NCBI GenBank assembly: GCA_005877505.1 | Contig: VBOO01000018.1 | Location: forward strand, 1 to 36,582 | Direction of reading: 5' to 3' | Origin: Nitrospirota bacterium | GTDB taxonomy: Bacteria > Nitrospirota > Nitrospiria > Nitrospirales > NS-4 | Length of the DNA: 36,582 bases | Shown: positions 1 through 36,582 of the stretch, piece after piece | How positions within the stretch are numbered: position 1 is the first letter of the stretch | How the letters are laid out: each line of letters begins with the position of its first letter | Program-made: the position numbers and the translations under genes | The notes under the pieces: model-generated | What the model was told of the DNA's origin: nothing | Databases searched by the model: none | What the model saw: only the letters and a program-made list of their open reading frames with translations

Positions 1-2
1 CC

Positions 3-1037
3 ATGCAGCTCCTGGCGGTCGTCGTCGGGATGTTGGGGCTCGGGGTTCCCACAGCCCTCGCGCAAGGGGCCTCGGACGCCTCCACGATTTACCGGCTCAA
101 CCCTGACAGTAACTTCCAGCGCGGCTGCTTCGCGCCGTGCATGTGTCCGATGTTCCAGAAGACCGGTGTCCGGGGGACGTTCGTTCTCACGCCCACCGGA
201 TTCGATGGGCTGTTCAACACGTACGCGGTCACCGACGTGAACTGGATCGTCGCCTCCGGCGATCATGAGCTGCGCGTGACCGGGTCCGGCACGTACAAGG
301 TCGGCTGCGAATTTGCCGTGCAGCAGGAACTCGCGCTCGATTTGAAGATCGGGGACCACCCGGTTCAACACTTCGACAGCGGGCTCGTGCCTGGCGGGGA
401 AAAGTTTCCAGCGATCAGCGTGACCATCTCGATGCACGGGCAAGTGTGTTTCGACACCGTGTTCTTCGTCGACGCCTCGCCGGTTCCCGCCGACCAGATC
501 CACCCATACAAGCTGGTGCCCGAGAGCACGTTCCAGCAGGGCTGTTTTTCTCCCTGCCTTTGCGCGCTCGGATCGCCGCAGCCCCTCAGCGGGACCTTTG
601 CCCTGGTCGACCTGCGACAGGGCCCGCTGTTCACCGAGTTTGCGGTCGTCAACGTGGATTGGCTGGTTGCCAGGGATCCGGACGCATCGGGCATTCCGGT
701 GCGCGGGGCTGGGACCTATCGCGTAGAGGGCGAATTCGCGGCGCAACAGCAGCTCAGTCTGGACTTGTATGTGGGCGATGACGGCCCGACACACTTCGAC
801 AGCGGGCTGATGGCAGGCGGAGGCGAGTTCCCACGCATCGATATTTCAGCCTCGGTTAACGGACAGCACTGCTTCGATACCGTGATCAACCTGCACGCGC
901 TTCCGTCTGATCAAACGACAGCGGTGATCGGCCGGGATCCTGCCGTGTTCAGCCAGGTCGAACCGAGTGTTAGAGGTCCTTGTAGCCTACGCTTCGAGAA
1001 ACAGCTCGCGGCCTTTTGGTCCACGGCGCCTCGGTGA
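3..1037 (+). CDS. Exported two-repeat Cys-rich protein, function unknown (5' end probably cut)
   Basis: I do not recognise a named family. The N-terminus is hydrophobic and ends in an ALA|Q-like signal cleavage region near residue 21, but the usual positive residues before the hydrophobic core are missing, so the true start probably lies upstream of the window. The mature part holds two repeats of about 135 residues (about 28-165 and 166-300). Each opens with a Y-x-L-x-P-x-S-x-F-Q-x-G-C-F motif followed by a C-x3-C-x-C cluster (CFAPCMC and CFSPCLC). Each also carries a G-T-Y-x-V strand, an HFDSGL motif and a CFDTV motif near its end. The paired cysteines suggest disulfide-stabilised beta domains outside the cytoplasm (inference). 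The last 40 residues match neither repeat. No neighbour on the same strand gives a functional hint. Confidence 0.7.
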   Translation: MQLLAVVVGMLGLGVPTALAQGASDASTIYRLNPDSNFQRGCFAPCMCPMFQKTGVRGTFVLTPTGFDGLFNTYAVTDVNWIVASGDHELRVTGSGTYKVGCEFAVQQELALDLKIGDHPVQHFDSGLVPGGEKFPAISVTISMHGQVCFDTVFFVDASPVPADQIHPYKLVPESTFQQGCFSPCLCALGSPQPLSGTFALVDLRQGPLFTEFAVVNVDWLVARDPDASGIPVRGAGTYRVEGEFAAQQQLSLDLYVGDDGPTHFDSGLMAGGGEFPRIDISASVNGQHCFDTVINLHALPSDQTTAVIGRDPAVFSQVEPSVRGPCSLRFEKQLAAFWSTAPR

Positions 1038-1140
1038 CTACCGGTCGGATGCTCTTGGACGTCCCTCAGGGCGTCTCCCTATTAGATACGGGGAGGTCAC
1101 GAGAGTCGTCCTCAAAGGACGGCAGAAACGGAAGTGAAGA

Positions 1141-1200
1141 AAGTGAGGTCAGAGTCCCATTATCGAGTCAGGGATTCGAAAAGGGACTCTGACCCCATTT
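1141..1200. repeat. Hairpin repeat, copy 1 (REP-like)
   Basis: A GGTCAGAGTCCC arm and its complement GGGACTCTGACCCC enclose about 30 bases, so the unit can fold into a hairpin. A nearly identical unit lies 459 bases further on at 1600-1660. The architecture resembles repetitive extragenic palindromes mobilised by REP-associated Y1 transposases in other bacteria; no such transposase is in the window. Confidence 0.8.
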
Positions 1201-1211
1201 ATGCTTACCAA

Positions 1212-1418
1212 TTACTTCGCGACTTTCCTTTCTAAGAGGGTGTCGACCTTGGATTCCAGGATATAAAGCTGCAATATAAAATACGCGAGAATGGCACCAA
1301 GCCCTGCCTGTAGCCAATCTAGCTTGGTGGCCGTCATCTCGATCCCGATGTAGCCCCAGAGCAGCAGAGTTAACGCAAGAAGAATCCCTTTAATCCAGCG
1401 CATCACATTGCCTTCCAT
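1212..1418 (-). CDS. Small membrane protein, 68 aa, function unknown
   Basis: The protein has two hydrophobic stretches (about residues 8-28 and 35-54), separated by a short loop, and a charged C-terminal tail (KVDTLLERK). This suggests a two-pass inner-membrane protein with a short cytoplasmic helix. The ATG at 1418 is supported by a strong ribosome-binding site on the minus strand (GGAGG, about 4-5 bases upstream). Lower GC than the neighbours and a position between two copies of the same hairpin repeat suggest a small acquired segment (inference). I recognise no family. Confidence 0.65.
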   Translation of the reverse strand: MEGNVMRWIKGILLALTLLLWGYIGIEMTATKLDWLQAGLGAILAYFILQLYILESKVDTLLERKVAK

Positions 1419-1599
1419 CTTCCCTCCTTTTCTACTGCTGTTTCAGCCGGTCATCTAAACGCTTCATCTGTTCATCGATGTGGCCCACCGGAAATATGCC
1501 CATATTGCACCGCCAATTTCAGTATACCAGTTCGCACAGATGATGATACTACCCGCGAATCGCACCGATTGCAAGATTAATGGAAAAGTTGTAATGGAA

Positions 1600-1660
1600 A
1601 AGTGGGGTCAGAGTCCCATTATCGAGTCAGGGATTCGAAAAGGGACTCTGACCCCACTTA
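1600..1660. repeat. Hairpin repeat, copy 2; otherwise gene-free 1419-1718
   Basis: Same unit as 1141-1200 in the same orientation, differing at only a few positions over about 60 bases. It carries complementary arms (GGGGTCAGAGTCCC and its reverse complement). The rest of 1419-1718 shows no convincing gene: the short open frame starting at 1480 is made partly of this repeat and has no ribosome-binding site. Confidence 0.8.
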
Positions 1661-1718
1661 CTCCCCACTTACTCCCCGTCACTTCTCGGCCCGGATCGTC
1701 AGTTGGGTGGAGAAACCG

Positions 1719-2439
1719 CTACTCGGCGTAGATCAGTAACAAGACCCCGATGAGCAGGATGCGAGCCGACCAGGCCAGCCCCCAGCTCGATCGGGCGCCC
1801 GTGACTCGGTCCCCACTCAGTGCCAGCGTCTGGAAAGGATTGTCGGCCAGCTTGCACATGCCGGCCAGAATCGCGGTCGTCCCCATCACACTGTGGTGGA
1901 TCGCGATCGCGGCGGCTGACGGGTGAGCGCTGTGACTGTGGAGAAAGAGCATGAGGCCCCCGAAAAGAGCCAAGACCGGAAGCGGCGCTCCCCACGCCGG
2001 ATGCCTGGCACGTCCCATCCGCCTGAACACCTTCACGAATCCCACGCAGAGGAGCAGGATCGCATACAGTTTGTGCTGGATCGTTTCATAGTCGTCACTG
2101 AAGAAGGTCTGGCTAAAACTGAGAGACCCGATCGGCCAGGCGTCGTAGTCGCTCCAGACCATCAGGTACCCACCGGCGGCCAGCATCGCGGCAGGTAGCA
2201 GAAGCGCAACCAGGCCAGCGCTGCGGCTCCCATCACTCCGCGCAGCTCGCTGAACCCGATCAGCAGCACGAAAAACCCGGAAGGGACCCTTCCCATTGCC
2301 CGGCAACTCCGGATGTCTCATGGGCAAGCTGCTGGGAGGGCTGGGGCGTTTCGTCATAGTGCCCGGTGAAGGCAGAGAACACCAGCACGAACAGCAACGC
2401 GCTTGCCAGACCGACTGCTTCAGAATGAAACCGTCGCAT
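1719..2439 (-). pseudogene. CopD-like multi-pass membrane protein, two frameshifts
   Basis: The intact C-terminal two thirds reads as four to five membrane helices with conserved-looking histidines (an IQHK segment, HSHSAHP, IHHSVMG). The pattern recalls the membrane part of copper-resistance CopD-type proteins; family assignment is tentative. The N-terminal part lies in a different frame: an ATG at 2439 opens a signal-like helix (MRRFHSEAVGLAS...), 18 bases after the stop of the upstream gene. Coding sense moves frame near 2274 (beside a run of five A on the plus strand, reading FFVLLIGFSELRG) and again near 2215-2225, so two single bases seem to be missing within about 60 bp. Either the gene is decaying or the assembly has errors. 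It is the last gene of the minus-strand run that starts with the dehydrogenase. Confidence 0.55.
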
Positions 2440-2456
2440 GAGCTTTTCTCATCCAA

Positions 2457-3242
2457 TTACCTGAATTGTCTAGCTGCCTCAGACCAATCTTTTGGCCTGA
2501 CGGTCTTCTCTGGCCATTTCTCCTGGGACGCGACAGACGGCGCCGCCACAGCTTGCCGCTTGGTGTCCGTCAGCGCCTTCGCCTCCTCAGCGGTCTCAAC
2601 GATTCCTCCCCTGATGTTCGTCCATCCCTCTCGGTTCCAGCGATCCAGCTCCCGTGCCAAGCTCATCGGACCCGGTCTGAGCAGGATGATCGGTCCACGC
2701 GGCAGCCTGTGCATGTCCGTCCATGCGTGTAGCTCAGGCAGCTCCAGCCGGTCGCCCCCGCTCATATAGAGCAGGTAAGCCCGCCGATCAAGCTCTTTCA
2801 GGGCCTGGACAGCCCCGGCCTCGGGGGCAGGCCGTTTAGCGCCGGAGCGAGGCAAGGGGATCTCCAGGTCAGGGGACCGCGAGCGTACGACCAACGCCGT
2901 GAGGGACACGAGCACAATCGCGCGCCGGCGGTCCCAGACAAAGAGCCTGGCTGTCGCCTCGGACGCCGTGACTCTCGGACTCACCGCCAGCCCGACCGCC
3001 GCCGTGCTTACGCCAACGCGCCGCGGCACGACGGACAGCAGCGCACGCCCGTCTCCGCCGGTCATCGCCCGCCCCAGGAGCTTATTCCCTTCCTTGAAGA
3101 GCAACACTTCTCCTCCGAGCGGTGGATGCGTGAGCAGGCCGTCTTCCAGAAGATCGGCGACCAGGGTGACCTGCTGGCCGGGCGCAGCGATCGTGTCATA
3201 GGCGATCAGCAGGCCGCGCGTCTTGTCCTCAGATGATGCCAT
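2457..3242 (-). CDS. Ig-like domain plus degenerate HAD-like domain protein
   Basis: 261 aa from the ATG at 3242, which overlaps the stop of the upstream small membrane gene by 14 bases; an earlier in-frame start would overlap that gene deeply. Residues about 10-95 look like a beta-sandwich (alternating strands with a TGGDGRA turn), similar to Ig or macroglobulin-like modules. Residues about 105-250 resemble an HAD-type fold: a hydrophobic strand AIVLVSLTALVV at the place of the DxDGT strand, a YLLYMSGGD strand like HAD motif II, and LPRGPIILL as in HAD-like phosphatases acting on phosphatidate. The nucleophile Asp expected in motif I is absent, so catalysis is doubtful. I see no signal peptide. 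The fold assignment is by eye and tentative. Confidence 0.6.
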   Translation of the reverse strand: MASSEDKTRGLLIAYDTIAAPGQQVTLVADLLEDGLLTHPPLGGEVLLFKEGNKLLGRAMTGGDGRALLSVVPRRVGVSTAAVGLAVSPRVTASEATARLFVWDRRRAIVLVSLTALVVRSRSPDLEIPLPRSGAKRPAPEAGAVQALKELDRRAYLLYMSGGDRLELPELHAWTDMHRLPRGPIILLRPGPMSLARELDRWNREGWTNIRGGIVETAEEAKALTDTKRQAVAAPSVASQEKWPEKTVRPKDWSEAARQFR

Positions 3243-3456
3243 GCCCGCGCCGGGCGAACGAGAAGGCGTCAAAGGCGGCGACGATCCCCAGCGACAGGAA
3301 GACCACGTCAGTGAATTCCCAGAGATTCGCCCAAGAGAGATAGAGGAGCACCGCGCTCGGCACGGCAAACCACACGCCTCGCCGGAGGCCGAGAACGAAA
3401 TGCCCGAGCCCGGCGAGCACCAGGCTCATGGCTGCCGCAAAGACCGCTCGCCCCAT
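3229..3456 (-). CDS. Small TM2-like membrane protein, 75 aa
   Basis: Three hydrophobic segments are visible: about residues 4-20 (containing GLGHFVLGLRRG), 28-45 and 48-63. The first helix followed by G-L-G-H-F-x-L-G-x-R-R-G resembles the turn of TM2-domain and related small integral membrane proteins (family knowledge; weak match). The start at 3456 lies 9 bases after the dehydrogenase stop and the end overlaps the next gene by 14 bases, so it is co-transcribed in a minus-strand operon. Function unknown. Confidence 0.6.
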   Translation of the reverse strand: MGRAVFAAAMSLVLAGLGHFVLGLRRGVWFAVPSAVLLYLSWANLWEFTDVVFLSLGIVAAFDAFSFARRGHGII

Positions 3457-3465
3457 GATGCGATC

Positions 3466-4611
3466 TTACCGACGGACTCGCGTTCGCCCGGATTGCCCTC
3501 GTCGGGGCACGGCACGCCGGGGCACGGCGCGCCGTGCCCCTACATCCTGTTTCTTGGCTCTCGCCTCTTCGAGCCGGGCCTCCGCCAGCGCGTCGGCGGC
3601 CTGGGCCGTGGTGAGACCCTCCGCGCGCGCCTTCCTGAAGATCGCATGGAGCGTCGCCGGGATCTGACTGACGAGCCGCTCGGCCTTGGCCCGGTCATAG
3701 CCTTTGGGGGCACCCTGGAGGCCGACCAGGATGCTCATGATTCCGCCGGCGTTGACCACGTAGTCCGGCGCGTAGAGGACGCCGCGCTCCTCGAGCCGCT
3801 TGGCGTCGGACGGGTCTTCCAGTTGATTGTTGGCGGCGCCGGCGATCGCGCGACAGCGCAGCTTGGGGATCGTCTTGCGGTTGAGCACGCCGCCCAGCGC
3901 GCACGGCGAGAGGACATCGCACTCCGATTGTAATATTTCATCCGGCTCGACCCGCCAGGCCTCGAACTCGCGTCGCGCCAGCATGGCCCGCTGGGGGTTC
4001 GTATCGGCAATGATGAGCCGGGCGCCGGCCGTCGCCAGCAGTTCTCCCAACTGATAGCCGACCTTCCCGACGCCCTGAATGGCCACCGTGCGATTCCGCA
4101 TGGACGGGTCCCCGTACACTTCCTTGAGACAGGTCTCGATGGCGTAGAGCACGCCCTTCGCCGTCGGATAGGAGGGATCGCCGCTGCCGCCTTTTTTCTC
4201 CGACGTGCCGGTCACGTGCCTGGTCTCCTTGCGGACGATCTCCATATCCGCGACGGTCATGCCCACGTCTTCGGCGGTGAGATAGCGCCCGTTCAGGCCC
4301 TCGACCGCCCGCCCGAAGGCCCGCAGCAGTCCCTCGGTCTTCATGCGCCGGGGATCGCCGATGATCACGGCCTTCCCGCCGCCGAGCGGGAGCCCGGACA
4401 CCGCGGCCTTATAGGTCATGGCTTGCGCGAGCCGCAGGACGTCCTGCAACGCCTCCTCCGACGAGGCGTAGGGCCACATGCGGACTCCGCCCAGGGCCGG
4501 ACCCAGGACCGTGCTGTGGATCGCGATGATCGCGTGCAGGCCCACCGAGTCGTCCTGGCAGAACACGACCTGCTCGTGGCCGCCGCGTTGCATGTCTTTC
4601 AGCACATCCAT
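3466..4611 (-). CDS. Leucine dehydrogenase-like (Glu/Leu/Phe/Val dehydrogenase family)
   Basis: NAD-dependent oxidative deamination of branched-chain amino acids to 2-oxo acids is the family reaction. From ATG 4611 the protein is 381 aa. It shows the substrate region GPALGGVRMW, the lysines at residues 68 and 80 (GLPLGGGKAV, the catalytic lysine position of leucine dehydrogenases), TAEDVG, the Rossmann motif GVGKVG, and the GAANNQL segment near the cofactor. An upstream in-frame ATG at 4659 would add 16 residues unlike the family. The C-terminus past EEARAKK runs into a palindromic repeat and is extended by an Arg-rich tail (RRAVPRRAVPRR), which is not part of the family fold. It heads a minus-strand run with two uncharacterised genes and a CopD-like gene; the physiological role is unclear. 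Confidence 0.88.
   Translation of the reverse strand: MDVLKDMQRGGHEQVVFCQDDSVGLHAIIAIHSTVLGPALGGVRMWPYASSEEALQDVLRLAQAMTYKAAVSGLPLGGGKAVIIGDPRRMKTEGLLRAFGRAVEGLNGRYLTAEDVGMTVADMEIVRKETRHVTGTSEKKGGSGDPSYPTAKGVLYAIETCLKEVYGDPSMRNRTVAIQGVGKVGYQLGELLATAGARLIIADTNPQRAMLARREFEAWRVEPDEILQSECDVLSPCALGGVLNRKTIPKLRCRAIAGAANNQLEDPSDAKRLEERGVLYAPDYVVNAGGIMSILVGLQGAPKGYDRAKAERLVSQIPATLHAIFRKARAEGLTTAQAADALAEARLEEARAKKQDVGARRAVPRRAVPRRGQSGRTRVRR
3504..3540. repeat. GC-rich palindrome, copy 1, inside dehydrogenase 3' end
   Basis: A perfect 22-base palindrome centred on GGCGCGCC (GGGGCAC...GTGCCCC) at 3519-3540, preceded by a partial copy at 3504-3518. The same palindrome recurs as a 28-base version at 12811-12838. 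Here it is translated as the Arg/Pro-rich tail of the dehydrogenase. Confidence 0.85.
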
Positions 4612-4707
4612 TTCACGGTCACCTGAAGAGTCAGCGCGACGGGTTATAGCACAATTCACGAAGGGAGGACAGTGTCGCCGATGCGTGATGCAACAGGCCT
4701 GATTGGT

Positions 4708-4736
4708 TTGACAATGTCAGGGCTTCTCGGTAGACT
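4708..4736 (+). promoter_or_regulatory. Sigma-70-type promoter for uppS operon
   Basis: TTGACA (4708-4713), 17-base spacer, TAGACT (4731-4736). The uppS ATG begins only 6 bases after the -10 box, which places the expected transcription start at or beside the start codon: a leaderless message is likely. Confidence 0.65.
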
Positions 4737-4742
4737 CCCCCC

Positions 4743-5558
4743 ATGCCAAAGCTGGACGCGTCCGAGCTCGAACACCTGTCGGAGTCAGATTTGCAGTCGC
4801 TGTTGATCCCCGACCTGCTGCCCCGGCACATCGCCGTCATCATGGATGGGAACGGCCGCTGGGCCGCCCAGCGGGGGCTGCCCCGGATGGCGGGACATAC
4901 CGAAGGGATCAAATCCGTCCGGGAGATGATCACGCTCTGCCGGGACCTCGGCATCAAGGCGCTGACGATCTACGCCTTCTCGCAGGAAAACTGGAGGCGG
5001 CCCGCGTCCGAAATCAATGCGCTGATGTCGCTGCTCCAGCACTACCTCCAGGTGGAGATGGAAGCGCTCATCGAACAGGGCGCCCGCTTCCGGGCCATCG
5101 GACGCATCAACGCCCTGCCCGAATCCGCGCTGGCGTGGGTGCGCAAAGTGGAGCGGGCGACCGCGCACCTCGACACGCTCAACCTGACCGTCGCGCTGAG
5201 CTACGGCGGGCGCTCGGAAATCGTGGACGCCGTCCGCCGGCTCGCCGAGGACGTGAAGAATGACGTCGTCAAGCCGGGTCAGATCGACGAGGACCTCTTG
5301 GAAGGCTATCTCTCCACCCACGGGCTCCCCGATCCGGACCTTCTCATCCGAACGAGCGGCGAGACGCGCATCAGTAACTTCCTGCTCTGGCAACTCGCCT
5401 ACACGGAGATGTACTTCACGCCCACGCTCTGGCCGGACTTCCGCCGGCGCGAGACCCTGCTGGCCCTGCTCGACTATCAGCGGCGCGAACGGCGCTTCGG
5501 CCAGACCCGCGATCAACTCGACCACCCGGACGACCAGGTCGGTAAAAGGACCGCTTAG
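4743..5558 (+). CDS. uppS: Undecaprenyl diphosphate synthase (cis-prenyltransferase)
   Basis: Condenses isopentenyl diphosphate units onto farnesyl diphosphate to make the C55 lipid carrier of peptidoglycan and polysaccharide synthesis. 271 aa. The signature HIAVIMDGNGRWA places the catalytic Asp at residue 35 with Arg39 and Trp40. HTEGIKSVREMI follows, then YAFSQENW, a LSYGGRSEI segment, and the C-terminal GLPDPDLLIRTSGETRISNFLLWQ that binds diphosphate. The first 28 residues precede the conserved core and match the length variation of the family. The gene heads a plus-strand run uppS-cdsA-dxr-rseP-proS. The stop codon overlaps the cdsA start by one base. The ATG is immediately downstream of a good promoter, with no room for a ribosome-binding site. 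Confidence 0.96.
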   Translation: MPKLDASELEHLSESDLQSLLIPDLLPRHIAVIMDGNGRWAAQRGLPRMAGHTEGIKSVREMITLCRDLGIKALTIYAFSQENWRRPASEINALMSLLQHYLQVEMEALIEQGARFRAIGRINALPESALAWVRKVERATAHLDTLNLTVALSYGGRSEIVDAVRRLAEDVKNDVVKPGQIDEDLLEGYLSTHGLPDPDLLIRTSGETRISNFLLWQLAYTEMYFTPTLWPDFRRRETLLALLDYQRRERRFGQTRDQLDHPDDQVGKRTA

Positions 5559-6361
5559 TGGATCCGCGGCGGGTCTACTCGGCCCTCGTCTTTTTTCCGC
5601 TGTTCTACCTTCTGGTACGTTTCCTGCCGCCGGTCGCCTTCTCGATCTTCGTCGCGAGCGGCATTCTCCTGGCCCAATACGAGTACTATCGCTTGCACTT
5701 CCCGCACCGATTCTCCCCGCCCGTGGGGCTTGGCCTTCTCTCCGGGCTCCTGATCACCATTGGGTTCGCAGTCCCCGGCCTGCTGCCCGAGCCGGCGACC
5801 ATCACCTTCATCGTCATGGCGATTCTGCTGAGCCACGTGCTCTCGGGCCGCGACCTCAAAACCGGGCTTCTCGACACCGCTGTCGTTGTGTTCGGGGCTT
5901 TCTATGTGGCGTGGCTTCTCGGCCATCTGATCCTGATTGACCGGCTTGCCAATGGTCCGCTGCTGATCTTCTTCCTCTTCCTGGTGACGTGGGCCAACGA
6001 TACAGCCGCATATTACGTGGGCACCCTGCTGGGGCGACATCCCCTGGCGCCGGTGATCAGTCCGAAGAAGACCTGGGAGGGTGCGATCGGCGGCCTGCTC
6101 GGGTCGGTGGCGGCCGCGTTCGCATGCCGTGCGTGGTTCCTGGCGTCACTGAGTATGAGCGAAACCTTCTGGTTGGGGCTCTTGCTCGGCCTCGCGGCAC
6201 CGCTCGGCGATCTCTGCGAATCCGCCTTGAAGCGCGGCGCCGGCGTCAAGGATTCCGGCAGGATCATCCCCGGTCACGGAGGCATACTGGACCGCGTGGA
6301 CAGCTTGATCTTTACGACTCCGGTTCTCTACTATGGCCTCCTCGCGATGCGACCTTTCTGA
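5558..6361 (+). CDS. cdsA: Phosphatidate cytidylyltransferase (CDP-diglyceride synthase)
   Basis: Makes CDP-diacylglycerol from CTP and phosphatidic acid, the precursor of bacterial phospholipids; acts in the inner membrane. 267 aa with about seven to eight hydrophobic segments. The family signature is complete near the C-terminus: S-x-L-K-R, then KDSGRIIPGHGGILDRVDS. SPKKTWEGAIGG lies before it. Translation starts at GTG 5558-5560, which shares one base with the uppS stop (TAGTG), so the two are translationally coupled. dxr follows 11 bases downstream. Confidence 0.95.
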   Translation: MDPRRVYSALVFFPLFYLLVRFLPPVAFSIFVASGILLAQYEYYRLHFPHRFSPPVGLGLLSGLLITIGFAVPGLLPEPATITFIVMAILLSHVLSGRDLKTGLLDTAVVVFGAFYVAWLLGHLILIDRLANGPLLIFFLFLVTWANDTAAYYVGTLLGRHPLAPVISPKKTWEGAIGGLLGSVAAAFACRAWFLASLSMSETFWLGLLLGLAAPLGDLCESALKRGAGVKDSGRIIPGHGGILDRVDSLIFTTPVLYYGLLAMRPF

Positions 6362-6372
6362 GGAATCAGCGC

Positions 6373-7548
6373 ATGAAGCGGATCGTCATTCTGGGTTCCA
6401 CCGGGTCCATCGGCACCAACACCCTGGACATCATCGGCAAGTTCCCTGAGAAGTTCCAGGCGGTCGGCCTCACAGCCAACGGCAACGTGGACAAGCTCGA
6501 AGAGCAGGTCCGGACATTTTCCCCGGCCGTCGTCGCCATGGCGGACCGAACCGCCGCGGAGCGCCTGCGCGCGCGGTGCAAGGGTCTGAGGACGACGATC
6601 CTGAGCGGGACGGACGGGCTCCTGCAGACTGCCACGCTGGCGGAGGCTGACCTTGTCATCTCGGCCATCGTCGGCGGCGCCGGGCTCATGCCCACGATTG
6701 CGGCGATCACGGCCGGCAAGTTCATCGCCCTGGCGAACAAAGAGCCGATGGTGATGGCGGGGCGCCTCATGCAGGAGGAGGCCCGCAAGCGCGGCGTCCG
6801 GATCTTCCCCGTGGACAGCGAGCACAGCGCGCTGTTCCAGTCCATGGAAGGACACCGCGTACAGGACATCCGCCGGCTCATCCTCACCGCTTCGGGCGGC
6901 CCGTTCTGGAACCTGACCCGGGAGCAACTGCGCGACGTCACAGTCGAGCAGGCCCTCAAGCATCCGAACTGGAAGATGGGCGACAAGATCACCATCGACT
7001 CGGCGACCCTAATGAACAAGGGCCTGGAGGTTGTGGAGGCCCGGTGGCTGTTCGACATCCCCGCTTCGAAGATCGAGGTGGTGGTCCACCGCGAGAGCAT
7101 CATCCACTCGCTCGTCGAGTACGCGGACCGCTCGGTGATCGCCCAGCTCGGCCTTCCGGACATGCGGACCCCGATCGCCTATGCGATGAACTATCCGGAG
7201 CGCGTCCCGCTGGACCTCCCGTCTCTGAACCTGGCCCAGATCGGCGCGCTCACGTTCTTCAACCCCGATCATGACCGGTTCCCCTGTCTCCAGCTCGGTT
7301 ACGACGCCCTGCGGGTCGGGGGCACGATGCCCGCCGCCATGAACGCCGCCAATGAAGTGGCCGTGCATGCCTTCCTGGACCGCCGGATCGGCTTCCTCGG
7401 CATCGCCGAAACCATCCGCCGGACCATGGACGCGCACACCCCAGTCGAGGTCTCGACGATCGAAGACGCGCTGCACACGGACGCCTGGGCGCGCGCGAAA
7501 GCCGTCGAGGTCGTGAACTCGCTCGCGGTGACGGCTCCGGTGACGTAA
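6373..7548 (+). CDS. dxr: 1-deoxy-D-xylulose 5-phosphate reductoisomerase
   Basis: Second step of the MEP isoprenoid pathway: NADPH-dependent rearrangement and reduction of DXP to MEP, which ultimately feeds the neighbouring uppS. 391 aa from ATG 6373, preceded by a weak AGGA site 9-10 bases upstream. The N-terminal NADPH motif GSTGSIGTNTLDII is at residues 7-20. ANKEPMVMAG, the metal-binding PVDSEHSALFQ, the TASGGPFW loop, and HPNWKMGDKITIDSATLMNKGLE are present. The frame is open upstream into cdsA, but the Rossmann start fixes the real beginning. Confidence 0.96.
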   Translation: MKRIVILGSTGSIGTNTLDIIGKFPEKFQAVGLTANGNVDKLEEQVRTFSPAVVAMADRTAAERLRARCKGLRTTILSGTDGLLQTATLAEADLVISAIVGGAGLMPTIAAITAGKFIALANKEPMVMAGRLMQEEARKRGVRIFPVDSEHSALFQSMEGHRVQDIRRLILTASGGPFWNLTREQLRDVTVEQALKHPNWKMGDKITIDSATLMNKGLEVVEARWLFDIPASKIEVVVHRESIIHSLVEYADRSVIAQLGLPDMRTPIAYAMNYPERVPLDLPSLNLAQIGALTFFNPDHDRFPCLQLGYDALRVGGTMPAAMNAANEVAVHAFLDRRIGFLGIAETIRRTMDAHTPVEVSTIEDALHTDAWARAKAVEVVNSLAVTAPVT

Positions 7549-7604
7549 TCGTGTCCGCCTCTGTGGTAGACTAGGAAGCACACTCGCAAGAGAGCACGAC
7601 GCGC

Positions 7605-8708
7605 ATGCAAGCCTTCCAGCACTACGGCTTCTACACGCTCGCCTTCGTGATCGCCCTTGGCGCCCTCGTCGCCTTCCACGAATTCGGCCACTTTTGGGTC
7701 GCCCGGCGCTGTCGGGTCAAGGTCCTGAAATTCTCCATCGGCTTCGGGCCGAAGCTGGTTGGCCGCCAGATCGGCGAGACCGAGTACGTCATTTCCGCAG
7801 TCCCGCTTGGCGGCTACGTGAAGATGCTGGGAGAGGACCTCGGCGAGGAGGTGAGCGAGGAGGACAAGCTGCGGTCGTTCGCCCACGCGCCGCTCCTCAA
7901 GCGCGCGGCCATCGTCGCGGCCGGTCCGGTCTTCAATCTCCTGTTGGCCTACCTCATCTTTACCGCGTGGCTGGCGACCGGCGAGCCGCTGTTCGTACCC
8001 TCCTTCGCCGACTTGGCCTCCACCGTAGAATCGGTCGTGCCCGGTTCCCCCGCCGAGGCCGCCGGCCTGCGCAAAGGCGACAAGATCGTCCAGATCGGCC
8101 ACAAGCGCATCGCCACCTGGAACGAGATGACGGATATCGTCAAGCGGAACCCCGGCTCGCCGCTGCCACTCGTCGTCGAGCGAGACGGGCGGACCGAGAC
8201 CCTGACGATCACGCCAGCAGCGCGGAAGGAGAAGCTGGCCGACGGGACTGAGATCGAAATCGGGCAGATCGGCATCACCAAGTCGAACAGGGCCGCCCTC
8301 CGGAGCGAACACGTCTTGATGGCGCCGGTGGACGGCTTCGAGGCCACCTGGGGCTGGACCAAGCTGACCGTGGTGGGCATCGCTAAGATGATCACCCGTG
8401 AGATCTCGACCGACAACATCGGCGGTCCGCTGACCATCGCCAAGATCTCCGGGGACGCCGCGACGCAGGGATTCTCGAACTACGTCTTCCTCCTCGCCAT
8501 CCTCAGCATCAACCTCGGTGTGCTCAACCTCCTGCCGATCCCGGTCCTCGACGGCGGGCATCTGGCGTTCTTCGCAATCGAAGCGGTCAAGCGCCGGCCC
8601 CTGAGCATCCGCAGCCGCGAGTTGGCCCAGCAGGTTGGGCTCTTTCTCCTGATCTGCCTGATGCTCTACGCCTTCCGAAACGACATCCTCAACCTCTGGC
8701 CACGGTAA
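7605..8708 (+). CDS. rseP: RseP-type site-2 intramembrane metalloprotease
   Basis: Zinc protease that cleaves substrates within the membrane; in E. coli RseP releases sigma-E and clears signal peptides. 367 aa. HEFGH at residues 25-29 supplies two zinc ligands and the catalytic Glu. A PDZ domain spans about residues 125-205 (VVPGSPAEAAGLRKGDKI). NLLPIPVLDGGHL near residue 310 carries the third zinc ligand. Only one PDZ domain is evident, compared with two in E. coli RseP. It lies in the conserved dxr-rseP-proS order, 56 bases after dxr. No sigma-E or anti-sigma gene is nearby. Confidence 0.93.
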   Translation: MQAFQHYGFYTLAFVIALGALVAFHEFGHFWVARRCRVKVLKFSIGFGPKLVGRQIGETEYVISAVPLGGYVKMLGEDLGEEVSEEDKLRSFAHAPLLKRAAIVAAGPVFNLLLAYLIFTAWLATGEPLFVPSFADLASTVESVVPGSPAEAAGLRKGDKIVQIGHKRIATWNEMTDIVKRNPGSPLPLVVERDGRTETLTITPAARKEKLADGTEIEIGQIGITKSNRAALRSEHVLMAPVDGFEATWGWTKLTVVGIAKMITREISTDNIGGPLTIAKISGDAATQGFSNYVFLLAILSINLGVLNLLPIPVLDGGHLAFFAIEAVKRRPLSIRSRELAQQVGLFLLICLMLYAFRNDILNLWPR

Positions 8709-8718
8709 GCCCGGGGTA

Positions 8719-8908
8719 TCCATGAATATCTACTCCGGCCGCCGATTCTCTCGCCCGGCGGCGCTTTTCTCGCTCGGTCTCCTCGACGTACTGCTACGAG
8801 TACGCCTGCGTCGCCCTCGCTTGCGAGAAGCCCATGACCCGTTGCATCTTGGGGAGCAACAGGTGCCCCGCTTCGGCCTCAACTGCCTCGCTACGACATC
8901 CATGAATA
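8719..8908. repeat. Intergenic palindromic element between rseP and proS, flanked by 11-bp direct repeats
   Basis: The stretch is bounded by ATCCATGAATA at 8719-8729 and again at 8898-8908. Inside are a small hairpin CGTACT-GCTACG-AGTACG (about 8787-8804) and an imperfect stem ACCCGTTGC...GCAACAGGT (about 8838-8863), whose core recurs inside proS and at 23.1 kb. A 73-codon open frame here is not convincing as a gene. The bounding direct repeats look like an insertion footprint (inference). Confidence 0.6.
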
Positions 8909-8921
8909 CTCCGGGCTTATT

Positions 8922-10706
8922 ATGCATCAATCGCAGTTGCTGATTCCCACCCTCCGGGAGGATCCGGGGGAAGCGGAGATCGTCAGCCACCGGCTAATGC
9001 TGCGCGCCGGCATGATTCGCAAGGTCGCCGCCGGCATCTACACGTACCTGCCGCTGGGCCTGCGCGTCATCCGGAAGGTCGAGCGCATCATCCGCGAAGA
9101 GCTGGACAAGGCTGGGGCGCAGGAGGTTCTCATGCCGATCGCCTCGCCGGCGGAGCTCTGGCTGGAGACCGGCCGCTGGGACTTCTATGGCAAGGAACTC
9201 TTCCGGTTCAAGGACCGGCACGAGCGGGACTTCTGCCTCGGGCCGACGCACGAGGAGGTGATCACCGACCTGGTGCGGCGCGAGGTCCGCTCTTACAGGC
9301 AACTCCCGGCGAACTTCTACCAGATCCAGACCAAGTTCCGGGACGAGATCCGGCCGCGCTTCGGGCTGATGCGCGGGCGCGAGTTCATCATGAAGGACGC
9401 CTACTCGTTCGACGCCGACGAAGCCGGCGCGAAGGAGAGCTACCGGAAGATGTATGAGGCGTACAAGGCCATCTTCACCCGCTGCGGGCTTACCTTCCGC
9501 CCGGTGGAAGCCGACACCGGCCTGATCGGCGGCACCTCGTCGCATGAATTCATGGTCCTGGCCGACACCGGCGAAGAGGGCATCGCCGTCTGCGACGCCT
9601 GCGATTACGCCGCCAACGTAGAACGGGCCGAGTTGGTGGGTACGGGAGTGGCGCGGGCACCCGTTGCTCTGGCGAATGCAACGGGTGGTGGGCCCCCTCC
9701 CGTGATGCAGGAACACGCCCACAAGCCACCTGCAGACACCCTGCGGGAGAAGCGGCGTGTCCCCACTCCGGGGAAAAAAACCGTCGAAGAAGTCACAGCG
9801 TTCCTCAACGTACCAGCCACCCAGCTCGTGAAGACGCTGCTGTATCGCGCCGACGGCAAGCCGGTCGCTGTTCTGGTGCGCGGGGACCACGAAATCAACG
9901 AGGTCAAATTGAAGAAGGCGCTGGGCGCGACGGACCTGGTCATGGCCGATCCGGCCTTGGTGGCGAAGCTCACCGGCGCGCCGGTGGGCTTCGCCGGGCC
10001 CATCGGGCTGTCCGGCGCGACCATGCTTGCTGACTGGGCAGTCAGGCCTCTGACCAACATCGTGGTGGGTGGCAACGCCGCGGACACCCATTGGGTGGAC
10101 GTCACGCCGGGCCGCGATTTCACGCCGGACCGCTACGCCGACATCCGGAACGCCATCGCCGGCGACGCCTGTCCCCGCTGCGCGAAGCCCCTACGCATCG
10201 TCCGGGGCATCGAGGTCGGCCATGTCTTCATGCTGGGCACCAAGTATAGCGAGAAGATGAAGGCGCACTACCTCGACAAGCAGGGCCAAGAGTGTCTCAT
10301 CGTGATGGGCTGCTATGGGATCGGTGTGGGACGGACCTCCGCGGCCGCGATCGAGCAGAACCACGACGCAAAGGGGATCATCTGGCCGGCGCCGATCGCC
10401 CCTTTCCACGTGCACATCCTGCCGCTCGCCGGCAAGGGCAAAGTCCTCGAAGCGGCCATCGCGCTCGAGACGGAATTAACAAGGGCTGGAATCGAGGTGC
10501 TGGTGGATGACCGGGACGAGCGGCCCGGGGTGAAGTTCAACGACGCCGACCTGATCGGCTGCCCCCATCAGGTGGTGATCGGCGAGAAGAATCTCTCCCA
10601 GGGCCTGATGGAACTCAAGGAGCGCCGCACCGGCACCGTCACGAAACTTCCGCACGCCGAAATCACAACCAGTCTAATCAGATTGCTTAAACTAGTCTCA
10701 AACTAG
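8922..10706 (+). CDS. proS: Prolyl-tRNA synthetase, bacterial type with editing domain
   Basis: Charges tRNA-Pro. 594 aa. The start [11 protein letters not shown] aligns with the usual N-terminus of the bacterial form. Class II motifs are visible: [25 protein letters not shown] (motif 1), [27 protein letters not shown] (motif 2), and [10 protein letters not shown] (motif 3). The editing insertion with [19 protein letters not shown] starts near residue 288. Between AANVE (about 230) and TPGKKT (about 282) the linker is about 26 residues longer than in the E. coli enzyme, and the extra DNA is a palindromic repeat (9643-9702) read in frame. No obvious ribosome-binding site precedes the ATG, which follows the intergenic repeat directly. 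Confidence 0.95.
9643..9702. repeat. Palindromic element inserted in frame within proS
   Basis: Two 25-base arms (9643-9667 and 9678-9702) surround a 10-base loop. The inner 10 base pairs (CACCCGTTGC with GCAACGGGTG) and outer 5 pairs (CGGGA/TCCCG) are perfect and the middle is diverged. The core matches the intergenic elements near 8838 and 23102. It encodes an Ala/Gly/Pro-rich loop in the synthetase. Confidence 0.7.
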
Positions 10707-10786
10707 GGGCTCTTCTGCCCACGATGAGACGGTCGCCGGGCTCACCTTGTCATCGGGAGCCAGAGCGTTGAGGTAGCGCAGCGTCT

Positions 10787-11320
10787 TCACGGAGGGCTTT
10801 TGGCCTTTGAGGCCGCGTCATCCTTCAGCTCGTCCAGACGATCGGGCGGCTCCGTCGATGAGGGGGGGACGCCCCGCATCTTCTGCACGGGAGCAGGGGC
10901 GCCTGTTGGTGCCACGGAGGCGGCTCGGGCTTGTTTGATTTCATTTTGAAGCCGGCCCACTTCCTCCAACGACCGCACCACCTGGGCTTTGGCCTCGTTG
11001 AGCTGGGTGGTCAGCGTGCGATTCTGGGCTTCCAGTTCAGCGACCTGATTTTTCAGGCGGGCGATCTCGGACATCAGGTCGGCGCTTCGCTTCTCTTCCT
11101 CCGCCAGTTGCCGCTGGAAGTTGTTCGTCCGGTTGACCTGCGCGTTGTAGGTCTCCTGGGCCACACAGCCGGTCATGGTGAGGGCCAAAGTAATCAAAAC
11201 GAAAAGAACAAAAAGGGGACAGGCACCTTTTCTGGGGAGATTCGGCTCGACCGCTCGGATCAGCAGCCCAGTCCGAGGCGAGAAAAGCGAGAAAAGGAGC
11301 CTGTCCCCTTTTTTCATCAT
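10787..11320 (-). CDS. Coiled-coil lipoprotein, likely frameshifted at the 3' end
   Basis: A lipobox (LTMTGC, then VAQETYN) predicts lipidation and release to the envelope. After it comes about 75 residues of heptad-rich coiled coil (EEEKRSADLMSEIARLKNQVAELEAQ region), then a low-complexity Pro/Ala tail. The ATG at 11320 overlaps the stop of the radical SAM gene (ATGATGA), but the first 35 codons are translation of an inverted-repeat element (11210-11313), giving an abnormally long signal region; the original start may have been lost or displaced. At the other end a stop at 10787 is followed in another frame by a coding-like stretch (VKTLRYLNALAPDDKV..., to a stop at 10698). This suggests a one-base frameshift at the AAAA run near 10800. 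Function unknown. Confidence 0.65.
   Translation of the reverse strand: MMKKGDRLLFSLFSPRTGLLIRAVEPNLPRKGACPLFVLFVLITLALTMTGCVAQETYNAQVNRTNNFQRQLAEEEKRSADLMSEIARLKNQVAELEAQNRTLTTQLNEAKAQVVRSLEEVGRLQNEIKQARAASVAPTGAPAPVQKMRGVPPSSTEPPDRLDELKDDAASKAKSPP
11210..11313. repeat. Inverted-repeat element (REP-like pair) at lipoprotein start
   Basis: Two 24-base arms (11210-11233 and 11290-11313), complementary except at one position, contain the core GGGGACAGGC(A/T)CC flanked by A and T runs. The general plan (GGGG..CAG..CC arms) is like the hairpin repeats at 1.1 and 1.6 kb, but the sequence is a different family. It lies entirely within the translated start of the lipoprotein gene. Confidence 0.8.
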
Positions 11321-12771
11321 TTCTTCTGCTGGAAGATGCCGGCGTCACACATCATGTACTTGACCTGCCGCATCGGGATGATGATGACCTCCTTGGGGGT
11401 ATCGATCTCGAGAATCTCCATGTCGTCGCTGATGGTGTGCCGGATGACGTTGTTGTAGCGCAGCTCCTCTTTGTCCGTCAGGACGACTCTCACCCAATAT
11501 TCCACGGGAGGCTCCTTTGGTTTAAAGTAATCCTGCCTCTCACGCTGCGATGCGGATCTGCTCGAGGATAGGTAGTCGACGATGTACTGGCTCAGATATC
11601 CATGCTGCCAGAGTTTCGCGTCGGCGAGCTTCGTGTTCACCTTGTGGAGAATCCGCACCTTGCAGCGCGCCTTGGCCTCGAACTCTTCCAGGGTCACCCC
11701 GCTGATGTCGCAGTCGTTGCCCCGTGGGCTCTCGACGACGACCTTGGGCAGGTGGACGACCTTCTGGCCGTTGAGCCGCTTCAGGATGTCGTCGAACGTC
11801 AGGAGGATCGTGCAGTCGGAATCCCCGCCCAGGGTCGCATTGGGCACACAGAGAAACCGCGCGCGGCTCTTCCGATACATGGTCAGAATCCGGTACACGC
11901 TCTTGGCCATCACGACCGTGTCGCGCTTCTCCAGCCCCAGCGAGTCGAAGAGCGTGATAATCTTGTGGCGATTGAGGAAGGCCGTGATAGAGGGCTCGGT
12001 GTGGATGGTCTGGATGTTGGGCAGGCCGGCCTCATAGACCCGCAGGGCCTCCTCGGGCAGGTGTTGCTTGCCCTGGCGGAGGATCTGCACAGTTTTTTCC
12101 TCCATGCCCTTCAGCGCCGTGAGGCAGCCCATCCACAGGAGGACGTTCGTGTTGATCCCGGAAATCGTCTTCGCATCCTCCGACATCGTGTGTGCGTCGA
12201 ACGAATAGAAGTTGGCTGAGGTGACCGCCGGTCCGTCCAGGACCTTCATCAAGTGATTGATCGACGGCGCATGCGGCATCAGCGCCTTCCGATAGTCCTT
12301 GTGCAGGGTGATGACCGACAGGTCAAAGTTGATCCGGTTCGGGTACTGGGCGGCGAGCTGGTGGATCTTGGGCACGTGCACGTAACCGACCGTGAACATG
12401 TGCAGGCTCTTGTCGGTGTACTTGAGGAAATCCTCCAGCCACTCCATGGCCTTGGGGTGGAGGAAGAGGTCGGTCCACTCCATGTACTCGTTCCCGCCCC
12501 AGACCCACAGCTCCCCGGGACGGGTCGGCTTCTTGCTGATGTAGTCCAGGATGAAGTCCCAGTCCTCCTGGGTCGTCTTGCCCGGTTCTTCGGTCGTGCG
12601 GTAGCTATGGTCGATCTCGTAGCAGAACGTGCACTTCACCGGACAGGTCTTGCCGATGCTGATCGGAATCTTCCGCCTCTCCATCTCTTTGATGAGGACG
12701 TCGCGGGGATCGGACGGCCGCTCATAAGTCAGCCTGGCGTCTGTGGGGATGACGGGAATTTCGGTCGCCAT
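11317..12771 (-). CDS. Radical SAM protein, function unknown
   Basis: 484 aa. The cluster motif C-x3-C-x2-C appears as CPVKCTFCYE around residues 43-52, giving a 4Fe-4S cluster for S-adenosylmethionine cleavage. WVWGGNEYMEW takes the place of the SAM-contacting GGE segment. The C-terminal third has two further cysteine sites (GNDCDISG and KARCKV) and a beta-rich end. I cannot assign a substrate. No peptide precursor or cofactor-biosynthesis gene is next to it. The downstream lipoprotein start overlaps its stop, so the two would be co-expressed. A GC-rich palindrome separates it from the proC operon upstream. Confidence 0.85.
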   Translation of the reverse strand: MATEIPVIPTDARLTYERPSDPRDVLIKEMERRKIPISIGKTCPVKCTFCYEIDHSYRTTEEPGKTTQEDWDFILDYISKKPTRPGELWVWGGNEYMEWTDLFLHPKAMEWLEDFLKYTDKSLHMFTVGYVHVPKIHQLAAQYPNRINFDLSVITLHKDYRKALMPHAPSINHLMKVLDGPAVTSANFYSFDAHTMSEDAKTISGINTNVLLWMGCLTALKGMEEKTVQILRQGKQHLPEEALRVYEAGLPNIQTIHTEPSITAFLNRHKIITLFDSLGLEKRDTVVMAKSVYRILTMYRKSRARFLCVPNATLGGDSDCTILLTFDDILKRLNGQKVVHLPKVVVESPRGNDCDISGVTLEEFEAKARCKVRILHKVNTKLADAKLWQHGYLSQYIVDYLSSSRSASQRERQDYFKPKEPPVEYWVRVVLTDKEELRYNNVIRHTISDDMEILEIDTPKEVIIIPMRQVKYMMCDAGIFQQKK

Positions 12772-12810
12772 GGTTCACGTACTCTACCTGATACAGAATG
12801 AACGCCGCAA

Positions 12811-12838
12811 GTAGGGGCACGGCGCGCCGTGCCCCTAC
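12811..12838. repeat. 28-bp perfect palindrome, copy 2
   Basis: Perfect palindrome GTAGGGGCAC...GTGCCCCTAC centred on GGCGCGCC, the same unit as at 3519-3540. The proC stop codon lies inside it. It could act as a transcriptional stop between proC and the radical SAM gene, but there is no clear T run. Confidence 0.9.
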
Positions 12839-13650
12839 CCCTCCCCTAATTCACGGGAGCGCTTCGTCGCGGCTTCGACGGCCTCGATCAGCGAAGCCCG
12901 CAGGCGGCCGTGCTCGAGCGCGTGCAGGCCGGCGATGGTCGTGCCTCCCGGAGACGCTACCTTGTCCTTCAGCGTTCCAGGGTGCTCCCCGGTCTCCAGG
13001 ACCATCCGCGCCGCGCCCAGCACGGTCTGCGCGGCCAGGGCCAGGGCTGCCTCGCGCGGCAACCCCATCTTCACACCCCCGTCGGCGAGCGCTTCGATGA
13101 TCAGAAAGATGTAGGCCGGCCCGCTCCCGCTGAGACCGGTCACGGCGTCCATGAGGCGCTCGTCAACCAGCACGACCTTGCCGACCGACTCGAAGACCGC
13201 GCGGGCCAGCTGCTCATCCTCGCGCGAGAGGTTCCCGCCGAGGGCGATCGCCGAGACCCCGGCCTGGACTTCGGACGGAGTGTTCGGCATGCAGCGGATG
13301 ACCCGGACACTCGGTGACAGGTGCGCGACGATTCGGCGGATCGGATAGCCGGCGGCCACCGAGAGGATCAACTTCGCCTCGGTCAGCACGGAACGAAGGT
13401 CGTCCAAAACAGAATCAAACACTTGAGGTTCGACCGCTAAGATTGTGATATCTGACCAGACCGCCGCGGCCTTGTTGTCCATCCCGACCCGGATCTGATA
13501 CCGGGCTTTGAGGTGATCCAGGCGCTGGGCCAAGATGTCGGTCGCGTGGATGTCGTCCGGCGAGGCTGCCTTGGCGGCCAGCATCCCAGCAATTAGGGCC
13601 TCGCCCATGTTGCCGGCGCCGATGATGGCGATCTTCTTCCCGAGGGCCAT
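12835..13650 (-). CDS. proC: Pyrroline-5-carboxylate reductase
   Basis: Last step of proline synthesis: NAD(P)H reduction of 1-pyrroline-5-carboxylate. 271 aa, the usual length. The N-terminal Rossmann motif is GAGNMGEALIAG (residues 11-22). RCMPNTP is present. The C-terminal signature includes GLSGSGPAY and the helical region ending KVASPGGTTIAGLHALE. The final residues GEG and the stop codon are supplied by the 28-bp palindrome at 12811-12838. It is the last gene of the seven-gene minus-strand run, 6 bases after the 66-aa gene. Confidence 0.95.
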   Translation of the reverse strand: MALGKKIAIIGAGNMGEALIAGMLAAKAASPDDIHATDILAQRLDHLKARYQIRVGMDNKAAAVWSDITILAVEPQVFDSVLDDLRSVLTEAKLILSVAAGYPIRRIVAHLSPSVRVIRCMPNTPSEVQAGVSAIALGGNLSREDEQLARAVFESVGKVVLVDERLMDAVTGLSGSGPAYIFLIIEALADGGVKMGLPREAALALAAQTVLGAARMVLETGEHPGTLKDKVASPGGTTIAGLHALEHGRLRASLIEAVEAATKRSRELGEG

Positions 13651-13656
13651 GGCTGA

Positions 13657-13857
13657 TTAATGTTCCGGATGACGCTTGGCATCGAGGCGCACCAGCTCTT
13701 CGTGGATCAGCGTCCGGGCCATCTCGGTGATCCGGAAAACCACGGCCGGCGGAAGGTCCGATTTGCGCGACCCCAGAACCGTCCGCACATCTCCGGCCCT
13801 AAGCTTGAGGCGCACGGCGATCCGTTTGGCAAGGGCATCGACCGTCATGACCTTCAT
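13657..13857 (-). CDS. Hypothetical protein, 66 aa
   Basis: The ATG at 13857 overlaps the dut stop codon (ATGA), which supports this start over an earlier in-frame ATG inside dut. The product is Arg/Leu-rich and probably helical (DALAKRIAVRLKLRAGDV, then VVFRITEMARTLIHEELVRLDAK), with no membrane segment. It may be a small nucleic-acid-binding or regulatory helix-turn-helix-like protein, but I see no firm family match. It is embedded between dut and proC in a tight operon. Confidence 0.6.
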   Translation of the reverse strand: MKVMTVDALAKRIAVRLKLRAGDVRTVLGSRKSDLPPAVVFRITEMARTLIHEELVRLDAKRHPEH

Positions 13858-14300
13858 CGCAGGCCGGTGGACCCGAACCCGCCCGCACCGCGCGCCGATC
13901 GGGGCAGCTCGTCGGTCACCTCCACCTCCGGCGACGCACACGGCAAGACGAGCAGTTGCGCGATCCGCATGCCCTCTTCGACCACGAAGTCCTGGTTGGA
14001 GAAGTTCTTCAGTTCGATCTTGAGCTCCCCGCGGTAATCCGGGTCGATCCAGCCGGCGCCGACCTCGATGTTGTGGCGCGTCGAGAGGCCGGACCGCGAC
14101 CCGATCCGGCCGACATGGCCGGGCGGCAGACTGATGGCGATGCCGGTCGCCACGAGGGCATGCCCGATCTCCACCCGGCCGTCCCTCACCGTGGACGCTG
14201 GGATGACGGTCGCCTCGCTCGCGAACAGATCGTAGCCGGCCGCGCCGGCCGTGGCCTTCACCGGCACCCTCGCGTTGGGGGAGAGCTTCGTGACCTTCAC
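13854..14300 (-). CDS. dut: dUTP diphosphatase
   Basis: Hydrolyses dUTP to dUMP, keeping uracil out of DNA and feeding dTMP synthesis. 148 aa, typical of the trimeric family. Visible motifs: AAGYDLFA (motif 1), GRIGSRSGLS (motif 2), VGAGWIDPDYRGEL (motif 3), RIAQLLVLP (motif 4) and GAGGFGSTG (motif 5, closing over the active site). Start is GTG at 14300, overlapping the rpiA stop (GTGA); the frame is open further upstream within rpiA, but those residues do not belong to the family. Confidence 0.95.
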   Translation of the reverse strand: MKVTKLSPNARVPVKATAGAAGYDLFASEATVIPASTVRDGRVEIGHALVATGIAISLPPGHVGRIGSRSGLSTRHNIEVGAGWIDPDYRGELKIELKNFSNQDFVVEEGMRIAQLLVLPCASPEVEVTDELPRSARGAGGFGSTGLR

Positions 14301-14977
14301 GGACGGGTCAGCGTGACGATCCCCTGCTGCGTGGCGACCACGGCCAGGTCGGCGCGTCCGACGAAGAGGCCCGTGCAGACGACGCCCGGTGTCTTCTCCA
14401 GTTCCGCCTCCAGCCTTATCGGATCGTCGATCTTCGAGAACCACAGATCCAGGATGTAGTGTCCCACCTCAGTGACAAAGAGCGCGCCGTCCTTCATCCG
14501 AGGCGTGACGCGACAGCCGAGCCGCTCCAAGCGCTTCGCGAGGGTCCGCCACCCGAACGGGACGACTTCCACCGGCAGGGGAAACGACCCACCCAAGACC
14601 GGCACTCGCTTCGTCTCATCCACCACGACGACGAAGCGGGTCGCCGCCGCCGCCACGATTTTTTCTTTTAGAAGCGCGCCGCCACCACCCTTGATCAGAT
14701 TCAGCCGGGGATCCACCTGGTCCGCCCCGTCCAGCGCCAGGTCCACTACCCACTCGGCATCATCGGCCAGCAACGGGATCCCGGCCTCACGCGCCAGGCG
14801 CGCCGTCTCGAGGGACGTGGCCACGCCACGGATGCGCAGTCCCTTCTTGATCCGCCCGCTCAATTTGCCCACGACGAAACGCAACGTGGAACCGGTCCCC
14901 CACCCCACGATCTGACCATCCTTCACGTACTCCACCGCCGCGTCTGCCGCCATGTTCTTGAGCGCGTCCCGGTCCAT
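14297..14977 (-). CDS. rpiA: Ribose-5-phosphate isomerase A
   Basis: Interconverts ribose 5-phosphate and ribulose 5-phosphate in the pentose phosphate pathway. 226 aa, the usual length. Motifs: GWGTGSTLRFVV, LDGADQVDPRL, and KGGGGALLKEKIV with the catalytic residues. The ATG at 14977 shares one base with the stop of the debranching-enzyme gene (TAATG), so translation is coupled. An in-frame opening to 15373 is within the upstream gene and is not used. Confidence 0.95.
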   Translation of the reverse strand: MDRDALKNMAADAAVEYVKDGQIVGWGTGSTLRFVVGKLSGRIKKGLRIRGVATSLETARLAREAGIPLLADDAEWVVDLALDGADQVDPRLNLIKGGGGALLKEKIVAAAATRFVVVVDETKRVPVLGGSFPLPVEVVPFGWRTLAKRLERLGCRVTPRMKDGALFVTEVGHYILDLWFSKIDDPIRLEAELEKTPGVVCTGLFVGRADLAVVATQQGIVTLTRP

Positions 14978-17010
14978 TAGCACCCCTTCCTTTTGGAGGT
15001 GGATGCCGGCTTCTCCTTCTTGTATGTGACCAGGGTCATCCACGTCCGCAGCAACTCGGCCACGTTCCAGGCCTGCGCGATGCACCCGCGCGGTGTGAAC
15101 GGGGGGTCTCCGTCGAAGACCTCGCTCAGGGTCCCGAGACCGTTCGACTGGAGATGCCGGATCATCGGGTCCAGAAAAGACCGTGCGCGGACCGGATCGC
15201 GATACACCTTGAGATGCGCCGTGACAAACGGGCCCAGCAACCATCCCCACACCGTCCCCTGGTGATAGGCCGCGTCGCGGCTGCGCTGGTCCCCGGCGTA
15301 CTGGCCCACGTACGCCGGGTGGTCTGGAGCCAAACTCCGCAGTCCGTGCGATGTCAACAGGTGCCGGGCGCACACATCCACAATGGCCCTCTGCCGGTTC
15401 AACTCCAAGGGGCTGGCCGGCAGCGACACCGCAAAGATCTGATTCGGCCGCAAGGACGGATCATCCCCGTCCGGCCCGTCCAGCACATCGTAGCAGCAGC
15501 CCAGGGCATCGTTCCAGAACCGGGCGAACCCGGCCTCCGCGCGATCAGCCAGTTCCGCGTATTCGTCGGCGGGCTTTTTGACGATCCGGGCCAACGCCGC
15601 CATGGTCCGCAGGGCGTTGTACCAGAGCGCATTCACCTCCACCGGCTTGCCGATACGCGGCGTGACGACCCAGCCCCCAACCTTGGCATCCATCCACGTG
15701 AGCTGCACACCCTCCTCGCCGGCCCAGAGCAGCCCGTCCGCATGGTCCAAGTGGATGCCGTAGCGGGTGCCGCGCCGGTGCCAGTCCACGATTTCGGCCA
15801 GCACGGGAAACAGCTCCCGCACCAGCCGGTCATCGCCCGTCGTCGCGTGATAGGCGCGGATCGCCTCCACATACCAGAGCGTGGCATCCACGGTATTGTA
15901 TTCGGGAATCACGCCGGCGTCCGGGAAACGGTTGGGCACCATGCCACGGTCCACGAAGGTTGCGTACGTTTTCAGGATCAGGCTGGCGATGGCGGGGCGT
16001 CCCGTCGTCAGCGTAAGCCCGGGCAGTGCGATCATCGTGTCGCGGCCCCAGTCGACGAACCAATGGTAGCCCGCGACGACCGAGCGACCGTCGGAGTCAG
16101 CCGGGGATGGCCGCGCCACAATGAACTGCTCGGCGGCGAAGATCGTCTGCTCCACCCACGCCGGCGCCTGCTTTGACACGACAGGATGAGCCTTGGCAAA
16201 CGCGCCAAGGAGCGCGCGCTGGTGACGCGTGCGCCGCTCAAGGGCTTTCGCTCCATCTACGGACGCGCCGGGGTCGGTCGTGAGGACGATCGTGAGCGGT
16301 TTCCCCTGCTCGACCGTCCCTTGAATCGTCCCGACATGCAGGTGATCTTCGTGGTCTTCCAGCCCTCGGGCCCTCTCCGCGGCGAGGTCGAACCCCCAGT
16401 GCCAGTCATGGGCCCTCTCGCACCGTCCCCGGTCCGACCGCAGATGGAACGGGACGGCGCCGTCGTACGCCGCCACGGTGAGCCCTCGGTCCTCAGCCGT
16501 GACGCGCATCTGCCACCCGTTCCCCCTGGTGCTGCCGTGGTGGTCGCGGTAATTCACCAGCGTCTTGATGCGCAAGGCCACAGGACCGGAGCCACGCGTC
16601 AGCTCGTAGCACACGTAGGTGGTATTCGCACCCTGCTCCATCCAGACCCGCTTCTCGAGGAGCTCGTCGGCGAGGGCATACGTCCATACCGGCAGCGAGT
16701 CTTCCAACCGGAACCGTTCAAGATAACGGTAGCCATCAGGATTCACCGACCCGTCGTGCCAGCGGTTCGTGAAGAGCGGGTATTGGCGCCCGCCATGCTC
16801 CGCGGTCTCATCGAGCTTCGCGACCAAGAGCGTGCGCCCGACCGGCGGATTCAGCGCCGCCACGAGGAGACCGTGATACCGGCGCGTCAGCAGGCCGGCA
16901 ACCGTGCCGGACGCGTATCCGCCAAGCCCGTTGGTGACCAGCCACTCGCAGATTTCAGCCTGGTTCAGATTTCCGCAGACGTCCCGTCCGAAGTCAATGA
17001 GGAGGCTCAC
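14977..17010 (-). CDS. Glycogen debranching enzyme (amylo-alpha-1,6-glucosidase type)
   Basis: Removes alpha-1,6 branches from glycogen or related glucans. 677 aa. The N-terminal part (about 1-270) is the beta-rich domain with NGLGGYASGTVAGLLTRRYHGLLV. The C-terminal alpha-barrel has GYHWFVDWGRDTMIALPGL, NRFPD, EYNTVDATLWYVEAI and the ending YHQGTVWGWLLGPF, all typical of the bacterial GH133-like enzymes. Translation starts at GTG 17010, overlapping the SDR stop (GTGA). No glycogen synthase or phosphorylase is in the window. Adjacent rpiA suggests a link to sugar phosphate metabolism (inference). Confidence 0.9.
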   Translation of the reverse strand: MSLLIDFGRDVCGNLNQAEICEWLVTNGLGGYASGTVAGLLTRRYHGLLVAALNPPVGRTLLVAKLDETAEHGGRQYPLFTNRWHDGSVNPDGYRYLERFRLEDSLPVWTYALADELLEKRVWMEQGANTTYVCYELTRGSGPVALRIKTLVNYRDHHGSTRGNGWQMRVTAEDRGLTVAAYDGAVPFHLRSDRGRCERAHDWHWGFDLAAERARGLEDHEDHLHVGTIQGTVEQGKPLTIVLTTDPGASVDGAKALERRTRHQRALLGAFAKAHPVVSKQAPAWVEQTIFAAEQFIVARPSPADSDGRSVVAGYHWFVDWGRDTMIALPGLTLTTGRPAIASLILKTYATFVDRGMVPNRFPDAGVIPEYNTVDATLWYVEAIRAYHATTGDDRLVRELFPVLAEIVDWHRRGTRYGIHLDHADGLLWAGEEGVQLTWMDAKVGGWVVTPRIGKPVEVNALWYNALRTMAALARIVKKPADEYAELADRAEAGFARFWNDALGCCYDVLDGPDGDDPSLRPNQIFAVSLPASPLELNRQRAIVDVCARHLLTSHGLRSLAPDHPAYVGQYAGDQRSRDAAYHQGTVWGWLLGPFVTAHLKVYRDPVRARSFLDPMIRHLQSNGLGTLSEVFDGDPPFTPRGCIAQAWNVAELLRTWMTLVTYKKEKPASTSKRKGC

Positions 17011-17720
17011 ACGCGCCCGTACACCGGAATCGCGGCGCCGTGGATCACCTCAGCGTCCGGAGAGCAAAGAAAGAGAATGACCTTGGCGATGGCCTCCGGC
17101 GTGGGCCACTGGCTGTGATCCGCGTTGGGCATGGCCTGGCGATTGGCCTCCGTATCAATGATGCTGGGCAAGATCGCGTTGACGTTGATCCGGTACGGCT
17201 TGAGCTCTTCTGCGAGGCTCTGGGTCAGGACCAGTTCGGCCGCCTTGGAGGCCGCGTAGGCGGACAGTCCGGCGTCGCCCTTCAGGCTCGACCGGGACGC
17301 CACATGGACGATCCGCCCACGGTTCTGCTTGATCATCTGCGGCACGACGGCCTTGGCGCAGAGATAGACCGATTTAAGGTTCAGGTTCAGCATGCGGTCC
17401 CAGGTCGCCTGGTCGGTCTCCCAGACGGGCTTCCCACCGGAAAACCCGCCCACGATGTTCACGAGGACATCCACCCGGCCGTGGCGGGCAACGATCTCCC
17501 CAGCGAACCGTTTGACCGCGTCCTCATCCGTCACATCGACCTGGAGACAGCTCAGGCGGGCCGACAGCGATCCAGTCTCCTTTGCGAGTCGATCCTGCTC
17601 GGACGGCACCACGCAGGTGGTCACGACCGTCGCGCCCGCCCGGAGGAAGCTGAGAGTCACGACCCGGCCGAGGCCACCGGTGCCTCCCGGGATCGCCACG
17701 ACTGATCCGGTAAAGTCCAT
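17007..17720 (-). CDS. Short-chain dehydrogenase/reductase
   Basis: 237 aa NAD(P)-dependent oxidoreductase; substrate unknown. It shows the glycine-rich cofactor motif GGTGGLG (residues 12-18), VDVTDED, the NIVGG equivalent of NNAG, the catalytic Ser in HVASRSS and Y-A-A-S-K (YAASKAA), with the tetrad Asn in the LNLNLKSVYL helix. The C-terminus is short (ending PVYGRV). The ATG at 17720 is two bases after the cytochrome stop. The gene sits within the overlapping seven-gene run. Confidence 0.9.
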   Translation of the reverse strand: MDFTGSVVAIPGGTGGLGRVVTLSFLRAGATVVTTCVVPSEQDRLAKETGSLSARLSCLQVDVTDEDAVKRFAGEIVARHGRVDVLVNIVGGFSGGKPVWETDQATWDRMLNLNLKSVYLCAKAVVPQMIKQNRGRIVHVASRSSLKGDAGLSAYAASKAAELVLTQSLAEELKPYRINVNAILPSIIDTEANRQAMPNADHSQWPTPEAIAKVILFLCSPDAEVIHGAAIPVYGRV

Positions 17721-17722
17721 TC

Positions 17723-18103
17723 CTACCAGGCGGCCAATGTGCGGATGTAGGCCAGCACATCCCGCATCTCGCGCTCGTCTATCTCGCTCATCCAACCGGG
17801 CATGGCCGTGCCGGGCCGGCCGACCTTGATGACCTCGAGCAACTCGGCGTCTTTTTTCGCCTGCGTGGCGGGCGACGTCAAATCGGCCGGCTTGGGATTG
17901 AGTTTCTCCGCCGCCGCCCCGTCGCCCTTGCCGGAAGGCCCGTGGCAGTTGACGCAGTTCTGCTTATAGATCCGCTCACCCGCCTCAAGATCTGGTTTCG
18001 GTTTGAGCCGCTGACCGGTCGCCCCTCCGAACCACACGACGAGGCCTGCGCCAACGAGAACGACAATGAGGCCGGTGCGACGAATCACCGGTGAATTCTC
18101 CAT
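17723..18103 (-). CDS. Membrane-anchored c-type cytochrome
   Basis: 126 aa with an uncleaved N-terminal membrane anchor (about residues 10-28) and one class I cytochrome c domain. The heme site is CVNCH (Cys50, Cys53, His54) and Met101 in TAMPGW is the probable axial ligand. It is an electron carrier facing the periplasm. It is the first gene of the minus-strand operon with SDR, debranching enzyme, rpiA, dut and proC, an odd mixture that gives no electron partner. A promoter-like pair lies upstream (18131-18159). Confidence 0.9.
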   Translation of the reverse strand: MENSPVIRRTGLIVVLVGAGLVVWFGGATGQRLKPKPDLEAGERIYKQNCVNCHGPSGKGDGAAAEKLNPKPADLTSPATQAKKDAELLEVIKVGRPGTAMPGWMSEIDEREMRDVLAYIRTLAAW

Positions 18104-18130
18104 AGGTGCAGCCGACGGATGAGCGGCGGT

Positions 18131-18159
18131 AGTATCCTACATTCCCGAAGCCCTTGCAA
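18131..18159 (-). promoter_or_regulatory. Possible sigma-70 promoter for the cytochrome-proC operon
   Basis: On the minus strand TTGCAA (18159-18154), 17 bases, then GATACT (18136-18131), about 28 bases before the cytochrome ATG. Confidence 0.4.
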
Positions 18160-18176
18160 CACGTGCGGGCCGATGA

Positions 18177-18205
18177 TTGCGACCCCCGCCAGACGCTGCT
18201 ACAAT
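18177..18205 (+). promoter_or_regulatory. Likely promoter for the histidine-kinase-like gene
   Basis: TTGCGA (18177-18182), 17-base spacer, TACAAT (18200-18205), 38 bases before the ATG. A GGAGGAG ribosome-binding site follows at about 18228-18234. Confidence 0.5.
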
Positions 18206-18243
18206 CCTATGAAGCCATGATCGTTATGGAGGAGCGCTGACCA

Positions 18244-19989
18244 ATGCCACTACCGACTGCGCTGCAGAAAGCCTTCACCACCACCCTGAACGAACTGGGC
18301 GCCGACTTGGCCCTGATTGCACTGAAGGAGGACGGGTTCGGCCCCTTTGTGTCTCACGCGCACCGGGGCTTCGCCCCTCGAGAGGTCCAGGCCGTCGCTC
18401 GGGCGCTGTCGCATCCGGAGGTCGGGTTCGACAGCGCCGCGGGCAATGGCGACGCGCGGCAGCGGACGGTCCGCATCCGGATGACGGCCCCGTCCCACCG
18501 GTCGCTCCTCACCATTCCCCTGCAGGTCTCCAAGCGGGTCTGCGGAGCCCTCGTGATCGGGCGCAAGGACATCGTCACGTTCTCGGACAAGGACCGGAAA
18601 AATCTGGCGGAAGCAGCCAAGGATCTCGAGGCGGCGTTGACGAAGGCCGGCGTGCCGGCCCTCGCCCCTGGTGCGCCCGTGGCGCCCACGGTGGAGATGG
18701 GAGCCGGGGGACTCGAACCCCTCATGGCCCAACTCCGGTCTCTGATCCCGTACGATCGCGCGCTTGTGACCCGGCCGGAGCCCCGTTCAAAGACCCTCAT
18801 GCTCCTGCTCTCCTACACACCCGGACACTGCGAATGGCGCGAAGGCCAGACGCTGACACTGGAAGGGTCCGCTGCCGGGTGGGTCATCCGACATAAAAAG
18901 CCGCGGGTGGACCGGGATCTGGCCTCCACCCAAGGACGTTTCCTGGACTACAAGGAGCTGTACAAGGACAAGTTCAAGACAGCGATGGTCCTGCCGCTCA
19001 AAAAGGGACAGGACCTCAACGGGACCATTCTCCTGGGGTCCAAGACGCCGGACGTCTACAACGCGGACATGGCCCGGGCCGCCGCGCCCCAGTTGGAGCA
19101 CCTGGCTTCGCTTCTCCCCAAGTTGGGGCCAGGTTCGACCGCTTCTCCCTTCCTGGAACGACCCGACTCCGCAAGTGGCGTTGCTCTGGCCGGGCAGACC
19201 GCCGGCTCCATGCAAGTTCACGATCCCCAGGAGTCCCACGAGTTGCTGCTCCGGCATGAGCGGCAGCAGGCCATCCGGGAGGTCACGGCCTTCCTCGAAC
19301 AGGAAATCCAGCGCCCCCTGACCAAGACCCGCCTGGAAATGGAAGAGACTGTTCGGGACACGGCCGCCGAGAAACCGGCGGGCGCTGATGTGCTCCAACG
19401 GCTGGAGAAGGCCTCCTTGGAACTGACCCGCATCGAAGCCATTCTCAATGAGGTCCTCGACTTCGCCAAGCCGCTGGACCTGCACCCGCGCGTGGTCCGG
19501 ATCCCCGAGGTCCTCGAGAGCGCGCTGGCGGTCATCACCGGGGACCTGCAAAAGAATGCCATCACGGTCACCCGGGACTTCTCTCCCTCGCTGCCGGCTA
19601 TCAAAGTGGACGAGGGCAAGCTCCAACAGGTCTTCCTGAGCATCCTCAAAAACGCTCTCGAGGCCATGACGCCCCACGGACACATTCGCCTCCAGGCGGT
19701 GCCCCACAAGGGCGCGCGCGGGCGGCACGAGGTGGCCATCACGATCCAGAACGACGGCGCGCCGATTCCCACCGAGCACATCGGCAAGATCTTCGAACCC
19801 GGCTTCACCACCAAGGCCGCCGGCACCGGGCTCGGCCTGGCCTCTGTCAAGAAGATCATCGAAGAGCACCAGGGGCAGATCTCCATCGCCAGCGGCCCAG
19901 ACCAGGGCACGGCGGTCATCATCCGCCTGCCGGCCTATGCCGCCGCTCGCCCTCGGGGCCGCGGCCCGCGGCGCCATCATCGGTCCTAG
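18244..19989 (+). CDS. GAF-GAF histidine-kinase-like protein lacking the phosphoacceptor His
   Basis: 581 aa, soluble. Two GAF-like sensor domains (about residues 10-135 and 155-295) are followed by a dimerisation helix pair (about 335-410) and a full HATPase domain (about 430-570). The ATPase keeps its N box (LKNALEAM), G1 (NDGAPIP), F box (FEPGFTTK) and G2 (GTGLGLASV). In the dimerisation helix, where NtrB-like kinases read H-E-I-x-N-P-L, this protein reads Q-E-I-Q-R-P-L: the phosphorylated His is Gln353 (codon CAG at 19300-19302). It should not autophosphorylate in the usual way. It may be a phosphatase, a dimer partner or an allosteric protein (inference). No response regulator is adjacent. 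Confidence 0.88.
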   Translation: MPLPTALQKAFTTTLNELGADLALIALKEDGFGPFVSHAHRGFAPREVQAVARALSHPEVGFDSAAGNGDARQRTVRIRMTAPSHRSLLTIPLQVSKRVCGALVIGRKDIVTFSDKDRKNLAEAAKDLEAALTKAGVPALAPGAPVAPTVEMGAGGLEPLMAQLRSLIPYDRALVTRPEPRSKTLMLLLSYTPGHCEWREGQTLTLEGSAAGWVIRHKKPRVDRDLASTQGRFLDYKELYKDKFKTAMVLPLKKGQDLNGTILLGSKTPDVYNADMARAAAPQLEHLASLLPKLGPGSTASPFLERPDSASGVALAGQTAGSMQVHDPQESHELLLRHERQQAIREVTAFLEQEIQRPLTKTRLEMEETVRDTAAEKPAGADVLQRLEKASLELTRIEAILNEVLDFAKPLDLHPRVVRIPEVLESALAVITGDLQKNAITVTRDFSPSLPAIKVDEGKLQQVFLSILKNALEAMTPHGHIRLQAVPHKGARGRHEVAITIQNDGAPIPTEHIGKIFEPGFTTKAAGTGLGLASVKKIIEEHQGQISIASGPDQGTAVIIRLPAYAAARPRGRGPRRHHRS

Positions 19990-19993
19990 CCCC

Positions 19994-20023
19994 TTGACAG
20001 GGTCCGTTGGCTCAGGTTATGGT
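19994..20023 (+). promoter_or_regulatory. Strong sigma-70-type promoter
   Basis: TTGACA (19994-19999), 18 bases, TATGGT (20018-20023). It drives the small exported protein 79 bases downstream. Confidence 0.65.
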
Positions 20024-20101
20024 CACGACTATATTCAGCCTTTGTTAGAGGTCCTCTTCGACACAATGGTTTTATCCAGCCCATCAGTAAGGAGGGATCC
20101 C

Positions 20102-20452
20102 ATGAAACACACTTTGCTTGTGATCGCACTGGCGACAGGATTCATCTTCATGGCCGCGTCGGTATTCGCCAACCCGGCCCTGCTGAAGAAACGGCACGAA
20201 GGCTACCCGAATCCCGATGGCGGCACCACAGCCACCGGGGAAGTCGCGGCGGAAAAGGCTGCTGCAGATGCCCCCAAGGAACTGGAGAAGCAGAATCGGG
20301 ACGCCATCGGAGGCGTGGCGGATGAGACCCAACTCAAGCACACCCAGGATTCGCGCCTGCCGGCTGTCGTGGGTCCCGGCCACGTCACGACTAAAGGTGT
20401 CACTGAGAACCAGATCAAAGACGCCACCAAAGTCAACGCGAATCCTAAGTAA
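20102..20452 (+). CDS. Small exported protein, function unknown
   Basis: 116 aa. MKHTLLVIALATGFIF and an AxA-type cleavage (SVFA|NP) give a clear signal peptide of about 24 residues. The mature part is hydrophilic, rich in Ala, Lys, Glu and Asn, with no cysteine and no recognised domain, and is probably periplasmic and partly disordered. ATG 20102 has a good ribosome-binding site (GGAGG, 7 bases upstream). It has its own promoter and a Rho-independent terminator, so it is a single-gene unit and may be well expressed (inference). Confidence 0.75.
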   Translation: MKHTLLVIALATGFIFMAASVFANPALLKKRHEGYPNPDGGTTATGEVAAEKAAADAPKELEKQNRDAIGGVADETQLKHTQDSRLPAVVGPGHVTTKGVTENQIKDATKVNANPK

Positions 20453-20480
20453 GCACACCGCTTAGCTCGTCGCAGTATGA

Positions 20481-20512
20481 GGGGAGGGTTCGTTACGGAC
20501 CTTCCCCTTTTT
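20481..20512 (+). terminator. Rho-independent terminator
   Basis: A 12-bp stem (GGGGAGGGTTCG with CGGACCTTCCCC, including two G-T pairs), a 3-base loop (TTA) and TTTTT. It ends the small exported gene. The stop codon of the convergent MFS gene lies within the hairpin. Confidence 0.85.
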
Positions 20513-21716
20513 CATGCCCCTCTCCTGCCCACTCCTTCACCCACGGCAGCAACAGGAACGCAGGCCACGCGAGGAAGAACGTCGCGGTAAAGTAGGCGGC
20601 GTAACCCATCCCTTCGGTCGCCACTCCCGAAAACGCCCCGGAGAGGGCGCGAGTCAGGCCGAATAACGCGCTCAAGAGAGCGTACTGTGTGGCCGCGTGG
20701 GCCTTCGAGCAGATGCTCATGAGAAACGCCAGGAAGGGGGCGGTGCCCAGTCCCCCGCAGAACGACTCCACCAGCGAGGCGACGTACATCAGCGTTGTAT
20801 TGGGCGGGAGCGCCGCGGCTGCGGCATAGACCAGATTGGACACCGCCTGGAAAATGCCGAGCACCCAGAGCGCCCGGAAGATCCCCCACCGGCTGGTCAG
20901 GCTTCCCCCGATCAACGCGCCCCCGATCGTCGCCACGACGCCCAGCGTGCCCGGCACCAATCCGATCTGAACCGGCGTGAAGTGCCGGTCCACCCAGAAG
21001 GGCTTGATCATGGGGCCGATGGCCATATCGCCCAGCTTGAAGGTCAAGACGAAGGCCGCCACGGCCAGGAAACCGGGCCGGGCGAAAAACAGCGTCAGCG
21101 GAGCACGGATGGCGTCGGACGCGGAGCGCGGTGGGGGCGGTAGCGCTGCGGAAGGTGTGGCATCCGCCAGCGGAGCCCGAGATGAGATCATGGAAAGCAG
21201 GCCCATCAGCACGGCCGCACCCATGAACACCAGGCCCCAGCCCGCGAGCCCGGCCGCCGCCACCACGAGCCCGCCGGCCGCGATCAGCGCGATGCGATAG
21301 GCGGTCACCCTCACGCCGTTGGCGATGCCCATCTCGTGCTTCTCCAGCAACTCGATCGTGTACGCGTCGATCGCAATATCCTGGGTCGCCGACAGGATGG
21401 CGAACAGAACCAGGGCGCTCCAGAGGATCCAGATGTCCGCTCGCGCGTGTGAGCCGGCGAGGAGGAGAAGCGGCAGACACATCAGCAACTGGCAGGCCCA
21501 GACCCATGTGCGCCGGTGGCCCCAGACGTCCACGGCCGGCGCCCAGAGGAACTTGAGCGTCCATGGAAGCCCGACCAGGCCCAACAAGCCGATATCCACA
21601 AGGCTCACGCCTTGCAGGCGCAGGTAGACGGGGATTGCGTCCATCACCATGCCGAACGGAAAGCCTTCGGCGAAGTAGAGCGCGGCGACCCAGACGAGCT
21701 TCTGACGTGTGCTCAT
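20493..21716 (-). CDS. AmpG-like MFS transporter
   Basis: 407 aa from ATG 21716, about twelve membrane segments. The N-terminal pattern YFAEGFPFGMVMDAIPVYLR, LKFLWAPAVD and ATQDIAIDAY is that of the AmpG/PAT branch of the major facilitator superfamily, whose best-known member imports anhydromuropeptides for peptidoglycan recycling. A cytosolic loop of about 25 residues rich in Pro and Ala lies between the two halves. Substrate is not proven and no recycling enzymes are nearby. An upstream in-frame start would add 18 hydrophilic residues. The gene is convergent with the small exported gene and its stop lies in that gene's terminator. Confidence 0.85.
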   Translation of the reverse strand: MSTRQKLVWVAALYFAEGFPFGMVMDAIPVYLRLQGVSLVDIGLLGLVGLPWTLKFLWAPAVDVWGHRRTWVWACQLLMCLPLLLLAGSHARADIWILWSALVLFAILSATQDIAIDAYTIELLEKHEMGIANGVRVTAYRIALIAAGGLVVAAAGLAGWGLVFMGAAVLMGLLSMISSRAPLADATPSAALPPPPRSASDAIRAPLTLFFARPGFLAVAAFVLTFKLGDMAIGPMIKPFWVDRHFTPVQIGLVPGTLGVVATIGGALIGGSLTSRWGIFRALWVLGIFQAVSNLVYAAAAALPPNTTLMYVASLVESFCGGLGTAPFLAFLMSICSKAHAATQYALLSALFGLTRALSGAFSGVATEGMGYAAYFTATFFLAWPAFLLLPWVKEWAGEGHEKGEGP

Positions 21717-21805
21717 GACAGGTGTGTCTCTCTGTGCAGGATATAGGGAAAGGCCGCACTCTGATAGCATGTCTGGTGGAGATCGTCAAACGCGTGTGTT
21801 GAGTC

Positions 21806-21833
21806 TTGATTCGGAGGCGCGCCATGCTATACT
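21806..21833 (+). promoter_or_regulatory. Probable promoter of the three-gene unknown cluster
   Basis: TTGATT (21806-21811), 16-base spacer, TATACT (21828-21833), 46 bases before the first ATG. Confidence 0.5.
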
Positions 21834-21879
21834 CGGTATATTCACGATAGTTTCACCGCAAAGCAACGGAGAGAACGGC

Positions 21880-22083
21880 ATGAGGCGCTTCACCATCACC
21901 GACATCGCCGAGGGCAACGGCCAGCCCCACCCGGCCTTTACCCACACCGCAACCTATCCAGTGCTGGAAGTCCTCTTGCCTGGCAACGGAAACCTGCCTG
22001 GGTTCCTGGTGGCTGATGACCAGGGCCGCTTCCACCTCATCAGGATGGACCACTGCCGCCTCGGCAAGATCGAGGCCTTCTGA
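21880..22083 (+). CDS. Hypothetical protein, 67 aa
   Basis: Small acidic protein of alternating short strands (LEVLLPG, GFLVADDQGRFHLIRMD), probably a compact beta fold; no family recognised. ATG 21880 has a GGAGAG site upstream. An open frame continues 57 codons further back but crosses the promoter and lacks a ribosome site. The next gene starts 3 bases after the stop, so it is the first member of a three-gene unit. Confidence 0.65.
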   Translation: MRRFTITDIAEGNGQPHPAFTHTATYPVLEVLLPGNGNLPGFLVADDQGRFHLIRMDHCRLGKIEAF

Positions 22084-22086
22084 TCC

Positions 22087-22644
22087 ATGCCGCAAGCGTC
22101 GCCGGCGGACATCGGCCGGGAGCTCTCCGACCTGGCCTTCGGCATTGTCGAACAGAACTGGCTGGAGCAGCACATCGGCAAGGTGATGGACTTGAAGAGC
22201 CTCGACCAGCTTCAGCTCAACGTCGCGGAGTGGGAGCTCACCTATCTCATCCTGTTCGCCATCACCAACGGGTGCGGTACGTTTTCCTCCGCGGACTCCG
22301 AGCGCACGACGGCCATCCTCAAGGCGTTTCACTCGGCGCTCCTCTCCCACATCGCGGAGCAGGCCGGACAGGAGGTCGCCGAGGAGCACAAGAAACACCT
22401 GCCCGCCCGGTACCGGCTGTATGGACAGGCGATCGAAGGCGAGGACACGACCAAACCCTATAAGACCCCCTACCGACTGCTCGGAGAGGCAGCCGCGCTG
22501 CAGATACTGGGGAAACCGCTCACGGACCCACACGACGGCGACAACTTCCGCGAGACGATCAAAGTGATCTTTACCGAGGTGCGTGAGGCGGCGATCAAGG
22601 TCCTGAGCTTCCAGCAGGCTCAGGCAATCGAAGGGAAGGCGTAA
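22087..22644 (+). CDS. Hypothetical protein, 185 aa
   Basis: Soluble, mainly helical, no signal peptide and no motif I recognise. It has an acidic N-terminal half (ELSDLAFGIVEQNWLEQHIGKV), a hydrophobic helix around WELTYLILFAITNGCG and a basic centre (EEHKKHLPARYRLY). It follows the 67-aa gene by 3 bases and precedes the 142-aa gene by 9, so the three are almost certainly one operon and may form one complex (inference). Confidence 0.65.
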   Translation: MPQASPADIGRELSDLAFGIVEQNWLEQHIGKVMDLKSLDQLQLNVAEWELTYLILFAITNGCGTFSSADSERTTAILKAFHSALLSHIAEQAGQEVAEEHKKHLPARYRLYGQAIEGEDTTKPYKTPYRLLGEAAALQILGKPLTDPHDGDNFRETIKVIFTEVREAAIKVLSFQQAQAIEGKA

Positions 22645-22653
22645 GCGTAAGGC

Positions 22654-23082
22654 ATGGACTTCGACATCGGCTCCAATCACTACCGGAACGCGGCGCCCAG
22701 CATCGAAATCGAAGGCATGCCGCACCTCTCGTTCGAACACAATCGTCGCTACAACGAGATGACGTTGAGGGGGTTTCTCTACGACACGAAAGGCAACCTG
22801 GTGGGGAAGATCGTGGAAAGCAGCCTCGCTATGAACGTCCAAGGCGAATTCGAGATGCGCTCAGAGCCCTTGGTCGTGAAGGTGCTGAGACGCGAGACCG
22901 AGGAGGTCATCTTGGAAGTGAAGTTCCTGGACAAGAACCGCGTCCAGATCCACAAGGCCAAGCTGTACTCCATCAAAGGCCGCCCCTTCGAGGCGACCCC
23001 GAAGCACTGGAAGATCGGCGACGACCCGCCCCACAGCGGAGAAGACATGGACTGCGGCAGCAACGCGGTCTCGCTGAAATGA
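22654..23082 (+). CDS. Hypothetical beta-rich protein, 142 aa
   Basis: Strand-rich sequence (MTLRGFLYDTKGNLVGKIVESSL, then EEVILEVKFLDKNRVQIHKAKLYS). This resembles small beta-barrel or right-handed-strand modules, but no family is recognised. It has no signal peptide. It is the last gene of the three-gene unit; a palindromic repeat region begins 15 bases after its stop. Confidence 0.65.
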   Translation: MDFDIGSNHYRNAAPSIEIEGMPHLSFEHNRRYNEMTLRGFLYDTKGNLVGKIVESSLAMNVQGEFEMRSEPLVVKVLRRETEEVILEVKFLDKNRVQIHKAKLYSIKGRPFEATPKHWKIGDDPPHSGEDMDCGSNAVSLK

Positions 23083-23097
23083 ATCTTGTCGCGGGTG

Positions 23098-23250
23098 GGG
23101 CACCCGTTGCTCTTTGAGCGGGTCCTGCCTCCGCATAGCCCAGCGCATCTGGGCGTTTCGCCGTCGAGGCCCCGCAGACCCGGCTGTACGCCCCGTGCTG
23201 CATCTGGGCGCCCATGCGGCGTCACCCGCTCAATTGCAACGGGTCGAAAC
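23098..23250. repeat. Complex palindromic repeat; left boundary of the protease-nuclease cassette
   Basis: ACCCGTTGC...TGAGCGGGT at about 23102-23123 is repeated in inverted form at 23224-23244, making a large imperfect palindrome. Within it, 23156-23232 is a 77-base unit (TTTCGCCGTCG...CACCCGCTCA) whose inverted copy lies at 24646-24722 on the other side of the two-gene cassette. A further partial copy of the unit start (ACGCCGTCGCAGCCCCGC) follows at 23249-23267. Confidence 0.75.
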
Positions 23251-23347
23251 GCCGTCGCAGCCCCGCGGACATCGCGCTTCGATCTCGGCAGCCGTAACAC
23301 AGACACTTGAGCCAATAAAGTTGCAAGGGCGCCATCGGTTGCAAGTG

Positions 23348-24121
23348 TTAGATAGCAACCCCATTTGCGCGTGCAAATGAGACGATGTCAACCGAAGGCA
23401 CCCAGAGTGAAATTGCCAAACGGGCTGTGAGCCTTGTGGCCCCCTTGTTCTGTATCTGATTCGCTCCTTCGATGACAGAGGCCACATGCATGCCGAACAC
23501 CAGAGTGTCAGCAAGAAAACCAGGACAGCCTGAAGATCCCGAATACATGAGCGCATCTGTTTCGTAAAAGTCCAGGGCACGACCTGAAGGATGCTGCTGC
23601 GTATGAAAGGCCGAGACGTTAGCGCCTTGGAATCGTTCGGTCAGATTGACCACACGCCCAACAGGGTTGAACACCACACTCGCTAGTGGAAAACCCAGCG
23701 AACCACAACTTGTCCCAATGGGGACCCTGGCCGTGTTCAGCGCTACTGTCACGGACGAGCGCGGATTTTGTAAACGTAGGAGCGCAACGTCTCGCACTCT
23801 GTCTTCGGCGATCAAGGATGCACGCTCCATCGGTTGACCAATGTCTGGGGCACGGATAGCTTCAAACTGCGTGTGAACCGGCTTAGTTGGATCGTTCTCA
23901 ACGTGAACAAAGTGTGCCGCCGTCACAAGAACGCCAGGCGAAATCATGAATGCGGTGCCGTTGGTTGCATTGACCTGGTTCGGCGCGACTTGGGAGACGC
24001 CCAACACGCCGTACACGGATGCGCGAACCGTCGCAGAACTCTTCGCGAACAAGTGTCCCTCTCGCTGATTGTCTAACTTGAATTGAGTTGGCGAACTGTC
24101 GAGTTTTATTACTCTGCCCAA
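23348..24121 (-). CDS. Trypsin-like serine protease (cytoplasmic)
   Basis: 257 aa with no signal peptide. The chymotrypsin-fold triad is visible: His70 in VTAAH, Asp111 in RDVALLRL, and Ser197 in SGSSGCPGF, the GxSG nucleophile site. The N-terminal 50 residues are not obviously part of the protease. It starts 10 bases after the nuclease-like gene, in the same orientation. The DNA is visibly poorer in GC and different in codon use from its neighbours, and the pair is framed by inverted 77-bp repeats, so horizontal acquisition is likely. Stand-alone intracellular trypsin-like proteases are known effectors in bacterial conflict systems (family knowledge); that role here is inference. Confidence 0.85.
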   Translation of the reverse strand: MGRVIKLDSSPTQFKLDNQREGHLFAKSSATVRASVYGVLGVSQVAPNQVNATNGTAFMISPGVLVTAAHFVHVENDPTKPVHTQFEAIRAPDIGQPMERASLIAEDRVRDVALLRLQNPRSSVTVALNTARVPIGTSCGSLGFPLASVVFNPVGRVVNLTERFQGANVSAFHTQQHPSGRALDFYETDALMYSGSSGCPGFLADTLVFGMHVASVIEGANQIQNKGATRLTARLAISLWVPSVDIVSFARANGVAI

Positions 24122-24131
24122 AACGTTTCTT

Positions 24132-24554
24132 TTAGTCCCTCTCCGCCCACACGCGCCATGAGGTCTTCTTATAAGTACCCTTATCCGTGTTGATGATCCA
24201 GATTTCCAATTCCGGAAAGGCTTCAGCTAGACGTTTCCAGGCAACGCGGTGCTGTTTGGCCCTAGCAGGAAGGCCGGTTTCCGACTTATGGGAAAGCGCG
24301 AGGACAAGATGCTTGGCTTCATCGTTGAGACGAGAAACCACTCGGAAAAAGCCCTCATAAAAGTCCTTGGCTCTAGCAGGGCCAGTCTCCTTATAACCTA
24401 TGACTTCGATGTAGTAAGCCGTCTCCCCCTTTCTTGCCACAATGTCAACTCCGGTCTGACCATGCTCTCTTCTGGGAGTCAGAGCAAAGTCATCGCGTTC
24501 AAGTATCCCCTGAAGGCATTCCTCTACTTCGACATTAGCCACAGACTTTGGCAT
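24132..24554 (-). CDS. PD-(D/E)XK-like nuclease family protein
   Basis: 140 aa. The core G-V-D-I (Asp37) followed 13 residues later by Y-Y-I-E-V-I-G-Y-K (Glu50) matches the Mrr/restriction-endonuclease-like fold D...ExK. The canonical lysine position is Ile52, and Lys55 may replace it. An N-terminal helix with EVEECLQGILERDDF and the pattern RREHGQTGVDIVAR also fit this fold. The C-terminal half (KDFYEGFFRVVSRL, LALSHKSE, ELEIWIINTD) looks like a conserved accessory part. It is the upstream gene of the protease pair. A stop codon 9 bases before the ATG fixes the start at or after 24554; no clear ribosome-binding site is seen. Confidence 0.75.
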   Translation of the reverse strand: MPKSVANVEVEECLQGILERDDFALTPRREHGQTGVDIVARKGETAYYIEVIGYKETGPARAKDFYEGFFRVVSRLNDEAKHLVLALSHKSETGLPARAKQHRVAWKRLAEAFPELEIWIINTDKGTYKKTSWRVWAERD

Positions 24555-24614
24555 TTGTGATCATCAATTTTTTGTTCTTTGAATCCTCTGGAGCGTACAT
24601 CGAACTCTCGGAAA

Positions 24615-24642
24615 AATCTATCGACGCTGGGGAGATGTCCAA
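24615..24642 (-). promoter_or_regulatory. Weak promoter candidate for the cassette
   Basis: On the minus strand TTGGAC (24642-24637), 16 bases, TAGATT (24620-24615), just inside the right-hand inverted repeat and about 60 bases before the nuclease ATG. Confidence 0.3.
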
Positions 24643-24645
24643 GGC

Positions 24646-24722
24646 TAAGCGGGTGGCGCCGCATGGGACCCGGGCGGAGCGGAAGAGCCTACAGCCGAGT
24701 CTGCGGGGCTGCGACGGCGAAA
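24646..24722 (-). repeat. Right inverted copy of the 77-bp repeat
   Basis: Read on the minus strand it aligns without gaps to 23156-23232. The outer 33 and inner about 28 bases are nearly identical (shared GCCCCGCAGAC, CGGCTGTA, CCCATGCGGCG, CACCCGCT), and the middle is diverged. Confidence 0.75.
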
Positions 24723-24770
24723 GGATCTGAGCACGTCCGGGTGATGCGGTGACAGGACCCGCAACCAGAG

Positions 24771-25574
24771 CTACTTCGCCGATTGGGCGCAGCGGAAGCC
24801 GATGAAGGCGTTGCGGGTCTCCGGCGCAAGCTTGGAGGTGCGGCTGCCTGATAAGAGATACACCGGCATGTCGGACCACGAGCCGCCCCGCACCATCCTG
24901 TACTGACCAGTTCGCGGCCCCTGGGGGTTATTCTCGGGGCTCTCTCTGTAGTATTCGCCGTCATACCAGTCCTGGACCCATTCCGCGACATTCCCAGCCA
25001 GATCGAAGGCCCCGTACGGCCCTTGACCTCCTGGATAGCTGCCGACGGGCTTAAGAAGATCGTAAGAGAATTTGCTCATCTGTCCGAACAGAGCCAGCGT
25101 GGCGCTTGGTTTGGTCTCCCCCCAGGGAAACGGCCGCTCGTTCGTCCCGCGGGCGGCCTTCTCCCACTCAGCCTCGGTCGGAAGCCGCCGCCCGTTGATC
25201 CGGCAGTAGGCGTCGGCATCGACCCAGGTCACTCCGACGACAGGACGATTGGAATGGTCAGGAAACTTGACCAGGTCCCAGTTCAACGGCTTCTGCCATC
25301 CCGCGAATTCAAGGAACTTGGCGTACCGTTCCGTCGTGATCTCGTACCTATCGAGATAGTACGCGTCCAGGTACACCTTGTGGCGGGGCTGCTCGTCGTC
25401 CAGCCCCAGACCCTCAGGCAGCCCCATCCAGAATTCCCCGGCCGGCACCAGGACCATGGGCGAGCCGTCCTTGGCGATGATTTCCTTCGTCAGGTCACCC
25501 TCCGCTGCCATCGCCAACGAGAGGCCAGCCGCTAGCAGAAACACGACCACCCATGTCAGCTTCGGGATCCGCAT
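24771..25574 (-). CDS. Exported formylglycine-generating-enzyme-like (SUMF1-family) protein
   Basis: 267 aa from ATG 25574, with a signal peptide (TWVVVFLLAAGLSLAMA|AE). The FGE-sulfatase fold is recognisable by PMVLVPAGEFWMG, DAYYLDRYEITTERYAKF, INGRRLPTEAEWEKAARG, PFPWGE, DLAGNVAEWVQDWYD, YRMVRGGSW and the final GFRCA. True formylglycine generation needs a specific Cys pair; only the Cys in GFRCA is evident, so this is probably one of the many family members with another or no enzymatic role. No sulfatase gene is nearby. The gene ends 48 bases before the right repeat of the protease-nuclease cassette. Confidence 0.88.
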   Translation of the reverse strand: MRIPKLTWVVVFLLAAGLSLAMAAEGDLTKEIIAKDGSPMVLVPAGEFWMGLPEGLGLDDEQPRHKVYLDAYYLDRYEITTERYAKFLEFAGWQKPLNWDLVKFPDHSNRPVVGVTWVDADAYCRINGRRLPTEAEWEKAARGTNERPFPWGETKPSATLALFGQMSKFSYDLLKPVGSYPGGQGPYGAFDLAGNVAEWVQDWYDGEYYRESPENNPQGPRTGQYRMVRGGSWSDMPVYLLSGSRTSKLAPETRNAFIGFRCAQSAK

Positions 25575-25592
25575 CAACTGAACGATGAATGA

Positions 25593-25623
25593 TGAATTCT
25601 GAATTCAGCATTCTGCATTCTGC
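25593..25623. repeat. Short AT-rich reiterated motif
   Basis: GAATTCTGAATTC followed by two tandem GCATTCT units, in the leader of the FGE-like gene. No function is evident. Confidence 0.4.
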
Positions 25624-25628
25624 GTTTC

Positions 25629-25637
25629 AGTCTAGCA
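25629..25637 (-). promoter_or_regulatory. Extended -10 candidate for the FGE-like gene
   Basis: On the minus strand TGCTAGACT, an extended -10 form, about 55 bases before the ATG; no good -35 box is seen. Confidence 0.3.
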
Positions 25638-25725
25638 CACGCCCCGCTTGACTTCATGGCACCCTGCTCATATAGTGACTCCACTCCTCATGCACGTGCG
25701 CTCCGAACACCTCACTCCATAACCC

Positions 25726-27714
25726 TTGGCGCGGTTCCCTTTCCAATCCGTGCGACGTGCCGGGCGCCTCTGCGCTATTGCCATGCTCGTGGCCGGCCTG
25801 TTCCTGACAGGCCGCACGCCGCTCGATGCACAGCCAAAGCCCGCCCCGTCCAAGGCCGAGGAGGAGGTCAAGGTCCAGATCGACACGGCCAGGGCCTTGG
25901 TCGAGGAAGGCAAGACTGACGCGGCGGTCGAGGCCCTTCAGAAAATCATCGCGGCCTCGCCACAGAGCGAGCACATCCCCGAGGCCTATCTCCTGCTCGG
26001 CAAGGTCCTGATCGACCAGAAGAATTACGAGGAGGGCGGCGCGTTCTACCGGCGTCTCCTAGAGGAATACCCGAGTTCCGAATTGAGGCCACAGGCCCGA
26101 CTCGGATTGATCGGGACCCTGCTCCTGACTGGGCAACTGAATGCCGCGCTGCCCCTCCTGCTTGAAGCCAAGGGTCAGACAACGGACCCGGCCGTAAAGC
26201 GGATCGTGCTTCGGCAACTGGAAGAGGTCTACCTCGCCAACCAGGACTATGTCCGGATGGTGGAGACCGCCCTCGAGACCCGCGCGCTCGCTTCCGAACA
26301 GGAACGGCGCCAGATTGAGCAGCGCGTCGCCGAGACCCTCAAAACGAGAGTCGGCGAGAAGGACCTCCGTCACTTCGTGGACAAGAATCCCCGCACGTTC
26401 CCGTCTGATATTGCGCTGCTGCGGCTGATCGAGCTCTACGGGTCGGCCGGCGAAGATTACAAGCTAGCCAGGGCCGCCCGCGATTTCCTGACCCAGTTCC
26501 CTCTGCACGAGCAGGCCGCCTCCGTCGAGGCCATCCTGTCCGCGCAACGGAAGAAGCTCAAGAGCATGGCGTACCGCATCGGCGCCCTGTTGCCCCTCTC
26601 GGGCGAATTGAGCCCGTACGGCACCGACGTGCTGAACGGCATCCAGACCGCCTTCGACCAGACGACCGCGGCCATCCCGCAACTGGCGGTGGGCCTCGTC
26701 GTCAAGGACACCGAGGGCGATGCGAAGGTCCTCGACTCCGAGCTCCAGGACCTGCTGAGAGAGTACCAGCCGATCGCCGTGATCGGCCCGTTGCTGAGCC
26801 GCGAGGTGAAGGCCGTGGCGGTCGCCGCGGATGCCAATGAAGTGGTCTTCATCACGCCGACAGCCACTCTCGCCGACGTGCAGCGCATCAGCCAGTACCT
26901 GTTCAACACCGCCGTCAACAGCCGCGCCCTCGTGCGGGACCTCGCCGCCTATGTGACCGGCCCGCTGGGCTGGAAACGCTTCTGCATCCTCGCCCCGCGG
27001 GACCAGTACGGCGCGGAGATGACCCAAGCCTTCGGAGAAGAAATCCGCCGCCTCGGCGGGGAGATCATCGCCGTCGACACGTACGGACCCGATGATAACG
27101 ATTTCGGCCCCCCTCTCAAGCGCATCAAGGAGGCCGACCTCAAGCGCTACGGCAAGATGGAGTCTCCCCCGACCCCGCCACAGAAGTCTCCACCAACCCC
27201 GCCTCAGAAGAAAGGCCCCAAGGAGACCAAGATCTATGTCCCCGGGTTCGACGCGATCTTCCTCCCCGGCGAGGCCCAGAAAGTGAGCCTGATCGCCGGC
27301 CAGATTCGGTTCTATGCGGCCAAGGTGGGCCTCCTGGGGACCAATGGGATGAACACGCCGGACTTGCTCCGCTTCGACGCCCGCGCGGTCGAGGAGGCCA
27401 TCTTCGCGGACAGTTTTTTCGTGGACAGCCCGGACCCCACCGTGCGAAACTTCGTCGAGCAGTACCAGAAGCGCTTTCAGCAACCCCCCACGGCCTTTGC
27501 CGCGCAGGCCTATGAAGCCACCATGCTTGTTCTGGATGGTATACTGAAGGGAGCGACGACGGGCCGCGCCCTCAGGGAGAGCATCATGAACGTCAAGAAC
27601 GCGCCCGGTCTCACTGGGCCGTTGACCATGAACCCGGCGGGATACTTGGAACGGCACTACGCGCTGATTCAGGTCAAGAACGGCGGCCTCGTGCCGCTGA
27701 TGGACATGCGATGA
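25726..27714 (+). CDS. PBP-activator-like protein: TPR plus periplasmic-binding fold
   Basis: 662 aa. An N-terminal export signal (CAIAMLVAGLFLTG) is followed by TPR-like helices (about residues 45-200: GKTDAAVEALQKIIAASPQSEHIPEAYLLLGKVL) and a type I periplasmic-binding domain (about 285-650: IGALLPLSGELSPYGTDVLNGI, VIGPLLSREVKAVA, GFDAIFLPGEAQK). This is the layout of LpoA-like penicillin-binding-protein activators and of branched-chain amino acid receptors; with TPRs and no ABC transporter nearby the former fits better. The start is uncertain: TTG 25726 opens the frame, but GTG 25750 (VRRAGR) would give a more usual signal peptide. Around residues 482-500 a proline-rich tandem (SPPTPPQK twice) interrupts the domain. 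The stop overlaps the next start (ATGA). Confidence 0.8.
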   Translation: MARFPFQSVRRAGRLCAIAMLVAGLFLTGRTPLDAQPKPAPSKAEEEVKVQIDTARALVEEGKTDAAVEALQKIIAASPQSEHIPEAYLLLGKVLIDQKNYEEGGAFYRRLLEEYPSSELRPQARLGLIGTLLLTGQLNAALPLLLEAKGQTTDPAVKRIVLRQLEEVYLANQDYVRMVETALETRALASEQERRQIEQRVAETLKTRVGEKDLRHFVDKNPRTFPSDIALLRLIELYGSAGEDYKLARAARDFLTQFPLHEQAASVEAILSAQRKKLKSMAYRIGALLPLSGELSPYGTDVLNGIQTAFDQTTAAIPQLAVGLVVKDTEGDAKVLDSELQDLLREYQPIAVIGPLLSREVKAVAVAADANEVVFITPTATLADVQRISQYLFNTAVNSRALVRDLAAYVTGPLGWKRFCILAPRDQYGAEMTQAFGEEIRRLGGEIIAVDTYGPDDNDFGPPLKRIKEADLKRYGKMESPPTPPQKSPPTPPQKKGPKETKIYVPGFDAIFLPGEAQKVSLIAGQIRFYAAKVGLLGTNGMNTPDLLRFDARAVEEAIFADSFFVDSPDPTVRNFVEQYQKRFQQPPTAFAAQAYEATMLVLDGILKGATTGRALRESIMNVKNAPGLTGPLTMNPAGYLERHYALIQVKNGGLVPLMDMR

Positions 27715-28430
27715 ACCACATCGGTCTGATCATCCATACGATCTCATACATGGCGCTCCCGCTGCTCCTGGCCATGGTCTTCCACGAGTACGCGCACGGA
27801 TGGGTCGCCGACCGCTACGGCGATTCCACGGCTCGCCTGGAAGGGCGGCTGACACTCAACCCCGTCGCGCACATCGATCCGTTCGGGACGATCCTGCTGC
27901 CGTTGCTGTGTCTGATCTTTCCCTCCGGCATCCTGCTCGGCTACGCCAAGCCGGTGCCGGTCAACGCCTGGAACCTGCGCCATCCGCGCCGCGACATGGC
28001 GCTGGTGGCCGCCGCGGGGCCCGGCATGAATCTGCTCCTGGCCATCGCGAGCGCCGTCGCGCTCAGCGCCATCCTGGCCATTGACCCGTCCGTCGCCGAT
28101 TCCCTCTCCGCCAGCGGGCCCGGCGTCCGGAGAGACCTGCTCGGCATGTTCCTGGTGCCCCTGGCTTGGATGTGCTGGTATTCGGTCATCATCAATGTGG
28201 TACTGATGGTTTTCAACTTGATCCCCATCCCGCCGCTGGACGGCGGGCGGATCATGGTCAGCCTCCTCCCCCCGCGCCAGGCCGAAACGCTCAGCCGCCT
28301 GGAGCCCTACGGGATGCTCATCATTTTCTTCCTCGTCGTCGCCGATCCGCACATCCATCTGTTCGGGATGGTGATGGGCCCCCTGGTCCACGCGCTGACG
28401 AACACGATCTTCTCGACATTTACGTCGTGA
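27711..28430 (+). CDS. Site-2 protease family (M50) membrane metalloprotease
   Basis: 239 aa, about five to six membrane helices. HEYAHGW (about residues 24-30) supplies two zinc ligands and the catalytic Glu; NLIPIPPLDGGRI (near residue 165) supplies the Asp ligand. There is no PDZ domain, so it belongs to the short M50B group found beside trpS, scpA or rluB in many bacteria. Its substrate is unknown. The ATG overlaps the stop of the upstream activator-like gene, and trpS starts 18 bases after its stop. Confidence 0.9.
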   Translation: MNHIGLIIHTISYMALPLLLAMVFHEYAHGWVADRYGDSTARLEGRLTLNPVAHIDPFGTILLPLLCLIFPSGILLGYAKPVPVNAWNLRHPRRDMALVAAAGPGMNLLLAIASAVALSAILAIDPSVADSLSASGPGVRRDLLGMFLVPLAWMCWYSVIINVVLMVFNLIPIPPLDGGRIMVSLLPPRQAETLSRLEPYGMLIIFFLVVADPHIHLFGMVMGPLVHALTNTIFSTFTS

Positions 28431-28448
28431 ATCGGATAGACACGCGCC

Positions 28449-29432
28449 ATGGCTAAACGCGTCGTGAGCGGAATGCAGCCGAGCGGTTTGTTGCACCTGG
28501 GGAACCTGTTCGGCGCGCTCGACAACTTCATGCGCCTGCAGGCCGAACATGAGTGCTTCTACTTCGTCGCCGACTGGCATGCGCTCTCGACGAACTACGA
28601 GGACACCGCCCGCATCCGGGAATACACCCGCGAGGTCCTCATCGACTGGCTGGCCACGGGCCTCGACCCCGGGCGCTCGACGCTCTTCATTCAGTCCCGC
28701 GTCCCGGAGCATGCCATCTTACATCTGCTCCTCTCCATGATCACGCCGGTGCCGTGGCTGGAGCGGAACCCCACGTACAAGGAGAAACAGGAGAACCTTG
28801 AAGGACGCGACCTGTCCACCTACGGCTTTCTCGGCTACCCTGTCCTGCAGACCGCGGATATCCTGTTATATAAGGGAGACTACGTGCCGGTGGGTGTGGA
28901 CCAGCTTCCCCATCTCGAGCTGACGCGGGAGATCACCCGGCGCTTCAACGCCCTCTACAAAACGGTATTTCCCGAGCCCCAGGCCCTCCTGACAGAGATC
29001 CCGAAGGTCCCCGGCACGGACGGCCGGAAGATGAGCAAGAGTTACAACAATACGATCAACCTCTCGGACACCGAGGCGACGGTCCGCGCCAAGCTCAAGA
29101 CCATGGTGACCGATCCCGCCCGCGTCCGGCGGACGGACAAGGGCAACCCGGACGTCTGCCCGGTCTTCACGGTCCACAAGTCGGCGTCTCAACAAGCCGT
29201 CATCGACCGGGTGAACAAGGAGTGCCGGACGGCCGAGATCGGGTGCATTGATTGCAAAGGGCTGCTCGCAGATGCGCTGGTGGCCCGCCTCACGCCGATC
29301 TGGGAGAAACGGCGGGAGCTCGTGCAGATGCCGAAGCTCGTTGACGAGGTGATTGCCGCGGGGACCACGAAGGCGAGCGCCGTCGCCCGCCAGACCATCG
29401 CGGAAGTGAATGCAGCGATGAGGATGGGGTAA
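28449..29432 (+). CDS. trpS: Tryptophanyl-tRNA synthetase
   Basis: Charges tRNA-Trp. 327 aa, usual length. The class I HIGH equivalent is HLGN at residues 16-19 (GMQPSGLLHLGN), the KMSKS loop occurs as GRKMSKSYNN near residue 195, and VADWHAL, GYPVLQTADILLY and VGVDQLPHLELTREI form the tryptophan and ATP site. It sits in the plus-strand run M50 protease-trpS-BamE-like. Confidence 0.96.
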   Translation: MAKRVVSGMQPSGLLHLGNLFGALDNFMRLQAEHECFYFVADWHALSTNYEDTARIREYTREVLIDWLATGLDPGRSTLFIQSRVPEHAILHLLLSMITPVPWLERNPTYKEKQENLEGRDLSTYGFLGYPVLQTADILLYKGDYVPVGVDQLPHLELTREITRRFNALYKTVFPEPQALLTEIPKVPGTDGRKMSKSYNNTINLSDTEATVRAKLKTMVTDPARVRRTDKGNPDVCPVFTVHKSASQQAVIDRVNKECRTAEIGCIDCKGLLADALVARLTPIWEKRRELVQMPKLVDEVIAAGTTKASAVARQTIAEVNAAMRMG

Positions 29433-29444
29433 CAGTGACAGGCC

Positions 29445-29789
29445 ATGAAGCGGATCGCGCTTGCGGGCATGTTGATGATGAGCCTCGGGCTCCTCGGACC
29501 CGCCGAGCCTGCGCTGGCAGTCACGGACTCCCAGGTCTCTCCGGGTATCGATCGGCACGATCCTCCCGTCAGGCGGCTCCCCGGCGAGATCACCTTCGAG
29601 ACCTACCGGATGCTCTCCACGGGCACCACCGAGGCAGAGATCCTCACCCGCGCGGGCCAACCGCGCTACACCTTCCGGATCGCCCGTGGCACCTGGGTGT
29701 GGGTCTATCTGAACGACGAGTGGCTCGTGGAGGTGACCTTCTCCGGCGGCCGCGTCGCCAACATCAGCCGCTACCGCCCCAAGCCCTAG
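29445..29789 (+). CDS. Small exported BamE/SmpA-like protein
   Basis: 114 aa. The signal peptide (ALAGMLMMSLGLL...PALA|V) is followed by about 90 residues. The C-terminal half reads as the short alpha-alpha-beta-beta-beta fold of SmpA/OmlA (BamE-like) proteins: TEAEILTRAGQPRYTFR, a W-V-W-V-Y strand, and EVTFSGGRVANISR. There is no lipobox cysteine, so it is not a typical BamE lipoprotein and is probably periplasmic. It starts 12 bases after the trpS stop. Confidence 0.7.
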   Translation: MKRIALAGMLMMSLGLLGPAEPALAVTDSQVSPGIDRHDPPVRRLPGEITFETYRMLSTGTTEAEILTRAGQPRYTFRIARGTWVWVYLNDEWLVEVTFSGGRVANISRYRPKP

Positions 29790-29813
29790 TGCCCCTCGGC
29801 TTCTCTCCTGTGC

Positions 29814-29842
29814 TTGTCGAAGAGCCGTCCCTGGGCTACAAT
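29814..29842 (+). promoter_or_regulatory. Promoter for the PEBP gene
   Basis: TTGTCG (29814-29819), 17-base spacer, TACAAT (29837-29842), 37 bases before the ATG. A GGAGG ribosome-binding site is at about 29868-29872. Confidence 0.55.
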
Positions 29843-29879
29843 CCGATCGTCCCGAAACCCACTCTGAGGAGGTCACGCC

Positions 29880-30335
29880 ATGGAACTCAAAACCTCAGCG
29901 TTTGAGGCCGAAGGGATGATCCCCAAGAAGTACACGTGTGATGGACCGGACGTGTCCCCGCCCTTGAGCTGGTCCGACGTTCCGGCAAGGGCCAAGAGCC
30001 TGGCGCTCATCGCCGACGACCCGGATGCGCCGATGGGCACCTGGGTGCATTGGGTGGCGTGGAACATCCCACCGCACGCGCGAGGCCTCGAGGAAGGGGT
30101 GCCGAAGAAGGACTCGCTTCCGAACGGGATGAAGCAAGGGACGACGGATTTTCGCAGCATTGGCTACGGCGGCCCCTGCCCGCCATCCGGGACTCACCGC
30201 TACTTCTTCAAGTTGTACGCGCTCGACACCGGCCTGAACCTGCCGTCGAGCACGACCAAGAAGGATCTGGAGAGAGCGATGCAGGGACACATCGTGCAAC
30301 AGGCCGAGCTCATGGGCCGGTACGCCCGGAAGTAG
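29880..30335 (+). CDS. YbhB/YbcL-type phosphatidylethanolamine-binding (PEBP) protein
   Basis: 151 aa, usual length, cytoplasmic. The family anion-binding site is present: DGPDVSPPLSW, DDPDAPMGTWVHWVAWNIP, and YGGPCPPSGTHRYFFKLYALD. Cellular function of the bacterial members is not established. A fragment of this gene's 3' end recurs at about 33069-33090, at the junction of the downstream duplication. Confidence 0.92.
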   Translation: MELKTSAFEAEGMIPKKYTCDGPDVSPPLSWSDVPARAKSLALIADDPDAPMGTWVHWVAWNIPPHARGLEEGVPKKDSLPNGMKQGTTDFRSIGYGGPCPPSGTHRYFFKLYALDTGLNLPSSTTKKDLERAMQGHIVQQAELMGRYARK

Positions 30336-30387
30336 GGGAGAGGCCAGGTCAAAAATCATCTGTCAAGAAAGCCGGAGGGGAATAACG

Positions 30388-30669
30388 ATGGCGCGCCTCA
30401 AGCTGCAAGGAAAGGAATACCATCTGGAGAAAGAGGACATTGTCAATGCGGTCAAGAGGTTTGAACCTCAGCCAACACACGATTTCACGATCAGTATCGA
30501 TGGGACCTATTACCCCATTAAACAGGCGATCAGCGCCGCCACGGGGCTCCCGATCGAAACGTTCTCAGGCTCCGAAGCCCATGAATTCCTGCGAAAGCTC
30601 GGCTTTGTCATCGAGAATTACGAGCAGCGCATGCGAAAGCGTAAGAAAAGAAAAAGTCTCCACTTTTGA
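30388..30669 (+). CDS. Small basic protein, copy 1 (intact), function unknown
   Basis: 93 aa. An N-terminal sheet (ARLKLQGKEYHLEKEDIVNAV) is followed by ISIDGTYYPIKQAISAATGLP and a helix-turn region (SGSEAHEFLRKLGFVIENYE), then a basic tail. The Y-P-x-K-Q...F-x-S-x-x-A...L-R-K-L-G-F pattern resembles a small domain seen attached to some HNH-type nucleases; the match is weak. It has a good ribosome-binding site (CCGGAGGGG). It is followed 47 bases later by the receiver/coiled-coil gene. A truncated copy is at 33233-33328 before the second copy of that gene, so the two genes were duplicated as a pair. Confidence 0.7.
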   Translation: MARLKLQGKEYHLEKEDIVNAVKRFEPQPTHDFTISIDGTYYPIKQAISAATGLPIETFSGSEAHEFLRKLGFVIENYEQRMRKRKKRKSLHF

Positions 30670-30716
30670 TCCAGACCTTTCCCCTTGGCTCCCGCCTGAC
30701 AAAGTTTGAGGTGGTC

Positions 30717-31721
30717 ATGTCAGACATACCTCCTTTGAATGTCCTCATCGCCAACGAGCAGGCTCAAGATGCCAAGGACGTGACTTCGAGTCTGCGTGCA
30801 TTTTTTCCTGACAGCCGGATTGAGGTGGTGTACTCCGCAGACGAAGTGCTGCGCTGGGCAGCCAAGTGTGAGTGGCATACTATCCTTGCTGATGTGGGCT
30901 TATTCCGTCACAGTGGGCTTGGGACGCTGACCGAGCTCAAACGAAAAGCACCAACGGCAATTCTTATTATTCAAGCCGATTGCAACGACATGACACTTGG
31001 CATGCAAGTTCTGCGCTTTGGCGCAGATTTTTGCGTAGCGAAGAACTCTCCTGCATTTTTGACTGAATTGCCCTTTGTCCTGCGAACACTGTTGAGGAAT
31101 CAAGAGCTAAGCGCGCAGGTGAATGCAGCGACAGATCGAGTCCGGCGCCTGGAGGAGAAAGTGTCACGCACGCAGGCGGAACGGCAGTCCCTCGTTGAGC
31201 AACTCGACCAAGTACGCCAACAGCGCACACAGTTGCAGGGACGCCTTCACAGCCAAGAAGTTGAGTTATCGCAGACAAAAGAGAAGAAGCAACTGCTCCT
31301 GGACCAATGGGAGAAGATCCGCCAAGCGCACACTCAGGTGGAAGAAGATCTCCAGCGGGTGACAGGGCAGTTGTCTCAGGAACGTGGAGAACACCGGGCA
31401 TACAGGGAGCAGCTTGAGAGGCTCCGACAAGAGCGCGACCAGTTGCAAGAACGACTGCTCCATATAGAGGGGGAGAAACAGTCGCTCCTGACACAGTTGG
31501 GACAAACGCGGCAAACGTATGCGCGGTTGGAGGAAGGACTCCAGCGCCACGACGCAGAGCTGTCTCTTGAACGGACCGAAAAGCAGGCGTACAGGGAGCA
31601 GCTCGAGAAGCTCCGCCAAGAACGGGACCAGCTGCAGGAGCGACTGTCGCAGACCGAGATGGGAAAGCAGTCACTCCTCACCCGGACATACCCCGGCACA
31701 GGAACAAATCCAGCGCCTTGA
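30717..31721 (+). CDS. Degenerate receiver domain plus coiled coil, copy 1 (frameshifted)
   Basis: Residues 1-125 resemble a response-regulator receiver. The acidic pocket reads A-N-E instead of D-D, Asp59 is kept (ILADVG), the Thr/Ser switch position is Gln86 and Lys109 is kept (VAKN), so normal phospho-switching is doubtful. The rest is a long coiled coil built from a tandem unit of 63 residues (nine heptads; AYREQLE-x-LRQERDQLQERL at 31397 and again at 31586). The frame ends early in TRTYPGTGTNPAP, while another frame continues the coiled coil to 32034 with the same C-terminal motif as the intact paralogue. A single-base frameshift near 31680-31700 is therefore likely. ATG 30717 aligns with the paralogue start. 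Confidence 0.75.
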   Translation: MSDIPPLNVLIANEQAQDAKDVTSSLRAFFPDSRIEVVYSADEVLRWAAKCEWHTILADVGLFRHSGLGTLTELKRKAPTAILIIQADCNDMTLGMQVLRFGADFCVAKNSPAFLTELPFVLRTLLRNQELSAQVNAATDRVRRLEEKVSRTQAERQSLVEQLDQVRQQRTQLQGRLHSQEVELSQTKEKKQLLLDQWEKIRQAHTQVEEDLQRVTGQLSQERGEHRAYREQLERLRQERDQLQERLLHIEGEKQSLLTQLGQTRQTYARLEEGLQRHDAELSLERTEKQAYREQLEKLRQERDQLQERLSQTEMGKQSLLTRTYPGTGTNPAP

Positions 31722-32034
31722 AGAGCAATTGTCTCAGGAGCGTGGGCAACAACAGACCTCCTCAGAGCAGCTCGAAGCGCTGCGACAAGAGCGCGCACAG
31801 ATGCTGGGCGATCTGGCCAATATCCAGGAAGAAAGGCAGTACTTGCTGCACCAGGTGGAGAATGAAGTTCAAGAGCATGCCCAGGCGCTGGAACAGCTGG
31901 CCCAGCTCCAAGGAGAAAAACAGTCTTTACTGGAGCAATTGGAGGAAATGAGTCGAACACGCCAACAGATGGAAGAACGAATCAAGCGCCTCGAAGAGCG
32001 GCTGCTTCAGGAACATCGGCAAAAATTGCCCTAA
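31691..32034 (+). pseudogene. Displaced C-terminal part of copy 1 coiled-coil protein
   Basis: Out of frame with 30717-31721. It reads AQEQIQRLEEQLSQERGQQ through RQQMEERIKRLEERLLQE and ends at 32034. The final motif MEERIKRLEERLLQE is identical to the end of the intact copy (33347-34213), showing that it belongs to the upstream gene. Confidence 0.75.
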
Positions 32035-32054
32035 CTGAAATCTTTGAGTCTGTG

Positions 32055-33011
32055 ATGCCGCAACAACACGAGGACAGGCTTGCGAGAAGACTCATCCTGG
32101 ATGAGCTCTTCGACCTGTCGCTGTACAAGGCCCTCCGCGACCTGACGGAAGGCGACGTTCAGGGGATCCTCAACGAGCTCATCCAGGTCGAGACCACCCA
32201 CTTCGCCTTCTGGCAGGACTTCTTCACCCTCCAGCTCACCACCCTCGATCTTCCGCGTCGCCTCAAGCTCCGGGGCATCATTCTGGCGTGCCGCCTCTTC
32301 GGCACACCCGCCATCCATCTAGTCCTGCAAGCCATTGAGGTCTACGGCGTGCGGAAATACCTGACGCTCTGGAAGTCCTACAAGGACGGGCCGCTGGGCG
32401 CGGCGGTCAAGGACGTCCTGGTGGATGAATTCAAACACGAGGACACGGTCGTTACCACACTAACGGAACGAAAAATCAATCCGGAGAGAATCCGCAACAT
32501 CTTCTTGGGCATGAACGACGGTCTGGTCGAGATCTTAGGGGCGGTCAGCGGCTTCTTCGGGGCCTTCGGCGATGCGGTCACCGTCCTCATCGCCGCCTCC
32601 ACCACAGCCGTGGCTGGATCGCTCTCAATGGGCGCCGGCATCTATGTGGCGACCAGCTCCGAGAAGGAAATCAAAGAAACGGAGGCGGCCAAACAGCAAT
32701 TCCTCGGGGCGGATATGGTCGCGGCCGAGAGGGAAGAGCAGCCGCTCGGCTCCGCGCTCATCGTGGGCGGCAGTTATATAGCCGGGGCCATGGTTCCGGT
32801 GCTGCCGGTCCTGTTCGGCGCAAAGGATGTGTTGCCCTCGCTCCTGACGGCCGGCAGCATGATCATCCTGGTATCCATGGTGCTGGCGTTCCTCTCCGGC
32901 ATGGAGGTCAAAAGACGCATCCTTACGAACCTGGTCATCATCGCCTGCGCGGTGGCCATCACCTATGCAATTGGCCTTGTGGCCAAGACCCTCTGGGGCG
33001 TCTCGGTCTGA
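32055..33011 (+). CDS. Ferritin-like/VIT1-type iron or manganese transporter
   Basis: 318 aa. Residues about 1-140 form a rubrerythrin/ferritin-like helical domain with metal-ligand-type motifs (DELFDLSLYKAL, VETTHFAFWQ, VLVDEFKHEDTV). Residues about 150-318 are a CCC1/VIT1 membrane domain (GMNDGLVEILGAVSGFFGAF, AGSLSMGAGIYVATSSEKE). This fused layout is known from MbfA-type membrane-bound ferritins that export iron (family knowledge). ATG 32055 is preferred to the GTG just before it. It lies between copy 1 of the receiver/coiled-coil gene and the duplication junction, and has no counterpart in the second copy. Confidence 0.88.
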   Translation: MPQQHEDRLARRLILDELFDLSLYKALRDLTEGDVQGILNELIQVETTHFAFWQDFFTLQLTTLDLPRRLKLRGIILACRLFGTPAIHLVLQAIEVYGVRKYLTLWKSYKDGPLGAAVKDVLVDEFKHEDTVVTTLTERKINPERIRNIFLGMNDGLVEILGAVSGFFGAFGDAVTVLIAASTTAVAGSLSMGAGIYVATSSEKEIKETEAAKQQFLGADMVAAEREEQPLGSALIVGGSYIAGAMVPVLPVLFGAKDVLPSLLTAGSMIILVSMVLAFLSGMEVKRRILTNLVIIACAVAITYAIGLVAKTLWGVSV

Positions 33012-33022
33012 CGCGACCCCAA

Positions 33023-33103
33023 GTTTCTTTCTTTTCAAATACATCTTCGCCACATCCAGCCGGGCATGATGGGCGAGTACGCCAGGAAGTAGGTAAAAAG
33101 CCA
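33023..33103. other. Duplication junction: TPR-gene fragment joined to PEBP 3'-end fragment
   Basis: 33023-33069 matches 34347-34393 inside the TPR gene (47 bases, two mismatches, same orientation; encodes HARLDVAKMYLKRKK on the minus strand). It runs straight into about 33069-33090, which resembles the end of the PEBP gene (GTACGCC-GGAAGTAGG near 30320). This is what a tandem duplication of the PEBP-end-to-TPR segment would leave. The rest of 33104-33232 shows no gene. Confidence 0.65.
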
Positions 33104-33232
33104 AAATAAAATAGTCGACATTTGTCTGGTTTTGTCGTACCATGTCATGGGGTTTCCAGAAATACTGGTCTCGCTCCAAGATACTGAGGCCAAGCCCCAA
33201 TCCCCTCTCAAGAAAGCGGGAGTGAACGAAAA

Positions 33233-33328
33233 ATGGCGCATGTCAAGCTGCGTGGCAAGGAATACCACGCAGAGAGAGAGCATATTGTGAAGACGCCCAC
33301 AGTTGTAATCCACCTGGCTACCACCTAA
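33233..33328 (+). pseudogene. Small basic protein, copy 2, truncated
   Basis: MAHVKLRGKEYHAEREHIVK aligns with the first 20 residues of the 93-aa protein at 30388, then diverges and stops after 31 codons. The upstream leader (CAAGAAAGC-GGAG) is also similar. About two thirds of the gene is missing. Confidence 0.75.
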
Positions 33329-33346
33329 CACATTGGGAGGTTGATC

Positions 33347-34213
33347 ATGTCAGACATAAGTCCCATCAATATCCTCATCGCCAACGAGCAGGCGCAAGAA
33401 GCCAAGGAAACTGCTTTGAGTCTGCGTGCATTCTTTCCCGAGAGCCGGATTGAGGTGGTGTACTCAGCCGACGAAGTGCTCCACTGGGCAGCCAAATCTG
33501 AGTGGCATACGATCCTTGCTGATGCTGACTTATTTCGTCAGAGTGGGCTGGCGATGCTGACCGAGGTCAAACGGCAAGCGCCTAAGGCAACCATCATAAT
33601 TCAAGCCGATTGCAACAATATGACTCTGGGAACGCAGGTCCTCCAATATGGTGTCGATTTTTATATCGCGAAGAACACTCATGCCTTTTTAAGTGAATTG
33701 CCCTTCGTGCTACGAGCATTTTTGAAGAATCAAGATCTGAATTCGCGGTGGAATGCCGCGAACGAGCGAGTCCTGCGCCTAGAGGAGCAAGTGTCACGAA
33801 TGCAGACGGACCAGCAATCCTTAGTTGAGCACCTCGATCAAGCACGTCTGGAGCGTACCCAGCTGCAGGAACAACTTCAAGCCTACGAAGTTGAGTTATC
33901 GCAGACCAAGGAGAAGAAACAATTGCTTCTGGACCAATGGGAAAAAATCCGCCAAGCGCACGCGACGATGGAGGAAGAATTCCAGCAGGTGACAGGGCAG
34001 TTGACTCACGAACGAGGAGAAAACCAGGCTTACCGCGAGCAGCTTGAGATGCTGCGGCAAGAGCGCGACCAGCTCCAGGAGCAGGTGTCGCTGCTCCAGA
34101 TGGAGAAGCAGACGGTCCCCGCCCAATTGCAGCAAATGCGTCTTGGTCATACACAGATGGAAGAACGGATCAAGCGCCTCGAAGAACGGCTGCTGCAGGA
34201 ACAGCGAGGCTAA
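33347..34213 (+). CDS. Degenerate receiver domain plus coiled coil, copy 2 (intact)
   Basis: 288 aa from ATG 33347, which has a strong GGGAGG ribosome-binding site. Same layout as copy 1: receiver-like residues 1-125 with A-N-E in place of the acidic pair, Asp59 kept (ILADAD), Gln at the switch position (IIIQAD), Lys109 kept (IAKN). It is followed by about 160 residues of coiled coil with fewer repeat units than copy 1. No DNA-binding or enzymatic output domain is present, so it would act as an adaptor or scaffold if functional (inference). The C-terminal motif MEERIKRLEERLLQE is shared with copy 1. Confidence 0.8.
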   Translation: MSDISPINILIANEQAQEAKETALSLRAFFPESRIEVVYSADEVLHWAAKSEWHTILADADLFRQSGLAMLTEVKRQAPKATIIIQADCNNMTLGTQVLQYGVDFYIAKNTHAFLSELPFVLRAFLKNQDLNSRWNAANERVLRLEEQVSRMQTDQQSLVEHLDQARLERTQLQEQLQAYEVELSQTKEKKQLLLDQWEKIRQAHATMEEEFQQVTGQLTHERGENQAYREQLEMLRQERDQLQEQVSLLQMEKQTVPAQLQQMRLGHTQMEERIKRLEERLLQEQRG

Positions 34214-34218
34214 TTGCT

Positions 34219-34935
34219 CTAATTGGCGTGGTTCAGTGACTCAAGGAGCCGCTCCGCCTCGGGACGGTATTCCTTGGCCCACGCGTAGGGGTCCCTGGGA
34301 CGATCCATGTTCACGATGGCGAGCAGCTCGCGCTTCGCGAAGTCGGGTTTCTTTCTTTTCAAATACATCTTCGCCAGATCCAGCCTGGCATGAGTGTAGC
34401 TGGGATCCAATTTCACCGCTCGTTCCAGGTACTCGAGGGCGGCTTCGGGATTGCCTCCCATAAACCGGGGCAGTTCCTCCAGCATCATCCCTGCCATATG
34501 GATCGCGGGAACGTGATCCTTTTGCAGCTCGAGAGCCCGGGTCACGTGCCGCCTCATCTCCTCCAAGCTCAGCAAGGACGCCGTCACCCCATTCAGTTCT
34601 GCCGCCTTCCCGAGGGCGGCGGCGTACAGGAAGTGGGCTTCCGCGTCAGCCTCCTTCAGCTCTAGGGCGCGCTGCGCCAGGCGGGCTGCTTCTTCGTAGG
34701 CCCTAATCCGTTTCTCGTCGCCGGTCAGAAGATCATTGCCCATGTCGAAGTACGTGCCGGCAAGCTTCAGCAAGAAACTTGGGTCCGAGGACTTCTGCGA
34801 TTGAACCTCAAGCAAGGCGGCGAGTTCCCGTTCAAGGGACTGAGGGTAATCCGGAGGCACCGTGGGAGAACCCGCGAAGACTGAGAGAGCCATCAGAACG
34901 ACGAGCGCGCAGACCGCGCACACTCGCATCGGCAC
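34219..34935 (-). CDS. Exported TPR-repeat protein
   Basis: About 238 aa. Signal peptide (MRVCAVCALVVLMALSVFAG), then TPR-like helices: AYEEAARLAQRALELKEADAEAHFLYAAAL, LQKDHVPAIHMAGMMLEELP, ALEYLERAVKLDPSYTHARLDLAKMYL. Start choice: GTG 34935 lies 8 bases after GGGAGG; ATG 34929 would be 14 bases away. It is probably a periplasmic scaffold. It begins 21 bases after the stop of the hydrolase gene, so the two are likely co-transcribed. A 47-bp piece of this gene is duplicated at 33023-33069. Confidence 0.8.
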   Translation of the reverse strand: MPMRVCAVCALVVLMALSVFAGSPTVPPDYPQSLERELAALLEVQSQKSSDPSFLLKLAGTYFDMGNDLLTGDEKRIRAYEEAARLAQRALELKEADAEAHFLYAAALGKAAELNGVTASLLSLEEMRRHVTRALELQKDHVPAIHMAGMMLEELPRFMGGNPEAALEYLERAVKLDPSYTHARLDLAKMYLKRKKPDFAKRELLAIVNMDRPRDPYAWAKEYRPEAERLLESLNHAN

Positions 34936-34956
34936 GTCTTTCGCCTCCCTCACCGC

Positions 34957-35820
34957 CTACTTCCCCGCCGGCTTGATCCTCTTCCCTTCGAAGGCAATCG
35001 TTTCGCCCGGGTGCAGTTGCCGGAACGGAACGCCTTGCTTTTTGAGCGCCTGACGGAACAGTGTGGCGTCCTGCGCCAGGACCGGGAACGTCATGAAGTG
35101 CATCGGGATCGCCAGCTTCACCCTCACGCTGGCCGCCGCGCGCGCCGCCATCTCCGGTTCCATCCCGAAGTGCCCGCCGATGTTGATCAGGGCCACGTCC
35201 GGGGCGTAGTGTTCGCCGATGAGGTCCATGTCCTTGAAGTACGCGGTGTCCCCGGAATGATAGATCGTGGGCCCGTTCCTGATCTTCAGGATGAACCCGG
35301 CGGCGACGCCGCCCGTGGCTAACTCCGGCTCCTGCTCCTTGTCCTTGGCAAAGGGATTCCCCAGACCGCTCGAGTGCACGGCCGGCGTCATCGCCACCAC
35401 GACCTCGCCGTCGGCAATCGTGATCTCCCCGCCGATGTTCATCAGGGTGTCGAAGCCCATCTGCTCCTTGGGATAGCCGAGCAGCTTTGCCATGTTCGTG
35501 CCCAGCTCGAAGTTGGTGATCAGGCGCGCGCCGGTCTTCTTCGCAATCGCCACGGCATCCCCGACGTGGTCGAAATGGCCATGCGTGATCAGGATGTAAT
35601 CGGCCTTCTTGAGGTCCGCCAGCGGATCGCCTTTGTCCTTGGCCTTGAGATTCACCGGGTTCGTGAGCCATGGGTCGATCAAGAGCACCACGCCGTTGGG
35701 CGTCGCGATCTCAAAGGCCGCATGGCCGTGCCAGGTCAGGGTGGTCAATGACGCGGCGTTGGCGCCCGATGCGACCAGCGCGATCATTCCGAGCAGCGCG
35801 ACCCCGAGTTTGCGTATCAT
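34957..35820 (-). CDS. Exported metallo-beta-lactamase-fold hydrolase (UPF0173-like)
   Basis: 287 aa from ATG 35820, which has an AGGAGG site 6 bases upstream; an in-frame start at 35913 lacks one. Signal peptide MIRKLGVALLGMIALVASGANA. Zinc motifs: HGHFDHVGDA (HxHxDH), TPAVHSSG, the bridging Asp in YHSGDTAYF, and a C-terminal MHFMTFP His. UPF0173-like enzymes are usually cytoplasmic; the export signal is unusual. Substrate unknown. Confidence 0.87.
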   Translation of the reverse strand: MIRKLGVALLGMIALVASGANAASLTTLTWHGHAAFEIATPNGVVLLIDPWLTNPVNLKAKDKGDPLADLKKADYILITHGHFDHVGDAVAIAKKTGARLITNFELGTNMAKLLGYPKEQMGFDTLMNIGGEITIADGEVVVAMTPAVHSSGLGNPFAKDKEQEPELATGGVAAGFILKIRNGPTIYHSGDTAYFKDMDLIGEHYAPDVALINIGGHFGMEPEMAARAAASVRVKLAIPMHFMTFPVLAQDATLFRQALKKQGVPFRQLHPGETIAFEGKRIKPAGK

Positions 35821-35970
35821 GCGACGCCTCCTGTCTGCGTGGTCCATGCCGAATTTGTTCCTCGAATTGTTGTCTCTCAGACCGGAAGAGGAAGACCGCT
35901 TGCGACGGTTCATTCTCCCCGTGCCGCTCGGCCGCCCCCCAACCGGTGAGAGGACGAAAAGGGGCTGTGG

Positions 35971-36582
35971 CTAGACCGAGCCCCGCGGGCTCAACGCTCC
36001 CTGCACAGCCTTACCGATCTCCGCGGGATTGCGGACGACGATGACGCCGGCGTCCTCCAGAGCGGCCATCTTCTCGGCGGCCGTGCCCTTGCCCCCGGCG
36101 ATGATCGCCCCGGCGTGTCCCATGCGGCGCCCGGGCGGTGCCGTGATGCCGGCGATGAAGCCGATGACCGGCTTACGGATTTCCTGCTTGATGAAGGCCG
36201 CGGCTTTTTCCTCAGCCTCCCCGCCGATCTCACCAATCATGACCACCGCGTCTGTCTCCGGGTCTTTTTCGAACATCGCCAAGAGATCGATATATCCGGT
36301 GCCGATGATCGGATCGCCGCCGATCCCGATGCAGGTCGTTTCGCCGAGCCCCAGGGTCGTGAGCTGATTGACCGCCTCGTAGGTGAGCGTCCCGCTGCGG
36401 GAGATCACCCCCACCCGCCCCTTCTTGTGGATGAAGCCGGGCATGATCCCGATCTTGCACTCGTCCGCCGTGATGATCCCCGGACAGTTCGGCCCGATCA
36501 ACCGGACCTCACGGCCCCGCAGGGCCCGTGTCACCCGCACCATGTCGTTGACGGGGATGCCCTCCGTGATGCAGACGATCAG
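35971..36582 (-). CDS. sucD: Succinyl-CoA ligase alpha subunit, N-terminus beyond the window
   Basis: TCA-cycle succinyl-CoA synthetase alpha chain, interconverting succinyl-CoA and succinate with nucleotide synthesis. The C-terminal 200 or so residues are present: [36 protein letters not shown], the phosphorylated His in [11 protein letters not shown], and a normal end ([14 protein letters not shown]). The reading frame continues to the window edge ([13 protein letters not shown]), so the gene is cut; sucC would be expected next to it upstream. Confidence 0.95.

What the first reader, a model, noticed from the sequence alone, without database searches (positions are those of the whole stretch)
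30388..34393. Tandem duplication of a small-protein/pseudo-receiver pair with a preserved junction
The 93-aa gene and the receiver/coiled-coil gene occur twice in order. At 33023-33090 a fragment of the downstream TPR gene joins directly a fragment of the upstream PEBP 3' end, the scar expected of a tandem duplication of the segment from PEBP end to TPR gene. Later events removed most of the second small gene, and the VIT1-type gene is in one copy only (inserted or lost).
Basis: seen in the sequence. Interest (0 to 1): 0.55.

Follow-up and report, generated by a model that had tools for sequence, protein, structure and literature searches.

The report
Two divergent gene-cassette versions in tandem
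A soil Nitrospirae bacterium carries two old, already different versions of the same small gene block side by side, joined by a young seam, so what looks like a gene duplication is better explained by a related species' version being added next to the resident one.

Summary
The repeat is real. Unit 1 (PEBP 3' end, 93-aa gene, receiver/coiled-coil gene, VIT1-type gene) is followed at 33023-33103 by a TPR fragment fused to a PEBP 3' end, then a second receiver/coiled-coil gene with a small-gene remnant. Congener G003 has a single PEBP-small-receiver-VIT1-TPR unit ("A"). G001 has a single PEBP-remnant-receiver-TPR unit without VIT1 ("B"). G002 has the same two units and the same seam.

"One segment duplicated, then decayed" does not fit. 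Copy 1 groups with G003, copy 2 with G001 and G002's copy 2 (100% support; sister copies rejected, p-AU 6e-5). Copy-copy dS is 0.60, larger than between species in flanking genes (0.18-0.41). Yet the seam's TPR fragment matches its source at 43-45 of 45 bases, so the seam is far younger than the split of the copies. VIT1 and the small gene were most likely missing or reduced in version B already. The seam block is also more similar between G000 and G002 (95-98%) than their background (about 88%), so it was probably exchanged between species. The A receiver copies carry independent frameshifts; the B copies are intact. Ordinary biology, but a clean, datable case.

The parts
29880..30335 (+). 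PEBP gene (PF01161), left border; its 3' end is the left edge of the repeated unit
   Evidence: Pfam E 1e-47; repeat D8
30388..30669 (+). 93-aa gene of unit 1 (allele A), weakly like SCO5918 family
   Evidence: 71-72% identical in G003; NCBIfam E 1e-5, below cut-off
30717..32034 (+). receiver/coiled-coil gene, copy 1 (allele A), frameshifted by a 20-nt deletion near 31686; frame ends at 31721
   Evidence: groups with G003
32052..33011 (+). VIT1-type gene, in unit 1 only; ancestral at this locus
   Evidence: PF01988 E 2e-24; G003, G006, G007
33012..33069 (.). fragment of the TPR gene (antisense), left half of the seam; good match from 33023
33069..33103 (.). copy of the PEBP 3' end, right half of the seam; TGA microhomology at the join
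33104..33198 (.). B-type leader, 97% identical in G002 and partly (78% over 55 nt) in G001; mostly absent from unit 1 of the window
33199..33340 (+). remnant of the 93-aa gene (about 20 codons from 33234) and receiver-gene upstream region in unit 2
33347..34213 (+). receiver/coiled-coil gene, copy 2 (allele B), intact, 288 aa
34219..34953 (-). TPR gene, right border; source of the seam fragment (34347-34393)

Best explanation
Two long-separated alleles of one locus (A: small gene, receiver/coiled-coil gene, VIT1; B: receiver/coiled-coil gene only) now stand in tandem. A B-type DNA segment, running from the 3' end of PEBP into the TPR gene, most likely entered a cell holding allele A. It recombined by homology in the TPR gene on one side and was joined with only a TGA overlap to the resident TPR fragment on the other, so it was added rather than swapped in. 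The resulting A-seam-B block was then passed between species by homologous recombination. In both two-copy genomes the A receiver gene has since been broken while B stays intact, which fits B taking over the function. Shown: the anatomy, the two alleles, the relative ages of seam and copies, the excess G000-G002 similarity, the frameshifts. Inferred: the order of events, the route (transformation or other) and the takeover of function. The protein itself is probably a coil-dimerised scaffold with a pseudo-receiver head; its partners are unknown.
For: Tree of the first 720 nt: G000 copy 1 + G003 against G001 + G000 copy 2 + G002 copy 2, support 100/100; holding the two G000 copies together costs 150 log units, p-AU 6e-5. 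Receiver dS is 0.60 between the G000 copies against 0.18-0.41 between species in PEBP, VIT1 and TPR. Seam TPR fragment: 0 of 45 differences from its own TPR gene in G002, 2 of 45 in G000; about 13.5 changes expected if the seam were as old as the A/B split (P 1e-6 and 1e-4). G001 shows B alone, with the same receiver/TPR boundary and no VIT1. Exchange: G000-G002 identity 95-98% over 33101-34450 against about 88% background; dS 0.09 in the copy-2 receiver; outside the block G002 is closest to G003, inside to G000; informative sites 24:11 inside against 6:26 outside, p 6e-5. G002 copy 1 carries a G001-like stretch at 96-97%, so such DNA does enter that lineage. Independent 20-nt and 121-nt frameshifting deletions in the A copies; B copies and G003's A copy open.
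Against: Only four genomes of the genus are held, all draft metagenome assemblies of 87-90% completeness. The seam fragment is only 45 nt, so its age rests on few sites. Direction of transfer and donor are unresolved: the one B-only genome, G001, is only 88% identical to copy 2. The G001 locus is split across two contigs inside the coil repeats. The informative-site test uses two different outgroups (G001 and G007).
Confidence: 0.68

Rival explanations
1. A true tandem duplication of allele A (A-seam-A) happened recently, and the second unit was then overwritten by an imported B allele, which removed its VIT1 and small gene.
For: Gives the same end product and keeps the seam as a duplication scar; imports of G001-like DNA are seen in G002 copy 1.
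Against: Needs two events, and the overwriting tract must begin within about 35 nt of the seam because the leader right after the PEBP stop is already B-like; no A-seam-A genome is held.
Confidence: 0.2
2. One reading: one tandem duplication in the ancestor of the genus, followed by divergence, and by loss of copy 2 in G003 and of copy 1 in G001.
For: Explains the A and B clades of the tree by vertical descent alone; tandem copies are easily lost.
Against: The seam TPR fragment is nearly unchanged (0-2 of 45) where 9-14 changes are expected; G003 keeps no seam between VIT1 and TPR; flank and block trees conflict.
Confidence: 0.09
3. Assembly artefact: two strains' alleles joined into one contig.
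For: All genomes are metagenome assemblies; alleles A and B both occur in the genus.
Against: The same seam, base for base apart from a few substitutions, is in two genomes that are about 88% identical overall.
Confidence: 0.02

Closest known systems
Merodiploids formed by natural transformation (PMC3784515) and homology-facilitated illegitimate recombination (reference 43 of that paper, not read)
   Same: Tandem arrangement with a novel junction made with incoming DNA that pairs by homology on one side; two alleles kept in one chromosome.
   Different: The pneumococcal cases use long repeats and were made in the laboratory; here the join has a 3-nt overlap, the alleles come from divergent lineages and the event is read from natural genomes. 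Competence is not shown; comEC and dprA families are present but are widespread, E. coli included.
FrzS of Myxococcus xanthus, pseudo-receiver plus coiled coil (PMC1974792, PMC12632262)
   Same: N-terminal receiver-like domain followed by an extended coiled coil, with no DNA-binding output seen.
   Different: FrzS lacks the phospho-acceptor Asp; here Asp59 and Lys109 are kept while the Thr/Ser position is Ala87 and the acidic pair is Asn13-Glu14. No sequence match to FrzS; no motility link shown.
SCO5918 family (NF038312), for the 93-aa gene
   Same: Similar length, aligned over residues 11-84, E 1e-5.
   Different: 25 bits against a curated cut-off of 60, so not a member by that rule.

Membership tests
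Simple tandem duplication | Two co-linear units and a junction joining the end of one to the start of the next | tested here: met
Simple tandem duplication | Copies are each other's closest relatives, or no more diverged than the junction | tested here: not met
   p-AU 6e-5; dS 0.60 against a nearly unchanged seam
Imported allele kept in tandem (merodiploid by recombination) | Each unit matches a different allele found alone elsewhere | tested here: met
   A in G003, B in G001
Imported allele kept in tandem (merodiploid by recombination) | Uptake route (such as transformation) demonstrated | not testable with these tools
   comEC and dprA families present in all four genomes, not diagnostic
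Receiver domain PF00072 | Profile score above the curated cut-off and receiver fold | tested here: met
   Copy 2: 32.3 bits, cut-off 30.2; copy 1: 27.5, below; model with alternating strands and helices, mean pLDDT 82
Pseudo-receiver (definition of PMC12632262) | At least one of the five active-site residues missing | tested here: met
   Ala87 at the Thr/Ser position in the alignment to 3rqi; Asn13 in the acidic pair, just after strand 1 of the model; Asp59 and Lys109 kept in all six copies
FrzS-like scaffold | Sequence homology to FrzS or a role in motility | tested here: inconclusive
   No solved-structure match to FrzS; role not testable here
SCO5918 family | Score above the curated cut-off of 60 | tested here: not met
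   25.4 bits

The most novel reading that the evidence does not exclude
The locus is under selection for changing or pairing alleles of a pseudo-receiver scaffold with variable coil length: species repeatedly swap or add cassettes here (mosaic G002 copy 1, shared A-seam-B block, 63-aa coil units gained or lost), so the protein would be a fast-exchanging determinant of some recognition or behaviour.
Probability: 0.12. Interest if true: 0.5.

Novelty: new member of a known kind. Interest (0 to 1): 0.3.

Why it matters
It is a natural case in which an apparent tandem duplication can be dated in two independent ways (the copies and the seam) and shown to be more probably the side-by-side addition of a foreign allele. 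If such cases are common, counts of 'gene duplications' in bacterial genomes include imports between relatives, and comparing seam age with copy age is a simple general test.

Tried and rejected
VIT1 as an insertion in unit 1: rejected, it is at or near trpS in the sister genus and present in G003. CARD-like fold for the 93-aa protein: two chains of a Lysobacter protease domain (identified from memory as CARD-like) match at E 7e-4 with the two-row profile, but over only 37 helical residues; not accepted. Structure of the 93-aa protein: model too poor (pLDDT 55), so no fold search was made. RNA element near the leader: no Rfam match in 22500-35000. PHROGs match for the small gene: none. Solved-structure relatives of the receiver profile: none at 1e-5; single-sequence search gives only ordinary response regulators at E 0.005 and weaker. 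Paper searches for tandem xenologs gave no direct precedent.

Full report
What was checked. A receiver/coiled-coil gene occurs at 30717-32034 and again at 33347-34213 (80% over 773 nt from 30680/33309). The start of the 93-aa gene and the DNA before it (30354-30446) recur at 33199-33291 (74%). Between the units, 33023-33069 matches the TPR gene at 34347-34393 (96%) and continues at 33069 into a copy of the PEBP 3' end (80%). The join reads GGCATGATGGGC; TGA can come from either parent in relatives (CTGATGGG in the PEBP gene of G001 and G002), so the overlap is three bases.

Related genomes. Four genomes of the genus are held, the window's included. Sample names look like a soil depth series; the Angelo grassland study (PMC6784897) is a plausible source but was not confirmed by accession. 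G003 has the single order PEBP, 93-aa gene, receiver gene of 446 codons, VIT1, TPR. G002 has two units and the same seam. G001 has PEBP, a small-gene remnant, a receiver gene with an expanded coil (contig break inside 189-nt repeats), then TPR, without VIT1. In the sister genus VIT1 follows trpS directly (G006) or after recQ (G007), so VIT1 is old at this place.

Two alleles. Over 720 nt of the receiver gene, G000 copy 1 is 88% identical to G003 but 80% to its own copy 2; copy 2 is 96% identical to G002 copy 2 and 88% to G001. The tree is fully supported and a sister relation of the two G000 copies is rejected (p-AU 6e-5). Synonymous divergence between the copies is 0.60, against 0.18-0.41 between species in PEBP, VIT1 and TPR. 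The copies therefore most likely separated before these species did, as alleles A and B. G002 copy 1 is a mosaic: A-like for about 240 nt, then 96-97% like G001 for the next 360 nt and 92% after that.

A young seam. The TPR fragment in the seam codes for nothing and should change freely. It is identical to the intact TPR gene in G002 (45 of 45) and differs at 2 of 45 in G000, while the same 45 bases differ by 2-7 between species. If the seam were as old as the A/B split, about 13.5 changes would be expected on the fragment's branch (P 1e-6 for none, 1e-4 for two or fewer); at genus age about 8.6 (P 2e-4 and 0.009). So an old pair of alleles was joined by a recent event. The leader after the seam is already B-like, and the receiver/TPR boundary without VIT1 is that of G001, so the missing VIT1 and reduced small gene most simply arrived with B. 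The small-gene remnants of G001 and of copy 2 differ in extent, so decay continued separately.

Spread between species. Across its contig G002 is closest to G003 at almost every tile, except from the VIT1 gene through the seam and copy 2 into TPR (about L031:6500-9250), where it is mostly closest to G000. Against G000 its identity climbs to 95-98% at 33101-34450 and falls to 88-93% on either side; the upstream background is about 88%. The untranslated leader and remnant share 228 of 237 bases. Informative sites change sides with the block (24:11 inside, 6:26 outside, Fisher p 6e-5). The A-seam-B block has therefore probably been exchanged between the two lineages; direction is open.

Fate of the copies. 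The A receiver gene is frameshifted in both two-copy genomes by different deletions (20 nt in G000; 121 nt in G002), while both B copies and the lone A copy of G003 are open. The G000 A unit also lost about 90 nt of leader, and the G002 A unit lost the small gene. This fits B taking over, but expression is unknown. The two B copies differ in length by 63 codons (288 against 351), that is one 189-nt unit of nine heptads, which keeps the coil in register.

What the protein is. The N-terminal domain matches PF00072 above cut-off in copy 2 and slightly below in copy 1. The model (pLDDT 82) shows the alternating strands and helices of a receiver, with the last helix running on as a 174-residue helix. 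Asp59 and Lys109 are kept in all six copies; the Thr/Ser position is Ala87 and the acidic pair Asn13-Glu14. By the rule in PMC12632262 (any of five residues missing) it is a pseudo-receiver. FrzS of Myxococcus is the closest known architecture, but FrzS lacks the Asp (PMC1974792) and no homology was found. In relatives of another family of the order (one named record is Nitrospira) the same domain, about 31-41% identical, heads proteins of about 1400 aa. A coil-dimerised scaffold is my inference.

Mechanism and precedent. Transformation with DNA that pairs in two places creates tandem merodiploids in pneumococcus (PMC3784515), and joining by one homologous and one illegitimate end is known as homology-facilitated illegitimate recombination (cited there as reference 43; not read). 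Both could give an added allele with a microhomology seam. comEC and dprA families are present in all four genomes, which is compatible but not diagnostic. Recombination is common in soil bacteria of a grassland meadow (PMC7305173).

Verdict. Observation confirmed; interpretation corrected. This is ordinary evolution of a known kind, useful because the relatives happen to preserve each allele alone and the seam allows dating.

Noticed in passing
window 23097-23271 and 24647-24763: A dispersed repeat of about 115-175 nt found on dozens of contigs in all four genomes at 75-99%, here as an inverted pair. The 1.4 kb between the copies (a trypsin-like protease-looking frame at 23348-24121 and a 140-aa endonuclease-looking frame at 24132-24554, both minus strand, judged by eye) is missing at the matching place in G003 and apparently in G002: possibly a repeat-flanked mobile cassette.
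   Followed up: partly
window about 9635-9707 and 12805-12845: Two further short repeat families (about 70 nt and 40 nt) with many copies across the genus.
   Followed up: no
L005, L008, L014, L071: Relatives in another family carry this receiver at the head of about 1400-aa proteins that by eye continue with PAS-like, kinase-like and PilZ-like parts and, in L071, a hydrolase-like end.
   Followed up: no
L032:3617-4053 and L063:5142-5647: In G001 the coil is expanded by 189-nt units at 95-96% identity and the assembly breaks there; unit number varies between alleles.
   Followed up: partly
L047 (G001:C171:10010-10735): The genome search reports one in-frame TGA in the TPR gene match of G001; not examined.
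   Followed up: no
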